Origin: Crateriforma conspicua
GTDB lineage: Bacteria > Planctomycetota > Planctomycetia > Pirellulales > Pirellulaceae
NCBI RefSeq assembly: GCF_007752935.1
Contig: NZ_CP036319.1
Span: forward strand, 6,809,155-6,873,154
Direction of reading: 5' to 3'
DNA length: 64,000 bases
Position 1 is the first letter of the stretch. Each line of letters opens with the position of its first letter. A model generated the notes under the pieces. That model saw only the letters and a program-made list of their open reading frames with translations, made no database searches and had not been told where the DNA came from. The position numbers were made by a program, and so were the translations under genes. Shown here piece after piece: positions 1 to 64,000 of the stretch.

Positions 1-827
1 GCGGCCGTCCCGTTGTCGGTCATGAAGATCAGTATCGTATTCTCATTCAAACCGAGCTCCACAAGCCGGTCTCGCAGTCGCCCCATATTGTGATCAATGT
101 TGGCGATCATTCCGTAGAAATTCGCATTGGCAACGTCTTTTCGCCTCGCATAGGGCTCGGCCCACTTTTGGTCCACACGATAGGGTCCATGCGGTGCATT
201 CGTTGCTAGATAGAGAAAAAACCGCTTGTCTTGGTTGTCTTCGATGAAGCGAAGCCCTTCTTGGAACCAAACATCCGTGCAATAGCCGTCGAACTTTTCA
301 AAGTTACCGTTGCGTTCGTAGACATCGTCGAAATAGTCGTTGCCCCAATAATCCGATGCTTGCCCCACGCCACCACACCGGTGCCACACCACATGCTGGA
401 AACCGCGGTCCTGCGGGCGATGCGGCGCGTTGTCGCCGAGATGCCATTTGCCAATCATCGCTGTGGCATAGCCTGCACTTGAAAACAAGTCACCGAGCGT
501 CTTCTGATCCCGGTGCATCATCGTGCGTCCCGAACTGGTTCGAAACGCACCGGTGTACCCCGCATAGTTGCCAGTCATCAGCGATGCACGCGTCGGCGTG
601 CAAAAGGGACTGACGTGGAAATCCGTGAAACGAATCGATTCGCGATACAGCGTATCGAGATTCGGCGTTTGAAGAATCGGATTGCCATGGCATGACAGAT
701 CGCCATAACCTTGGTCATCCGTCATGACGAGTATAACGTTCGGTGGGTCCATTGGGATACCCGCGCGGGCCGGAATACCGAGATGGGTCAGCAGCAGAAA
801 GATGATCACGATCATTCGAGGCGCCAT
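1..827 (-). CDS. S1 family sulfatase, 3' end outside window
   Basis: Exported sulfatase, expected to remove sulfate esters from algal glycans. My reading of the minus strand from ATG at 827 gives a hydrophobic leader (residues 5-20), the N-terminal metal-site stretch with D37-D38, and the core CTPTR with C76 as the formylglycine precursor, followed by the usual SLMTG and GKWHLGD segments. A second metal motif (TDNG) lies close to the window edge. A GTG lies immediately before the ATG and could also initiate. The frame stays open to base 1, so about the first 275 residues are present and the C-terminal part is missing. It starts only 8 bp after the stop of the GH43-like gene upstream, so it is probably the fifth gene of the 7105-to-1 operon. 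The substrate cannot be read from sequence. Confidence 0.93.
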   Translation of the reverse strand, partial: MAPRMIVIIFLLLTHLGIPARAGIPMDPPNVILVMTDDQGYGDLSCHGNPILQTPNLDTLYRESIRFTDFHVSPFCTPTRASLMTGNYAGYTGAFRTSSGRTMMHRDQKTLGDLFSSAGYATAMIGKWHLGDNAPHRPQDRGFQHVVWHRCGGVGQASDYWGNDYFDDVYERNGNFEKFDGYCTDVWFQEGLRFIEDNQDKRFFLYLATNAPHGPYRVDQKWAEPYARRKDVANANFYGMIANIDHNMGRLRDRLVELGLNENTILIFMTDNGTA

Positions 828-835
828 CACGTTCC

Positions 836-2359
836 TCAGTTTGCGAATACCAAAGTCATCCGATCAATGATCGGCTTAGATGGATTATCCGTGGAGTCCG
901 TTAAACGCAGTTGGACCTGGAACCCGAAACCTGCTGGCAGTTCAGATGAATCCATTGTGGCGGGCGTTCTCTTAATTTGCTTTGAAAAGCCCGGGATGTA
1001 ATCGTATCGCTCCTTCACTTCGTCCCAATCGGTCCATTGATCGATCACCTGATCATTGTTGGTGTCAACACCAACGCGTGCTTCCACCGTTTCAACCCAG
1101 GGACCAGGACTAACGAAATCCGTACTCTGTTGGGTGGCAAGATAAAACCGACCTTCGGCAAACGCGATATCCGGATCGGGGTGGCCGTTTCCGATGTTAC
1201 CGCACCAGGTGAAGGGCTCATTGATCGAGGGTGCAGTGAACCAGCCCACGCTCATTTGATGACCGCCGACGGGATCGTAGTCTCCGAACAGATAGTACTG
1301 ACCACCAACACAGATCGCCGCCCAATCACCGTAGGCCTCCTGCTCGGGATGGTGAATATCGTACTCCGCCACATTGGTCGGATAGTTTTCCGGGTCTTCC
1401 TTCATCCAATGAGGATGCTTGTATTTTCCGATCTTCCCAGTCGGATTGGTACGATGATCCACCGGCGGATCCATGAATCGGAAATCATCGATACCATTCG
1501 AACTGACCGCGTGGCCCGCCAGTGGCGAATCCCAGGAGCGTTTATTGGCACTAATCGGAGTCCAGTCTTCAATAATGACATGCATATTTCCTTCCAGGTC
1601 TCGGATGAACCCGGCATCACTTCCGTGTGACGGGTCCTTCACGGCAAGCCCCATATTCTTGCCCGGAACTCCATCGAACAGATCGTCGTCGACATAGACA
1701 TGCGGATCCTGATCGTTCGGAAAGTCGTAATAGATGTAGGCTTTTCCGTCGACCCATTCGGCGCTGGTCACCCACTTCGAAAAGCCCTCGGTGACCGGAC
1801 CATGGTGCACCCAATGCTTCATGTCGCGACTTTGCCAGGCGTGATATCCACCCCTTCCAGATTGCAGGCCTCCCGGCGCGTCATACTGATTCGGAAATGG
1901 CGTCGTCAACAAGGGTACATCAAACCCTTCCAGAGTTGCTGGTTGAGGCTTAATGGGTTGTGGCGGTACCTTGCCCTGCCCTTTCTTTCCTTTCGTTTTG
2001 GCAGCGCGGTAGCGACCAAACATCCAGTAGTCATTCGGCCCCACTGTCAACAGAACGAGAGCGTCGGCAAGGTTGGCAGGGCCAAGATTTTCGATCGGGT
2101 TCCAGTTTTGCCAAATCGGCGACTGTTCAATGCGAAGTGACCGGGCCGACAGTTTCTGGTCCGAGGTGTGGACGATGGTGCTGAGGCGTGCGAATTGTCC
2201 GGTGGGCGAAACGGACCCATCAGCTAAGGTAGCTCCTGATACCGTTTCGACACTGGTTGCCCAATCATCGGCGGTTTCAATGGCCCATTCGTTTGCTTTC
2301 GCGACCGAGGAAAACAACAGCGTCGCCAACAACATTAGCGGTAAAGTGATGCGTTTCAT
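836..2359 (-). CDS. Secreted GH43-like five-bladed beta-propeller protein
   Basis: Probably a glycosidase of the GH43/GH32/GH117 beta-propeller type. The protein (507 aa from this start) has a clean Sec leader (MKRITLPLMLLATLLFSSVA) and then repeated propeller-like segments (for example residues near AWQSRDMKHWVHHGP, GKAYIYYDF and GQYYLFGDYDP) of the kind that carry catalytic Asp/Glu in these families. I cannot assign the catalytic triad with certainty. An in-frame ATG 39 bp upstream would add 13 residues before the leader, so I prefer 2359. It lies between the esterase (56 bp gap) and the sulfatase (8 bp gap) in the same operon, consistent with trimming of the same glycan. Family assignment is by motif memory only. 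Confidence 0.78.
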   Translation of the reverse strand: MKRITLPLMLLATLLFSSVAKANEWAIETADDWATSVETVSGATLADGSVSPTGQFARLSTIVHTSDQKLSARSLRIEQSPIWQNWNPIENLGPANLADALVLLTVGPNDYWMFGRYRAAKTKGKKGQGKVPPQPIKPQPATLEGFDVPLLTTPFPNQYDAPGGLQSGRGGYHAWQSRDMKHWVHHGPVTEGFSKWVTSAEWVDGKAYIYYDFPNDQDPHVYVDDDLFDGVPGKNMGLAVKDPSHGSDAGFIRDLEGNMHVIIEDWTPISANKRSWDSPLAGHAVSSNGIDDFRFMDPPVDHRTNPTGKIGKYKHPHWMKEDPENYPTNVAEYDIHHPEQEAYGDWAAICVGGQYYLFGDYDPVGGHQMSVGWFTAPSINEPFTWCGNIGNGHPDPDIAFAEGRFYLATQQSTDFVSPGPWVETVEARVGVDTNNDQVIDQWTDWDEVKERYDYIPGFSKQIKRTPATMDSSELPAGFGFQVQLRLTDSTDNPSKPIIDRMTLVFAN

Positions 2360-2415
2360 TTCGATGACGGTGGGGTGTGGTTCCACAAGGATTGCCAAAA
2401 GGCGGTTGGGAAGAA

Positions 2416-3576
2416 CTATTGACGATGATCTACGAAAAACTGGACGGTACGACTCTCAATCGCCTTTCGAGACGGATCAATCTCCGCATCAACCATTCGC
2501 CAATTGTGCCCAGCATTCCGAACGATCATTATTTCTACAGGTGCGGAAACAGCCTCCGCACGCTCTTTTGTGTAATAGGCGTGCTTCACTGGAATGGTTG
2601 TATCCTTGTCCCCCTGAATCATTAACAAAGGAGGACTGTCACCCATCAAATAGTTCACCGGACTGATTTCACGGTACCGCTGCAACTTGATATCCAGCGA
2701 TTCGGGTTTCGCTGCCACGGCATCGGAACCACCACTGGTCCCCAAAATGCGAGGCTCAAATCGATCTCGAAAGTCTGGTCGGTCATCATGATTGAATAGA
2801 TCCATTCGCTCAAAATCGCAGGGACCGTACCAAGAGACACCCGCAATCAATTGGAAGGTCGTTGACGCGAGGACCGGATCGCCGGAAAGACTTTCTGGTG
2901 GGGAAAGCAACAGCATTTGTGCGATCTGGCCTCCCGCAGAATCGCCCATCACAAAAAACTCTCCCGCATCCAAACCCAGCGAATCTGAATGCTTTGCTAG
3001 ATAGCGAACAGCATCCTTGCAGTCGATGACACAATCGCGCATGGCGACACCACTATCGGGCTTGCATAACCGATAGTCCACTGATGCGACGGCAAATCCG
3101 CGACCCACAAGATCCAGGAACACTTTCGCGAATGATCCTCGGGCGGCACCTTGTTTGCTTCCGGCGGCCCATCCGCCGCCATGGGTATAGATAATGACGG
3201 GACAACGATCGCTGGGATTCATTCCGGTGGGATAGTACAGATCCAACAACAGTTCCCGATTCCCAATGGTCTTGTAAACAACATCCAAGCTTCGCCGGCC
3301 ACCGGTTTGCAAGTAGCCGGTTCGGTCGCTACCCAATTCCTGTACGGTCAAGCGGTCGTCTCCATCGGCGTCTAACTGTTGATACCGCTTCCAAGTACGA
3401 ACACTTTCCGCCTTTTCGAAAGTGCCGTTTCCGTCGTTGTCAATCTTTCGCATCAGTCGCTTTGCCCGTGAAAGGGACTGGTCGCTTGGCGACGCTCCTG
3501 GCTCCTGGGCAATGACAATGGAAGACGTTGTTGCCAACAGAACCACCGCGACGAAAAGAGATGGATGTCGATTCAT
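2416..3576 (-). CDS. Secreted alpha/beta-hydrolase esterase with two EF-hands
   Basis: Likely carbohydrate esterase (deacetylase) acting outside the cytoplasm. Numbering from ATG 3576 (386 aa): leader at 1-24; two canonical EF-hand loops ([12 protein letters not shown] at 46-57 and [12 protein letters not shown] at 69-80), which suggest calcium binding; then an alpha/beta-hydrolase with oxyanion-hole HGGG at 132-135, nucleophile S213 in GDSAGG, and probable D323 and H357 completing the triad. The start at 3576 is favoured over one 24 bp upstream because it forms an ATGA overlap with the stop of the preceding gene. An EF-hand pair in front of a BD-FAE-like esterase is a planctomycete-style arrangement. 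The acyl group removed is unknown. Confidence 0.88.
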
Positions 3577-4835
3577 TGTTTGCCCTGGGGGGTCGTCCAA
3601 CGGATGTCGGCTTTCCGATTCTTAATATCAACCATCACCGATGCATGCCGAAACTTTCTACGATACACACTGCCTTCACGCGATGCGGGGCCATCGGGCG
3701 GTCCCAAGGGACGATCGTATTCTGGAAACCATCGCATCCATCGATCACTTTCATTGGCCGAATAGCCTTCGTGGACTCGGAAGTAGCTATATCGTTCGGA
3801 ACATACCAGAAAGATGGCCAAGGGATACACCAGTCCCTGGCGTGCCTGATCCATCGTTTGGACACTTGCATGAGCCTCGTCGATTCCCAAATCGTTTGAA
3901 TCGGCTGCCTTCCGATTTGCCGTAGCAAGACCACATGTGAACGCGATAATTTTCCCTTGCCTCGCCGCTGTTTGGAATGCATCGATTCCTCGGGCAACGT
4001 ATTGCTCGTAGTCCGCATCACCGACGTTGTGAAAGAAGTTTTCCAAGTACGAACCATCGAAATTTTTCAGATACTCCAACCCGGCATCATCAAAGCGTGC
4101 TCGCAGAAGATTGGCTAACATCAATTTCTCAGGACCGATTGCCTGCCGCGTTTCGCTTATCAGTTCGTGATAACCTGCAATGGTTTGTTGCTTCTTGGCT
4201 AGCCCGATTTCCTTGACAAGGTATGCCGGTTCAATGGCTTTGACGTTGCCGTCAAGAAAGACACCATCGATGTCTGGACTCTGCGTCATGGTGCGACATG
4301 AATTCGCCCACCATGATCGCAGTTCGGCATTGGACAGGTCGTACGCTTCGACGCGTCCGCGAACAAGACTGGTGCGACCGCTTCGATCGCGCAAAAACGC
4401 ACCGGAGATTCTGCCCAATTGGTCATCAGCCTCATATCCGCCGTAGTGCACCATGACGTTGCGGTAATAAAGGATGGTCGCCTTGGGGTTGATCGCCTTC
4501 ACCGCCCGAGCGGCGACTAGCGTCCCGGCCTCCACGGAACCATGATCCAAGTGGCCGTTGGCCTTTTCGAAGGTGATCAGCGGAAACTTGGACAAATACT
4601 GCACTTCGTGATCGGTAAATGATCTTGCTTTTCGAACGTGCATGTATCGCGGGATTCGATCCCAGCTGAACTGGGGATAGTTCAACGCCCGTTGCGATGG
4701 CACAGCACTGCCACCTGCGTCCGTTCCCCCGGACTCTTCCGCATGTCCCGATCGTAAACTTGTCAGTCCGATGCATAGCGACACCAAACCGATCTTAAGA
4801 AAAACTGGGCAAACCCAATCGTCACTTGATTTCAT
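3573..4835 (-). CDS. Putative GHL15-like glycoside hydrolase
   Basis: A 420-residue exported protein that resembles the hypothetical glycosyl-hydrolase family GHL15 (TIM barrel). Visible are a leader (about residues 9-32), an internal segment with a YYRN strand end (about 120), DGVFLDGN (about 190) and a later GSYLENFF segment, all of which place acidic residues at strand ends as in clan-A-like barrels. No catalytic pair can be named confidently. Both ends overlap their neighbours by 4 bp (ATGA), so it is translationally coupled to the beta-helix protein upstream and the esterase downstream. Alternatives are an inactive barrel or a family not yet in CAZy. Confidence 0.7.
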
Positions 4836-7105
4836 GGCAGGTCTCCGTCGAACAGTCCAGCTTTTGATCGATCAAAGGGTACGATTCCCAAAGCGTGGGC
4901 CGGCGACTCGGGACGAAATCGGAAATCGCCATTGTCAGGATCGACGAACAGCGGATCGACGGCCAGACTGTGGGCGTCGACGTTGTCCCGCTGTTGGCGT
5001 TCCAGCATCTGACGCCCCAGCGTTGGATCCGCCGCACAGTAATAAATGTTTCGATCAGTCTGCGCGTCCTTGGATCGCGCCAAAGTTCGGCCACGCCGAT
5101 CTTCCGTTGCGTGTCCGTTTCCGGGTGGCAATTCATCGATGAACGTGCATTCGTCCGACGACGCGTAGAACACATTCCGCTGAATCACCGCGTCGACCAT
5201 CGGGCCTTCACGCACGGCCAGATAGTAGCCGCGTGGCGGTGCGATCACGTCGGCAATAATGTTGTTCACGCAGCGATTATTCAATTTCAGAATGATCCCC
5301 TGCGACGTGCACTTATAGATCAGGTTCTCCGCGATCAGCGTATCAGTCTGCCCGCCGTCGGTTCGAATCGCCGCCTGCATGATCATCGGCGCCACCAGGT
5401 GATGAATGTAGTTTCCCCGAATGACGTTGCCGGAACCAGCGCCGCGAATGTAAATGGCATTGCCGTCGCCGAGCATCTCCATTGCGTGATGGATCTCATT
5501 GAATTCGATGCGATTGTCTCGGGTGTGCAAAAAGGGCAACACGTCTTCTCGCTGCGGAGACCTGGCCAAACCTTCCAGTTCATGCCACCGAATTGTTCTC
5601 CCAAGCTCTCGCCCGTGCTTCGCAAAGAAGTGTGCCATGCATCCAGAAACAATGATTCCCGTGTACGGCGTGTGATGCACCAGATTGTTCGCGATGCGAT
5701 TATGGCCGCTTTGCCAGACCATGATTCCGGGGGAATGCGAATAGATCTGTCCTACATGGTGGATGCAATTATTAACAACCGAGTTGTCACGATTGACGTC
5801 CTTGGTTCCCGGACCATAGCCACACAACAGAATGCCGGCCCCACCAATGTTTTCAATCACGTTCCCCGACAGCGTGTTCTTTTGACCGTGCAGATCCACG
5901 CGGATCGCACCACCACCGCTGTGTTTGAAGTGGCATTGTTCAATGCGGCACTGCTGGGCCCCACGCAACCGAAACATTGCGGTGGCTTTGTCGTGCAGGT
6001 CCCAGTCATGCTGCAGCCCGGCATCGTCGGCTGCAACGGTATACCGCCGAGCGTGCATGAACGTCAGCCCGCGAAAACAGAGATTCCGAACCGGTTGATC
6101 GGCGGGGCCGTCTTTATCGACTTCTCCTTCGACACGAACCAGTTCCGCCAACTGCGGTGCGAAGACTGGCGAATCCGAACGTGGCCACAGGTACAGTTTT
6201 CGCTGCTCGGTGTCCAAAACCCATTCGCCGGGTCGATCCAGATACTGGAGGGAGTTTTCGAACCAGCAAGATTTCGTTTGCTTTAAGAAATGCAGGCGAT
6301 TCATCGCGTAGGTGGCGTCGACACCGGTACGAGCAATCCGCATGTGATGATCAATCGATGCCACAGGCAATATGTTCACGATCCAGGCGTGGTGGGGCCG
6401 TACCACGATCTCGATATCGCCGGCGCGGGTTGTCTCCTTCAGCAGGCCCGCCGGATACCTAAGCTCGCTTCGACTGCCTCCGGCAAGTGGAATGAAGCCT
6501 TCGGATCGTGCCCGTGGCAACAATCCGTCGGAATCAAAAAGCGTGGCAAAGGACTCGGCCACGTCCGCGACTTGCACCTTTCCCAGGGCCGCTTCGGGAA
6601 GGCCCGGCATCGACGACGGCACCGGCCGCCATCCGCTGATCTCCGCACCCGAACGAAAGACCGGCGTTTCACCGGGAAAGGCCGCATAGGTAATTGCGTG
6701 TTCCCCCCGCCCCGAATCCGCCGAGCCAAAGAAGATGGTCTGCGATAGCTGATAATCGCCACCACGAACCAAGACCAAGACATCGCGTCTGTTGCGCTGG
6801 TCCAATTCACGCACGGCATCTCTTGCACGCTCCAACGTCGCGAACGGACCGTCCGATCGTTCCTCGTTTGGTTCCGCCATGGTTCCCGACCAAGCGTCGG
6901 ATCCGATCGGCGAGACAAAAAAATCAGCGGTCGTTCCTTCCGTCCAGCCTCGAACGGACGTTACAAACAAAAGGCACCACAGCACGGCACCAACCATCAA
7001 CGCAGGCATTCCCCTTGGCCACCATGTGATCATCACCATAGCGTTGACGGTTCGACGAAACCGTCCGACGCGTTGGCTATTCGAAAGAGGTTGCGTCTCG
7101 AACAT
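4832..7105 (-). CDS. Secreted right-handed beta-helix protein
   Basis: A 757-residue protein (from ATG 7105) with a membrane-spanning leader around residues 30-50 and then the signature of parallel beta-helix glycan-active proteins: an N-terminal FVSPIGSDAWSG / FATLERARDAVR block, followed by many Asn-rich coils (NTLSGNVIENIGGAG, NRIANNLVHHTPYTG, NVIRGNYIHHL). Such folds occur in polysaccharide lyases and in hydrolases such as GH110 or GH120; I cannot tell which applies. Starts at 7246 or 7039 are possible; 7039 would begin right before the hydrophobic segment. It is the first gene of the coupled operon running left to the sulfatase, so its promoter should lie in 7106-7419. Confidence 0.75.
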   Translation of the reverse strand: MFETQPLSNSQRVGRFRRTVNAMVMITWWPRGMPALMVGAVLWCLLFVTSVRGWTEGTTADFFVSPIGSDAWSGTMAEPNEERSDGPFATLERARDAVRELDQRNRRDVLVLVRGGDYQLSQTIFFGSADSGRGEHAITYAAFPGETPVFRSGAEISGWRPVPSSMPGLPEAALGKVQVADVAESFATLFDSDGLLPRARSEGFIPLAGGSRSELRYPAGLLKETTRAGDIEIVVRPHHAWIVNILPVASIDHHMRIARTGVDATYAMNRLHFLKQTKSCWFENSLQYLDRPGEWVLDTEQRKLYLWPRSDSPVFAPQLAELVRVEGEVDKDGPADQPVRNLCFRGLTFMHARRYTVAADDAGLQHDWDLHDKATAMFRLRGAQQCRIEQCHFKHSGGGAIRVDLHGQKNTLSGNVIENIGGAGILLCGYGPGTKDVNRDNSVVNNCIHHVGQIYSHSPGIMVWQSGHNRIANNLVHHTPYTGIIVSGCMAHFFAKHGRELGRTIRWHELEGLARSPQREDVLPFLHTRDNRIEFNEIHHAMEMLGDGNAIYIRGAGSGNVIRGNYIHHLVAPMIMQAAIRTDGGQTDTLIAENLIYKCTSQGIILKLNNRCVNNIIADVIAPPRGYYLAVREGPMVDAVIQRNVFYASSDECTFIDELPPGNGHATEDRRGRTLARSKDAQTDRNIYYCAADPTLGRQMLERQQRDNVDAHSLAVDPLFVDPDNGDFRFRPESPAHALGIVPFDRSKAGLFDGDLP

Positions 7106-7419
7106 GGAGTCTCGATTTACACTGGTCGCCGCATGAGGGGCCGCCTTTCCAGCAAGCGGTTGCGTTCCTATCGGACCCGCTTGCCTTCCAACGACCTGAA
7201 TATCAGAGGCCGATCGCCGATGATGTACGAGTGTGAAATGCGACACCCCGGTAACGTTTTGCGTCCCAAATATCGAACGTTTTCAGCGTCCCAATGTGAG
7301 TTCAGCTACATTGGGCCCGCCTCAACCCAATGATGCTTGCGACAATGCCGACGTGCGTCCAATTCCAGGCAACGTCGCCGCCGTTCCGATCGGTCCCTCG
7401 TTACCCACTAGCTTCATTC
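7106..7419. other. Divergent intergenic region, 7106-7419
   Basis: Spacer between the five-gene minus-strand operon and the plus-strand DUF1080-like gene, so it should hold both promoters. GCGTCCCAA occurs twice in direct orientation (7261-7269 and 7286-7294, 25 bp apart), each preceded by a T-rich run; this could be an operator but occurs only here. Small ORFs in this stretch look like chance. No RNA gene seen. Confidence 0.4.
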
Positions 7420-8187
7420 ATGAATACTCTGAAGTTGTTTCGCAGTGATTCGCCGAGCATCCACGGGGCCACCTCGTCGCTGATCATTCTCGTAACCATC
7501 TTCACGTCGATTTCCTCGGTCGCGTCTGGCACCCACACCCATGCCGCCGAATCCAATGTGGTCTGCGTCGATAGCTTTGAGCGCCGCGAACTTGGACCGG
7601 ATCTGCGTTCGATGATTCCGGACTTTCGCATCGAAGACGGCGTGCTGAAGGGCCGCCAACGCAAACCCGATCATGGCGGCTCGGCTCATCGTTTGATCCA
7701 ACTTCCCAACGGAAACGTGGGTATTGAGTTGAGGTTCAACTTTCAAGGTGCACGATCATTCAATCTAAGTTGTGATGATCGATCCTGCCAAAAAGTTCAT
7801 GCGGGACACATCGCCAGAATCACTGTCCAACCCAAGCGATTGACCCTGTATGACGATAAAGAAGGCGTCATGCGTTTGGACATTCGAAAGCTGCGAAAAT
7901 CGGGTGATCCGAAACAGAAAGCCGAAGGCGATCGCTTGTCGGCCGACGCAACGGCCAGGTTTCCTCTATCACTACAGCAAGACCGCTGGTATCAACTTCG
8001 ATTGGAAATCGTTGCAGACGAAATGAAGGTCTGGATCGACGGCAAAATGGCCGGAAACTTAAAAAGCCCAGGGCTGAAACACCCCACGAAACCGGACCTT
8101 CGGATCGGCGTATGGGGAAGTCACCCATCACACGAAGTTCACTTCGACGACCTGCGTATTCAATCGATTAACAACACGGTCCCTTAG
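7420..8187 (+). CDS. Secreted DUF1080-like / concanavalin-fold protein
   Basis: A 255-residue exported protein starting at ATG 7420, which precedes a hydrophobic leader (about residues 18-38). The mature part has the pattern of planctomycete DUF1080/laminin-G-like jelly rolls: DSFERRELGPD near the start, FRIEDGVLKGRQ, WYQLRLEIVADEMKVWIDGK in the middle and VHFDDLRI at the end. Such proteins may bind or hydrolyse glycans (3-keto-disaccharide hydrolase-like), but no active site is evident. An ORF extension upstream to 7330 lacks leader character. It is transcribed away from the beta-helix operon and convergently with the sulfatase at 8257. Confidence 0.72.
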   Translation: MNTLKLFRSDSPSIHGATSSLIILVTIFTSISSVASGTHTHAAESNVVCVDSFERRELGPDLRSMIPDFRIEDGVLKGRQRKPDHGGSAHRLIQLPNGNVGIELRFNFQGARSFNLSCDDRSCQKVHAGHIARITVQPKRLTLYDDKEGVMRLDIRKLRKSGDPKQKAEGDRLSADATARFPLSLQQDRWYQLRLEIVADEMKVWIDGKMAGNLKSPGLKHPTKPDLRIGVWGSHPSHEVHFDDLRIQSINNTVP

Positions 8188-8202
8188 CGACGTATCGCGA
8201 CG

Positions 8203-8251
8203 TCGCAGGCGACCGACGCCCCAATCGCAGAGGCGGATCCATCGCCTGCGA
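8203..8251. terminator. Inverted repeat between convergent genes
   Basis: TCGCAGGCGA at 8203-8212 has a perfect inverted partner TCGCCTGCGA at 8242-8251. A closer imperfect arm (TCGCAGAGGCG at 8225-8235) can pair with the same partner. It sits just after the stop at 8187 and before the opposing stop at 8257, so a bidirectional terminator is plausible. There is no U-run. Confidence 0.4.
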
Positions 8252-8256
8252 AGGCT

Positions 8257-10149
8257 CTAGTGTTGCCCGGTACGAAAGCGGTACCAGTAAGCACCATCGT
8301 TAAGCGGACCTGCCGGCTTGTCTCCGAGCCAAATCCATCCGGGATCCGCAAGTACAAAGTAGGTGGTATCCGGTTTCAGCACCGGTAAATCTGAAAACGT
8401 GATCGACCGTTTTCCCTCAGCTGGATGACCAGGCTGCGGGTCGGATTGCCAAACGGGTTGATGGACGTCGGAGACTTCATACAACCGAATGGTGCTTCCG
8501 CTGGTTTCGCCGAAACTGATCTTCCGGTCGAAATGAAACGTCAACGATGTCGTGGCTGGAACGTTCATCGCCGACATGGCGGGCACAGCGCGAACATATC
8601 CCGGCATGACCATTCGGATCCGGTGAAACCCCCAGCCTTCTCGATAGGCGTTCAACGGCGATCGCCATGACGCGGGCATCGTCGTTTGTTCTTGAGCAAA
8701 CCGAAACCACGCATCGCTCATTTCTTGCAACTTAGCAAGATTGGACTTTGCAAGATCGCGAGCTTCGGCAGGGTCCCGCGTGATGTTGTACAGACGCCAA
8801 GGCCCATCACTGATGCTGGCGATTTTCCAGTCTCCCTTCACCAATCCTTTGCCGGTTTGGTTGAAGCCCCAAAAGATCTCATCGTGGATCGACTGTTTCG
8901 GCAAAGACGGATCATTCCAAAGTGGCAACATGGAATGTCCATACAGCGGTTGCAGCACTCGATCACCGTCGCGCGCCGGATACTTCACACCGGCAAGATT
9001 CAAAAAGGTCGGATACAGATCCGTCACATGCAAACGTTGCCGCCGAATGCCGCCCGACTGTGCCGCGAGTCGTCCCGGCCAACGGACGATCAGCGGCACC
9101 GAAACGCCGCCTTCCTGTGCACACGACTTGTACCAGCGAAAGGGCGTGTTCTTAAGGTACGCCCAGCCATTGGAAACAAATGGGTTGCTGTCTTTTCGCC
9201 AAGGGATCTGTTGGCTGTACGTTCGGATGTCACCGTTGCTGTATGCTCCGCCGTTGTCCGCCAGAAACACCACCAGCGTGTTGTCACTGAGACCCTTTTC
9301 GTCAAGATGCTTCCAGACGCGCCCGACGTTCCAATCGAGTCGATCAAGCATTCCCGCGTAGGCAGCCATGCGTCGACTTTCCTGTCGCTGGATTGCTTGA
9401 GGCAATTCATCCCAACGACGGACCTCCGCTTCGGGTTCAGACATCACATACCGATCATCGATCAGCCCCAGATCCATCAGCCGCTGGAATCGCTGTAACC
9501 GCAAAACGTCCCAGCCGGCCCGATAGCGCTGATAATACTTCTCCACATTCTTGCGTGGGGCATGCAGCGGGGTGTGCGGTGCGTTGTATGCCAAATAGGT
9601 GAAAAAGGGACGCCCGGCTTCCGTCGCGACGTTGATCTGGCGGATGGCGTGATCTGTAAACGCATCGGTGCTGTACCAGTCATCAGCGACGGCCATAGGA
9701 TCGTCACGATTCGTCTGGATCGCCGGGTGGCCGTTCTCCTTTCCCGTCCAGCTGTTGATGGCACCATGAAGGAATCCATAGAAGAATTCAAAACCCGCAT
9801 CCTGGGGATGCCCCGGTTGATGCCATTTCCCCACAATCGAAGTCGCATAGCCCGCATCACGCATCAACCGTGCGATGGGTAATGACCGCCGATAGTTGTC
9901 CGACTGGGAATGCTCGTGTCCCGTCATCAGGCTGGTGCGCGTCACCACACACATCGGATTGACATGAAATTCGCTGAACCGAATCCCTTGCTCTGCCATC
10001 CGATCCAAATGCGGTGTGTCGATTTCTCCTCCATAGCATCCCAGATCGGAGTACCCGACATCATCGGCGACGATCAACAATATGTTGGGACGTTCCGCGG
10101 CCACACAGATTCCGCCACACACCCAAAATATGAGAAATACCCTTAGCAT
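8257..10149 (-). CDS. S1-type sulfatase with altered core motif (CVVTR)
   Basis: A 630-residue exported protein from ATG 10149 (leader residues 1-18). The sulfatase fold is clear: ADD at 28-30, GYSDLGCYGG, GKWHQPG and FLADNGG. The active-site signature, however, reads C67-V-V-T-R71 where the family has Cys-x-Pro/Ala-x-Arg. Cys (codon 9949-9951) and Arg are kept; Pro/Ala is replaced by Val. Whether the formylglycine-generating enzyme accepts this is unknown. The extra C-terminal ~120 residues (after about 510) look like a beta-rich appended domain. It is the last gene of the operon running from 15079 leftwards. An upstream start at 10203 would precede the leader by 18 residues. Confidence 0.9.
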   Translation of the reverse strand: MLRVFLIFWVCGGICVAAERPNILLIVADDVGYSDLGCYGGEIDTPHLDRMAEQGIRFSEFHVNPMCVVTRTSLMTGHEHSQSDNYRRSLPIARLMRDAGYATSIVGKWHQPGHPQDAGFEFFYGFLHGAINSWTGKENGHPAIQTNRDDPMAVADDWYSTDAFTDHAIRQINVATEAGRPFFTYLAYNAPHTPLHAPRKNVEKYYQRYRAGWDVLRLQRFQRLMDLGLIDDRYVMSEPEAEVRRWDELPQAIQRQESRRMAAYAGMLDRLDWNVGRVWKHLDEKGLSDNTLVVFLADNGGAYSNGDIRTYSQQIPWRKDSNPFVSNGWAYLKNTPFRWYKSCAQEGGVSVPLIVRWPGRLAAQSGGIRRQRLHVTDLYPTFLNLAGVKYPARDGDRVLQPLYGHSMLPLWNDPSLPKQSIHDEIFWGFNQTGKGLVKGDWKIASISDGPWRLYNITRDPAEARDLAKSNLAKLQEMSDAWFRFAQEQTTMPASWRSPLNAYREGWGFHRIRMVMPGYVRAVPAMSAMNVPATTSLTFHFDRKISFGETSGSTIRLYEVSDVHQPVWQSDPQPGHPAEGKRSITFSDLPVLKPDTTYFVLADPGWIWLGDKPAGPLNDGAYWYRFRTGQH

Positions 10150-10304
10150 TTGCTGATCCCGTGATACAAAGAGCTTTCGCCAGGTCCAAACTTCATTCAT
10201 CACTGTTGTGAAGGCATTCTTCTCGATCGCCGCCCCACGGACGACGCAGGGTAAAGGTGTTCATCAATCGTGACGAAGGTGACTTCGCACCGAAACTGTC
10301 GCAT

Positions 10305-11774
10305 TCATTCGTTCGATTCCGAAGATCCTATCGACTGGTTTTTGGTCATGCCGGATGGCTGCAGCGATGCCTTCCAGTGAAGCAATTCATCGGTCAGGAC
10401 TTGAGCAAGTTCGGAATGCTGATCGGCGACATTCTGGGTTTCGCCAGGGTCCGCATGAAGGTCGTACAACTGGGGTCGCCCACCATCAACGTCGCACAGG
10501 AATTTCCAACGGTCTTTGCGAATCGCTAGATCTGGAAGGTTCTTTTCATTGCCAAAGTCCTTGAAATCGGGCGGTCGAGAAAAACAAAGTGAATCAGAGC
10601 GTTTGACCGCCCGATGGCCCAGTAACGCATCCAGCATGTCTTCACCGTCAAACGGGGTCTTCGCGGAGGCGTCAATTCCAACCAGCCGCAGCAGCGACGG
10701 AGCCAAATCGAAAGCCGCCAAAACCGTTTCAGCGTCTCGCGTGCCCTGCTTTTCAGGTGATACAAAGCCCGGTCCCCAAACAATCAAGGGCGACCGAATG
10801 CCATTTTCGTAAAGTGTCGCTTTACAGCCACGAAGTGGTTTGGATGCCGGGTCAAACGTCTTTGGATCCGGACCGTTGTCGCTGCAAAACACGATCAACG
10901 TATTCTCGCGCAGAATATCATCATCACAAATCAGGTCGAACAACGCGCGCAGCTGCGTGTCCATCTCCTGCAACACAGACAGGTACAAACCTGGGACTCC
11001 CTGACGCCAGTGTTTTAAGGTCGGAAACCACGGACCATGAACATCGTCGGGCCACAGATTGACATAGAAAGGACGATCGGCGGCCTGGGAAGCCTTGATA
11101 AAATCGATGGCCGCCGATGCGAAATCGGTGGTGATCTGTGAACGCATCGACCATTCATACGGTCCGCCCAAACGCTCGGCGTCTTCCCAGATCTTTCGCG
11201 GCTTCTCCCAACCCGGCGCAAGCGTCATCGGAAGATACTTTGGCCCCATCCCCTCGAAATTGGTGATGGAGACGTCAAAACCGTACTGGGAGATCGGCGG
11301 TGCGGCATCAACATCCCGTTGACCTCCCATGTGCCATTTCCCGAAATGGCCGGTGGCGTACCCCTGCCGCTGCAATGCACGAGCCAACGTCGGCGCACGG
11401 GGATCCAACCAATTGGCCAAGCCGCGGCGGCGATTGACTTGCGACGCATCCAAATACGATGTGATCCGCCATCGCTGAGGATACTGGCCTGTCGTGATCG
11501 CCACACGCGAAGGCGAACAGATGGGCGAATTCACATAGAATTGCTCGAACGCGATCCCCTCACTCGCCAGCCTGTCAATCGCGGGAGTGTCCGCCTGTCG
11601 GTTTCCGAAGCACCCCAAGTCCGACCAGCCCAGATCATCAATGAACACCAGGATGATATTGGGTCGCGGATCGTCTCCAAACAAGGGAACACGCGAAACC
11701 ATTGTCGACAGCACGACAATCAAGGTAACAATGATTACCCTGGGTGACTGAAGAACCATATATATTTTGTCCAT
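10305..11774 (-). CDS. S1 family sulfatase (CSPSR)
   Basis: Exported sulfatase of 489 aa. A leader covers residues 10-33, the first metal motif is D46-D47 in FIDDLGWSDLG, the modified Cys is C86 in CSPSR followed by VAITTGQYP, then GKWHMGG, and the late metal motif is SDNGPDP. Length and order match ordinary arylsulfatase A-type enzymes. An alternative start at M6 changes nothing essential. It lies between the GH127 gene (81 bp) and the CVVTR sulfatase (155 bp) on the same strand, and probably desulfates the same galactan. Specificity (2-O, 4-O or 6-O) cannot be read. Confidence 0.93.
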   Translation of the reverse strand: MDKIYMVLQSPRVIIVTLIVVLSTMVSRVPLFGDDPRPNIILVFIDDLGWSDLGCFGNRQADTPAIDRLASEGIAFEQFYVNSPICSPSRVAITTGQYPQRWRITSYLDASQVNRRRGLANWLDPRAPTLARALQRQGYATGHFGKWHMGGQRDVDAAPPISQYGFDVSITNFEGMGPKYLPMTLAPGWEKPRKIWEDAERLGGPYEWSMRSQITTDFASAAIDFIKASQAADRPFYVNLWPDDVHGPWFPTLKHWRQGVPGLYLSVLQEMDTQLRALFDLICDDDILRENTLIVFCSDNGPDPKTFDPASKPLRGCKATLYENGIRSPLIVWGPGFVSPEKQGTRDAETVLAAFDLAPSLLRLVGIDASAKTPFDGEDMLDALLGHRAVKRSDSLCFSRPPDFKDFGNEKNLPDLAIRKDRWKFLCDVDGGRPQLYDLHADPGETQNVADQHSELAQVLTDELLHWKASLQPSGMTKNQSIGSSESNE

Positions 11775-11855
11775 CGTTCACGTCTCTTCGTTAAGATCGA
11801 TCGGGCATCGCAGCTGGGACGGCCCCGGATTGACAACTCACGCTCGAACCGGAAT

Positions 11856-13904
11856 TCAGTTCACCGTCGGAAACGCACTAATTCGCAGCGTGGTGCATCC
11901 GTAGGGAATCAGGGTCAATTCTTGTGGCTTTTCACCTTTCGGAAAGGACGCCGGACTCCACGGCAGCGGCCCTGATTCGTCGTGATAGCTTCCCCACAGT
12001 GGGTTTCGCACGCCAAAAGCCTTCATGCTGATTGGTGCGGACGTTAACGCCCAGGGGTTGACCGCCAAAGTTGCACCGTCATCGGTAACAACAAATTTTC
12101 GATCAATGACATCGCGACCGGAAACGATGTCTCGTTCAAACAGCGAAAAATTCCAGGCCGTTTCGCTGCGTACCTCATGGCCTGCATCTGCCGACGTCCA
12201 TTGCTCATCCATCTTCAACGCGAACACCAAAGGGCCACGCAGGACGCTGACGCTGTTTTCATGCCCGCGTTCAAATCGGACTTGCATCGGCAGTCGCAGC
12301 GTGACCAGATCTCCAGATTCCCATCGACGTTCCAAAATCGCCATGGATCCGGCTTCGGGCTGGGGCATCGCCTGGCCATTGATCTCGATCGATGCCCGGT
12401 CACACCACTGCGGTATACGTAAATGCAGCGGGAAGCGAGTGGGTTCGCTCAGTTCCATGGAGAAACGGACAACATCGCGGAAGGGGTAATCGGTTTCCTC
12501 CCTGATGAAAACCTTCTTTCCGTTACCAACTGTGGTCGTCACCTGGCATGGAGCATATGCCATCGTGGCAAGACCACCATCGTTGGACGCCATCCATAAA
12601 TGGGCGGCAAATTTGGGCCATGCCTGATGCATGTTGCACGTGCAGCAGGGATATCCGTTGGTCAGGCCAAACAAGTTTGATTCGTAGGGATGGTTTGTAA
12701 ATTTGTGCGGACTGTGCGTACACGAAATTTGATTCGCTTGCTGAAAGTACTGGCGAGCCGAAAAGTCGTCGGTCGCCTGCGTAGGCAATGCGTTGTAGGC
12801 GATCCGTTCCAGCAGATCGGCGAAACGCACATCCCCCGAAATCTCAAAGTTCTTTTCCAATGAAAACAATGCTTCGGAGATCGTGCAAAACTCACTGCCG
12901 CGAGTCGGGTCGGTGCCATGCATTCCTTCGTCGCCGCCCCAGAGCCCATGAGGTTGTCCGTGATACGTTCGGATGTCATCCAGTGCCTTCACCGTGACTG
13001 CAAGAGCCTGCTGCACGCCATCACGCTGACCAAACACCAGCGGATACTTCAGCGCATGCCCCAAATTGACACAGTGATACGCATCGCCGTCGCCATGATG
13101 CTCGCTGTATCGGTACCGTTTCAGATGGATGCCCGCGCGAAAGTCATCTACCCACGGGTAGGTTTGTTGTTTCAGCTGGTCCGCCAGTTCCAGCAAGAAC
13201 GTTTCGCCGGTAACGTTATACAGCCAGTAGATGCTCATCACATTTTCACCACCGCGTCGCCCAGCCCACCAAGAGCCGCTTTCCGCATTCTCGGGATCGT
13301 ACAACGGTCGTTTGTTCAGCTCAGCGTGTTGAAATCGAGCATAGCGCAACATGCAGAATAGTGCACGATGGTCACCGGTGGCCATGTAATGCTGCTGCAA
13401 GATTTTCAGCATCACCATCCGCGGCCACCAGTCATCAGGATCGGTGATCTGCGCCCCCTTTGGCGGTGGAACGATTCGTTCGCTTTTCTTCCGCTCGAAT
13501 GGTCCAATCTGGCCGTTTGGCCGTTGATTGGCCAAGGTCCATTCGATCCAACGCATGGCCTTGGCTTCCAATGCGGAATCATCCAACAATTTGGCAAGCG
13601 GATAAAGACCGTCAATCCAATAGGGGCCGCGCTCCCATGTGTCACCATCTCCACCCAGCCACGCATTCCGGTCCCCGCAAACAGCCTCATAGGCCTCATC
13701 CAAATTCCCCGTCAAGCCACCGGCCATGGTTTGAAGTTGGTGCTTCAGCCATGCATCGGGCTTGACCGATCCCAAGGGTAATTCCGCGTAGGGCTTTTCG
13801 ATCAGTGGTGGGCGATTGAATTGACCGGACTCATGGTTTTCACCAGATGACGATGACGCAATCAGCACCGCTGCGCATAGGAAAACGCAAATTTTTAAAT
13901 TCAT
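11856..13904 (-). CDS. GH127 (DUF1680) family glycosidase
   Basis: A 682-residue exported enzyme. Start at ATG 13904 is chosen because it gives a Sec leader (MNLKICVFLCAAVLIASSSS) and leaves a 26 bp gap to the upstream gene; the longer frame to 14051 would overlap that gene. The body shows the DUF1680 (alpha/alpha) barrel with the family's Glu-x-Cys (E338-F-C340) and a cysteine cluster (C420, C421, C423, then N424), which in characterised GH127 members bind zinc and supply the cysteine nucleophile. Known GH127 activities include beta-L-arabinofuranosidase and, in marine Zobellia, removal of 3,6-anhydro-D-galactose from carrageenan oligosaccharides. Given the anhydrogalactose catabolic operon at 57.8-62.4 kb, the latter is an attractive but unproven role. 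Confidence 0.88.
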   Translation of the reverse strand: MNLKICVFLCAAVLIASSSSGENHESGQFNRPPLIEKPYAELPLGSVKPDAWLKHQLQTMAGGLTGNLDEAYEAVCGDRNAWLGGDGDTWERGPYWIDGLYPLAKLLDDSALEAKAMRWIEWTLANQRPNGQIGPFERKKSERIVPPPKGAQITDPDDWWPRMVMLKILQQHYMATGDHRALFCMLRYARFQHAELNKRPLYDPENAESGSWWAGRRGGENVMSIYWLYNVTGETFLLELADQLKQQTYPWVDDFRAGIHLKRYRYSEHHGDGDAYHCVNLGHALKYPLVFGQRDGVQQALAVTVKALDDIRTYHGQPHGLWGGDEGMHGTDPTRGSEFCTISEALFSLEKNFEISGDVRFADLLERIAYNALPTQATDDFSARQYFQQANQISCTHSPHKFTNHPYESNLFGLTNGYPCCTCNMHQAWPKFAAHLWMASNDGGLATMAYAPCQVTTTVGNGKKVFIREETDYPFRDVVRFSMELSEPTRFPLHLRIPQWCDRASIEINGQAMPQPEAGSMAILERRWESGDLVTLRLPMQVRFERGHENSVSVLRGPLVFALKMDEQWTSADAGHEVRSETAWNFSLFERDIVSGRDVIDRKFVVTDDGATLAVNPWALTSAPISMKAFGVRNPLWGSYHDESGPLPWSPASFPKGEKPQELTLIPYGCTTLRISAFPTVN

Positions 13905-13930
13905 TCGAACTTGACTTTCATAAAGCGGAT

Positions 13931-15079
13931 CTATGGTTGCCCGCACCACCGCAGAAACGTATCGACGGAAACGCATGCGAGTCCTGTTTGCGATCTGCCA
14001 CCAGGCTGGTAAGGCCGGCGACGATCGTATCCTGGCTTCCCGCTGCCCCAACCTTCGTAATACATGTACAGGCTGCCGTCGTGTTCAAACACTTCGCCAA
14101 ACCAGATACCACCTTCGTCCCACGCGCCCGACGGACCACGCTGAAAAAAAGGCTGTTCATTGGTGACTTTCGTCCACGTGACAAGATCATCTGACCAGGC
14201 AACGTGAAAACGATCAGGATAGTCGATATGGCGACGACTGCATTGGTAAACCATGTACCAGCGATTGGCAATTCGAAAGACTCGACCACCATGCACCGAC
14301 ATACTGTCAAAGCTGCCTTCCGGGCCGGTATCAAGCACCAACCGTCGCGGCGTTTCAGCAAACTTTGCCGGATCCGGCGTGATTGCCAGGTAGGTCTTCA
14401 GCTTGTCGGTTGGCTTTCGTTTCGCTGTGTCATACTTCATGTCTCCGTAGAACACGTAGAACAAGCCCTCGTGAAAAATGGCATCACATGGTCCGATGAA
14501 TGACTGCAGCGGATTTCTCGACAGCTTCTCGAAACTCCTCCCCAAATCGGTGGAATAAGCAGCCGCCAAGCAGGCCCCGTGTTCGTAGGACACGCCCTTG
14601 TAGAACATCACCAACGCGTTTTGGCCATCTGGGACAGTCCCCCAAACCGGGGTGCAATCCAACAAATGCTTTCCGTCGTATGCGGTCCGTTCACCGTGCA
14701 CCAGTATTGGATTGCCAGGAAACTCCTTCCAAGGGCCGCGAGGCGAAAACGTCTCTGATTCCTGATACAGCAGGCCAATCGAATCATGATAGTGATCTCT
14801 CGGATCTCCTCCCTCCTCAGGAAAGAAGCCGCTACCTCGGATGAACATGCGCCAACGACCATCCGGTGATTCGGACGGAGTTAGGATTGCCGCGTTGGCC
14901 ACATGTACGGATCTCCAAGTCGGCGCGTCGGCAACAGACAGGACTGGTTTTATGTCCACTCTGGTCATCAACGTCTGTGCTAGCACTGGTGAATCGTGCA
15001 GTAGCAATGCAAGGACCGTCGACCAAGCGGCAGGCAACACGTATCGCATACCAAGGCCGTTCTGCCGAACCGACTTCAT
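13931..15079 (-). CDS. Secreted GH43/GH117-type beta-propeller protein
   Basis: A 382-residue protein with a leader (residues 11-34 from ATG 15079). It shows repeated propeller blades: GRWRMFIRGSGFF, ALVMFYKGVSYEHGACLAAAYSTD, GLFYVFYGDMKYD, NRWYMVYQCSRRH and GSLYMYYEGWGSG. Length and blade pattern fit single-domain five-bladed propellers such as GH43 or GH117; GH117 enzymes release 3,6-anhydro-L-galactose from agar oligosaccharides. The N-terminal helix-turn-helix swap motif known in GH117 is not evident, so I leave the family open. It is first in the operon followed by GH127 (26 bp gap) and two sulfatases. Longer starts to 15148 precede the leader. Confidence 0.72.
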   Translation of the reverse strand: MKSVRQNGLGMRYVLPAAWSTVLALLLHDSPVLAQTLMTRVDIKPVLSVADAPTWRSVHVANAAILTPSESPDGRWRMFIRGSGFFPEEGGDPRDHYHDSIGLLYQESETFSPRGPWKEFPGNPILVHGERTAYDGKHLLDCTPVWGTVPDGQNALVMFYKGVSYEHGACLAAAYSTDLGRSFEKLSRNPLQSFIGPCDAIFHEGLFYVFYGDMKYDTAKRKPTDKLKTYLAITPDPAKFAETPRRLVLDTGPEGSFDSMSVHGGRVFRIANRWYMVYQCSRRHIDYPDRFHVAWSDDLVTWTKVTNEQPFFQRGPSGAWDEGGIWFGEVFEHDGSLYMYYEGWGSGKPGYDRRRPYQPGGRSQTGLACVSVDTFLRWCGQP

Positions 15080-15325
15080 CAATGGGCACTCCTGCATGCT
15101 CGATCCTTGGGTAATTTTTTCTATCCCATTAAGTCTGCTTGCCGTCACGTTCCAACGCTACCGTGGTTGACTTTCCTGCACGTGGCTGCGGCACTTGGTC
15201 ATGCGTGCGGCTTCGGGATCCCGCATCCATGTGCCCCATTGCCACTTGTCCGTTGGAAGTCCTGTAGGCTAGCCGTTATTCAATCGCCGCGTTCGTTGGG
15301 ACACGCTCGACAGGACCTTCGACTC

Positions 15326-16735
15326 ATGAACCAAGCCGCACGCGGATTCGTCTCAAGGACGCTGGCGGTCGGAATGCTCGTCGCCGCCGTGACATTGCAC
15401 GGTGCGGATTCCGGCCCGAACTTCCTGTTGATCGCGATCGACGATCTGAACGATTACGTCGGATGCCTGGATGGGCACCCGAATGCAATCACGCCGAACC
15501 TTGATCGTTTGGCCGCGCGCGGCGTGCTGTTCACGCATGCCTATTGCAATTCACCGGTTTGCCAACCATCACGCACCAGCCTTTGGACGGGACTGCGTCC
15601 GACGACTGTGGGCATCACGGCGAACCGATCGAAATGGTTTCGCGAAAGCTCACTTCGCCCCGATTGCGTTTCGCTGCCGCAGGCGATGGCCTCGGCCGGA
15701 TACAGCACACTCGGTTTTGGCAAGTTGTTCCACGTCGGGCGGCCTAGCGAATCGGCCGTCGAATGGCAACGAAGCAACGTCTTCAGCTACGGGCCGCGAC
15801 AAAAGCCAAAGCTTCACTATGACCATGGTGATTCCATCACCGACTGGGGTGTACCGCCGAAAGATCGTGATCAAGCCGCCAGTTTTGACCCGATCATTGC
15901 TGACCGCACGATCGCCGCCCTCAGCGATCTTCACAGCCGTCCCCTCTTTTTGGGCTGCGGCTTTTACCGTCCTCACACGCCGCTTTATGCTGCCAGCAAG
16001 TGGTTTGATTTGCACCCCAAGTCCGGCATCGCACTGCCACGAATACTGCCAGAGGACAACGACGACCTGGTCTACTTCGGACGACGCCCACGCCGTCCTC
16101 AGGACATCGAAGCACCGGGACTGTTCAACCAAGATTGGGCGGAGCAATCCGGAAAGTGGAAAGACGTTCTAAGAGCCTACTTGGCGTGCACCACGGCCAT
16201 GGACCATCAACTCGGTCGTGTCTTGGATGCCCTGGATCGCGGGCCACATGCCAAGAATACCTACGTCATCCTGTTCTCCGACCACGGATGGCACCTGGGG
16301 GAAAAGCGTCATTGGGGCAAAGCTGCCTTGTGGGAACAGACCACAAGGGTCCCCATGATCGTGGCCGGACCGGGAATTCCCGATGGCGTTCGATACGACC
16401 AACCGATCGACCTATTGACGATCACACCAACGGTGCTGGACTACGCCGGCGTCACCCCACCCAACAAACTGGATGGACACTCTCTTCGGCCCGTCCTGGA
16501 GAACGTCAAACGCGAATGGCCTCATCCGGTGCTGACGACCTTCGTTGATCACCATGCGTTGCGGACGCCCCGATGGCGATACATTCGTTACGCGTCAGGC
16601 GAAGAGGAGCTTTACGATCACGCCCGCGATTCCGAAGAGTTCGAGAACTTGGCCGTCACCCGGCAAGACGATGCCGTGGTCCGATCTACCTTGATTGAGC
16701 TGAGGAAGCAAATGTCTGACTTGCTATCGCCTTGA
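15326..16735 (+). CDS. Iduronate-2-sulfatase-like S1 sulfatase
   Basis: A 469-residue exported sulfatase. ATG 15326 precedes a leader (residues 8-27); the frame is open back to 15107 but that part lacks leader character. D39-D40 sits in AIDDLNDYVG, the modified Cys is C79 in CQPSR, and the C-terminal half carries DHGWHLGEKRHWGKAALWE, a block typical of iduronate-2-sulfatase-like enzymes of S1. In planctomycetes this subgroup is widespread and substrates are diverse. It is divergent from the GH127 operon; the 246 bp between the two ATGs should contain both promoters. Confidence 0.92.
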   Translation: MNQAARGFVSRTLAVGMLVAAVTLHGADSGPNFLLIAIDDLNDYVGCLDGHPNAITPNLDRLAARGVLFTHAYCNSPVCQPSRTSLWTGLRPTTVGITANRSKWFRESSLRPDCVSLPQAMASAGYSTLGFGKLFHVGRPSESAVEWQRSNVFSYGPRQKPKLHYDHGDSITDWGVPPKDRDQAASFDPIIADRTIAALSDLHSRPLFLGCGFYRPHTPLYAASKWFDLHPKSGIALPRILPEDNDDLVYFGRRPRRPQDIEAPGLFNQDWAEQSGKWKDVLRAYLACTTAMDHQLGRVLDALDRGPHAKNTYVILFSDHGWHLGEKRHWGKAALWEQTTRVPMIVAGPGIPDGVRYDQPIDLLTITPTVLDYAGVTPPNKLDGHSLRPVLENVKREWPHPVLTTFVDHHALRTPRWRYIRYASGEEELYDHARDSEEFENLAVTRQDDAVVRSTLIELRKQMSDLLSP

Positions 16736-16751
16736 AACACCAACACGTGCC

Positions 16752-16765
16752 CAGACAATTGTCTG
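16752..16765. repeat. 14-bp perfect palindrome
   Basis: CAGACAATTGTCTG lies 16 bp after the stop of the sulfatase at 16735 and 23 bp before the opposing stop at 16788. It could be a small operator or part of a transcription end; there is no GC-rich stem or U-run. Confidence 0.5.
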
Positions 16766-16787
16766 TCCCGCTAACAAACGTACCGGA

Positions 16788-17813
16788 CTAACGAAGTTGC
16801 GGTGACCGCGCAAGGGTGTCAAAGAAAAGTTTCCAGGTGCGATCCACGTCAATCTCACTGACTCGCAACATTTCGCCGTGACGTTGTGACCCTTCAAAAG
16901 CCAACGTTCGCTGCAGTCGAGGTGTGGAAACGACCTCCATCTTGCATAGGGTTGGATCCATCAACCAAGCAATGTCACCGACATCGAAAAAGCCTTTCGT
17001 GGCTTTGGCGAATTGCGGCTTCTGGTCTCGAAATTGATGCAGAAATTTTCCGGTGGCTCCCATCGGGGCAAGCCTTGCTTTCGTTTCTGCATACGGAATC
17101 GTCAGCTTGGTTCCTGTGTCGAACCACACCAACGGTGCTTGGCTTTCCAACAAAGTTTGAACGGCGATCACATCGCCCACGACATTGAACTGAACCGTTC
17201 GCTCCGGCCAGTGGTGGGCACAGCGGGCATGAAAGACAACCCGCAGGTTGGGTTGAATGTCGGGTGCCTGCAGTATGGCACTTGCTGTATTGGTCGCGGC
17301 TCCCAACACGACAACCCAAAGCGGATTGCTCGGCGACGCCTGCCGTGCCAGCCTAACAATGAGGTCCGCTCCCTCACTGGAAGTGGGAACCTTTGAATAC
17401 TGCATGGGGTCGCCACCACGGGCTATCGGAAATCGACCTTGGTTTCCAGATACTTCCAACAGTTGCTGTAACAGTTCAAACGACTGGTCAGTGCTGTCGG
17501 GGCCCGCCCACTGCGCGAAGTGTGTAGCCACCATCCCCTGAAGCTCAAACCGCTCGCTGGCCGCAAGCGCTAGCGAGATGGCGTAAAGATCATCAATCTC
17601 ATTCGCAACATCGCTATCGATCAACAGCGGCAATCGTTGATCGGGCGTAGGAGGAGCCGGAACGATTCGCTGCGATGCGTCGGCTGATACGACGGCGGTG
17701 GATCCGACTTGCGGTGCAGACACTCGTCCCGAATTCACGGTTCCTGTCACAAACAGTGCAATCGAACAAACACCCAAACAAACGAACCGAACCATCGTCA
17801 TTACCATCTCCAT
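16788..17813 (-). CDS. Exported nucleoside-hydrolase-like protein
   Basis: A 341-residue protein of the inosine-uridine preferring nucleoside hydrolase fold. After a leader (about 8-28) the N-terminal calcium-binding signature appears as DSDVANEIDDLYAI (D66, D68, D74, D75), followed by a VVLGAATNTASAI helix and a GDIAWLMDP segment near the C-terminus, all as in the family. Planctomycete genomes carry many exported members of unknown substrate; some probably act on glycosides rather than nucleosides. It is convergent with the sulfatase at 15326 and lies 162 bp downstream of the DUF1552 gene on the same strand. No role in glycan use is demonstrated by sequence. Confidence 0.82.
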   Translation of the reverse strand: MEMVMTMVRFVCLGVCSIALFVTGTVNSGRVSAPQVGSTAVVSADASQRIVPAPPTPDQRLPLLIDSDVANEIDDLYAISLALAASERFELQGMVATHFAQWAGPDSTDQSFELLQQLLEVSGNQGRFPIARGGDPMQYSKVPTSSEGADLIVRLARQASPSNPLWVVVLGAATNTASAILQAPDIQPNLRVVFHARCAHHWPERTVQFNVVGDVIAVQTLLESQAPLVWFDTGTKLTIPYAETKARLAPMGATGKFLHQFRDQKPQFAKATKGFFDVGDIAWLMDPTLCKMEVVSTPRLQRTLAFEGSQRHGEMLRVSEIDVDRTWKLFFDTLARSPQLR

Positions 17814-17974
17814 TCACCTGGCCAGCAGTCTATTCGAAACCAATCGCTTCGTCCGGTACGAACTCTCATCGTGCGTGATGCTGCAACATCATACCGTACC
17901 ACTCCTGCGATTCGACCATGCCAACTGCGTAAGATAACAGCCCGAAGGTCGCGGTAAAAACCAAGGACATAGGT

Positions 17975-19363
<1,389 letters not shown>

Positions 19364-19431
19364 GAGAAACCTTTCGGGCACGCCGACCGATGCGCCCAGT
19401 CTGTCGCAACCAGTTGATTAACGAGTGTTCA

Positions 19432-21369
19432 TCAGTCGGTCTGGCGATGTGTGAAGGGATAACTGGTGACCACGGCGGTGACGATCGTTTGCATTCGATA
19501 GTCATCCGCTGCAATTTCTCGCATCAATTCATCGACGACGATCTCGTCGTAGCCTTCCAGCCTTCGACCTAAAGCATAGGCTAACAACTTCTCCAGCAAG
19601 TTGCGTGAAAAGTCGTCGACGCGACCGGCAATCATCGCCTTCAATTCTTCAGGGCTGGTGAATCGACTTCCGTCGGGAAGTTCGCCCGTGGCGTCGATGG
19701 CAAGTCCATTTTCATCTTGATCACGCCAGCGACCGATCGCGTCAAAGTTCTCCAGACCGAAACCGATCGGATCAAGCAATTGGTGGCAGTTTGCACAGAC
19801 AGGATCCGTTCGATGCAGTTCCGTCCGTTCGCGCAGCGTCAAGTTGGCTACGGATTGCTGATCCTGCGTTTCGAGTTCCGGCACATCGGGCGGGGCCGAT
19901 GGCACCTGTTCCCCCAACACTTGCTGCAATACCCACACGCCACGAATGACCGGGCTGGTGCGATTGGGAAACGACGTGGCAGCCAAAACACCGGGCATCC
20001 CAAGAATCCCTCCACGATTGCGATCGGACAAAGATACCCGACGCATCTCTGGTCCCGAAACAACGTCCTGCAGACCATAGATTTCTGCCAAGTCATTGTT
20101 GAGAAACGTGTAATCGCAGTCGATCAGACGCGTTACGCTGTGATTGTTGCGTACTACGTCTTCGAAAAACAATCGCACCTCGTCATACATGGCCGATCTC
20201 ATCGCGTCGGTCATCTGTGGGAACTTTGATACGTCAAACGCCCTGGTCTTCAGGTCTGTCAGCCCCAGCCACTGCGCGCCAAAACCATCGAACAATGCTC
20301 GAGACCGAGGATCGTTCAACATGCGATTGACTTGAGCCTTCAACGTCGGTGGATCATGCAATCGTTTGGAATCAGCCAGTGCCATCAGTTCGGCATCCGG
20401 CATCGTTGCCCACAACAAGTATGACAAACGCGAGGCGATCTGATGGTCATCCAGTGGAACAATCCCCGCCGGGGCAGCGGTCCCTTCGGCGGGTGTGATA
20501 AACAGGAATTGCGGAGAAACCAACATCGCCTTGAGCATCAAACGCAGTGATGCGATTTCCGAAAGTCCTTTTCCACGTCCCAGTTCGAAAACATCCAACA
20601 GGACCGCCACTTCATCATCCGACGCCGGCCGCCGATAGACATTTTTGGCAAGCGATCCGGCAATCTTTCCGACGGCTGCACGAACATCGGAATCATCGGA
20701 GGGAAGCTTTCCGATCCATTCCCTATGCCAGTTCGTCGGAGACGACTCGTCCGTCGCGATGACCTGATTCACCACCTGATCGGTGATTGCAAGGTATTGT
20801 TCTAGCTGAAGTGGAGAAAGAGAGTTGAGATAACCTTCACCGCTGACCTCGTCAGGCAGACGATCGGCAACCTTGGGATCAACACCAAACAGATCACGCA
20901 ATGTGTTGGCGTATTCTGTCTTGGTCAGACGCCTGATGACAAACGGGCCCGGGTCTTTGGGGCTAAGGTATTTGACCTGATCCAGCCACTGGACAAAGTT
21001 ATGTCGTTCTTCATCGCTGGGCTGATCTAACCCTTCCGGAGGCATGTCATGCGCTTTCACGCGAGCAACTGCCTTCTTCCATTTTTCACTGAAGGCCGCA
21101 TGCCCCGGCGTATCGAGCGCGGGGGTGAAGCTGAGCCCTGCCTCGGTCGGACGTCGATTCTGATGACAATCCAGGCAATAGGTCTTGATGAACGGACGAA
21201 TGCTTTTCTGAAAATATTGCTCCGCTTCGGCTTTTCGAGCCTCATGGTCCGCCGGCAAAACTGACTGTGCGGAGCAATCGTCGGTCCGCATTGGCATGAC
21301 GGCCAACAAGATCGCAGCAAAAGCGTTCGTTAGAAAACGTTCCATTCGGATGGTTACCGGCAGGCTCAT
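19432..21369 (-). CDS. DUF1592/DUF1588/DUF1585 cytochrome-like protein
   Basis: A 645-residue planctomycete c-type protein. After a leader (about residues 9-34) comes a first haem-binding CxxCH (TYCLDCHQ), then a DUF1587-type block ([17 protein letters not shown]), the DUF1592 region (about 210-340), DUF1588 with a second CxxCH ([15 protein letters not shown]) and a C-terminal DUF1585 ([19 protein letters not shown]). Domain order and length match the usual arrangement. It precedes the DUF1552 gene on the same strand and most likely works with it outside the cytoplasmic membrane. An ATG at 21345 would shorten the protein by eight residues. Confidence 0.9.
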
Positions 21370-21519
21370 TGAATCACTTGGTTTTCATCGGTGGATTCGA
21401 ATCTTCTTTCGACTGACTTGGCGTTCGCGATCGATGGTGCCGGCCCCAAAATCGAATGTCTGGCCGAAGAAAACTTTGGCCGAACAGAATGACGACCACA
21501 CCATCTGGAGCCGTTCGTT

Positions 21520-22962
21520 TCAGTTGGACGATTTCTGATACTTCCTTTCGATCTTGTCGCGAAAACCCGCATCAACAAACGGATCCTTCGTTCGCTGTTG
21601 CCACAGGGCCAAAGCCTGTTTCAATCGGCTTACCTCCTTGGCCATTGCCGGATCGTTTGCCCGGTTGTCGAACTCGATCGGATCGTCTTTCAGATCGTAC
21701 AATTCCCACTCCGGCGGATCAGCTAAACGCTCCATCGCCAGCCTGGCCGGATGATCAGACTCCAGCTTTTCAGCCATGACGTTGGCTCGATCACCATCGA
21801 CCGACGGTGAAGCGGTGACTTCGCCGGAACGCAAGTTATGAATCAACTTGAACCGGCCATCGGTGATGGCCCTTCTCGGGAAAAAAGGCGATCCGCCGTG
21901 ATAATGGAATTCAGCGACCAGCGTATCACGCCAATCCACCAATTCTGATTGCACCAAAACCGGCCTTAGCGAACGTCCATGCAGCGGTGAATTCATTTCG
22001 ACACCAGCTGCGTCCAAGATCGTCGGATAAATATCAACACTGCCGACCAAACGGTTCGAAACATGTGGCTCAGACACGCCCGGCCAGCGGGGCAAGAACG
22101 GGACGCGCAGCCCGGCTTCATAGCAACTGGTCTTTCCTCGCGCGAAGGGTGGTCCATGATCCCCAAGGAAAATGATCAACGTGTCATCCCAATGGCCTGA
22201 TTTTTGAAGCATCTGCCTCAGCATTCCAATCGCCGCATCGATCCGATGCAGGCAGTTGTAGTATCCCGCGATCTTGGTTCGTTGTGCCCGCGAATCCATT
22301 TGTTGCCACGGCCACGGTGGGACATCCTGTGCGGTTAAAACATTCTCCGGCAATCCTTCGACTTGGTCTGGAAAATATTGTGGACCTCGATTCCCGCTCG
22401 CAAGTCGCTCGCGCGCAACATGCGGATCGAAAAGATTGAACATTAGAAACCATGGCTGCCCATCTGATTGGCTGACGAACTCTTTGGCATACTGCAATTG
22501 CTTTCGGACTAACCGGTTGCCGAATCCGTCTCTTTGCCGCATGTCAAACTGAAACGAATCCTCCGGATTCACGTGCAGCTTTCCGATAATCCCTGTGCGA
22601 TATCCGGCCCGTTTGAGCACATTTGGCAGCACGTTGTCACGCAATTCCGGATGCAACTGGAATCCAACATTGGCGTTCGCCAATCCGTAGTGACCGTTTC
22701 CGTGCGGGTACAAGCCGGTGAGCATCGTGGACCGCGATGGGCTGCAAGACGCTTGGCTCACGTATGCCGTTTGAAACTGGACCGAATGCTTCGCCAAGTC
22801 GTCGATCTCAGGCGTCTTGGCGATCGAATCTCCGTAGCAGGAAAGCTGTGGCCCTAAATCATCAGCGGTGATCAAAAGAATGTTCAGCCTGTCCGCGGCA
22901 TGGCTAACTCCCAAGAACAGCAACAACACGATTGCAACCGTTCGATATAGCCACTGCATCAT
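21520..22962 (-). CDS. Sulfamidase-like S1 sulfatase (CSPSR)
   Basis: A 480-residue exported enzyme (leader 8-23 from ATG 22962). D34-D35 lies in TADDLGPQLSCYGD and the modified Cys is C73 in CSPSR; FLGDHGPPFARGKTSCYEAGLRVP follows in the second half. The DDLGPQLSCYG and FLGDHGPPFARGK blocks resemble the N-sulfoglucosamine sulfohydrolase-like branch of S1, which in planctomycetes also includes O-sulfatases. A start seven codons upstream (22983) is possible. The C-terminal WELYDLKDDPIEFDN block is the typical sulfatase ending. Confidence 0.92.
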   Translation of the reverse strand: MMQWLYRTVAIVLLLFLGVSHAADRLNILLITADDLGPQLSCYGDSIAKTPEIDDLAKHSVQFQTAYVSQASCSPSRSTMLTGLYPHGNGHYGLANANVGFQLHPELRDNVLPNVLKRAGYRTGIIGKLHVNPEDSFQFDMRQRDGFGNRLVRKQLQYAKEFVSQSDGQPWFLMFNLFDPHVARERLASGNRGPQYFPDQVEGLPENVLTAQDVPPWPWQQMDSRAQRTKIAGYYNCLHRIDAAIGMLRQMLQKSGHWDDTLIIFLGDHGPPFARGKTSCYEAGLRVPFLPRWPGVSEPHVSNRLVGSVDIYPTILDAAGVEMNSPLHGRSLRPVLVQSELVDWRDTLVAEFHYHGGSPFFPRRAITDGRFKLIHNLRSGEVTASPSVDGDRANVMAEKLESDHPARLAMERLADPPEWELYDLKDDPIEFDNRANDPAMAKEVSRLKQALALWQQRTKDPFVDAGFRDKIERKYQKSSN

Positions 22963-23314
22963 GTCCAATTCTCCTCTGATCACTTGATGAATAATCCAAT
23001 GCGTTCGGAATTATCCGATGCCTTGGAACGTCATGACGTCGACCGACCAAATACGGTGAAGACAAACGTTTCCGGCGTACGCCACGGGCATGCGATTGTT
23101 GACAATAAGCTGTCTAATTCTACGAACCACCAATCGCCGGACCACGATCCGGTGGGAAGTCGTGTCGAAGCACCCGCAGTCTATCCCATCCCGACTCCGC
23201 CGGTCCAATTTCCATGAACGATTGGTCGATCACTTACGGCGCTGCTCGAGACCAGTGTCGCCTACCAACGCCAATTGCTATGGGCGGGTGCACGCTGATA
23301 TCATTCCGGTGAAT
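22963..23314. other. Intergenic region, 22963-23314
   Basis: About 350 bp between two minus-strand sulfatase genes. It should contain the promoter of the gene ending at 21520. ORFs here show no coding character, and I see no RNA gene, repeat or strong terminator. Confidence 0.4.
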
Positions 23315-24709
23315 CTATCCAGGCCAACCGCCCAACTGTGGCGTCGCCGTACGCTGCGTGTCGGCATACCATTCCTTCAAGCGTGCCAACATCTGTGCTG
23401 CTTGATCAAGATGCTGGTCTGTCAGATTGGTCGATTCCGCAGGGTCTTGGTCCAATCGGTACAACTCCAGACGCTCGTTTTCAAAGCTTCCCTTTGCGGC
23501 TCCGGGATGATGAACGACCAGCTTCCATGGACCATCTCGCATCGCTTCGGAACGCCCCCCGTTGTTGCTGAGCGAGGCCCAAAAAAGAGGCCGACTCCTC
23601 AAAGTCTGACGCCGAAGCAGCACGGGCGACAGGTCAACACCGTCCAGTCGCCGGTCCACGGGTGATTGCACTCCGGCGAGAGACAACAGAGTGGGCATCA
23701 CATCCAAAGTGATCGCGGGAACATCACTCTTGCTGCCGGCTGCAATTCGACCTGGCCACCAGGCAATGAAGGGAACCTTATGCCCGCCCTCGTATACGCT
23801 GCCTTTGTTGCCTCGCAGACCGGGACTGCCGCTGGGAAAATCGTTGGCCGCACCATTGTCTGAGAAAAACAAAACGAGTGTTTTGCGATCCAGCCCGAGT
23901 TCGATCAACGTTTGCCGAATCTGGCCGACCCCCTGATCGATCGGCAAAGTCATTCCGCGATACTTTTCAATGCGTTCGTCGGAATCCGCGGGCTTCCAAC
24001 GATTCCAACCTCCGTCTTCGGTGCGTCGTGGTGGATCGCCGGGCGTCTGAACCGGATTGTGAATCGCCAAATGCGGAATATACAGACAGAATGGCTGGTC
24101 CCGATTTTTCTCGATAAAGTCAATCGCATATTCGTTGATCAAATCGGTGACGTAACCTTCTTCTTTCGTCTCTTCACGTCCATGCCACCAATCGTGTTCG
24201 TCGTGGTCACCTACGTGGCTGACGAAGTCGATATTGCCGCTGCGATAACCGATGAACTGATCAAAACCATGGTTTTGCGGGTGAAAATCATCGGAGTTAT
24301 GGACATACCCCTGATGCCACTTGCCGATCAGTGCCGTCGCATATCCTTGGGATTGCAACATCTCTGCAAAGGTAACTTCTGACGTTTGCAATCCCTTTCG
24401 GTGCTCCGGATGACTTCGCACCGGATGGATCACAGCTTCGATTCCCGCACGTTGTTGATAGCGACCGGTCAGCAACCCCGCACGCGTCGGCGAACAGACG
24501 GTTCCCGAGGAATGGAAGTCAGTCAACCGCATGCCCTCCGCGGCCAGACGGTCGATCTCAGGCGTCTGAAAGTACGGATTGCCGAAGCAGCTGATCCCAG
24601 CGTATCCCATATCATCGACCATGATGATCACAAAGTTGGGACGATCGTCCGCCAAGGCAAATGAGGAAAAGACCAGAAAGGCCAACAGGCAAACTAAACG
24701 CTCAATCAT
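23315..24709 (-). CDS. S1 family sulfatase (CSPTR)
   Basis: A 464-residue arylsulfatase with leader (1-20), first metal motif D32-D33 in VDDMGYAGIS, modified Cys C72 in CSPTR, GKWHQGY and the late metal motif FSDNGAANDF. The EGGHKVPFIAWWPG and CSPTRAGLLTGRYQQR blocks are those of arylsulfatase A-type S1 enzymes. The gene stands alone; upstream (24745-24787) there are two direct CGCACAAT copies 35 bp apart. The substrate is unknown. Confidence 0.93.
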   Translation of the reverse strand: MIERLVCLLAFLVFSSFALADDRPNFVIIMVDDMGYAGISCFGNPYFQTPEIDRLAAEGMRLTDFHSSGTVCSPTRAGLLTGRYQQRAGIEAVIHPVRSHPEHRKGLQTSEVTFAEMLQSQGYATALIGKWHQGYVHNSDDFHPQNHGFDQFIGYRSGNIDFVSHVGDHDEHDWWHGREETKEEGYVTDLINEYAIDFIEKNRDQPFCLYIPHLAIHNPVQTPGDPPRRTEDGGWNRWKPADSDERIEKYRGMTLPIDQGVGQIRQTLIELGLDRKTLVLFFSDNGAANDFPSGSPGLRGNKGSVYEGGHKVPFIAWWPGRIAAGSKSDVPAITLDVMPTLLSLAGVQSPVDRRLDGVDLSPVLLRRQTLRSRPLFWASLSNNGGRSEAMRDGPWKLVVHHPGAAKGSFENERLELYRLDQDPAESTNLTDQHLDQAAQMLARLKEWYADTQRTATPQLGGWPG

Positions 24710-24861
24710 TCCGCTGATCTGTTAGTGACGCCGACTTGAAACCACGCACAATTGTTCACCGGACCATCATAGCAACATTCGCACAATGCCCCCGGCCAAG
24801 TTCAGACCAAGGCCCTCGATCCATCCACGGATCAACGCGCCAAGATGGAGACAACGATCGG

Positions 24862-25746
24862 CTAGGCTTTCCAGGCCGCCAGCTTTCGTCGCAAAAATTC
24901 AACACTGCGTTGCAATTGATCGAACCCTTCGACCCCATCTTCAACGCTAATCCAACCGTCAAATCCGACATCCTGAAGAATCGCGAAAATCTGGTCGTAG
25001 TCGTTCAGCCCTTTTCCGATCTCACCATGGCAAAGTCGCTGCGCATAACCTTCGACATCCATTTCTTCGTGCCGCAGGTCATCCCAAGTGCCTTCCTTCA
25101 GATAGCGATCTGACGCGTGCATCGTCACGACGCGATCTTTGACGCGAAGAAGTAGTTCGATCGGTTCTTCGCCAGCGATCAATGTATTGGAGGGATCGTA
25201 GTTAACACCAAAGCCGGGATCGTCAATCGCGTCGACCAGATCGCAAAACACGTCTGCGTGTTGAGCGAATTCGGGATACGTCCAATAATTGTCCTTGTAG
25301 TGGTTTTCGATTATCAGAGTGACCCCTCGTTCTTTCGCGTAAGGGATACAAGCCCGGATACAATCCGCGGCGTATCGAATTCCGTCCTGACGACTGACTT
25401 CCGGACGACGCTGGCCGCTGAGCACACGACAATACTGCCCCCCAAGTTCAGCCGTCATATTGATCCAGTACTTTTCTTTTTCGACCTGGTCGGCGCGAAA
25501 GCCATCATCGGGATGCGTGAAATCGGGCGAACAACACATCATCGGCATTTGCAGACCGGACGATTCGATCATTCTTCGATATCGGCCCCAAGCATGAGAG
25601 TCCTTCAGATCCAAAAGTCCGCTGTACAACTCTAGTCCATCGATCGGCAACGTTGCCGCAAGATCAATCCACTGCTCCAACTTCATCGTGCCATTGACGC
25701 ACAAGGCATCCATATAGGCTTTCGGAAACACGGCTAATTTCGGCAT
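24862..25746 (-). CDS. Sugar-phosphate isomerase/epimerase (AP endonuclease 2 fold)
   Basis: A cytoplasmic 294-residue TIM barrel of the xylose-isomerase-like / AP endonuclease family 2. Likely metal ligands at strand ends are the Glu of LIIENH (about 147), the Asp of NYDPSN (about 184), the His of TMHASD (about 210) and the Glu of SVEDG (about 269). It has no leader, unlike the surrounding sulfatases. It follows the dehydrogenase and decarboxylase-like genes on the same strand (gap 112 bp), suggesting a short catabolic route. UlaE of ascorbate use is a family member, but so are tagatose, hydroxypyruvate and inosose isomerases. Confidence 0.86.
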   Translation of the reverse strand: MPKLAVFPKAYMDALCVNGTMKLEQWIDLAATLPIDGLELYSGLLDLKDSHAWGRYRRMIESSGLQMPMMCCSPDFTHPDDGFRADQVEKEKYWINMTAELGGQYCRVLSGQRRPEVSRQDGIRYAADCIRACIPYAKERGVTLIIENHYKDNYWTYPEFAQHADVFCDLVDAIDDPGFGVNYDPSNTLIAGEEPIELLLRVKDRVVTMHASDRYLKEGTWDDLRHEEMDVEGYAQRLCHGEIGKGLNDYDQIFAILQDVGFDGWISVEDGVEGFDQLQRSVEFLRRKLAAWKA

Positions 25747-25858
25747 GGACCATCAACTCTTTTTTTCGATCCTCGGGTCACAACGTTCCGCTGCGACTGA
25801 AATGTCATCCTGCACCAAGAGCGTCCCCATCACACGAACCCATTCAATTCCAAGGCAA

Positions 25859-26881
25859 TCAGGGGCGCAAGACGGCTTTGACGATTTGCCCACGGTGCAT
25901 GGTTTCAAAAGCGGTTTGCCACTGATCGAGCGTCCAGACGCCACCGATGATGGGTCGCACATCAAGTGCACCACTGGAAAGCAGCGCGATCACACGTTCC
26001 CAGATTGCCCAATGATGCGAAAAACTCCCCTGCACGGTGATGTTCTTTTGGATCATGGGGTCAAGCGTGAAACCGTCGGATGGTGCGCCCCAACCAACTT
26101 TGCATATCCAGCCCGCCGGTCGCACCAAGTCCAAAGCGATTTGCATCGTCGGGCCCACGCCCGCCGCGTCGACGACACCATCGCATCCCATCGCGTCGCG
26201 CTGCAGTGCCCAATCGCGAGCATCGCCAACGATGGTGCTGCAACCATACTGCATCGCGATGTCCAACCGCGGCCGATCCTTGTCCAAACCGACGACCGCA
26301 ACCTCGGCACCACACAGCTTGGCGATGGCCGCGCAAAGGATCCCAATTGTCCCCGGTCCCAAGACCAAAATTCGGTCGCCCGGAAAAATTCGCGCGTTCC
26401 CGACAACGGTGTTGTAGGCCACGCAACACGGTTCCACCAAACACGCCGACTCGAATGGCAACGAATCGGGAATTGCATGCAAAGTCCGCGCCGGTACACG
26501 AACAAACCTGGTCATTGCGCCATCAACGCCATACCCAAAACCTTTGCGTGACGGATCCAGGTTGTACAAGCCACGTCGGGTCATCGGGCTGTCCGGATCG
26601 ATCACCGCGGCGGTTTCACTTACCACGCGATCGCCTTCACGAAACCCATCCACGCGCCGGCCGACCTTGGCCACGGTCCCACAAAACTCATGCCCCAAGA
26701 CGACCGGATAATTGACGGGCCAAGATTGATCATTGGTCCACTGGTGCAAGTCGCTGCCGCAGACACCGACGTTACCAACTTCCAGCAGAACTTCATCCTC
26801 ACCAAATTCGGGAACATCCAGATCACGCAACTCGACACAATGCCTTTCCGCTTTGTAATTGACGACCGCTGGCATTTTCAT
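25859..26881 (-). CDS. Zinc-dependent alcohol (polyol/sugar) dehydrogenase
   Basis: A 340-residue medium-chain dehydrogenase oxidising a sugar or polyol with NAD(P). The catalytic zinc site is visible: Cys of GVCGSD (about 41), GHE (about 64-66) and the Glu of LVEP (about 150). The nucleotide fold is VLGPGTIG (about 173-180). The four-cysteine structural zinc lobe usual after residue 90 is absent: that stretch (about 93-120) contains no Cys. This is also the case in mammalian sorbitol dehydrogenase. The start overlaps the stop of the next upstream gene by four bases (ATGA), so the two are coupled. Confidence 0.88.
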   Translation of the reverse strand: MKMPAVVNYKAERHCVELRDLDVPEFGEDEVLLEVGNVGVCGSDLHQWTNDQSWPVNYPVVLGHEFCGTVAKVGRRVDGFREGDRVVSETAAVIDPDSPMTRRGLYNLDPSRKGFGYGVDGAMTRFVRVPARTLHAIPDSLPFESACLVEPCCVAYNTVVGNARIFPGDRILVLGPGTIGILCAAIAKLCGAEVAVVGLDKDRPRLDIAMQYGCSTIVGDARDWALQRDAMGCDGVVDAAGVGPTMQIALDLVRPAGWICKVGWGAPSDGFTLDPMIQKNITVQGSFSHHWAIWERVIALLSSGALDVRPIIGGVWTLDQWQTAFETMHRGQIVKAVLRP

Positions 26882-27591
26882 CCGACCGCCCCTCCGATCG
26901 CGACATCACCGTACCCGTGCACTTGATCACAAATCATTCGAAGTGCCCCTTCGATGTCACCCGATGCGGCCTGGAACCGATCGTTGTCGATCGTCAGCGG
27001 TGCACCGAGCACAACCAACGGGGCACCGTACTTGGGTGTTTCGATCGCCTGTTCCAAGGTCAGTCCGCCGACCGCTTGAACCGGAACAGACACCGCGTCC
27101 ACCACGTCTTTCAGTTGATGCATTGGACTGGGCATGCGTCCGCCAGCTGCGGCAATCCCGTTACGTTCGTCGTACCCGATGTGATGGATGATGTAGCCGC
27201 AACCGAGCTGGTCAAGTCGCTTGGCCCCGTCGATCATGCAAGACGAAGCCAAGTTGTCGCCCATCACGCCCACGCCAAAGTCTTTCCCGGCCTTCACAAC
27301 ACACTTGATCGTTTCATCATGTGCTTGAGACATGACGACCACATGCGTTGCACCGGCCTTGGCCATCAGTTCGGCTTCCAACCATCCGCCGTCCATCGTT
27401 TTCAAATCGGCAACGATGGGGGTATCGGGAAACCGTTGACGAAGTGCCCGCACCCCATGCATCCCTTCGGCGATGATCAACGGAGTACCAACCTCCAGCC
27501 AGTCCACCCCGCAACGCATCGCCAGTTCGGCAAGCTCCACGGCCTCCGCGATGTCGGTGACGTCTAGTGAAATCTGAACGATTGGCTTCAT
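26878..27591 (-). CDS. HPS/KGPDC-type decarboxylase-like protein
   Basis: A 237-residue (beta/alpha)8 barrel of the orotidine-monophosphate-decarboxylase suprafamily. The EVGTPLI strand (about 33-39) and DLKTMDGG (about 62-69, with D62, K64 and D67) correspond to the metal- and substrate-binding Asp-x-Lys-x-x-Asp of 3-keto-L-gulonate-6-phosphate decarboxylase and hexulose-6-phosphate synthase. The AVGGL block at about 175 is the phosphate loop. It is the first gene of a three-gene unit with the dehydrogenase (4 bp overlap) and the isomerase. I cannot tell whether it decarboxylates or performs an aldol reaction. Confidence 0.84.
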   Translation of the reverse strand: MKPIVQISLDVTDIAEAVELAELAMRCGVDWLEVGTPLIIAEGMHGVRALRQRFPDTPIVADLKTMDGGWLEAELMAKAGATHVVVMSQAHDETIKCVVKAGKDFGVGVMGDNLASSCMIDGAKRLDQLGCGYIIHHIGYDERNGIAAAGGRMPSPMHQLKDVVDAVSVPVQAVGGLTLEQAIETPKYGAPLVVLGAPLTIDNDRFQAASGDIEGALRMICDQVHGYGDVAIGGAVG

Positions 27592-27948
27592 GGGCTTCCC
27601 GGATCATTGAAGGAAACAGCAAACGCCGGCGACCCAACGCAAACCAGGCTCGCAGGAGCGACCTGAGACGGCTTTCCGATACGCCTGTTTGTAGCATCTG
27701 CGCACCAGCCCCGCTGACATCGTCCCCCATTTCGGGAAAGCACCGACGACCATCGCGGGTTTAATCCGGCCGATGTGACGTTGATTCGGCAAAGACTACA
27801 CTCACCACGCCTTTGATCCGCACCGTTCGAGCCAGCGAGCCGCTACGGAAGCCATCTTCGTGTCATCGCGGGCTTGCCTGCCGGACGGACACCCCCACGA
27901 TCATCGGTCTTGTTAAGCTGCTGAGTTGCAAAACTTAGGAGGCTGACC
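27592..27948. other. Divergent intergenic region, 27592-27948
   Basis: Holds the promoters of the decarboxylase-like trio (minus) and the beta-helix gene (plus). AGGAGG at 27937-27942 is a strong Shine-Dalgarno site six bases before ATG 27949. No RNA gene or repeat recognised. Confidence 0.5.
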
Positions 27949-29397
27949 ATGAACATCAATCGACCACCCCTGCTTCTTGCAATTGCGCTATGGACGTTGC
28001 CATCGTCGTTGCTGATCGCGCAAACCGTTGAAAATGTCCGACCGGTACACGCTAACGATGCGCTCACTTCCGTTCCGCACCAACCGGCCGGTGACGGAGT
28101 CGCCGACGACACCATGGCGATCCAGGCGGCCGTGGACCGCTCCACCGGATCGCTGCGTTTCGCCCCAGGCGTTTACCGACTGACTCGGCCCATCGTGATT
28201 GACCTGGATCGCGTCGGTTGGACCAGCCTGCATGGCGATGGAGTCGTTCGTTTCGTAATGACAGGGCCTGGGCCCGCGATTCAAATCACCGGGACACACG
28301 ATGGAACCGCCAGCCCATCGACCGTCCGGCCGGGTGTGTGGGATCGCCAGCGTGCGCCGCTGATCGACGGCATCGAAATCGTCGGCAAGCATCCCAAGGC
28401 TGACGGCATCGAAGCATCCGGTACGATGCAGTTGACGATGACCCGTCTAGTGGTCCGCAAAAGCCGACACGCCATTCGGCTGACAGGTCGCAATCGCAAT
28501 GTTACGATCGGTCAGTGCCACCTGTATGAGAACGCTGGCGTCGGTGTGCTGATGGAAGATCTGAACTTGCATCAAATCAACATCGCCAACTGTCACATTA
28601 GTTACAACCACGGCGGTGGCGTGGTGTCACGTCGCAGTGAAATCCGCAACCTACAGATCGGTACCTGCGACATCGAAGGAAACCATTCCGGCGATGGTTC
28701 GCCCGCGACCGCAAACATCCTGTTGAATTCGAACGATGGGTCGGTGGCGGAGGTCGCGATCGTCGGCTGTACGATCCAGCACACACACGAGGCAACGGAT
28801 TCCGCAAACATTCGCATCACCGGTATCCCGGAACCGCGATCGTTCACACAAGACCGCCGTGTCGGCAACATCACCATCGCCAACAATGTGCTGTCCGACG
28901 TCCAGTTCAACATCGACCTCCAGGACGTGCGAGGGATCACGATTTCGGGCAACACGATGTGGAAGGGTTATGAAGCGAACTTGCGAGCCAAAAATTGCCG
29001 AGAGATCGCGTTGTCGGCCAACTTGTACGACCGAAACCCGCAATATCACTACGGCGACGGCGCGGACGCAAAATTGGGCATGATCTTGGAAGGCTGCCGA
29101 AACCTAACGATCAACGGTGAAGTGTTTCAGGGAATCGTGCACCGAGACGCGGTGGTCAGGCTGACGGATTGCGAGGGCGTCTCGATCAGCGGATGCGTGT
29201 TGGCCAATTTCAACCGAGCCGCCTTTCAAATGAAGCGACTGCGTTTCTCGAGCATCTCGAATTGCGTGATGAGCGGCCAGGGGGTCGAATCGGTCGCCTT
29301 TGAACAGGTCGGCAAAAACGACGTCGCGCTGCACAACAATCTCTTTCGAAAACTGACACGAGAAGACACCAACGATAAAACCGACGATCGTCAGTAG
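27949..29397 (+). CDS. Secreted right-handed beta-helix protein (pectate-lyase-like fold)
   Basis: A 482-residue protein with leader (1-24) and a strong Shine-Dalgarno site. The N-terminal GDGVADDTMAIQAAVDRS block is that of pectate-lyase-superfamily proteins, followed by beta-helix coils rich in Asn, Gly and His (GQCHLYENAGVGV, NCHISYNHGGGVV, NITIANNVLSDVQ, GITISGNTMW). No catalytic set can be named, so it might be a lyase, a hydrolase or an epimerase, or only bind glycan. It is followed by the DUF4185-like gene in the same direction (114 bp gap). Confidence 0.8.
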   Translation: MNINRPPLLLAIALWTLPSSLLIAQTVENVRPVHANDALTSVPHQPAGDGVADDTMAIQAAVDRSTGSLRFAPGVYRLTRPIVIDLDRVGWTSLHGDGVVRFVMTGPGPAIQITGTHDGTASPSTVRPGVWDRQRAPLIDGIEIVGKHPKADGIEASGTMQLTMTRLVVRKSRHAIRLTGRNRNVTIGQCHLYENAGVGVLMEDLNLHQINIANCHISYNHGGGVVSRRSEIRNLQIGTCDIEGNHSGDGSPATANILLNSNDGSVAEVAIVGCTIQHTHEATDSANIRITGIPEPRSFTQDRRVGNITIANNVLSDVQFNIDLQDVRGITISGNTMWKGYEANLRAKNCREIALSANLYDRNPQYHYGDGADAKLGMILEGCRNLTINGEVFQGIVHRDAVVRLTDCEGVSISGCVLANFNRAAFQMKRLRFSSISNCVMSGQGVESVAFEQVGKNDVALHNNLFRKLTREDTNDKTDDRQ

Positions 29398-29511
29398 AAT
29401 CACAGACACTTCGTCGGCCGATGTTCTGTCGTTTCCAACTTTCGTTTTCTCACAACATTCTGACTCATCGATTCGCCGTCGCCGTGCTGGCAGAAACCTT
29501 TGGAGGACGTG

Positions 29512-30723
29512 GTGAACACATTCAGTAAAATCCACTCAAGGCCATCCTCTGTGACATCACATCCATTCGTACGCCTGGGTGGATTATTGATGCTTGTCTG
29601 CCTTGGATTGTTCGCCCGATCGGTCGCCGATGAGCCTTATCCCAAAAGTCCAATCATTGAACGACTTCAGTTTGATTGGACAACGCACCGTCGTGCCGCA
29701 CAGGGAAGTGACAACTTTCAATTGACCTGGGCGCAGGATGGTCACCTGTATGGGGCTTGGGGCGACGGCGGAGGCTTCGGCGGATCCAATTCCGAGGGTC
29801 GCGTCGGATTGGGCGTCGCCAGAATCGAAGGCACCGCCCGTGAGTTTCGAGGCACCAATATTTGGGGAGGAGCCGACGCCCAAAACCCCGCCCAGTTCGA
29901 TGGCAAAAGCTGGGGAATGATCGGCGTTGGCGACCAGCTTCACATGTGGGTTGTTCCCGATAAACCACCGGGCAAAGATTACCGAAATCATTACGAGTTC
30001 ATTCGCCTGGCAAGTTCTCGTGACTTCGGTGCCACATGGAACAAAGCCGGTTGGAAATTCACCTCTTTCGACGGCCTGACCATACCAACTTTCCTGAACT
30101 TTGGACGTGCAAACTGGGGCGTCCCTGAATCGTTTGGCGACTATGTTTACAGCTATTTCATTCGGCCAAGTGATCCCAAAATACAACAACAGGGAAACGA
30201 CGCCGCCGGATTGATCGTCCATCACCCAGGGACGATTTACCTTGCCCGCGTCGCCACGGAACAACTTCAATCAGGACCAGATCGCGATCGCTTCGAGTTC
30301 TTTGCCGGGCTGAGCCCTAACGACCAGCCCAAGTGGGGCTCCATTGACGAAAAACGCCCTGTCTTTCACGATTCAAATGGAGTCGGATGGTGCATGAGTG
30401 CGTGTTACCATCCTGGATTTCAGCGAGTCCTGATCAGCACGGAACACGGTGAAAGCAAAGCGGGCTTACTAGGAATTTTTGACGCACCCGCACCCTGGGG
30501 GCCCTGGACGACCGTGGAGTATTACCGTCCCGGCAGACCGTTCGGTGCGCAGCGACCGGGAAGCGAATGGCCGTGGGAGAACAACGTGTTCTTCTTCGCA
30601 TTCCCAACGAAATGGTTCGACGGTTTAGACTTCACCGCGAACTTCACTGGCGCTGGCATGGGAAAAGACAACGATTCGTTCAACACGGTCAGCGGTCGAT
30701 TCGTTCGAAAAATCCGTCGATAG
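29512..30723 (+). CDS. Secreted DUF4185-like beta-propeller protein (GTG start)
   Basis: A 403-residue protein. The GTG at 29512 is chosen because GGAGG at 29502-29506 lies five bases before it; the frame otherwise begins with TTG at 29500. The leader covers about residues 22-39. The body has propeller blades with Trp/Gly-rich strands such as NFQLTWAQDGHLYGAWGDGGG, QLHMWVVPD and GVGWCMSACYHPGF, resembling DUF4185 proteins, whose function is not known. A relation to GH43-like propellers is possible. It probably forms a unit with the beta-helix gene upstream and ends 71 bp before the convergent sulfatase. Confidence 0.72.
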   Translation: MNTFSKIHSRPSSVTSHPFVRLGGLLMLVCLGLFARSVADEPYPKSPIIERLQFDWTTHRRAAQGSDNFQLTWAQDGHLYGAWGDGGGFGGSNSEGRVGLGVARIEGTAREFRGTNIWGGADAQNPAQFDGKSWGMIGVGDQLHMWVVPDKPPGKDYRNHYEFIRLASSRDFGATWNKAGWKFTSFDGLTIPTFLNFGRANWGVPESFGDYVYSYFIRPSDPKIQQQGNDAAGLIVHHPGTIYLARVATEQLQSGPDRDRFEFFAGLSPNDQPKWGSIDEKRPVFHDSNGVGWCMSACYHPGFQRVLISTEHGESKAGLLGIFDAPAPWGPWTTVEYYRPGRPFGAQRPGSEWPWENNVFFFAFPTKWFDGLDFTANFTGAGMGKDNDSFNTVSGRFVRKIRR

Positions 30724-30793
30724 CACAGGGTTGGCCGCCGCAGTGAACCGTGCCGCTTGGGTGATGCGGTCGTATGCTGCAAACGTCCTGCAA

Positions 30794-32215
30794 TCACTGC
30801 GCAAATAGATTCGGCGTCTTTGGATACGTTGGCCGGACCTTGGTGTTTTTGTCGAGTGCCCCCGGTGGGACCGGCGGGCACTGATTTAACAGATGCTCCA
30901 GTTCCTTGCGGACATTCGCCGCTTCACCGCTGATGGCGGAACCAAGGTCGTTCGATTCGTCCAAATCCACCGGAATTTGGTAATAGCGTCCATCACGATA
31001 CAACTTGTATTGTGCCGTTCTGGCATACTGCCCTGGATTCTTCTTCCAATAGCATTGATAGTGGCACAGAACCCACTCGCGAAGATTCCCAGGCTGGCCA
31101 TTGAGTTGGGGGAAAAAACTTCGCCCATCGATCGGGTCATCAGCGGACATTTGGCGGCCCGCAACGTCCGATAGAGTCGCATAGAAATCAGTGAAGTCGA
31201 CCAGGTCAGACAACACGCTTCCCTTCGGCGTGTGCCCTTTCCACCGAGCAACCAGCGGAACGTGCGTCCCATTGTCTTTCATTCCCGCTTTGCCACCTTG
31301 AATCTCGGTGCCATTCCATCGTGACCGGATGCTTGTGTTGGTACCGTTGTCCGCCGTGAATAGGATGATGGTTTCTTCGCCCAAGCCCAGCGAATCAACC
31401 TTGTCGGCGATTCGACCGATCAGCTTGTCCATGTATTGGACCATGGCGACAAAGTTCGCCTTGCGGGCTTTGGCCCCCTTCGGTGCCTTGTTCAATGCAT
31501 GTGTGATTGCCTGGTCACCCACCGTATCCGGCGTGGGAACAAACGGGTCGTGGACCAGAACCATCGGGTAATAAACAAAGAATGGTTTATCACGATTGCG
31601 TTGCACAAAATCGCAAACGAAATCAGTCAACAAATCCGGCCCATACTTGCCGGCGTTTTCTGCCTTCGTAATGAAATTGCCGTTGTGTTCCAGTGGCGGG
31701 TCCCAGAAACGTTCGCCACCGTCACCGGCTTTGCCGCGGGTGACCTGCCACAGCAATGATTCGTGAAAGCCGGCATTCATCGGTCGCGTGGAATCTTGGT
31801 TGCCTGGCAACGAGTTGTACAGACCATTCAGCTGCCATTTCCCCGCGATTGCCGTTTGGTAACCAGCGTCTTGCATCATGTGGCCAAAGGTTCGTTCATC
31901 GGGATGCAAGTAGCCGAAGTGCGTGTAATTCCGAAAACCATACTTCCCCGTCATGATTTTGACACGTGACGGAGTACAGATCGGTGTGGAATAGCAGTGT
32001 TCGAAACGAATGCCCTGCGCGGCCAATCGATTGATGTTGGGCGTTTCGTAGTCTTCACCGCCGTAGCACCCGAAGCATTCCCAACTGACATCGTCGGCCA
32101 TGATCAGAATCACGTTGGGACGGTCATCCGCTCCAACCTGCCAAGGGAAAAACAACACACAGGCGACGACGGCTAAACGAAGCTTCGGGTACACGCGGCT
32201 TTCCACTTTCATCAC
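30794..32215 (-). CDS. S1 family sulfatase (CTPSR)
   Basis: A 473-residue exported sulfatase: leader residues 12-29, D41-D42 in MADDVSWECFGCYGG, modified Cys C80 in CTPSR, GKWQLNG (Gln in place of the common His after Trp), FTADNGTN as late metal motif and GGKAGMKDNGTHVPL. It resembles the S1 group found beside rhamnosidases and arylsulfatases in planctomycetes. It is divergent from the GH106-like gene with 546 bp between ATGs; the AraC-type element at 32416 faces the other way. Confidence 0.92.
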   Translation of the reverse strand: MMKVESRVYPKLRLAVVACVLFFPWQVGADDRPNVILIMADDVSWECFGCYGGEDYETPNINRLAAQGIRFEHCYSTPICTPSRVKIMTGKYGFRNYTHFGYLHPDERTFGHMMQDAGYQTAIAGKWQLNGLYNSLPGNQDSTRPMNAGFHESLLWQVTRGKAGDGGERFWDPPLEHNGNFITKAENAGKYGPDLLTDFVCDFVQRNRDKPFFVYYPMVLVHDPFVPTPDTVGDQAITHALNKAPKGAKARKANFVAMVQYMDKLIGRIADKVDSLGLGEETIILFTADNGTNTSIRSRWNGTEIQGGKAGMKDNGTHVPLVARWKGHTPKGSVLSDLVDFTDFYATLSDVAGRQMSADDPIDGRSFFPQLNGQPGNLREWVLCHYQCYWKKNPGQYARTAQYKLYRDGRYYQIPVDLDESNDLGSAISGEAANVRKELEHLLNQCPPVPPGALDKNTKVRPTYPKTPNLFAQ

Positions 32216-32761
32216 GCGGCGAAAACAAACGCTAAAGCGACTGGGAATACGTCTTTCGGCAGCCGCAAAAGGCGACGCACAAGATAGCCCAAAAGCGACG
32301 AACGAATGCGCGGCGTCCGGATCACTTTGCGAAGTCCCGCATGAACGTCAGCTAAGAATTGACTTGGAAAACTGTCGTGTTTGCAGACTGCCCGACTCGC
32401 GATTGACGGCGAACGATTGTGCTATTCCTTGGCTCGATCGTGAAGGTTTCGGCTCTTCGTCGGACCTACGATGCGCTCCCATCTCGGCGGACGCTTGTTG
32501 AAGAAATCCTCGTTGCCGGCGGGTGATTGATGGAAACACAACGCCTTGATCTGCGCCAGTCATGGCTGGTCTCGGAGCCTCGCGAACTGCGGCAAAATAG
32601 TGGTTGCGAACATTTGACACGGGGCCCGCGACCTGTTGCGTCACGCCAAATGCTCGATTGCCCGCATGTGTCGAAACGACTGGCGACAAGAATTCAAGAC
32701 CAACCGCAATTTGCAGTCCAACGGAACCGACTTGAAATCTCAGCGGTTTAGGAATCGATTG
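32216..32761. other. Divergent intergenic region, 32216-32761
   Basis: Separates the sulfatase (minus) from the GH106-like gene (plus). It contains one copy of the four-fold AraC-type promoter element at 32416-32472. Transcription from its -10 box would give a leader of about 285 bases before ATG 32762. ORFs in the leader look accidental. Confidence 0.55.
32416..32472 (+). promoter_or_regulatory. AraC-type direct-repeat promoter element (copy C)
   Basis: Half-sites ATTGTGCTATTC (32416-32427) and ATCGTGAAGGTT (32437-32448) begin 21 bp apart; -10-like TACGAT lies at 32467-32472. Half-site 2 overlaps the expected -35 position. It faces the GH106-like gene and matches the copies at 36498, 40470 and 48062. 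Confidence 0.72.
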
Positions 32762-35700
32762 ATGAACAAATCACGTTCGTTGTCCACGTTGACCAACCCT
32801 CCGGCCGTATGGCACCGATGTTGGCAAGCATTCACCAAGCATTTGGTCGGGTGCGTACTGACTACGATTCTGGTCGCCGCGATCCCGGTTTCCGCCACTG
32901 CACAACCGAAGAATTTGTCGCAAGATTTCCGTACACCGCCGTGGGAATCGCGACCACAGACATGGTTTCACTTGATTGGTGGAAACGTCGATCGACAAGC
33001 GTTGACGAAAGATCTAAACGCGGTGGCTTCGGCTGGACTCCGTGGCATCCAATTGTTTCATGGCAGAGGCAGAGCTTGGCCGGGCGTGGAGCCGCAAATT
33101 CAGACGCTCAGCCCAACATGGGATTCATTGGTGGGGCACGTTGCGGATGATTGCCAACGATTGAACTTGAAATTCACGATGCAGAATTGTCCTGGCTGGG
33201 CCATGTCCGGCGGTCCATGGATCACGCCCGATAACGCGATGCGGCATCTTGTGTTCAGCCGGGTGAATGTTTCGGGTGGAGAACGCCTGTCGTTCGATCT
33301 GGCCATTCCGCAACCCAGTAACGAAGATTGGCGTGATTACCGTGACATCGCCGTACTCGCATTTCCGACGCCCGACGGAGACGCCGATCAACCACTGATT
33401 CCATCCAAGATCACTAGCAGTTTGCCCGAGGCGGATTGGTCGAAGTTGATGCAGGGAGACGACGTCAAGATCCAAATTCCAGCGGATTCACCGGATCACT
33501 GGGTCGAGTTCAAGTTTGATCAACCGGTCACGCTACGATCGATTCAGCTGCCTCCAACGGAACACTTGATGAAACGGATGATGTTCGATCCGGATTCATC
33601 CATATCGATCTCCGCTAAACAGGACGCCGGTTGGAAACCACTGGTCACACACCAAGTACCACGAGGAAACTGGCAGGATCGCCAACCCGAGCACCACTAT
33701 GTTTTGTCTGTCCCCGATGCGAAGACCACGCGTTATCGAATGACGTTCCTTAACGGTCGACCGATGGAGATTTCGCACCTGCGTCTGTCGTCAGGGGCAC
33801 GCACCCACGATTGGCCGGCCCAAGCGGGATATGCGCTTCGCAGTCTTGAGCGAACCACACCGGCCCAACAATCCACCCAAGCATGGATCGACTTGAAAGA
33901 TGTAGTCGATGTTTCGGCGATGATGGATTCGTCTGGACAGTTGACTTGGGAACCGCCCGCCGGAGTTTGGACCATTGTTCGGTTCGGTCACGTCAATACT
34001 GGGGTAAAGAACAAGCCGGCGCCACCCGAGGCGACCGGATTCGAATGCAACAAGCTTTCGCCCAGGGGAGCCGAACAACACTTTGCCGGTTACATCGGCC
34101 GGTTATCCAGACCCGGCGGCGCGGCAGACCATGGTCGCTTGCAAGGCATGCTGATCGATAGCTGGGAGTGCTACACACAAACGTGGACGCCCGCCATGGA
34201 GGACGAGTTTCAAAAGCGTCGTGGCTATTCCCTGCGTAGCTGGCTTCCCGCCCTGGGCGGCTGGGTCGTGGAAGATCACACCACCAGCGAGAAGTTTCTT
34301 CGCGATTGGCGGGCGACCATCAGTGACCTGATTGTCGAAAACTACTACGGCCGAATGGCTGAACTGGGCAAACAACACGGCTTGGAACTTTCATTCGAAA
34401 CCGCCGTGGGTGACGTCTCGCCGGGCGACATTCTGGAGTATATCAAATCGGCCGACATTCCAATGTGCGAGGTTTGGAAGCCGAATGATCCGCACATCGG
34501 TGGATTGGAAACCAAACCGATTGCACCAACAGCATCGGCGGCGCACATCTATGGCAAACCGCGTGTCGCATGCGAAACGTTCACGTCCGCGCCGATGAAC
34601 TGGCGTGAGCACCCGTTTTCTCTTAAAAACGTCGCCGATCGAACGTTCGCGGCCGGCGTCACCCATTTGGTCTTCCATACCTACACGCATAATCCGCTCG
34701 AACGCGTGCCGGGAACATCGTTCGGCAGCACGATTGGAACGCCGTTCCTGCGTGGTCAAACCTGGTGGCCACACATGCCACTGTTCACGGATTACCTTGC
34801 TCGTTGCCAGCACATGCTGGAACAAGGCCATCCCGTTGCCGACGTGCTGTGGTACCTGGGCGATGACGTTGATCACAAACCCAGACAGGATTCGCCGTTC
34901 CCCGGCGGCTACCATTTCGACTATGTCAATCAAGACGCGTTGCTGAATCGGCTGGCAGTGGATGAAGGCGAACTGGTCATTCCCGAAGGCACGCGATGGA
35001 AGGTGCTTTGGTTGGCCCCGCAGCAGTGTCGACGTTTGACACCGCAAACACTCCAGCGAATCAAAGAACTGCTTCACGCTGGGGCAACGGTCATTGGACC
35101 GGCAGCCATCATGAATCCGTCACACAGTGGTGGCGATCAAGCGGACGGGCGGTTCCGTCGACAGGTTGGAGAGCTTTGGGGCGATGCAGATCGGCATCAA
35201 GGCGATCGCAGGATTGGCCGTGGCCGTTTGTTGTGGGGCATGCCGCTGGCACAAGCCCTCCAAAGAATCGACATACCGCCTGACGTGCACGGAACACTGT
35301 CACAGCGATGGTGTCACCGTCGCGTCGGCGATGTCGACATCTACTTTGTCATTGGAAGTCGCACACAAGCAGTCGATGCGACTCTGGAGTTTCGCGCCAA
35401 AGGCAAGCCCGAGTTTTGGAACCCGATCGATGGCCATCGCATGGCCGCCCCGATGTACCACCGGACGAAAAATGGCACCGCGATTCCGATCCGCCTGCCA
35501 GCCGCCGGTTCCACCTTTGTGGTCTTTCGTCCTAAATCATCGTCGGGCGTACCGATCCAGCGTCTTTCGCGCAATTCCGACGTCTTGCTTGACGCGACCG
35601 ACACCGCGCGCATCGACGACACACCGGGCTACCCCGCGTTTGGAATCGACCGCTATGGAATCACACAACCATGGGTTCTGCCACTGTCCCCCACGATTGA

Positions 35701-36319
35701 ATTCGATCTCACCGGCGAACATTTGATCGCCTATCAAAACGGAAAGTATCGAATCGATCGAGCCAAAGGGTCGGCGCAGACGGTGGACATCATCGATGCG
35801 AATACGATTCCTTTGGACGGCACCTGGCAACTTCAGTTTCCCAATGGATGGGACACCCCTGATCAATTGACTCTGCAAGGACCACGGCCTTGGTCCGAGT
35901 TGGACGCCCCAGCGGTTCGTCATTTCTCCGGCACCGCGACCTACAAGACGACATTCTCACTGGACGCGAAACCCGGCGATCAGCGGTTTCAGTTGGACCT
36001 AGGACGCGTCGGAAACATTGCGTCCATCGAAGTAAACGGAATCCATGCAGGCACACTTTGGTCGGCACCCTACCGACTTGATATTTCCGACCAAGTTCAG
36101 CCTGGCGAAAACACTTTATCGATCCAGGTGACTAGCACTTGGCACAATCGATTGGCATTTGATTCCGGTCAACAACCCGAGCAACGGAAGACATGGACCA
36201 TCGGCCCGCCGCCCATCGATTCGCCACTCGAATTTTCGGGTCTCAGCAACGACGTCCGATTGAACATCGGCCAGGTCGTTCGGATTACCAACGCGTCAAA
36301 GCCACCTTCACTCGATTGA
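32762..36319 (+). CDS. GH106-like alpha-L-rhamnosidase-type enzyme
   Basis: A large exported glycosidase of 1185 aa from ATG 32762; the open frame before this (from 32636) lacks leader features. The leader ends near residue 48. The N-terminal half has the blocks typical of GH106-like proteins: WFHLIGGNVDRQALTKDL, GLRGIQLFHGRG and FTMQNCPGWAMSGGPW, then a TIM barrel with DSWECYTQTW (about 463) and FHTYTHNPLERVPG. The C-terminus (about 1010-1180) is a GH2-type sugar-binding beta-sandwich (GTWQLQFP, SGTATYKTTF, LDLGRVGNIASIEVNG). GH106 enzymes release L-rhamnose from pectin and ulvan-type glycans; catalytic residues were not assigned here. The regulatory element at 32416 links it to the AraC set. 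Confidence 0.85.
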   Translation: MNKSRSLSTLTNPPAVWHRCWQAFTKHLVGCVLTTILVAAIPVSATAQPKNLSQDFRTPPWESRPQTWFHLIGGNVDRQALTKDLNAVASAGLRGIQLFHGRGRAWPGVEPQIQTLSPTWDSLVGHVADDCQRLNLKFTMQNCPGWAMSGGPWITPDNAMRHLVFSRVNVSGGERLSFDLAIPQPSNEDWRDYRDIAVLAFPTPDGDADQPLIPSKITSSLPEADWSKLMQGDDVKIQIPADSPDHWVEFKFDQPVTLRSIQLPPTEHLMKRMMFDPDSSISISAKQDAGWKPLVTHQVPRGNWQDRQPEHHYVLSVPDAKTTRYRMTFLNGRPMEISHLRLSSGARTHDWPAQAGYALRSLERTTPAQQSTQAWIDLKDVVDVSAMMDSSGQLTWEPPAGVWTIVRFGHVNTGVKNKPAPPEATGFECNKLSPRGAEQHFAGYIGRLSRPGGAADHGRLQGMLIDSWECYTQTWTPAMEDEFQKRRGYSLRSWLPALGGWVVEDHTTSEKFLRDWRATISDLIVENYYGRMAELGKQHGLELSFETAVGDVSPGDILEYIKSADIPMCEVWKPNDPHIGGLETKPIAPTASAAHIYGKPRVACETFTSAPMNWREHPFSLKNVADRTFAAGVTHLVFHTYTHNPLERVPGTSFGSTIGTPFLRGQTWWPHMPLFTDYLARCQHMLEQGHPVADVLWYLGDDVDHKPRQDSPFPGGYHFDYVNQDALLNRLAVDEGELVIPEGTRWKVLWLAPQQCRRLTPQTLQRIKELLHAGATVIGPAAIMNPSHSGGDQADGRFRRQVGELWGDADRHQGDRRIGRGRLLWGMPLAQALQRIDIPPDVHGTLSQRWCHRRVGDVDIYFVIGSRTQAVDATLEFRAKGKPEFWNPIDGHRMAAPMYHRTKNGTAIPIRLPAAGSTFVVFRPKSSSGVPIQRLSRNSDVLLDATDTARIDDTPGYPAFGIDRYGITQPWVLPLSPTIEFDLTGEHLIAYQNGKYRIDRAKGSAQTVDIIDANTIPLDGTWQLQFPNGWDTPDQLTLQGPRPWSELDAPAVRHFSGTATYKTTFSLDAKPGDQRFQLDLGRVGNIASIEVNGIHAGTLWSAPYRLDISDQVQPGENTLSIQVTSTWHNRLAFDSGQQPEQRKTWTIGPPPIDSPLEFSGLSNDVRLNIGQVVRITNASKPPSLD

Positions 36320-36644
36320 GGTTGCAGATCCCCGCCCGTCCGCACTCCGGTACTCGATCACACGCCCACCAAAAATCGCAAAGATTGGCTGGTTCAAACC
36401 CAACAGACGATGACTCTATTGCGATCGCGACGGCACCGTGACCGGGGCAAATGCAACGTGCCCCCATCGGGTATGTTAAAAGGCCGCTGTTGGAACGATC
36501 GTGCTAGTGCGAGAAACAATCGTCATGGTTTCACCGATCGAACACGCATAGACTCCCTCGCCCGCGGTACAACCGGCGGGCATCCGCTTTCGCATTTTCG
36601 CGTTCGTTTGATCACCCATTCCCCCAATGTTAGGCGAGACCCCA
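36320..36644. other. Intergenic region, 36320-36644
   Basis: Follows the GH106-like gene and precedes the aldehyde dehydrogenase. Its 3' half holds copy D of the AraC-type element (36498-36554). The remainder shows nothing recognisable. Confidence 0.5.
36498..36554 (+). promoter_or_regulatory. AraC-type direct-repeat promoter element (copy D)
   Basis: Half-sites ATCGTGCTAGTG (36498-36509) and ATCGTCATGGTT (36519-36530), 21 bp apart, with -10 box TAGACT at 36549-36554, exactly the geometry of copy A. The predicted start would be about 85 bases before ATG 36645, and the element should drive the dehydrogenase/aldolase pair. Confidence 0.75.
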
Positions 36645-38135
36645 ATGAGTGTGACGCTTCAGTTGAATCTGCTTCCCGAAGTCGAAGCATTCTTGGACCA
36701 GAGTCCGCTGGCAAGTTTTGTGGGAGGGAAAAATTTCCCCAATGCGGACGGAAATCTGGTGGCAACCATCGATCCCGGTTCGGGCCAACAGATTGCGGAG
36801 ATCCATGACCTGAGTGAAGCGGAAATTGATCGCGCCGTCGAAATCGCCGATGCAGCGTTCCCCGCGTGGGCCGCATTGCCACAACAAGAACGCAGCAGCA
36901 TTCTGTTGAAGTTGGCCGATGCGGTTGAGCAACGAAAGTCGATCATTGCCCAGATCGAATCGCTGGACGCCGGAAAGATCGAAGCTCAAGCGGCCGGCGA
37001 TGTCCAAAACTTCGTCGATACACTGCGTTACTTCGTTGAACTTTCCGGCAAAGTCGAAAAACGCACGAAGCTGGATGTCGAGGGACATGAAGCTTGGACG
37101 GTGAAGCAACCGTGGGGCGCTTGTGCGTTTATCTTCCCGTGGAACTTTCCTTTCTTGTTGATCGGCTGGGGAATTTCGCCTGCTCTTGCCGCAGGCAACA
37201 CGGTGGTCATCAAGCCGGCCGAAGACACATCGCTGTCGGCCATCTATCTGGCGCAACTGGCAAAGGAAGTCAGCGTACCCGATGGCGTGATCAATGTGGT
37301 CACCGGTCGAGGCGCAACCGCGGGTTCGGCGTTGTCCAACAACAAACAGATCAAACGAATGTCTTTCACCGGGTCACCGGAGGTCGGACGATTGGTCGGC
37401 GAAGCATGTGGACGCAATCTCGTCCCGGTTAAGCTGGAATTGGGTGGCAAAGGTGCGGCCCTGGTCTTTGACGATGTCGATGTCAAAGCCACCGCCAAGG
37501 CATTGGTGGGCGCGATCACCTTTCATACCGGGCAAGTCTGTTGTGACGCGACACGCTGGCTGGTTCATCAAGACATCTATGACGAATTTGTCGCTCATTG
37601 CCGAGACCTGATGCAGAACGTGAAGATCGGTCACCCGCTGGATCCCGAAAGCCAAATGGGACCGGTGGTCAATCCAAAGCAATGCCAGCGGGTGCTCGGT
37701 TATCAGGCCAAGGGCAAAGCCGAGGGTGCCGAATGCTTGGTGGGTGGTGGCCCGGCAAAGGTCGATGGCTATGAAGGCAACTACGTCAACCCGACGCTGC
37801 TCGCAGGATCACTGGACAACGTCGCAGCACGAGAGGAAATCTTCGGGCCGGTCGCCTATGTGACCGCGTTCGAAACCGAAGAAGACGCGATCGCAATGGC
37901 CAACGACACCGATTACGGCTTGGCCAACAGCGTATGGACCAACGACAAAGATCGTGCCGATCGTGTGGCGGAGTCCATGGTCGCCGGGAACAGCTGGATC
38001 AATGCTCACAATGTGTTTGTCCACGGCGTGCCCTATGGCGGCATCAACAAAAGCGGCATGGGCGGCGGCGTATTGTCAGTCGAAACTCTGATGGATTACT
38101 ACCGCAGCACGTCGGTGGTCCGTCCTTTGGCCTGA
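36645..38135 (+). CDS. NAD(P)-dependent aldehyde dehydrogenase
   Basis: Cytoplasmic oxidation of an aldehyde to an acid. The 496-residue protein has the ALDH superfamily landmarks: FPWNFPFLL with the active-site Asn (about 164), the [10 protein letters not shown] nucleotide loop (about 240), [10 protein letters not shown] with the general-base Glu (about 265) and [10 protein letters not shown] with the catalytic Cys (about 298). It is paired with the class II aldolase (58 bp gap) and has its own AraC-type promoter element. In rhamnose or fucose catabolism an aldolase of that class yields lactaldehyde, so lactaldehyde oxidation is a reasonable guess. An ATG at 36627 is an alternative start. 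Confidence 0.92.
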
Positions 38136-38193
38136 TCAGCCGCGTCGGACGGTTCGGTTGACCGGTGAAGTTCACAAGTGGATTGATATTGAA

Positions 38194-39486
38194 ATGACCA
38201 ACAAGCGAAACACGCTTCACCCGCGTGATGAAATCATGCGAACGATGGATCGTATTTATCGTTACCGCATGACGACCACATCAGGCGGCAATCTATCCAT
38301 CCGCGACTCCGCCGGTGACATTTGGATTTCGCCGGCCCGTGTGGACAAAGGCAACTTGAATCGCCGTGACATCGTGTGCGTTCACGCAGACGGGACCGCC
38401 GATGGCTTGCATCCACCATCCAGTGAGTTTCCCTTTCACAAAGCGATCTATGAAGCACGTCCCGACATCCGGGCGATCGTGCATGCTCATCCCGTCGCGT
38501 TGGTCGCATTCAGCATTTGTCGCCAGTCACCCGACACACGCCTGTTTCACCAAGCTCACTCGGTGTGTGGGAAAGTGGGATTTGCGCCCTATGCGTGCCC
38601 GGGAAGCGAAGCTTTGGGCGTGAGCATTGCGGACACGTTTTCCAAGGGCTGCGACAGCGTGATCCTTGAAAACCACGGTGTCGTCGTCGGCGGAAGCGAT
38701 CTTGCACGTGCGTTCGAACGATTCGAGGCGTTTGAATTCGCCGGCAAGACGCTGATTAAAGCCAACCAGCTGAGCCCCGTGCGATTCCTGGACGAGGACC
38801 AACTGAGGCAGGCGGCTGATCGCTGCGTCAATTTTGATTCTTACGATCCGGACCAGGCAACCGCTGGCGAACTGGAGCTTCGCAAGCAGCTTTGCGATTT
38901 TGTGCGTCGTGGTTGCCGCCAGCGACTGCTGATCAGTACCGAAGGCAGCTTTTCTGCGCGTGTCGACGCCGATTCTTTCCTGATCACTCCCACGCAAAAG
39001 GACCGTGAACAATTACACGCCGATGATTTGGTACTGGTTCGCGGCAACCAGCGCGAAGCCGGTAAATTAGCCAGCCGTGCCGCTCGTGCACACCAAGCGA
39101 TTTACGATAAACATCCGCACGTGCAGGCGATCGTGTTCGCCCATCCCGTGAATGCGACGGCGTTCAGCGTGACCGAAACCCCACTGGACGTTCGCACCAT
39201 TCCCGAAAGCTATGTTTTTCTGCGTGATGTGCGACGGGTACCGTACGGCGTTCAGTACCGGGACGACGGCAGTATTGCCGATTACGTGTGTCGATCCAAC
39301 CCTGCCGCGGTTTTACAGAATGACGGCGTGGTGGTAACAGGATCGACCGTGCTGGACACGTTCGACCGGTTGGAAGTTTTGGAATCCACCGCCGAAGCCG
39401 TGATCAACGCCGGTGCCATCGGAAACGTGTCGGTCATGTCCGGTGATGTGATCGACGAACTATGCACCGCGTTCAACCTGAAATGA
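38194..39486 (+). CDS. Tandem class II aldolase/adducin protein, second domain degenerate
   Basis: A 430-residue protein made of two class II aldolase (FucA/RhaD/AraD-like) domains. Domain 1 (about 10-190) keeps the active site: SSE with E78, zinc ligands H97 and H99 (HAHP) and H161 (ENHG). Domain 2 (about 228-415) has the same fold but lost them: AlaSerArg replaces Ser-Ser-Glu near 295, FAHP near 315-318 lacks the first His, and QNDG near 375-378 has Asp in place of His. Single-domain enzymes are about 215 aa. ATG 38194 is preferred over TTG 38158. Likely reactions are retro-aldol cleavage of L-rhamnulose- or L-fuculose-1-phosphate, or a 4-epimerase step; not decidable here. Confidence 0.88.
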
Positions 39487-39518
39487 ACAACCGATCAATA
39501 CAGGTCGTCCCGTGCCAA

Positions 39519-40379
39519 TCAGCGGTGGCGTTTGCGGTACTCGCGTGGTGATTCACCGTTCGCTTTGCGAAACTGGCGGCTGAAGTAGTTGCTGTCAGAA
39601 AACCCCACCTCAAATGCGATGTCCGTGATGCTGTTGTCTGTGTTCCGCAGCAACCGACTGGCTTCTTCGATCCGTAGTCCAATCAGGTAGTTGATGGGGG
39701 AGGTTCCCATCGCGGACTCAAACATTCGGATGTAGTTCGTCCGAGACATTCCAGAAATATTGACCAGCATTTCAAGTGTGATCGGATGGGCGATATGGCG
39801 TCTCATGTGCGAGATCGTTTCGCCGACGCGAATGAGTGACTTGCTGGATGGATTTCGCGTCTCGCTGTAGCAACGCGACAGAAAGGTCACCAATTCCAGC
39901 ATGGTCGCGATCGCCACGACCTCGAATCCCGGTCGCCTTGCGGCAAGTTCGCTGTCTAGCTTGTCGACCAACTGCATTGTGTCGACGATCTCCGCCGGGC
40001 TCAGCTGCAGACGACTGGTAAATTTGTGCCGGCTACGCCAAGCGGGCTCCAGCGTAAACAACGCGTGATAGCCGGAAAGCGATTGCAAATCGCCAAGCGA
40101 CAACGGCAACTCACTTGGGGTGAACAGAATGTTGATCAAACTCAATTGATCCATATTCAAATAGTCATGCGGCCGGTCGCCGCCAATGACAAACGTGTCG
40201 CCCGCTTTCAGGTCGTAGCTGTCTTCCCCCGTGATATGCACGCCTGCCCCTCCGGTGATGATCACGATTTCGGAGAACTCGTGGCAGTGCAATCCAAACG
40301 GTTCCTGAGGGTCGCGCCGCTCCACGACGATGGGAAAACCGTCGGCATGGAACCAGTCCTGCTTCTTTAGCACTTTCAT
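39519..40379 (-). CDS. AraC family transcriptional regulator (RhaS/RhaR-like)
   Basis: A 286-residue regulator from ATG 40379, with an N-terminal cupin sensor ([10 protein letters not shown] at 31-40, [14 protein letters not shown] at 61-73) and a C-terminal double helix-turn-helix (about 185-284) containing [19 protein letters not shown] and [20 protein letters not shown]. The layout matches rhamnose or arabinose activators. It is divergent from a sulfatase whose promoter carries one copy of the 21-bp-spaced direct-repeat element. Because this element occurs four times only around glycan genes in this half of the window, this protein is the natural candidate to bind it. Upstream start 40460 would add 27 residues without domain character. 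Confidence 0.92.
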
Positions 40380-40706
40380 ACGACAGCAACGCCACAACGG
40401 TGGCCATCCAGCCAGCGGATGCAGATAGAGGAATTTTGATCCGCCAGAAAACCGACCCAAGATGAAACTATTGTGCTAGTTACTGGTTCGATCGTCAAGG
40501 TTTTGGTGTCACCGGCGGCCTAGACTGCGTCTGCTGTTTGAAGGGAAAAGCGAACTGATCCGCCGACGGATCGTGACGATTCCGCTTCGAGGCGTCGCAG
40601 AGATGAATTGCAGCGTCCCAGCGGAATTGGCGACGCCGCCCACCATCGTGCTCCCGAATTTCATGCGCTCCCGCCCTTCCCTGTCGTCATCGCACGAACC
40701 TCCATC
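40380..40706. other. Divergent intergenic region, 40380-40706
   Basis: Lies between araC (minus) and the sulfatase (plus). It contains AraC-type element copy A (40470-40526), about 90 bp from the araC start, so autoregulation is possible. Nothing else recognised. Confidence 0.6.
40470..40526 (+). promoter_or_regulatory. AraC-type direct-repeat promoter element (copy A)
   Basis: Half-sites ATTGTGCTAGTT (40470-40481) and ATCGTCAAGGTT (40491-40502) start 21 bp apart; -10 box TAGACT is at 40521-40526. The expected -35 falls on half-site 2. It faces the sulfatase at 40707 and is the reference copy for the other three sites. Confidence 0.75.
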
Positions 40707-42110
40707 ATGACTAGGGTAAATCTCCCGCTGACTTTGGCTGTTCCGATGCTAGTCGCCATGGCCGCGTGGTCATCGGCGGATCAACAACAACCGGATATTG
40801 TCGTCTATCTGGCCGACGATCTATCGGCACGTGACCTTTCGCTTTACGGGGGAACGAACATTCCAACTCCCGCCATCGACGCATTGGCGGATGAGGGAAT
40901 GACGTTCGATCGCGCCTTCGTCGCCTCTCCTTCGTGTGCCCCCAGCCGAGCCGCGTTTTTGACAGGGCTGATGCCAGCACGAAACGGCGCCGAGGAAAAT
41001 CATTCCTACCCGCGAGAAGGCACACCGCGACTGCCGGCGGTTTTGAATCAAATGGGATACGAAACCGCAGCGTTCGGAAAAGTGGCTCACCTGAAAAGTG
41101 CCAAAGACTATCAGTTCCAGACATTCGATCTACGACAAGACATCCCCGACGTCCGCACTGCTGTCCAGGATTTTTTGAAGAAGCGAAACGACCCTCGACC
41201 GCTGGCGTTGTTTGTCGGCGTGTCCAATCCTCATGTTCCCTGGCCCAGTGAATCAAACGTTGATCCACAGGGAATGAACCTTCCACCGAAATTGTTGGAC
41301 ACTCCGCAAACCAGAGTACAGCGTTCTCGCTATCTACAAGAAGTCAAAGACCTGGACGCCTACCTTGGCGAACTGCGATTGCTGACACGCGAACATCTGT
41401 CGGATGATACGGTGTTTGTGTTTTCTAGTGACCATGGCGCACAGTTCCCGTTTGGCAAATGGACACTCTATGACGAGGGCACCCGCGTTCCACTGATTGT
41501 CGCTCGCCCTGGTGTGATCGAACCGGGTTCGCGTACCGACGCCATGGTCAGCTGGATCGATATCCTGCCGACGCTGATCGATGCTGCCGGTGGTAATGTC
41601 CCCGATGGACTGGACGGCCGTTCTTTCTCCGCGGTCCTGGGCGGACAACAAACCGCGCATCGCAATCGCATCTTCACGACCCACAGTGGTGACCGGTTGA
41701 TGAACGTCTATCTCAGCCGCGCCATACGCACCGACCGCTACAAGCTCATCTGGAACGTTCATCCGGAATTCGCGTTCACCACGCACATTGACCTGTTGTT
41801 GCGAGAAACGTCGGGCGATTATTTCAAACAGTGGACGGAGCTCGCGAACACGGACGCGCGTGCCGCTGACGTGGTCGCCAAACACCACGGTCGCCCTGAA
41901 TACGAACTGTACGATCTGCAGACCGATCCGCTTGAGCAAACCAACATCGCCGGGAACGAGGACGTTGCTGCAATTCAAGACCGTCTTCGAAACGAGCTGA
42001 ACTCCTGGGTCCAGTCGCAAGGCGACGAACTTACAGTGTTCCACGAACCGCTAATGCTCGACGCGCCGGAAACCTGGGAACCTCGCAAATTGCCGCGCCA
42101 AAAACGATAG
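40707..42110 (+). CDS. S1 family sulfatase (CAPSR)
   Basis: A 467-residue exported sulfatase from ATG 40707 (leader 5-24). D37-D38 in LADDLSARDLSLYGG, modified Cys C77 in CAPSR, SDHGAQFPFGKWTLYDEGTRVPL and the closing YELYDLQTDPLEQTN are diagnostic. These resemble sulfamidase-like S1 members. It is the first gene of a likely unit with the toroid-like enzyme (96 bp gap), the CRPSL sulfatase and the truncated rhamnosidase, driven by element copy A. Upstream in-frame sequence back to 40608 lacks leader character. Confidence 0.92.
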   Translation: MTRVNLPLTLAVPMLVAMAAWSSADQQQPDIVVYLADDLSARDLSLYGGTNIPTPAIDALADEGMTFDRAFVASPSCAPSRAAFLTGLMPARNGAEENHSYPREGTPRLPAVLNQMGYETAAFGKVAHLKSAKDYQFQTFDLRQDIPDVRTAVQDFLKKRNDPRPLALFVGVSNPHVPWPSESNVDPQGMNLPPKLLDTPQTRVQRSRYLQEVKDLDAYLGELRLLTREHLSDDTVFVFSSDHGAQFPFGKWTLYDEGTRVPLIVARPGVIEPGSRTDAMVSWIDILPTLIDAAGGNVPDGLDGRSFSAVLGGQQTAHRNRIFTTHSGDRLMNVYLSRAIRTDRYKLIWNVHPEFAFTTHIDLLLRETSGDYFKQWTELANTDARAADVVAKHHGRPEYELYDLQTDPLEQTNIAGNEDVAAIQDRLRNELNSWVQSQGDELTVFHEPLMLDAPETWEPRKLPRQKR

Positions 42111-42206
42111 GCGCTCGTTGTGACGGAGTTTTGAACTTCTCGACTTCGTGCCCCACCACGCCCGCGTCTCCGGTGATGGACGTGGGGTGTAAGACTAGAC
42201 GATTCC

Positions 42207-44156
42207 ATGCAACGACGTGAATTCATTACTTCCCTGACCCTCGGCGGTGCACTCGTATCGCTGGCCCCTGACCAAGTATGGGGATCCGACCAAGCGTATC
42301 GACCTGACAAGGACACACCGCAGGCCCTTTCCGAATTTGACCAACTCACCGCACAGCTATTGAAACAATGGTGTGATGGAATGCTGGCCCATCAGATCGA
42401 TGCCCCGGAAGATCCCACCCGGCATGGTGGCCTGGCGTGCCCGGCATGTCCGCGAATTCACGGTCGATGCAGCGATGCGCTGTATCCGTTTTTGCACATG
42501 GCACACACCACCGGCCAGCAGAAATACCTGGATGCTTCCATTGCCGTTTACGACTGGGCCGAGCACAACGTCAGTCGCGCCGATGGCAGTTGGACCAATG
42601 ACGTCAATCCGAAATCATGGCGTGGGACCACGATCTTTGGAGCCATCGCGTTGGCCGAAGCGTTGCACTACCACGGCGACGTGTTGGATCAATCACGACG
42701 CGACGCTTGGACGAACCGTTTGGATGAAGCGGTCGGTGGCTATCTGTGGTCTGATTTCAAGGAAATTGATTTCACCAACCTCAACTACGGCATGACTGCC
42801 GTGTACGGGTTCCATCTGTTTGGCGATCTTCTGGCGAACCCCGATTACACACGACGCAGTGAACGGTTCGCTAGCCGCGTGAAAGAGTTTTTTACCGAAC
42901 CGAACCATTTGCTTTGGGGCGAAGGCAAACCGAATGACAATCGCAGCGGTCGTGGCCTGCTGCCGGTGGACCTGGGTTACAACGTCGAAGAATCGCTCAA
43001 CGGTGTTGTCCTGTATGCCGTTGATGTGGGTGATCAGGAACTGCTCGACCTAGTGTCCAATGCGTTGGCCGGACACCTGCAATTCATGCTTCCCGATGGA
43101 GCTTGGGACAACAGTTGGGGAACGCGGTCACAGAAGTGGAGCTATTGGGGCAGCCGTACATCGGACGGATGCCAGCCGGCCTTTGCCCTGATGGCCGATC
43201 ACAACCCGGCATTCGGTACCGCAGCGATTCGCAACGCCCAGCTGATGCAGCGTTGCACGTCCAACGGCCTTCTGCACGGCGGCCCCCACTATGTTTCTCA
43301 CGGTATCAAACCATGCATGCATCACACGTTCACACACGCCAAAGTGATGGCATTGATGCAGGATCGCATGAAGTCGTTGCCGCCGGTCAATACCAACACG
43401 CCGCTGCCTCGTGAAATCGCCAGTAACGTCAAGCATGTTCCCGAACTGGATGTTTGGCTAGCGGCTAAAGGCCCTTGGCGTGCCACCGTATCGGCCTACG
43501 ATTCGATCTACAAAACTAAAAAGTCCGGTCTGCTGCAACAGCCAACCGGAGGCTCGCTGTCGGTTTTGTATCACGAGAAGGTGGGCACGTTGCTGGCGTC
43601 CAGTATGGCACGTTATGAGATGGTCGAACCGCTGAATATGCAGCCGCAACCCGGTGACGACTTTCCTCTGACCACACGAGTTGAACGTCGAATCGACGAT
43701 GATTGGTTCACCAATCTGTACGACTTGACAGCAGACGTTCGCATCTCGGAAACCGAACAGCGGTGCGTATTCGATATCGCGACCACCCTTCAGAACGAAG
43801 AACGAGACAAGCCTTCGGACGATTCCGCAGCCTTTCAATTGCGATACACCTTCGATTCCGACAAAACCACTATCTCGGTCACCCAATCCAGCGAAGCGAA
43901 GACGGAAGACGCAACACTGGTCGTGCCTCTTATCTCCCCATCCGGCGAATCAGTTCGACAGGTGTCAAATACTTGCATCGAGATCGACAAGCCACATGGA
44001 ACCGTCGTGTTGAAATCGAACGTGCCTCTGACGTTGCTCGCCGGACTCAAAAAACGAGTCTTCAACATGGTTCCCGGAATGGAATCCGCTCCCGTGGCAA
44101 TGAAACTCAGCAAAAACCCCAGCCCCATCGTGTGCGAAATTTCCGTGCGCGCATGA
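42207..44156 (+). CDS. Tat-exported alpha/alpha-toroid-like enzyme of unassigned family
   Basis: A 649-residue protein starting with a Tat-type leader (QRREFITSL then a hydrophobic stretch). Residues about 40-400 are helix-rich with repeating aromatic/His motifs (GLACPACPRIHGRCSDALYPF, DFTNLNYGMTAVYGFHLFGD, GYNVEESLNGVVLYAV, GPHYVSHGIKPCMHHTFTHAK), as in (alpha/alpha)-barrel lyases and unsaturated-glycan hydrolases. Residues about 430-649 look like a beta-sandwich. This two-part architecture is common in polysaccharide lyases (heparinase II/III- or alginate-lyase-like), but I do not recognise the family. Sandwiched between two sulfatases in the AraC-linked unit, it is a good candidate for a new glycan-cleaving enzyme. 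Confidence 0.78.
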   Translation: MQRREFITSLTLGGALVSLAPDQVWGSDQAYRPDKDTPQALSEFDQLTAQLLKQWCDGMLAHQIDAPEDPTRHGGLACPACPRIHGRCSDALYPFLHMAHTTGQQKYLDASIAVYDWAEHNVSRADGSWTNDVNPKSWRGTTIFGAIALAEALHYHGDVLDQSRRDAWTNRLDEAVGGYLWSDFKEIDFTNLNYGMTAVYGFHLFGDLLANPDYTRRSERFASRVKEFFTEPNHLLWGEGKPNDNRSGRGLLPVDLGYNVEESLNGVVLYAVDVGDQELLDLVSNALAGHLQFMLPDGAWDNSWGTRSQKWSYWGSRTSDGCQPAFALMADHNPAFGTAAIRNAQLMQRCTSNGLLHGGPHYVSHGIKPCMHHTFTHAKVMALMQDRMKSLPPVNTNTPLPREIASNVKHVPELDVWLAAKGPWRATVSAYDSIYKTKKSGLLQQPTGGSLSVLYHEKVGTLLASSMARYEMVEPLNMQPQPGDDFPLTTRVERRIDDDWFTNLYDLTADVRISETEQRCVFDIATTLQNEERDKPSDDSAAFQLRYTFDSDKTTISVTQSSEAKTEDATLVVPLISPSGESVRQVSNTCIEIDKPHGTVVLKSNVPLTLLAGLKKRVFNMVPGMESAPVAMKLSKNPSPIVCEISVRA

Positions 44157-44291
44157 ACACGACCGAAGATTCACAGCCATCACCGTCATTCCGACCGCGA
44201 AGGCCATACTCTCCCACATTCGCGTGCCTCAGCGTCCACTCGCGGATCGAAAGAATTACTCCGTCTTTACCCCATCAACCACGTCGTCGAC

Positions 44292-45629
44292 ATGATTTCG
44301 ATTGCCACCCTTTCGCGATTTTCCCCGCACGTCCTTTACAGACTCTTGCTGATCAGCTTCGGAGTTTTTCAATCGGTCGCCGCCGATCAACCAAATGTCG
44401 TTTTCATCTTGAGTGACGACCAGGCGTGGAATGATTATGGGTTCATGGGGCACGAGCACATTCAAACACCGAACTTGGATGCGTTGGCCAGGCAAGGCTT
44501 GCTATACGAACGCGGCTACGTGACCGCGCCGCTATGCCGGCCATCGCTTGCCAGTATTGTCACAAGCCGATACCCCCATCAAACCGGAATCCGCGGCAAT
44601 GATCCGGTCATGCCAGGTTCGAACAATCGCAAGAACAACCCGTCCTTGTTCGCCAAGCTTCGGCGGCGAATGACGACACCCTTGCACGAGCAACCGTCGC
44701 TGATTCGCACGTTGAATGAAAACGGTTACGCAACACTGCAAACCGGAAAGTGGTGGGAAGGCAACCCGAAAGATCATGGATTCACCCATGCAATGACGCA
44801 CGGTGACGAATCACGCGGCGGGCGTCATGGTGACAAAGGCTTGGATATCGGCCGCAAAACGATGCAGCCGATCTATGAATTTGTCGAAAACGCCGCGGAA
44901 AACGGGCAACCATTCTTTGTTTGGTATGGGGTTTTTCTGCCACACGCACCACACAACGCCCCACAGCGTTTTTTTGACAAGTACAAAGATGTCGCGCCCA
45001 ATGAACCAACGGCATGGTACTGGGCTAATGTGGACTGGTTTGATGAAACTTGCGGCGAACTGGTCAATCACTTGAAGTCTAAGGGACTCTACGAAAATAC
45101 TCTCTTTGTCTACACGTGCGACAACGGCTGGATCCCCGATCCGCAGCGACGAGACCGTTACATTCGATCAAAGCAAGAACCCGTTGAAGCGGGAATTCGC
45201 ACACCCATCTTTTTGACGCACTCGAGCACAATCGATCCGCGACGAGATTCCACAACACTGGCTAGTAACATTGATATCGCACCGACGATTCTGCGGGCCT
45301 GTGGTATCACGCCACCTGAGGAAATGGAAGGGTTGGATTTGCGTGACAGCGATGAATTGCGAAGACGCAACCGCATCTTTGTCGAAGCCTACCAGCACGA
45401 CACCGACTTGGACCACCTCGACGACATCAACCATGGTTTGAAAGCACGTGTCATCATCGAAGGCTGGAACAAGCTGATTGCATGGTCCGATCACAAGCAG
45501 CTTTTCGATCTCAAGTCTGACTCGGACGACCGAAATGATTTGTCGAACAATGATCCGCAGACGGTGGAAGAACTATCAAATGCCCTGAAGCATTGGCTGA
45601 CGAAGACCCCCATGATGAATCCCGAATGA
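44292..45629 (+). CDS. S1-type sulfatase with CRPSL core
   Basis: A 445-residue exported protein (leader 10-30). The sulfatase frame is complete: D42-D43 in LSDDQAWNDYGFMGH, GKWWEGNP, TCDNGWIP and a DLKSDSDDRNDLSN ending. The core, however, is C82-R-P-S-L86: the arginine of Cys-x-Pro-x-Arg is replaced by Leu (codon at about 44547). Cys is kept, so formylglycine formation may still happen, but the Arg normally helps both maturation and catalysis. The HLCRPSLAS-like variant may define its own subgroup. It follows the toroid-like enzyme by 135 bp. Confidence 0.9.
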   Translation: MISIATLSRFSPHVLYRLLLISFGVFQSVAADQPNVVFILSDDQAWNDYGFMGHEHIQTPNLDALARQGLLYERGYVTAPLCRPSLASIVTSRYPHQTGIRGNDPVMPGSNNRKNNPSLFAKLRRRMTTPLHEQPSLIRTLNENGYATLQTGKWWEGNPKDHGFTHAMTHGDESRGGRHGDKGLDIGRKTMQPIYEFVENAAENGQPFFVWYGVFLPHAPHNAPQRFFDKYKDVAPNEPTAWYWANVDWFDETCGELVNHLKSKGLYENTLFVYTCDNGWIPDPQRRDRYIRSKQEPVEAGIRTPIFLTHSSTIDPRRDSTTLASNIDIAPTILRACGITPPEEMEGLDLRDSDELRRRNRIFVEAYQHDTDLDHLDDINHGLKARVIIEGWNKLIAWSDHKQLFDLKSDSDDRNDLSNNDPQTVEELSNALKHWLTKTPMMNPE

Positions 45630-45708
45630 TTGCGTTCGGTTATCCGATGCCACATCCGGATCCATTTGCATAGCCACTATCTAAACAAGCACTTCGGAAT
45701 GCTTCCCC

Positions 45709-45945
45709 ATGAAATCGATCACCAAATGCGGGTACATCGTTAGCGTTGTCTTCCTGGCTCATTCATTTACCTCGATTTGGCTGACAACCTCCCGTGCCAA
45801 TGCCGCAAACCCCGATTGGCGAGCCCAGTGGATTTGGCAGGCGGAGGATGGGCCAGCGAATACTTGGGTGGCGTTTCGGAAAGAGTTTGATCTGGCGAGT
45901 GTGCCGGACGAAGCCGTCGCCAATATCTCAACCGACACCAAATAG
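45709..45945 (+). pseudogene. Truncated start of an alpha-L-rhamnosidase-like gene
   Basis: A 78-codon frame with an intact start, a Sec leader (about 8-32) and then a segment with WRAQWIWQAEDGPANTWVAF and FRKEFDLASVP, the opening of exported alpha-L-rhamnosidase proteins that are usually 700-1000 residues. It ends in a TAG at 45943-45945, just where the next beta-strand of the sugar-binding domain should begin; I see no continuation in 45946-46197 in any frame. Probably a decayed or deleted gene downstream of the CRPSL sulfatase. A genuine small secreted protein cannot be excluded. Confidence 0.68.
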
Positions 45946-46197
45946 GCATCGTGATTCAGCGTCGCGACTGTCCAAGCAACTCGCCGCAGCGGAACGAATG
46001 AAATCCAACAAAGTTCCGATGAAGAAATAGAGAGTCGCGCTGGGTGAGTCGCGTAGGAACCAAGTCAGAGACCGACACAAATGCGATTCTCGATTCGCAG
46101 GTTTTGAGAACCGCAGATTTGATGCAATCAGGTGATTGACGCTGGCAGACCGAATCGACATGGCCTCTGACCTGAAACAGGCTGTCTCTGCAGGTGG
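45946..46197. other. Non-coding remnant region, 45946-46197
   Basis: Follows the truncated rhamnosidase. It contains a spaced inverted repeat GTCAGAG / CTCTGAC (about 46064 and 46165), but no protein similarity seen. It may be what a deletion left behind. Confidence 0.35.
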
Positions 46198-47577
46198 CTA
46201 TTCAAGCTTCACGTCGATCACAGTGATATTCTTGCCTTTTTGGCCGATGATCGATGTCCAACCGTCGTGTGATGGGCGTTGGAGATCGAGTGACAACTTG
46301 CTGTTTTCGAAGGTGGATTCAAAACCAGAGGCGAGGACCTTGAATTTTGTCGGATCGGCTGGGCTGATTCGATAGAAAGTGTCATTGGATACAAGGTACA
46401 GGTTGCCATTGTAGGTCAAAAGCTTTCCAAACTGTGGCGCTTGCATTCGTGTCCAATCGCCGGTTTGGGGATCACGCTGGTAAATCGTCGGATCGCCGTT
46501 AGGGCCTCGTGCCAGAACATGAACTCGGCTTTCCTCGTCGACGACCATCGACCCGCCGTTGCGATAGCCGTGTCCAGGCGGGATCTTCATGACAGTGATG
46601 CCGGTGCTGTCGGCAGTGATGAATTCGAGACCGTGCGTTGCGACCAAACTCCCGTCGTTGTTGCGCCAATGGACCCCTCCGTCGTCACTGTAGGCGTAGC
46701 AAAGGTCATGCGAGGTGCGATGATCCGGGTTGTCTCGCCAGCACCACGTCAAGTGGCATCTACCGTGTTGGAACACAAACCCGAACGGATACGCATTCAC
46801 GGTTCCGTCACCACCAGACCAACGTTGGTCGATGAACTGACTGGACGGTTCATCACGCGGTGACCAAGATCCGCCTGAGTAATGAAACAAATGTGAGTTT
46901 GCCGCCCCGGACCCACCACCGAGGCGCAGGTACAACAGCATTGAATTGCCGTGCGAGATGAAACTCGGATAAGTCACACGCTCTAGCCTCGGAGCTGTCT
47001 GCATTTCGTTTCCCTGAGCATTATCGCCGGGGCTCTGACTATGTGCGATTCCGAGGTGATTTTGAACGTCGGCAAATAGATTCTCGTCCCAGAATACCTT
47101 CTCGGGGTATTGGGCAATCGGATCATTGCTGCGACGATAACGTAGGGTTGATAAATGATGGTCAAATGAAAGATGAATGAAACCATCGGGCGAGATGCCC
47201 ATTGCAACTTTTTCATGACCGTCTCCGAATCCGCGTGAGATCACGCCGCCCTTTCCGCGATCGCCAGTGCGGGTCCGCTGGTAATCGGATAATGACACGA
47301 CAGCCCAGGGACCATCCGGTAGCTTCCGTCTGGCTACCGAAACCTGTTTTGTGTCATCCCAGTAGGCGGCATATTGCCAACCGTTGAACGTCTGAAGTGC
47401 CCCCGGGCCGAAGTTCCATTGTGAATGCCGGTCCACTATATCGAAGGGCATGCCGTTTTCAGAAACCAACGAACGCTGGATACCGTTTGCCATCAGACCC
47501 GTTACCGCAGGAGCATCAGCGTGCAATAGGCATGATTGAAGAAGTAGTGCAATGGACGCAACGTGTCTCGCGATCAT
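46198..47577 (-). CDS. Secreted BNR_4-type beta-propeller protein
   Basis: A 459-residue exported protein (leader 1-20) of the BNR_4 propeller type. Diagnostic are GGVISRGFGDGHEKVAMGISPDGFIHLSFDHHLSTLRYRRS (about 108-150, with the FDHH pair), LLYLRLGGGSG and SDDGGVHWRNNDG. Some propeller lyases of ulvan (PL24/PL25) share this fold, using His and Tyr residues; I cannot confirm those residues here. Its location between rhamnosidase genes and sulfatases would fit an ulvan- or rhamnan-sulfate-directed lyase, but a binding role is equally possible. Confidence 0.75.
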   Translation of the reverse strand: MIARHVASIALLLQSCLLHADAPAVTGLMANGIQRSLVSENGMPFDIVDRHSQWNFGPGALQTFNGWQYAAYWDDTKQVSVARRKLPDGPWAVVSLSDYQRTRTGDRGKGGVISRGFGDGHEKVAMGISPDGFIHLSFDHHLSTLRYRRSNDPIAQYPEKVFWDENLFADVQNHLGIAHSQSPGDNAQGNEMQTAPRLERVTYPSFISHGNSMLLYLRLGGGSGAANSHLFHYSGGSWSPRDEPSSQFIDQRWSGGDGTVNAYPFGFVFQHGRCHLTWCWRDNPDHRTSHDLCYAYSDDGGVHWRNNDGSLVATHGLEFITADSTGITVMKIPPGHGYRNGGSMVVDEESRVHVLARGPNGDPTIYQRDPQTGDWTRMQAPQFGKLLTYNGNLYLVSNDTFYRISPADPTKFKVLASGFESTFENSKLSLDLQRPSHDGWTSIIGQKGKNITVIDVKLE

Positions 47578-48180
47578 CTTGTTTCCGTTCAGAGTTCCAC
47601 TGGAATATCAAACGCTCTTGCGTCGACGCCATTATCACGGATGAATCAACGGTTCTTAGTTCATTCGAGTGTCAGATGCCGAGCGTGAATTCTACACCGA
47701 TTCATCCACCACTCTGTTCGGAGACCGCGATACCTTTCGCGTCTGCGAATCCAAAGCAGTCTTGCTGCTGGGCTCGATTGAGTACCAAGACATCCTTTGC
47801 GACGAATCACCTGCGGTCGCCAACAGCACAACTTGGGACAATGCGATTTCGTCTTTGACGCGGTTTGCACCAAGCGGCTCTTGCGACAACATCGGGATAC
47901 AGAAATCAGTAGCCCCAGAGACCGGACGAACCAGTGTACCAACATCGTCCTACTTCTTTCAGTACATCAGTCGACCTTGGCTACTGAGGGACGACTCCGG
48001 TGACCTAGAAACCTTTGTACGGAAACAGCCCACACCAGAAGGCCTTCGGGCAGGCGGTACTATCGTGCTAGTTTTCGATTCGATTGTCCAGGTTTTCATC
48101 GACCCCACGGCTAAACTGAATCGTTGATCGAGAGGCGTCCAAGCCTCCAACACCAGAATGAACAAGCAGCGAACCGTGTG
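47578..48180. other. Divergent intergenic region, 47578-48180
   Basis: About 600 bp between the BNR_4 gene and the GH78-GH10 gene. ORFs in it (for example 47669-48127) lack leader or domain character and look accidental. Copy B of the AraC-type element occupies 48062-48117. No RNA gene seen. Confidence 0.5.
48062..48117 (+). promoter_or_regulatory. AraC-type direct-repeat promoter element (copy B)
   Basis: Half-sites ATCGTGCTAGTT (48062-48073) and ATTGTCCAGGTT (48083-48094) start 21 bp apart, with -10 box TAAACT at 48112-48117 (one base closer than in copies A, C and D). The predicted start is about 58 bases before ATG 48181 of the GH78-GH10 fusion. Confidence 0.72.
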
Positions 48181-51100
48181 ATGAAAAACTTGCGACCCGT
48201 TTTCCTATCCGCATTGTTTCTATGGGCAGGGTCTGCGCCGAGCTTTTCCGACGGCCTGCAACCTCATTCGCTGACGGTGGGAGAAGGGTTTGCCGACCCG
48301 ATTGGCTTTTATGATCCTTCACCTGTTTTCTCATGGAAGTTGCCGGCGGATAGCGGTGTGACATCCCAGTCTGCCTATCAGATCATCGTGACAGATGCCA
48401 CCCACGGTCAGGCAACACCGCTTTGGGATTCAGGAAAGATCGTGTCGGATCAATCCACATGGGTGCCCTACAGTGGTCCGGCGCTAAAGTCTCGCCAGCG
48501 AATCGTTTGGCGAGTCCGATTTTGGGATGACCAGGGCCGCCGTTCGCAATGGAGCAATGATGCGACCATTGAGATGGGACTGTTGTCCAATTCCGATTGG
48601 AAAGCGGACTGGATTGAGGTCAAAGGCGAAACGGCAGCGGCGGACGAAATCACGATCTTGAAAGCGGAGTACGGAAGTCGTGAAGGAACCTCTGCGCAAG
48701 TGGTCGACGTCACGGCCCGACTGTCCAGAGCCATCGATCGCGGCGTTATCCCATTCCCTGTGACGAATGCGAGACTGGGCGGTGATCCGGCGCCGGACAC
48801 TGCCAAGACCTTGTGGGTCGAATTTCAGTTCAACGGCGTAGCGAAGAAGGCGACCGTAGCGGAGAACAAGCGGTTCAGTCCGTTGCCGCCCTGGACGGCC
48901 CACCCCGGTTACTACTTCCGTCACAAATTTGACGTCCGAGCACCGATCATCAAAGCCAGGTTGTATGGATCAGCACTTGGCATCTGTGAATTTCATATCA
49001 ACGGCCACCGTGTCGGTGATGACGTCCTGAGCCCTGGCTACACAACCTATTCCAAACGAGTGGAATCGTTGGCTTATGACGTGACCGACATGATTCGTGA
49101 AGGTGATAACGCCATCGGTGCCCTGCTGGGCGAAGGTTGGTACGCGGGACGATTGTTGCTGAGCAAGCCAACCGAACTTCGAGAGTTGAATCCAAAACTA
49201 ATTGGTCAACTGGAGCTTACATTCGCAGACGGAACCGTCGAAACGATCGCGACCAACGATGCGTGGCGAGGGACCGGTCAAGGCCCCATTCGGGCAGGCG
49301 GCTTTTACCATGGTGAAGACTACGATGCGACGCAAGAGTTGGGCAATTGGAATAGCCCCGACTACGACGATTCCGCTTGGAAACCCACCAAGTCAACCAA
49401 GCTGGACAAACAACGTTTGATTGTGCCGAAACGAATGCCGCCGGTCCAATGCATGAAACAAGTTGCGGCGATTCGGCTAACGGAACCCGAACCGGGGCGT
49501 TATGTCTTTGACTTCGGCCAAAACCTAGTTGGTGTTCCCGATATCAATATACCCGTAACGAAAGGTGAGAAAGTTCAGATCCGCTTTGCCGAGATGCTTC
49601 AACAAGATGGGACGCTGTATACGGAAAACTACCGCAGCGCGCGATCTCAGGCGACTTTCCAGGCTGCCAAGGACGGGACGATCCATTACCGACCCTCATT
49701 GTCCTTTTTTGGCTTTCGATACGTGGAACTCAGCGGTTTGTCCGCGGGTGCGAAGCTGACGAAGGATGCGGTGGTCGCGAAGGTCCTACATACCGCGTTT
49801 CATTCCAGTGGTGAATTCGCGTCGTCACACGACGAGTTGAATCAACTGCAAAGCAACATCCGCTGGGGTCAAATCAGCAACTTTGTAGACGTCCCGACCG
49901 ACTGTCCGCAGCGGGATGAACGACTGGGCTGGACCGGTGACGCACAAGTTTTCTTGCCAACGTCGTTCTTCAACTATGACGTCTACTCGTTCTGGGCACG
50001 CTGGCTGCAAAGTGTTCGCGACGAGCAAAATGCCGACGGCGAGATCCCGCATACCGTTCCGGCCGGTGGATTCGGCTATGCCAGTCCCGGCTGGGCCGAT
50101 GTGATCGTGACGGCACCGTGGCAAATTTATGTACGTACAGGCGACCCTAGGATCCTGCATGACAATTATTCCGCGATGCAACAGTGGGTGTCCGTTTACG
50201 AAAACCGATCGAAGAACTTCATTCCGGATCTGAAAGGCTGGGGCGATTGGCTGCAGCCGTACACAGAATCGGATCGCAAAGGTGACACGGCTCAAGATCT
50301 GATCGCGACGGCCTACTTCGGTCGCGACGCTCGTATTCTGAGTTGGGCCGCCGAGGCCATTGGTAAAGAAGATGACGCGGCGCGTTACGAAAAATTGCAT
50401 GCATCGATACGAAAGGCATTCACGAATCGTTACTTTCCCGAGAACGAAACTCACGTCGGCGCAGACACCCAAACCGCTTGCTTGATGGGACTCGGCTACG
50501 ATTTGATCGAAGCTGATCAGCGGGATCGCGTCGCCGGAATCCTAATGAGAAAATTCAAGGAAGCCGACCGACACCTGAGGACTGGATTTTTGGGCACGCC
50601 CCTGTTGGCCCCCGTCTTTGATGAACTCGGGCACCCAGATATCTGCTACGAGTTGCTTTTCAAAGAAAGCTATCCGTCGTGGTTCTATTCGATTAATCAG
50701 GGTGCGACGACGATGTGGGAACGTTGGAATAGCTACAGCCATGCCGACGGCTTTGGCGACGCCAGCATGAATTCGTTCAACCACTATGCGTACGGCGCGA
50801 TTGGTCAATTCATGTACGAGCGTGTCGCGGGCCTATCACCTGATCCCGAACGGCCGGGCTACAAGCACTTCTTCGTTCGCCCGCTGGTCGGTGGACCACT
50901 CGATTCAGCATCGGCGGAACTTGAAACACCCTTCGGGACTGCCAAGAGCCAATGGCGGCGTTCCGACGACGGGATCATTGTCGAAGCCGTCGTACCGCCG
51001 AACACCACAGCAACGGCCGAACTGCCGGCGGACGGAGCGGTCGACATTCAGCACAATGGCCAAACGATTGACAAAGCAACAGCGGATGCGGACATCGTCC

Positions 51101-52956
51101 TGGTCATGCTGCAGCCGGGAACGCATCGCTTGGAAATTGAAAAGAGAAACGATTCAAAAGAATCGGATCAGATTGTGCCTCCCAAGGGTGGCCAACCCGC
51201 GATGTCGTTTGACCCGCAGACCAAACTGGAATTTGCATCCCAGCACGTAACAGCGGAAGCAGGATGGGCAAAAGCAACACAAATGCCATTCAGCGATTTG
51301 TACCGGGTTGAATGCGACGAACGCTTCACCACCCCATCCGACGTGAAGCTTTGCGTTCCCATTGACGAAACGATCCAGACTGGCGACGTCGTTCTGGTTT
51401 CCTATTGGATCTGTCGCCCCAAAGCGGGCGGCCAACCGAACAACGTGTACCTTTCCATCGGCGACCCGTCTGGAAACGGCGTTTATCAAAACAAGCTGTC
51501 CGCATATCGCGAGTGGAAACAACACGTTCGATCGTTCGTGGCGACGGAGACAATCGACGCATCGACCGACGTGGTTCGATTCGATCTTGGGGAAGCGGGC
51601 ACGGTCGTGGAGATCGCCGATTTCCAACTGGTCAATTATGGCTGTGCCTTTGACATCGAATCGCTGCCGAGATCGACCGTGATGTACGCGGGACGCGAAG
51701 AAGATGCTGCATGGCGAATCAACGCGTGGGAACGAATAGAGAAAATTCGCAAGGGCGACTTGGAGATCGAAGTTGTCGACGCCCAGGGACAACCTGTACC
51801 CAATGCGAACGTACATGTCGCCATGCAAAAGCACGCCTTTGGGTTTGGGAATGCGGTCAACGCCGAGATGCTGGGCGCACCTCAGAGCGACTTCCCGATC
51901 ACCCCGAAGAAGAAAATTCCCGTCAGCTGGAACGACGCACAAAAGTACCGCGAAATCGTCAAGCAGTACTTTGACCGCGTGACCTTCGAATCTGAACTTC
52001 GGCCGCACAACTGGCAAAACTTGAGTTCGGACAGTCCCGTCTGGCAGCGACGCAAGGACATTTTGCTGAACCGAACTCTGCCATGGTTGCTTGAAAACAA
52101 CATCGCCGCACGAGGCCACTACATCGGCTGGGCCCCAATGGACTTCAACGCTTTCGAAAAGCAGTTCATCGGCAAACCGGACGAGCACCGCAAGTGGCTC
52201 TGGGGACACATGGCCGATGTTCTGCCGGCCACCAACCAGTACGTCAAAGAGTGGGATACGATCAACCACATCATCGGCTGGGGACAGCATACGTACGAGA
52301 AGGAATACGGAAGCCCGAAGATTTACGCCGACATCATGTCCGAAGCTCGAAGATTGGCCCCCAATGCATCGCATGCCATCAACGAAGGCAAAGTGCTGCC
52401 GGACGGTTACAAACGTGAGCCTTACAAGAAGATCATTCGTTATCTGAACGAACAGAACCAAGGCCCTGACATGGTTGGATTCATGGGGCACTTTGGATTG
52501 ACATCGCTGACGCCTCCCGAAGAACTGCTGAGTGTTTTCGATGAATTTGCAGAAATCGCGCCCAGACTACAACTGAGCGAGTTTGATGTGGATGCAGGCG
52601 ATGACGATGAACTCCAAGCCGACTACTTTCGGGACGTTATGATTGCTTCCTTCAGCCATCCGAACTTCGAAGCAATCTGCCAATGGGGATTTTGGGAGCC
52701 GTTACATTGGAAACCGGCCGCTGCCTTGTGGCGAAAGGACTGGACACTGAAGCCCGCCGGAGAGGTGTTTGTGGATTTGGTCGCCAAACAATGGTGGACG
52801 GACGAAACACTGGTGACGACCGACGATGGAACGTGTAAGACACGCGGTTTTTTGGGCACGTACCAAGTCACGGTCACAAGCGAGGGGATGACGGCGGAAC
52901 AAACGGCCAAACTGAAACGCAACGGAACAACACTGCGGATACAGATTAGCCAGTAG
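48181..52956 (+). CDS. GH78 alpha-L-rhamnosidase fused to a GH10-like domain
   Basis: A 1591-residue exported two-enzyme protein (start ATG 48181, leader 1-24; the TTG at 48124 is not favoured). Residues about 25-980 are GH78: beta-sandwich domains, then the (alpha/alpha)6 barrel with CPQRDERLGWTGDAQ (D579, E580, D587) and GATTMWERWNS with general acid/base candidate E847. About 1000-1165 forms a CBM4/9-like sandwich. About 1190-1545 is GH10-like: the nucleophile position is present (SEFDV, E1467) but the acid/base position after WDTIN is H1363 (codon 52267-52269) where xylanases have Glu. The GH10 part may therefore be inactive, or use another mechanism or substrate. AraC-type element copy B lies upstream. 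Confidence 0.9.
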   Translation: MKNLRPVFLSALFLWAGSAPSFSDGLQPHSLTVGEGFADPIGFYDPSPVFSWKLPADSGVTSQSAYQIIVTDATHGQATPLWDSGKIVSDQSTWVPYSGPALKSRQRIVWRVRFWDDQGRRSQWSNDATIEMGLLSNSDWKADWIEVKGETAAADEITILKAEYGSREGTSAQVVDVTARLSRAIDRGVIPFPVTNARLGGDPAPDTAKTLWVEFQFNGVAKKATVAENKRFSPLPPWTAHPGYYFRHKFDVRAPIIKARLYGSALGICEFHINGHRVGDDVLSPGYTTYSKRVESLAYDVTDMIREGDNAIGALLGEGWYAGRLLLSKPTELRELNPKLIGQLELTFADGTVETIATNDAWRGTGQGPIRAGGFYHGEDYDATQELGNWNSPDYDDSAWKPTKSTKLDKQRLIVPKRMPPVQCMKQVAAIRLTEPEPGRYVFDFGQNLVGVPDINIPVTKGEKVQIRFAEMLQQDGTLYTENYRSARSQATFQAAKDGTIHYRPSLSFFGFRYVELSGLSAGAKLTKDAVVAKVLHTAFHSSGEFASSHDELNQLQSNIRWGQISNFVDVPTDCPQRDERLGWTGDAQVFLPTSFFNYDVYSFWARWLQSVRDEQNADGEIPHTVPAGGFGYASPGWADVIVTAPWQIYVRTGDPRILHDNYSAMQQWVSVYENRSKNFIPDLKGWGDWLQPYTESDRKGDTAQDLIATAYFGRDARILSWAAEAIGKEDDAARYEKLHASIRKAFTNRYFPENETHVGADTQTACLMGLGYDLIEADQRDRVAGILMRKFKEADRHLRTGFLGTPLLAPVFDELGHPDICYELLFKESYPSWFYSINQGATTMWERWNSYSHADGFGDASMNSFNHYAYGAIGQFMYERVAGLSPDPERPGYKHFFVRPLVGGPLDSASAELETPFGTAKSQWRRSDDGIIVEAVVPPNTTATAELPADGAVDIQHNGQTIDKATADADIVLVMLQPGTHRLEIEKRNDSKESDQIVPPKGGQPAMSFDPQTKLEFASQHVTAEAGWAKATQMPFSDLYRVECDERFTTPSDVKLCVPIDETIQTGDVVLVSYWICRPKAGGQPNNVYLSIGDPSGNGVYQNKLSAYREWKQHVRSFVATETIDASTDVVRFDLGEAGTVVEIADFQLVNYGCAFDIESLPRSTVMYAGREEDAAWRINAWERIEKIRKGDLEIEVVDAQGQPVPNANVHVAMQKHAFGFGNAVNAEMLGAPQSDFPITPKKKIPVSWNDAQKYREIVKQYFDRVTFESELRPHNWQNLSSDSPVWQRRKDILLNRTLPWLLENNIAARGHYIGWAPMDFNAFEKQFIGKPDEHRKWLWGHMADVLPATNQYVKEWDTINHIIGWGQHTYEKEYGSPKIYADIMSEARRLAPNASHAINEGKVLPDGYKREPYKKIIRYLNEQNQGPDMVGFMGHFGLTSLTPPEELLSVFDEFAEIAPRLQLSEFDVDAGDDDELQADYFRDVMIASFSHPNFEAICQWGFWEPLHWKPAAALWRKDWTLKPAGEVFVDLVAKQWWTDETLVTTDDGTCKTRGFLGTYQVTVTSEGMTAEQTAKLKRNGTTLRIQISQ

Positions 52957-53040
52957 TGCGGTCGCATCCATGAATCGACACGCCACTGCCCTGCCCCACG
53001 CCACCTGCGATTGCGACACACTCAAATAACGAAGCAGACG

Positions 53041-54480
53041 ATGCCCTCCACCGACCAGATTCCCTTCACAACACGTTGTCTTGTCACCGCGTTCATGAGC
53101 GTCGTATTTGCCTTGCCGCTGCGAGCGGAAACGCATAGCGATCCGGCCAAGCCGAACATCATTCTGATCCTCGCCGACGACCTGGGTTTCAATCAAATCG
53201 GAGCCTACGGCGACACACCGATCAAAACTCCGATCCTGGATCAATTGGCCAAAGATGGGATTCGATTCACCAACGCATACTCGGGAAACACCGTCTGTTC
53301 TCCATCACGGGTGTCGCTGCTGACCGGACGAGACGGACGCCTGCTGCACGACAATTCCAACAAAGTCCAACTGCGTGACATCGACGTGACGCTCGCTCAC
53401 GTTTTGAAGTACGCGGGTTACGACACCGCCCTATTCGGCAAATACTCGGTCGGATCGCAGATGGGCGTGACCGATCCGTTGGCGATGGGTTTCGACACAT
53501 GGTACGGCATGTATTCGATCCTCGAAGGCCATCGACAATACCCCCAGTTTCTGTGGCGCGATGGCCAAAAGATCCGTATCGGTGAAAATGAAGGCGGCCG
53601 CAAAGGTGCCTATGCGCAAGAGCTGTTTGCCAACAAGGCCATCGATTACATCGCGCAGCAACATCGAAACCCGTTCTTCGTGATGCTAAATTTTTCATCG
53701 CCGCACGCGGAACTGGCGGCACCCGAGGAATTCGTCGCCCCCTACCGGAAAATCTTTGACGAAACGCGTTACTTGGGTATGTCCACTGGTGAACCGGCCG
53801 ACAAATATGCTTGGTATTACCCCGAACCCGTTGACCAACCACGGGCGACTTTGGCTGGCATGGTGACCGCATTGGATGCGTACATCGGACGAATCGTCGA
53901 ACGGCTTCGGAAACTGGGCATTGCGGACAACACGCTGATTCTATTCACCTCTGATAACGGACCGCACGATGAGGGTGGTGGTGATCCCGAGTTTTTCAAA
54001 GCTGCCGCGCCCTACCGAGGCATGAAACGGGACTTGTTTGACGGAGGCATCCATGTGCCGATGATCATCCATTGGCCCGCCAGAATCCGAACGGGACGAG
54101 TGGATGACACGCCGTGGGCCTTTGCGGATGTGCTTCCGACTCTTGCCGAACTGGCCGGCGTGTCGCTGACCTCAGTCCCCCGCGTTCAAACCAACGGAAC
54201 CTCCATTGATCGCCGCTTAAGCGATTCACCACAACCGATCGGCGAACGGATGCTGTATTGGGAATTCGGCAAACAGGCCGGCGACCCAAACTCGGGAATC
54301 GTCGGCGAGGTGTTTCAAGCGGCACGCGAGGGCCGATGGAAAGCCGTGCGTTACGGGTTGAACCGACCAATACAAATCTATGATCTTGAATCCGACCCTG
54401 GCGAACGGACGGAGCTTTCCGATCAGCGACCAGATCTGCACCAGAAATTCCAAGAGTTTTTCGAGACGTACGCCCGCTAG
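53041..54480 (+). CDS. S1 family sulfatase (CSPSR)
   Basis: A 479-residue exported sulfatase from ATG 53041 (leader 10-29). D46-D47 in LADDLGFNQIGAYGD, modified Cys C86 in CSPSR, GKYSVGS in place of GKWH, FTSDNGPHDEGGGDP as the late metal site and FDGGIHVPMIIHWP. The GAYGD / RVSLLTGRDGR blocks are those of arylsulfatase A-type S1 enzymes. It follows the GH78-GH10 gene by 84 bp in the same direction and probably shares its transcript. It is convergent with the GH42-like gene. Confidence 0.93.
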   Translation: MPSTDQIPFTTRCLVTAFMSVVFALPLRAETHSDPAKPNIILILADDLGFNQIGAYGDTPIKTPILDQLAKDGIRFTNAYSGNTVCSPSRVSLLTGRDGRLLHDNSNKVQLRDIDVTLAHVLKYAGYDTALFGKYSVGSQMGVTDPLAMGFDTWYGMYSILEGHRQYPQFLWRDGQKIRIGENEGGRKGAYAQELFANKAIDYIAQQHRNPFFVMLNFSSPHAELAAPEEFVAPYRKIFDETRYLGMSTGEPADKYAWYYPEPVDQPRATLAGMVTALDAYIGRIVERLRKLGIADNTLILFTSDNGPHDEGGGDPEFFKAAAPYRGMKRDLFDGGIHVPMIIHWPARIRTGRVDDTPWAFADVLPTLAELAGVSLTSVPRVQTNGTSIDRRLSDSPQPIGERMLYWEFGKQAGDPNSGIVGEVFQAAREGRWKAVRYGLNRPIQIYDLESDPGERTELSDQRPDLHQKFQEFFETYAR

Positions 54481-54513
54481 ATCAGGCGTTTACGATTCTC
54501 CATCGGCAGATGT

Positions 54514-56940
54514 TCAGTTGCCTGATTGCGAATGAATCTTTAGCAGTGCCACGCCTTGTGAATCCAAAGACAAGTCGGTCCCAACGACTTGACCTGTCAA
54601 CAAGTTCGTTACGGAGACCGGCTTGTCGTGATCGAAGACAATCTGCAAATCGGCGTCGTGCTTGCCCAGGTTGATGATGCTGACCAGATAGCTGCCGTCG
54701 TCCTGTTTGACCGCTTGCCAACGACAGCCCTTGCGATCACTGCCGTTGTCTTCGACCAATGCGAAGGCAGGCATGCTGATGGCAATGTCGCGGAGGGCAA
54801 TGTCACGAATCTGCTGTGGACTTGGGTTGCTCTTCAGTACAACCAGCCTGCCTTGGCCGGCTTCAAGACGCTTAGCATGTGGGTTACCGTACTCGTCTTT
54901 GGCCAGGCTTTTCTCTCCATCCACAATCACTGTCCCGCCTTGGTCCAGATACGATTGCAAAGCATTGAGTTCCGCAACTGTCACATACGGCGTGCGGTAA
55001 ATGAGAATGGCATCCCAAGACGCATTGTCTTGGGTCTTGATGATCTTTTCCGTTGCAAACCCCACCGGAAAACCGTCAAAGAACATCGCTTCGTACAAAG
55101 CAAACTGCTCGGTCATGTGCGAACGTTTGTTGATGGCCGATGTTTCCGAGTGGAACAATCGCAACGGACGACGCTGCTTTCGCAAAGCAATGACTTCTTC
55201 GGAAAAGCTATTCAAATCCAACATGACCTGGGTATAGGCGTTGGCGATGTGTGGCTGTTGGTTGACCGAACCTGCGAAAGATCCTGCTAACGCCAGATCT
55301 GCGAAGTTCAGCTCGCCCTCCAAACGGTCTTCCGGCGAACCATCAGGGTCACGAGCCCAGAACCAAGCGAAATTGGCGTCCATTCCGTGAAGCGTTGCCA
55401 GCCAATAGACACACTTCACGTATTGCGTCGAAAGATCGAGCTTGCGCCAACGCGCTGCCGACAGAAAATGCGATTCTGAATTGATGTGGATGCTGTCCGG
55501 TGCGACGGATTCCATGAAGTCGTAGGACATACAGAGCTCTTCCCAGAAAAACGCATAATGCTGTTCCCACGGTTCGGGTGCGTTCGTATAGTTGCGTCGT
55601 GTCGGTCGCGTTTTAGCATCATCACCAATGATGGACGTCAACTGTGTCAACGATTCGATGTCAATTCCGTGCGCGCGATCGTCGTCGGTGTAGAGGTGAG
55701 GAATGAGTTTGATGTGAGTGTCCGCATCCGGATTGCCCTTTCGCAACTCACCCTGAAGCATCGCATACCAGGAAATGACCCGGTCCATGTTGTAGCGTGC
55801 CCAATCGTAAAAGACCGGCGTGCCACGGGTCTGTGCAGAGATGGGTATTTGGATTTGGACGGTTTCGAAACCCAAAAACTGCGTCTCCCAATTTTGATTG
55901 AGCCGGTTGATGTCACCGGAATACTTTGCACGCAGCCACTGGCGGAATCCTTCCAGCGTGTAGGATGAGATCTGCTGCATCTCGCCGGTTCGCCTCGTCC
56001 AATTGCTTGCGATCGAATGCCAATGCGGTTCGTTGGCCAGAATGTATCCAAGCCGGGTCACCCTTTTCCCACGAGTCAGTGCACCGGTTTCTCGGGCGAT
56101 CGTTCCCCAGACTTCTTTGACCAACGGATTGTCGATATCAAATCCTGTGAACGTGCTGCGGCCAAAACGCACCTCGGGTTCACGCTTCTCCACCCACTCG
56201 GGAATCCCCTGCATCCAATACAACAAAAAGCCGACATTGGTGTCATCAACTCCTGTCACTTCACGCAGCAATTCCAGATCAAGATCGCGATTTTCTTTCA
56301 ACAAGAACGAGTTGATCGCACGATCGTATTCGGGTGGATACAGGTTTTCGCCGCCGTGATAGATTGCTCCCAGGTGATCGTTATAGACATCACCATCACG
56401 AAGTGGACGTCCGACAGATTTTGAAAAGTAGTCGTAAAGAAACACCGGCTTGCCATGGCTCACCAACATGTTGTCGCCGACTTTCACATTTCGCCAATCG
56501 ATTTTGTTGACGGGACGTCTTTGGATTTTACCGCTGATAACCTTGGACAGGGTTTCGATCGCCTGATCCAGTGTCTCGACAACCATACGGCGTTGAAACT
56601 CAGGGATCTCTTTGGCCAGGGTTTCACTCTGCTGTTCGTAGGGTCCGTATTGGGCGAACAAATAGGCCACCTCACTCGGATGGCTTTCATCCCAGTCGGC
56701 GAACTTCAAGAACTGCTGGGCAAACCAGAGCGTTGATTCCTCGCGGGTGACATCGATTCCCTTGGCTTTCGCTTCCTCCATTTTTTCATTCAGCACGCCC
56801 GTCTTGCGGACCGCTTCCTCAACCAAAGAATTCTCCACCTGGGTCACAACCGGCTTCTCACCGCAAGCGTTTTCCAGAGCCAAAGCCCATACCAGCAGCA
56901 TGCCCAAGACAACGACGACACGGGATGGATTCATTCGCAT
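54514..56940 (-). CDS. GH42/GH50-like beta-galactosidase-type enzyme (clan GH-A)
   Basis: An 808-residue exported glycosidase (leader 7-26). Residues about 30-145 form a helical N-terminal extension. The TIM barrel follows with acid/base candidate E304 (LANEPHW) and nucleophile candidate E489 (INSESHF), 185 residues apart. Residues about 600-700 resemble the Rossmann-like trimerisation domain of GH42 (MFFDGFPVGFATEKII, LQSYLDQGGTVIVDGE). GH50 agarases share the clan and length, so exo-galactanase or agarase activity is also possible. It follows the GntR regulator by 52 bp on the same strand and faces away from the anhydrogalactose operon. The start could be M3. Confidence 0.82.
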   Translation of the reverse strand: MRMNPSRVVVVLGMLLVWALALENACGEKPVVTQVENSLVEEAVRKTGVLNEKMEEAKAKGIDVTREESTLWFAQQFLKFADWDESHPSEVAYLFAQYGPYEQQSETLAKEIPEFQRRMVVETLDQAIETLSKVISGKIQRRPVNKIDWRNVKVGDNMLVSHGKPVFLYDYFSKSVGRPLRDGDVYNDHLGAIYHGGENLYPPEYDRAINSFLLKENRDLDLELLREVTGVDDTNVGFLLYWMQGIPEWVEKREPEVRFGRSTFTGFDIDNPLVKEVWGTIARETGALTRGKRVTRLGYILANEPHWHSIASNWTRRTGEMQQISSYTLEGFRQWLRAKYSGDINRLNQNWETQFLGFETVQIQIPISAQTRGTPVFYDWARYNMDRVISWYAMLQGELRKGNPDADTHIKLIPHLYTDDDRAHGIDIESLTQLTSIIGDDAKTRPTRRNYTNAPEPWEQHYAFFWEELCMSYDFMESVAPDSIHINSESHFLSAARWRKLDLSTQYVKCVYWLATLHGMDANFAWFWARDPDGSPEDRLEGELNFADLALAGSFAGSVNQQPHIANAYTQVMLDLNSFSEEVIALRKQRRPLRLFHSETSAINKRSHMTEQFALYEAMFFDGFPVGFATEKIIKTQDNASWDAILIYRTPYVTVAELNALQSYLDQGGTVIVDGEKSLAKDEYGNPHAKRLEAGQGRLVVLKSNPSPQQIRDIALRDIAISMPAFALVEDNGSDRKGCRWQAVKQDDGSYLVSIINLGKHDADLQIVFDHDKPVSVTNLLTGQVVGTDLSLDSQGVALLKIHSQSGN

Positions 56941-56992
56941 GGGTTCATTCGTGGGATTGAAAGGAAGGTTTGGATGGTGGATTTTGCACCAG

Positions 56993-57712
56993 TCATCGCC
57001 GTCGCTTACCGCCGCCCGCTTTTTGGATGCGGGCCCGTGCGTCGCTCAGCAACGTTCGCATCGCGTCATCCGCAGCGACCGAGTCGCGGTCCCAGATCGC
57101 TTTCATGACGGCTTGGTGCAGCGGAATGGACTTGCGGTTTTCGGCCGATTGGCGATTGGTCACTCGGATGCTGGATTTCAGAGCAGCCCGGATCACATTG
57201 GCGACCGGAGAGAAAAAGGGGTTGCCCGTGGCGTGCAAAATCGACGTGTGAAATCGTAGATCCGCCGCCAGAAATGCCTCCACACTTTCCACCGCTCCCT
57301 CCATCGCCTGGAACGCATCACGAATGGCCTGCAACTCATCGTCGCTGGCACACTGGGCGGCAAACGCCGCGGCGGCTGGCTCAAGACCGTGACGAAACTG
57401 AGTCAAATGCCTCAGCAGACTTCCGTCGACGTCGGTTTGGGCCTGCCATTCCAACACATCGGGGTCCAGGAAATTCCAAGAATCGCTGGGCAAAACCATG
57501 GTCCCCAGCTTGGCCCGCGATCGGACCAACCCCTTGGCCGCCAATGACTTGACGGCTTCTCGGATCACCGTCCGACTGACCCCCATCCGCTCGCACAGCA
57601 CGCTTTCGTTTGGGATGGCCTGGCCCGGCTGGATCTCGCCTCCCAGGATCTGGCGTCCGAGATCGTGAACGATCTGGCCGCACAGGTTTCTGCGAATCGT
57701 CAAAATCTTCAC
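56993..57712 (-). CDS. FadR-subfamily GntR regulator
   Basis: A 239-residue regulator. The N-terminal winged helix (about 10-75) contains ESVLCERMGVSRTVIREAVKSLAAKGLV, and the C-terminal FCD domain (about 95-230) contains DLRFHTSILHATGN and LHQAVMKAIWDRD, whose Asp/His residues usually bind a metal and a carboxylate ligand. FCD regulators often sense sugar acids; 2-keto-3-deoxy-galactonate or anhydrogalactonate would fit the divergent operon. A FadR-type operator lies at 57745-57755 between the two units. It is encoded ahead of the GH42-like gene. Confidence 0.92.
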   Translation of the reverse strand: MKILTIRRNLCGQIVHDLGRQILGGEIQPGQAIPNESVLCERMGVSRTVIREAVKSLAAKGLVRSRAKLGTMVLPSDSWNFLDPDVLEWQAQTDVDGSLLRHLTQFRHGLEPAAAAFAAQCASDDELQAIRDAFQAMEGAVESVEAFLAADLRFHTSILHATGNPFFSPVANVIRAALKSSIRVTNRQSAENRKSIPLHQAVMKAIWDRDSVAADDAMRTLLSDARARIQKAGGGKRRR

Positions 57713-57732
57713 CTCGTCTGCCCATCACCGGC

Positions 57733-57761
57733 TTGCACTCCCTTTTGTCATACAATAAGGT
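57733..57761 (+). promoter_or_regulatory. Promoter with FadR-type operator in the spacer
   Basis: TTGTCATACAA at 57745-57755 matches the FadR-family pattern T-N-G-T-N3-A-C-N-A. It sits in the 17-bp spacer between TTGCAC (57733-57738) and TAAGGT (57756-57761), a plausible plus-strand promoter for the operon starting at 57853. Repression by the adjacent GntR protein is inferred. Confidence 0.6.
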
Positions 57762-57852
57762 AATTCGCATTGACCGACAAGGCTAGCACGAACCGGCCGC
57801 ACGCCGGATCCGATTTCCCGGGCATTTCATTTACAACACGGCCTCGAGGAAC

Positions 57853-59019
57853 ATGAGTTCGACCACCAAGATTGCCACCATCCGGACCTACCACCTGCGT
57901 GACCATCTCGAGGAACCGTTCGGTTTTTCGCAGTGGTATTACGACACTCGCAACACGCTGTGGGTGGAAATTGTCGCTGAAGACGGAACCGCCGGTTGGG
58001 GCGAATGCTACGGTCCGTCGGAGGTCTATCAGACGGCGATCGATCGCTTCTATGCCCCGCGTCTACTTGGCCAGGATGCGTTGGCAACGGACCGGAACTG
58101 GCAACTGATGTGGCGAGCTTCTTTGGACTTCGCGCGTGGCGGCGTGATGATGGGCGCGATGTCGGGGATGGATATGGCCCTGTGGGATCTTCGTGGCAAG
58201 ATCCTGAATCAGTCGGTGTGTGAAATGATGGGCGGGCGACATTCCGATACGGTTCCCTGCTATGCGACCGGTATGTATTTCAAAGAAATGCCGGAAGACG
58301 ACCTGATTCGATCGATCGTCGATGAGGCATCCACCTATCAGCAGCAGGGCTTTGCAGCGCTAAAAATCAAAGTCGGCAAAAACCCAAACTTTGATACTCA
58401 ACAAGTCGAATCGCTCCGTCATGCCCTGCCCGATATGACGATGATGGCCGATTCGAATCATGCGTTTGACTTGCCCGAGGCGATCCGCATGGGTCGTGTC
58501 TTAGAAGCCAACGACTTCCGATGGTTCGAAGAACCGCTGTCGCCGGAGTTTGAAAATCAGTTTCGACAACTGCAAGACAAATTAGACATTCCGATCGCCA
58601 CCGGCGAATGCGAACAAACACGATTCGGTTTTGAACGTTTACTCAGGACCGGCGGCGTTCAGATCGCACAGCCCGACCTTGCCTATTGCGGCGGCCCTTC
58701 AGAAGCACTGAAGATTCGAACGCTGGCGTCGGCCAAAGGTATCAATGTCATCCCGCATGCTTGGGGGACAATGCTGAACCTGGCTTCGGCAACGCACTTC
58801 CTGGCCAGCGGTTATCGCGAACCGGGACGAAAGGAGATCGACGCGTTGATGTTGGAATACGATCGCACTCCGAACGCGCTGCGGGACGAACTTTTCGACA
58901 TTCCTGTTGTTGTCGAAAACGGCGTGGCGACCGTGCCAACCGGCCCGGGGCTGGGTGTCATCGTCAACGAACAAAAGATGCAATCGTTCGTGGTCAACCA
59001 GACAGAACTAAAGGTCTAA
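57853..59019 (+). CDS. Enolase-superfamily cycloisomerase (3,6-anhydrogalactonate or galactarolactone type)
   Basis: A cytoplasmic 388-residue member of the mandelate-racemase group. Catalytic K171-x-K173 (KIKVG), metal ligands D200, E226 and E252, and the D275/H302 dyad (PDLAYCGG, PHAWGT) are all visible. WGECYGPSEV, AMSGMDMALWDL and the C-terminal EYDRTPNALRDE / GPGLGV blocks strongly resemble D-galactarolactone cycloisomerase (Gci), to which I recall 3,6-anhydro-D-galactonate cycloisomerase is also related. In this operon the product would be 2-keto-3-deoxy-galactonate, passed to the kinase and aldolase downstream. A dehydratase role is the main alternative. Confidence 0.86.
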   Translation: MSSTTKIATIRTYHLRDHLEEPFGFSQWYYDTRNTLWVEIVAEDGTAGWGECYGPSEVYQTAIDRFYAPRLLGQDALATDRNWQLMWRASLDFARGGVMMGAMSGMDMALWDLRGKILNQSVCEMMGGRHSDTVPCYATGMYFKEMPEDDLIRSIVDEASTYQQQGFAALKIKVGKNPNFDTQQVESLRHALPDMTMMADSNHAFDLPEAIRMGRVLEANDFRWFEEPLSPEFENQFRQLQDKLDIPIATGECEQTRFGFERLLRTGGVQIAQPDLAYCGGPSEALKIRTLASAKGINVIPHAWGTMLNLASATHFLASGYREPGRKEIDALMLEYDRTPNALRDELFDIPVVVENGVATVPTGPGLGVIVNEQKMQSFVVNQTELKV

Positions 59020-59135
59020 GTAGCGGCGGATTCATGGCGGACGGGGCAACAAGTCACCAAGCACAAGGCTTGCCGGCTCGCCCACTGCACCAGGAATCGA
59101 CAACTCGTTTCCACACGAAACTGAAAGCTTGAAAC

Positions 59136-60572
59136 ATGCCTGATCAAACGTTTTCACTGTGGGTCGACGGACGGGCGACCCGTACCGACAAGACTTTCGA
59201 AGTCATCAATCCTGCGACGGAAGAAGTCATTGCGGATGTCCCCGAAGTTGACGCCGATACAGTACAGCGGTGTTTGAATTCCGCCAACGACGCATTCCCG
59301 GCGTGGTCCAAGACACCACTTTCCAAACGCAAAGCGATCATCGATCGGTATGCGGAACGATTGGAAGCCCATCGCGATGAAATCGTTGATCTTTTGATCG
59401 CAGAAACCGGCAAGCCCATCGACAACGCCGAATACGACTTTGGCATGTTGACGACATGTTTGCGGTTTTTCTGCGAAGAAGCGGCACGGATCGACCAACC
59501 AGTGATCCCTGATCCGGATGGCAACTTCCTGAACTATGTTCTTCGCCAGCCTTTGGGCGTGGTGGTCGGCTACTTGGCCTGGAACTTCCCCCTCCTGAAC
59601 CTTGGCTATAAGATCGGTCCCATCCTTGCCTCAGGCTGTACCGGGATCATCAAGCCATCACAGTTGACCCCATTGGCATCGCTGCGTTGCGCCGAATTGC
59701 TGGGCGAAGCCGGTGTTCCGGCGGGGGTCGTCAATGTCATTGCCGGAACCGACTATGACGTCACGGGTCCACTGTTGGAAAGTGATATTCCGTCGATGTT
59801 TACGATGATCGGATCGACGCGAGCCGGCGTGGGGGCGATGAAGTCCGCGTGCACAAACGTCAAACACTTCTCCGTCGAACTTGGGGGCAATGCCCCGGTG
59901 CTGGTGTATGACGATGCCGACATCGAAGCCGCCGCCAACAGTATCGTCGACTTAAAATTTGCCAATTCGGGGCAGGTATGCGTTTCGCCCAATCGCTGCT
60001 TCGTCCACGAATCGGTTTATGAGGAATTCATTACCAAAGCGGCCGAAAGAGTCCGCGGTATCGTGTTGGCTGCCGGTCGTGGCGAAGGCCGTCAGATGGG
60101 GCCGCTGTTGACGGGTAAATCGCGAGACCGGATGAGCCAACTGATCCAGTCGGCCATCAACAACGGTGCTTCGGTCGTTTGCGGTGGCAAAGTCCCGGAA
60201 GATCGCACCAAGGGATACTTCTTTGAGCCCACGATCCTGCGTGATGCCAACAAAGACATGCAGCTATCGTGCGACGAAATCTTTGGTCCGATCCTGCCGG
60301 TGATTTCGTTTGGCGATGACGACGATGAAATCGCACTGGCCAATGATACGGAGTACGGGCTGGCCGCTTACGTCTACACCACCAATCTGAATCGTGGGCT
60401 TCGCGCCGGCGCAGAAATTCAAGCGGGCAGTGTTTGCGTCAACGAAGTTCACTACGCCGTCCATCTGCCGCACGGTGGATTGAAGCAAAGTGGCGTTGGA
60501 AAGGACTGTTCTCGTTACAGCTTGCAAGAGTACCTGACACTGAAGCGAGTCTCCGTTCGTGTCCCATCCTGA
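59136..60572 (+). CDS. Aldehyde dehydrogenase, candidate 3,6-anhydrogalactose dehydrogenase
   Basis: A 478-residue cytoplasmic ALDH: YLAWNFPLLN with the active-site Asn (about 150), GSTRAGVGAM nucleotide loop (about 228), ELGGNAPVLV with the general base (about 250) and NSGQVCVSPNR with the catalytic Cys (about 284). Length and motifs fit succinate-semialdehyde-type ALDHs, a group that also includes 3,6-anhydrogalactose dehydrogenases. Its place between a cycloisomerase and a KDPG-type aldolase/KDG-type kinase makes oxidation of 3,6-anhydrogalactose to the acid the best guess. It follows the cycloisomerase by 116 bp. Confidence 0.88.
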   Translation: MPDQTFSLWVDGRATRTDKTFEVINPATEEVIADVPEVDADTVQRCLNSANDAFPAWSKTPLSKRKAIIDRYAERLEAHRDEIVDLLIAETGKPIDNAEYDFGMLTTCLRFFCEEAARIDQPVIPDPDGNFLNYVLRQPLGVVVGYLAWNFPLLNLGYKIGPILASGCTGIIKPSQLTPLASLRCAELLGEAGVPAGVVNVIAGTDYDVTGPLLESDIPSMFTMIGSTRAGVGAMKSACTNVKHFSVELGGNAPVLVYDDADIEAAANSIVDLKFANSGQVCVSPNRCFVHESVYEEFITKAAERVRGIVLAAGRGEGRQMGPLLTGKSRDRMSQLIQSAINNGASVVCGGKVPEDRTKGYFFEPTILRDANKDMQLSCDEIFGPILPVISFGDDDDEIALANDTEYGLAAYVYTTNLNRGLRAGAEIQAGSVCVNEVHYAVHLPHGGLKQSGVGKDCSRYSLQEYLTLKRVSVRVPS

Positions 60573-60688
60573 TTCGTAGTGGACGAGGGCACGAGTCCCG
60601 GAATCTTAGATCCTTTGCCTCGTCACAGAATCCTGACGCGTTTTACCTGACTTACCGACCTGCTGCTGCCACTGAGAATATTAGTTTG

Positions 60689-61345
60689 ATGAGCTTCCCC
60701 ATTGAGATCATCGATCGGCTGAGACAATGCCGCGTCGTGGCCGGTTTTTCTGTCGATCACGTCGACCATGCGGTGCCAATCGCCGAAGCACTATTGGCCG
60801 GTGGCATTGATGCGATCGAGTTGACGTTACGCACCGATGCGGGGATCGACGCGGTCAAAGCGATTTGTCAACAAGTCCCCGACATGCTGGTGGGCGTGGG
60901 CACCATTCTTACCCCTGACGCTGCCGCGGCGGTCGCCCAGGCCGGCGCAGCGTTCGGCGTTGCTCCCGGCCTGAATCGTCGCGTGATCGAAGGAGCCAAA
61001 GATGCCGGCTTGCCCTTTGCGCCCGGGATCATGACACCATCGGAATTGGAAACAGCGATCGAATCCGATTGCCGCTTCGTCAAATTTTTTCCAGCCGAAG
61101 CATCCGGGGGCGTGACTTTCTTGAAAAGTTTGGCTGCCCCGTACAAGCATCTCGACATCGAATACTTCCCGTTGGGCGGCGTGTGCGTGGACAACATGCT
61201 GGACTACCTGCGAATGCCAGAAGTCACCGCGGTGGGTGGATCATGGATCGTCAATAAACAGATGGTGGAAAATGGGGACTGGGCGGGCCTGCAATCACGG
61301 TCTGCCGAAGTCGTGAACGCTTTGAAAACGGGAGGCGAACGTTGA
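60689..61345 (+). CDS. KDPG/KDPGal-type aldolase
   Basis: A 218-residue class I aldolase cleaving 2-keto-3-deoxy-6-phospho-sugar acids to pyruvate and glyceraldehyde-3-phosphate. The catalytic E44 (IELTLRT) and Schiff-base K132 (FVKFFPAE) are at nearly the positions of the E. coli enzyme, and the phosphate site PLGGV is at about 161. ATG 60689 is chosen; the open frame to 60434 overlaps the dehydrogenase gene. The stop overlaps the start of the kinase by three bases. KDPG versus KDPGal preference is not readable. Confidence 0.93.
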   Translation: MSFPIEIIDRLRQCRVVAGFSVDHVDHAVPIAEALLAGGIDAIELTLRTDAGIDAVKAICQQVPDMLVGVGTILTPDAAAAVAQAGAAFGVAPGLNRRVIEGAKDAGLPFAPGIMTPSELETAIESDCRFVKFFPAEASGGVTFLKSLAAPYKHLDIEYFPLGGVCVDNMLDYLRMPEVTAVGGSWIVNKQMVENGDWAGLQSRSAEVVNALKTGGER

Positions 61346-62433
61346 ATTCAGTCGTTGTCACCTTTGGTGAAATCATGGGGCGTTTGGCGGCCCCGGAGCA
61401 TTTGCGATTACGTCAAACACGCACATTGGACGTCACCTATGCCGGTGCCGAAGCCAGCGTGGCGGCATCAATTTGCAACTTCGGCGGCCAAGCTCGGTTC
61501 GTCACCGCGCTGCCCAAACATGCATTAGCCGACGCGACGATGGATTCGATTCGCTCGGTCGGCATCGACGCCAGCTATATCCTGCGAACCGACACCGGTC
61601 GCTTGGGAATGTATTACCTGGAAACCGGTGCCAATCAGCGGCCAAGTCACGTGATCTACGACCGCGCGGATTCGGCCGTAGCGATCACCCCGGCGGATGC
61701 CTACGACTGGGATGCAATCTTCAAGGACGCCAACTGGCTTCATCTCAGCGGGATCACGCCGGCGTTGTCCTCCAATGCCGCCGATGCAACGCGCGTGGCC
61801 GCTACGCAGGCGAAGAAGGCGGGTGTGACGATTTCGATCGACTTGAACTTCCGCGGCAAGCTTTGGAATTGGGATGCCTCCCTGCAGCCGCGCGAACTAG
61901 CACGTCGGACCATGAACGGCATCTTGCCGCATGTCGACGTCGTCATCGCGAATGAAGAGGACTGTCACGACGTTTTGGGTATCCAAGCGGGCCAGACGGA
62001 TGTCCATTCGGGGACCCTTGAAACTTCGCACTATCCCGAGGTGGCTCGGCAGGTGGTTCAGCAATTCCCGAACATCTCCAAGGTCGCCATCACGCTGCGT
62101 GAAAGCCTATCGGCCACCCATAACAACTGGGGCGCGATGTTATACGACGCGGCCAATCAAGCCTCGTGCTTCTCGCCCTTGAATTCTGACGGGGATTACC
62201 AGCCCTATCAAATCAAAAGCATCGTCGACCGCGTGGGCGGAGGAGACGCCTTTGCCGGTGGGCTGATCTTTGCATTGTCCACCAAAGAATTGTCACAACC
62301 ACAAACGGCACTGAATTATGCCGTCGCCGCGTCATGTTTGAAGCACTCCATCAAGGGTGACTTCAACTACTCGACTCGCCAAGAGGTCGAGCGACTGATG
62401 GGCGGTTCCGCTTCGGGTAGGGTCGTTCGTTGA
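61342..62433 (+). CDS. PfkB-family 2-keto-3-deoxy-sugar-acid kinase (TTG start)
   Basis: A 363-residue ribokinase-like kinase, expected to phosphorylate 2-keto-3-deoxy-galactonate or -gluconate. FGEIMGRL at the N-terminus, SIDLNFRGKLWNW (about 172) and VDRVGGGDAFAGG (about 295, with the catalytic Asp) are typical of KDG kinases. Initiation is at TTG 61342, which overlaps the aldolase stop (TTGA) and has GGGAGG at 61330-61335 six bases upstream; no ATG is near. This supports tight coupling to the aldolase. Confidence 0.92.
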   Translation: MNSVVVTFGEIMGRLAAPEHLRLRQTRTLDVTYAGAEASVAASICNFGGQARFVTALPKHALADATMDSIRSVGIDASYILRTDTGRLGMYYLETGANQRPSHVIYDRADSAVAITPADAYDWDAIFKDANWLHLSGITPALSSNAADATRVAATQAKKAGVTISIDLNFRGKLWNWDASLQPRELARRTMNGILPHVDVVIANEEDCHDVLGIQAGQTDVHSGTLETSHYPEVARQVVQQFPNISKVAITLRESLSATHNNWGAMLYDAANQASCFSPLNSDGDYQPYQIKSIVDRVGGGDAFAGGLIFALSTKELSQPQTALNYAVAASCLKHSIKGDFNYSTRQEVERLMGGSASGRVVR

Positions 62434-62459
62434 TCGAAAAAGAACTAAGAGGTAGCAAG

Positions 62460-64000
62460 ATGAAATACATTCCCTATTGTTTGGCGACGCTGGCGGTATT
62501 GGCATGCATGCCCTCTTCCGTCGCGGAAGCGGAATCACCAACCGGCGGTGCTTCAAACGCCTCATCGCAGAAGCACCCTGCCCCGGCGTCGGACCCGGAC
62601 AACGAAGGTGGCTGGGTGTTGAATCCCGACGTCAGTGATGAGTTTGACGGTGACCAGTTGGATCAGGACAAGTGGTTCGTCGAAGGCACCGATGGCGAGT
62701 ACTACATCTGGAAGGGCCGCCCACCGTCCCAGTTTGCTCCGCACAACGTGTTGGTCGAAGACGGAAAGCTAAAAATCCGTAGCCAATGGGAACCGGAATT
62801 CGAGTTCGCGAAAGAAGACTATGCCGACGGCGCGCACAACGACACCTACGGTGTTTGGGAAGGTCAACCGTTCCCAGTCACGACCGGCGGCGTGATCAGC
62901 AACAAACGATTCTTGTATGGCTACATGGAAGCACGCACCAAGGCGGGAAATGCCTCGATGACCAGTTCGTTTTGGGCGATCGGCTACCAAAGCGAATTGG
63001 ACATCTATGAACAGATCGGAAATCCCGCGATCAAGACGGGCGATATCCAAGAAGACATGTGGAAAGCGTCCATACATGACTGGTCGCCTCCGGCAAAACG
63101 CCCGACACGCCGTTTCGGCCTGAAAACCAAACTGCCGTTTCGGGTGGCAGACGATTTTCATGTCTATGGTGCCGAATGGGGCGAAGACTATTTGAAGCTG
63201 TACCTTGATGGCGAATTGATTTGGGAAACAACACGCGAGCGTGAAGGCAAAAGCTGGGTGCTGAACAACCCGCTGGAAATCTGGTTTGATTCGGAAATCT
63301 TCACTTGGCTTGGAATGCCCACCGAGGAAGGGCTGCCGATGGACTATGAAATTGACTACGTCAGGGTCTGGCAGAAACCTTCAAAACACCTACTTGCACG
63401 GCAGTTCTTTGGTTTTGAAGGGCCGATCCTGTTCCAAGACAATCCGAAGCCAAACATGCTGGTGCCCGAGAGCAGCGAGGTCAATCAGTACCAGCAGTTT
63501 TGGCAATTCGGCGAAGATGCACTCACGCGGTTTGCGATCACCAAAGACCAAGCGGTACAGGGAATCAAAAGCCTACGCTTCGATCCGAACGGCTTGAACG
63601 TCCATGTTTCAGCGGTGACTCCCCCGGCCGCGGTCCAGATTTCTGACGGCCAGTTTGATTTGTCCTTGTCGGTCTATTTGGAAAAAGACTGTGGATTGCA
63701 ATCGCTGAATGTCAGCCTCTCTGACCCAGAAGTCATCTTGGACGGCTTCGATCTGAAAGACGTCCCGAAAGAACAATGGGTGAAGATGACCAAGACCTTC
63801 CAACGCGATCAAGCATCAGGCGATAGTGACCGATTGCGTCTGCGTTTCATGAAAGATCAGGTGGAACCGGGCGAAGGGATGATCTACATCGACGACATCT
63901 CCATATCCGCTCATGATCCATCAGCTTCCGCACCGGCGATGAGTGTCATTCAAGGGAAGACCGTGAAGAAGTCGCCCAATGACATGACGCTGCAGGAGTT
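62460..64000 (+). CDS. GH16 family endo-galactanase-type enzyme, 3' end outside window
   Basis: An exported enzyme with leader (about 5-24) and AGAGG seven bases before ATG 62460. The GH16 catalytic motif E179-L-D181-I-Y-E184 lies in the strand after SSFWAIGYQS; the two Glu are the expected nucleophile and acid/base. The jelly-roll ends at about 308 (YVRVWQK), followed by a beta-sandwich resembling a CBM4/9 module (about 315-485). The frame stays open to base 64000 (513 residues). GH16 includes kappa-carrageenases, agarases, porphyranases and laminarinases; the upstream anhydrogalactose genes favour a carrageenase or agarase. Subfamily not determined. Confidence 0.9.
   Translation, partial: MKYIPYCLATLAVLACMPSSVAEAESPTGGASNASSQKHPAPASDPDNEGGWVLNPDVSDEFDGDQLDQDKWFVEGTDGEYYIWKGRPPSQFAPHNVLVEDGKLKIRSQWEPEFEFAKEDYADGAHNDTYGVWEGQPFPVTTGGVISNKRFLYGYMEARTKAGNASMTSSFWAIGYQSELDIYEQIGNPAIKTGDIQEDMWKASIHDWSPPAKRPTRRFGLKTKLPFRVADDFHVYGAEWGEDYLKLYLDGELIWETTREREGKSWVLNNPLEIWFDSEIFTWLGMPTEEGLPMDYEIDYVRVWQKPSKHLLARQFFGFEGPILFQDNPKPNMLVPESSEVNQYQQFWQFGEDALTRFAITKDQAVQGIKSLRFDPNGLNVHVSAVTPPAAVQISDGQFDLSLSVYLEKDCGLQSLNVSLSDPEVILDGFDLKDVPKEQWVKMTKTFQRDQASGDSDRLRLRFMKDQVEPGEGMIYIDDISISAHDPSASAPAMSVIQGKTVKKSPNDMTLQE

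What the first reader, a model, noticed from the sequence alone, without database searches (positions are those of the whole stretch)
32416..48117. A four-copy direct-repeat promoter element defines a probable local AraC regulon
Seen directly: at 32416, 36498, 40470 and 48062 the consensus ATYGTGCTAGTT is followed, exactly 21 bp downstream, by ATYGTCMAGGTT-like half-sites, and then by TACGAT, TAGACT, TAGACT and TAAACT at a constant distance (start +51, +51, +51, +50). All four lie in intergenic DNA on the plus strand, 58-285 bases upstream of glycan genes (by predicted start site). A 21-bp spacing (two helical turns), with the promoter-proximal half-site on the -35 position, is the class II geometry known for AraC. 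The only AraC protein in the window is encoded next to copy A. Inference: it activates the GH106-like, dehydrogenase/aldolase, sulfatase/toroid and GH78-GH10 units together.
Basis: partly seen in the sequence, partly recalled or inferred. Interest (0 to 1): 0.88.

Follow-up and report, generated by a model that had tools for sequence, protein, structure and literature searches.

The report
Planctomycete L-rhamnose regulon with tandem operator
Four matching DNA switches in this bacterium's sugar-degradation island appear to belong to a small genome-wide set that lets a sensor protein turn on both the breakdown of rhamnose-containing polymers and the use of the freed sugar L-rhamnose; the arrangement is a new member of a known kind, recognisable in relatives from two phyla.

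Summary
The four tandem elements are real, intergenic and very specific: a pattern search of the 7.18-Mb genome finds six copies, and the reversed pattern none. The other two precede the genome's two L-rhamnose isomerase genes (rhaA), at 97 kb and 1.89 Mb.

The window's AraC protein is RhaS/RhaR-like. In 11 of the 13 family genomes outside the genus with a site of up to 2 mismatches, the element lies between the divergent regulator and rhaA. Such sites occur in 15 of 20 family genomes with the regulator and 0 of 129 without. None of 27 genomes with rhaA but no regulator has a site, even at 3 mismatches. A related 21-bp tandem extends into Verrucomicrobiota.

So this is an L-rhamnose regulon, most likely activated class-II style, joining rhamnosidases and sulfatases to rhamnose catabolism. 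A 71% identical paralogue may share control. Direct 21-bp repeats are already described for other AraC-type rhamnose regulators (PMC3870299). Binding, effector and activation are untested.

The parts
32409..32449 (+). Operator A (41-bp tandem element), upstream of the GH106 gene
   Evidence: 49.9 bits; 2 mismatches to the pattern; conserved in the genus mate
32467..32472 (+). -10-like hexamer TACGAT at +51
32762..36319 (+). GH106 alpha-L-rhamnosidase (start codon uncertain)
   Evidence: Pfam PF17132, 613 bits; alternative starts
36491..36531 (+). Operator B, upstream of the ALDH-aldolase unit
   Evidence: 0 mismatches; 53.8 bits
36549..36554 (+). -10-like hexamer TAGACT at +51
36645..38135 (+). 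Aldehyde dehydrogenase (likely lactaldehyde dehydrogenase)
   Evidence: PF00171; none of the 25 NCBIfam models shown is above its cut-off; substrate inferred from context
38158..39486 (+). Class II aldolase with two Aldolase_II stretches (likely rhamnulose-1-phosphate aldolase)
   Evidence: PF00596, two stretches; substrate inferred
39519..40379 (-). AraC-family regulator (RhaS/RhaR-like), proposed regulator of the regulon
   Evidence: HTH_18, HTH_AraC, AraC_binding; best NCBIfam RhaS 142 bits, below the 288 cut-off; N-terminal domain of its family profile matches RhaR 5u93, E 2e-21
40463..40503 (+). Operator C, in the divergent AraC/sulfatase promoter
   Evidence: 0 mismatches; 59.4 bits
40521..40526 (+). 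-10-like hexamer TAGACT at +51
40707..42110 (+). Sulfatase, first gene of the C unit
   Evidence: PF00884
42207..44156 (+). 649-aa protein without a known family, in the C unit
   Evidence: no Pfam match to E 10, none in NCBIfam at 0.001, none in PDB sequences to E 1
44292..45629 (+). Sulfatase, in the C unit (same transcript inferred)
   Evidence: PF00884
48055..48095 (+). Operator D, upstream of GH78-GH10
   Evidence: 0 mismatches; 50.6 bits
48112..48117 (+). -10-like hexamer TAAACT at +50
48181..52956 (+). GH78 alpha-L-rhamnosidase fused to a GH10 domain
   Evidence: PF17389, PF08531, PF00331
53011..54480 (+). Sulfatase following GH78-GH10 (same transcript possible)
   Evidence: PF00884

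Best explanation
The four elements are operators of an L-rhamnose regulon. A dimer of the window's RhaS/RhaR-like AraC protein, probably with L-rhamnose bound in its cupin domain, binds two direct half-sites 21 bp apart (TGGCACKATYGTGCTAGT and GGCACGATYGTCAAGGTTT). The promoter-proximal half-site lies over the -35 region of promoters that have a TANNNT -10 about 17 bp further on and no recognisable -35, so it activates them class-II style. Targets in this genome are GH106, GH78-GH10, a sulfatase unit and an aldehyde dehydrogenase/aldolase unit in the window, plus the rhaA-permease-GH78-GH78 group at 97 kb and, with a weaker copy, rhaA2 next to a paralogous regulator at 1.89 Mb. Shown: the elements, their specificity, conservation, promoter geometry, gene context and co-occurrence with the regulator. 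Inferred: binding, L-rhamnose as effector, activation, operon extents, and the substrate (a sulfated rhamnose-rich polymer).
For: Six copies in the genome, reversed control 0; the two outside the window precede rhaA genes. All five strong copies recur in the genus mate and the element is under constraint. In 149 family genomes, sites with up to 2 mismatches occur in 15 of 20 with the regulator and 0 of 129 without (Fisher 1e-16). Among 47 rhaA-bearing genomes, sites with up to 3 mismatches occur in 18 of 20 with the regulator and 0 of 27 without (Fisher 4e-11); the genomes are related, so the p-values overstate. First sense gene after the 34 retained sites: rhaA 17, GH78/GH106 7, sulfatase 4, ALDH or class II aldolase 4, other 2. 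TANNNT at +50..52 in 34 of 34. The window regulator nests with 100/100 support in a 10-row clade; the 8 members outside the genus are rhaA-adjacent. The N-terminal part of the family profile matches RhaR 5u93, E 2e-21. In 53 of 62 GTDB loci the tandem beats all 100 shuffles, 51 at 21-bp spacing and 2 at 20.
Against: No binding or expression data. The regulator is far below the RhaS equivalog cut-off (142 against 288), and the E. coli rha region has no match to the matrix (best -15.6). Five of 20 regulator-bearing genomes (G081, G114, G128, G129, G137) lack a site at 2 or fewer mismatches; near their rhaA/regulator genes I saw only weaker, altered or indel-bearing copies (-10.5 to 29.3 bits), and G081's 3-mismatch pattern hit is probably chance. 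The more distant homologues in G086 and the second one in G141 have no scoring site beside them, and in G111 the rhaA site is on another contig than the regulator. One site precedes malate:quinone oxidoreductase (L069) and one has no clear sense gene within 1 kb (L084). The rhaB-like kinase and the microcompartment genes have no site in the stretches scanned. Nine of 62 GTDB loci do not beat shuffles, and four of the 62 (L113-L116) are records whose sites helped train the matrix.
Confidence: 0.87

Rival explanations
1. The sites are bound mainly, or jointly, by the paralogous AraC protein at C1:1888469-1889314, so that two rhamnose regulators share one operator set.
For: 71% identity; second recognition helix [10 protein letters not shown] the same in both; its own divergent rhaA2 promoter carries a copy of the element.
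Against: Genomes in which one search found only a window-type regulator still have 0-mismatch sites: G110 before rhaA and before ALDH, G147 before rhaA. The copy at rhaA2 is the weakest of the six (AAGGCAA end, TANNNT at +52). The first recognition helix differs (SRTNYIRMF against SRRSFIRTF).
Confidence: 0.3
2. The regulator represses as well, holding promoters off by a different contact without the sugar (AraC-like dual control), so that the tandem element is only the induced-state site.
For: Direct tandem sites with 21-bp spacing resemble AraC I1-I2 (recalled); the divergent location between regulator and rhaA would allow autoregulation.
Against: The matrix finds only the four elements in the window, one per promoter; single half-sites at a distance were not scanned for.
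Confidence: 0.15
3. Another transcription factor binds the element and the AraC gene is only a neighbour.
For: No binding data; the full unit contains a GGCAC-N4-GTGC-like dyad that a dimeric factor could use.
Against: The site tracks the AraC gene and not rhaA, lies beside it in relatives from two phyla, and has the direct-repeat 21-bp periodicity reported for AraC-type rhamnose regulators (PMC3870299, passages).
Confidence: 0.04
4. The copies are a dispersed repeat or a chance similarity without regulatory role.
For: Four copies lie within 16 kb.
Against: Placement before genes, fixed -10, constraint against flanks, rhaA copies elsewhere and cross-phylum conservation.
Confidence: 0.01

Closest known systems
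AraC-type RhaR L-rhamnose regulators of Bacteroides, Bacillales and Enterococcus (Rodionova et al. 2013, PMC3870299; 12 of 21 passages seen)
   Different: Different lineage: the words planctomycet and Rhodopirellula do not occur in that paper's main text. I did not compare operator letters or test orthology. The gene set here includes sulfatases and two rhamnosidase families.
E. coli RhaS and RhaR
   Same: Domain architecture; similarity to the RhaR N-terminal structure and along the whole length to RhaS, 142 bits; divergent regulator/catabolic gene layout. In the E. coli rhaB upstream region the distance AAGG-20 bp-TAGACT, counted by eye, equals that in copy C.
   Different: The introduction of PMC3870299 describes the E. 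coli operators as inverted repeats, although its discussion calls the AraC-group motifs tandem; no matrix match in the E. coli rha region; score below the RhaS equivalog cut-off.
AraC araI1-I2 at the araBAD promoter (recalled)
   Same: Two direct half-sites 21 bp apart, the proximal one at the -35 region.
   Different: Different operator sequence and gene set (recalled, not compared here).

Membership tests
AraC/XylS family of transcription factors | C-terminal double helix-turn-helix domain | tested here: met
   HTH_18 86.3 bits and HTH_AraC 71 bits, both above cut-off
AraC/XylS family of transcription factors | N-terminal cupin-type ligand domain (common in sugar-responsive members) | tested here: met
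   AraC_binding 43.8 bits and Cupin_2 31.7 bits, above cut-off
RhaS/RhaR (enterobacterial) | Orthology by curated equivalog score | tested here: not met
   RhaS 142.3 against cut-off 288; the three RhaR models also below theirs
RhaS/RhaR (enterobacterial) | Inverted-repeat operator | tested here: not met
   Two units in direct orientation, 21 bp apart, in the 34 sites. The E. coli operators are called inverted in the introduction of PMC3870299, while its discussion calls AraC-group motifs tandem, so the criterion itself is not firm
AraC-type L-rhamnose regulators (functional group) | Control of rhaA and other L-rhamnose genes through a shared motif | tested here: met
   Motif before rhaA in 17 of 34 sites and before both rhaA genes of this genome; control itself is inferred
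AraC-type L-rhamnose regulators (functional group) | Direct-repeat motif with 21-bp periodicity | tested here: met
   (51 of 53 significant loci at 21)
AraC-type L-rhamnose regulators (functional group) | L-rhamnose-dependent induction | not testable with these tools
   Needs binding and expression assays
Class II activated promoter | Activator site over the -35 region with a correctly spaced -10 | tested here: met
   TANNNT at +50..52 in 34 of 34; the 17-bp-spaced -35 position falls in the conserved AGGTTT end of unit 2
Class II activated promoter | Activation of transcription from that start | not testable with these tools
   No transcription data available

The most novel reading that the evidence does not exclude
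A single rhamnose regulator-operator pair has been kept, with its 21-bp tandem geometry, across Planctomycetota and Verrucomicrobiota. In this genus its gene was moved from beside rhaA into a sulfated-rhamnan-type degradation island while the operators stayed with the dispersed targets, so that polymer attack, a previously unclassified NCS1-like L-rhamnose permease and catabolism form one regulon under one sugar signal.
Probability: 0.65. Interest if true: 0.62.

Novelty: new member of a known kind. Interest (0 to 1): 0.5.

Why it matters
Planctomycetes carry many sulfatases and glycosidases whose control and substrates are mostly unknown. A specific, searchable operator gives a way to assign dispersed sulfatases, rhamnosidases and unclassified proteins to one substrate (L-rhamnose polymers) by sequence alone. 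It also predicts a permease and offers a candidate rhamnose-inducible promoter to test in the phylum.

Tried and rejected
Chance or dispersed-repeat origin: rejected. E. coli-type RhaS operator: no matrix match in the E. coli rha region. Motif tied to rhaA rather than to the regulator: rejected, 0 of 27 rhaA-positive, regulator-negative genomes have a site; 'regulator-negative' means no match at E 1e-20. Inclusion of the rhamnulokinase-like gene and the microcompartment genes in the regulon: no site in the 3-4 kb stretches L182-L184, L186 and L188 nor in the whole-genome pattern search. Of 37 family sites, five were left out of the 34-site set: four weak 3-mismatch hits (L015, L016, L018, L036), which score -14.6 to 8.8 bits and have no TANNNT, and one not fetched (G105 contig 660, same letters as the G013 site). 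Two 4-mismatch sites (L065, L094) were added. In some searches five of 67 loci (L167-L171: partial, or other AraC proteins) were left out. The tree used 44 chosen rows: 23 from the family genomes and 21 of the 67 loci. In one search the rhaA2 pair (0 of 41 in the element, 197 of 404 in the flanks) was printed but kept out of the totals. The 649-aa protein was not modelled: its homologues came from the genome search, which the structure tool does not list as a source, and a single-sequence model would be poor. Literature: six searches, of which I saw the top 20, 20, 15, 15, 12 and 10 of 68, 127, 66, 50, 190 and 19 papers as listings; none of those titles or abstract openings is about a planctomycete or verrucomicrobial rhamnose regulon. 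Outline and abstract of PMC12858550 were seen (it uses the E. coli promoter), passages of PMC3870299 and PMC8857213. The library holds open-licence papers only, and the Erbilgin 2014 paper on the planctomycete microcompartment is not held.
Full report
CHECK OF THE OBSERVATION. The four copies were read at 32416, 36498, 40470 and 48062. The second half-sites are exactly 21 bp on and the -10-like hexamers at +51, +51, +51 and +50, as described. All lie between supported genes: sulfatase 30794-32215 and GH106; GH106 and aldehyde dehydrogenase; AraC gene and sulfatase; BNR_4 gene and GH78-GH10. The AraC gene is beside the third copy, 90 bp from it, not the first. A matrix of the element separates the four copies (49.9-59.4 bits) from everything else in the window (best -8.6).

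GENOME-WIDE SPECIFICITY. A pattern with up to 3 mismatches finds 5 places in the 7.18-Mb genome. A slightly looser core finds 6, and the reversed pattern none. Besides the four, one copy ends 78 bp before a 428-aa gene at about 97 kb that is L-rhamnose isomerase (PF06134 654 bits; NCBIfam rhaA above cut-off), followed by a membrane protein and two GH78 rhamnosidases. The sixth lies at C1:1889473, between a second AraC gene (71% identical) and a second rhaA, followed by two sulfatases. The genome holds 16 HTH_18 (AraC-type) matches, one of them in the window.

ANATOMY. The 5' part is degenerate in the window copies, which is probably why it was missed. TANNNT at +50..+52, never part of a search, is present in 34 of 34 and 0 of 4 set-aside weak hits, against 1.2% for random window positions and 1.6% for the intergenic stretches. 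The -35 position falls on the conserved AGGTTT, which is not a -35 consensus. This is the expected layout of a class II activator site.

CONSERVATION. The genus mate G001, the only other genus genome held, has all five strong copies. Their 41-bp elements differ at 6 of 205 positions, the high-information positions at 1 of 130, the flanks at 280 of 1879. In 149 family genomes 20 have the regulator and 20 a site with up to 3 mismatches, 18 of them the same genomes; one of those 18 (G081) rests on a probably chance hit. At up to 2 mismatches sites occur in 15 of 20 regulator-bearing genomes and 0 of 129 others (Fisher 1e-16). The pattern read backwards gave 5 hits in the 149 genomes, against 37 forward. 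To separate the regulator from its presumed target, rhaA was sought: 47 of 149 genomes have it, including all 20 with the regulator; the 27 with rhaA but no regulator have no site (Fisher 4e-11). These genomes are related, so the p-values overstate.

GENE CONTEXT. By my reading, the first sense gene after the 34 sites is rhaA in 17, GH78 or GH106 in 7, sulfatase in 4, aldehyde dehydrogenase or class II aldolase in 4, malate:quinone oxidoreductase in 1 (L069), and unclear in 1 (L084, DUF1559 then GH78, more than 1 kb away). In 11 of the 13 genomes outside the genus with a site of up to 2 mismatches, a site lies between the divergent regulator and rhaA; the exceptions are G111 (regulator beside an aldolase) and G086 (distant regulator elsewhere). 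In the window genus the regulator sits in a sulfatase/rhamnosidase island instead. The tree puts it inside a fully supported 10-row clade whose 8 members outside the genus are rhaA-adjacent, so the regulator was most likely moved while the operators stayed with their genes.

DEEPER CONSERVATION. One GTDB scan gave 67 loci, by their titles Planctomycetota and Verrucomicrobiota apart from a few untitled or unrelated. In 62 of them (five partial or unrelated left out) rhaA is within the fetched flank in 54. The best tandem of half-units upstream of the regulator, with spacings 15 to 30 allowed, exceeds 100 of 100 shuffles in 53 of 62, at spacing 21 in 51 and 20 in 2. Many verrucomicrobial sites read like TGGCGGGATCGTGCT...TTGGCCAAACAGTGGAGGTTTTT: the same frame with changed letters. 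This is weaker than the family result, because the matrix was tuned to planctomycete sites, four of which (L113-L116) are among the 62.

THE REGULATOR. Domains are AraC_binding/cupin plus HTH_18. The best curated match is RhaS at 142 bits, below the cut-off of 288, so it is not filed as an RhaS orthologue. The profile of 15 relatives matches the N-terminal structure of RhaR first (5u93, E 2e-21; source organism recalled as E. coli). The second recognition helix shows at most single changes among those 15 and is identical in the paralogue.

MECHANISM AND LIMITS. The most likely mechanism is L-rhamnose-dependent class II activation by a dimer on the tandem. Steps shown: operator, promoter geometry, regulator identity by family, targets, co-occurrence. 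Steps inferred: binding, effector, sign of regulation, polymer. The paralogue may share the sites (rival 1). The rhamnulokinase-like gene (below its equivalog cut-off) and the microcompartment shell genes, expected for planctomycete rhamnose use from PMC8857213 (passages), show no site, so the regulon does not cover the whole pathway.

COMPARISON. Rodionova et al. 2013 (PMC3870299, passages seen) already describe AraC-type rhamnose regulators in Bacillales, Bacteroides and Enterococcus with direct repeats of 21-bp periodicity, and RhaS control of rhamnogalacturonide genes in Erwinia. The present system appears to work the same way in a lineage that paper's main text does not mention. It is a new member of a known kind, with sulfatases and rhamnosidases among its targets. 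Six literature searches, seen as truncated listings, showed no planctomycete or verrucomicrobial rhamnose regulon.

A SIDE PREDICTION. The 474-aa protein that follows rhaA in many of these loci has no Pfam match to E 10, no NCBIfam match and no PDB sequence match. A model of a homologue (L105, mean pLDDT 82.1) matches CodB best (E 2.3e-10, TM 0.69 by query and 0.81 by target), then Mhp1 and other LeuT-fold transporters. It is the natural candidate for the L-rhamnose permease; transport is untested.

Noticed in passing
L008:7430-8854 (-), own genome about 94.4-95.9 kb: 474-aa membrane protein after rhaA, no Pfam, NCBIfam or PDB sequence match; the model of a homologue has an NCS1/LeuT-type fold (CodB, Mhp1). 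Candidate L-rhamnose permease of an undescribed family.
   Followed up: partly
window 42207-44156 (+): 649-aa protein with no Pfam, NCBIfam or PDB sequence match, in the sulfatase unit of the regulon; found in 9 of 149 family genomes (own included), 8 of which carry the regulator. Possible new rhamnan-active enzyme.
   Followed up: partly
L065:8458-15038 (own genome C1:1888457-1895037): Second regulator, second rhaA and two sulfatases with a weaker copy of the element: a duplicated rhamnose locus.
   Followed up: partly
A natural spacing variant.
   Followed up: partly
L069:9216 (-): A 0-mismatch site is followed, about 360 bp on, by a malate:quinone oxidoreductase gene, an unexpected possible regulon member.
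   Followed up: no
window 57853-62433 (+): Sugar-acid dehydratase (enolase family), aldehyde dehydrogenase and KDG-type kinase genes, an Entner-Doudoroff-like route, without the element; perhaps for another sugar of the same polymer.
   Followed up: no
window 40463-40526 and L098: In the E. coli rhaB upstream region the distance AAGG-20 bp-TAGACT equals that of copy C although the rest of the operator differs (counted by eye); may be coincidence or a shared constraint.
   Followed up: no
operators of relatives, e.g. L066:9472, L113: The full unit contains a GGCAC-N4-GTGC-like dyad in addition to the 21-bp direct repeat; it is degenerate in the window copies.
   Followed up: no
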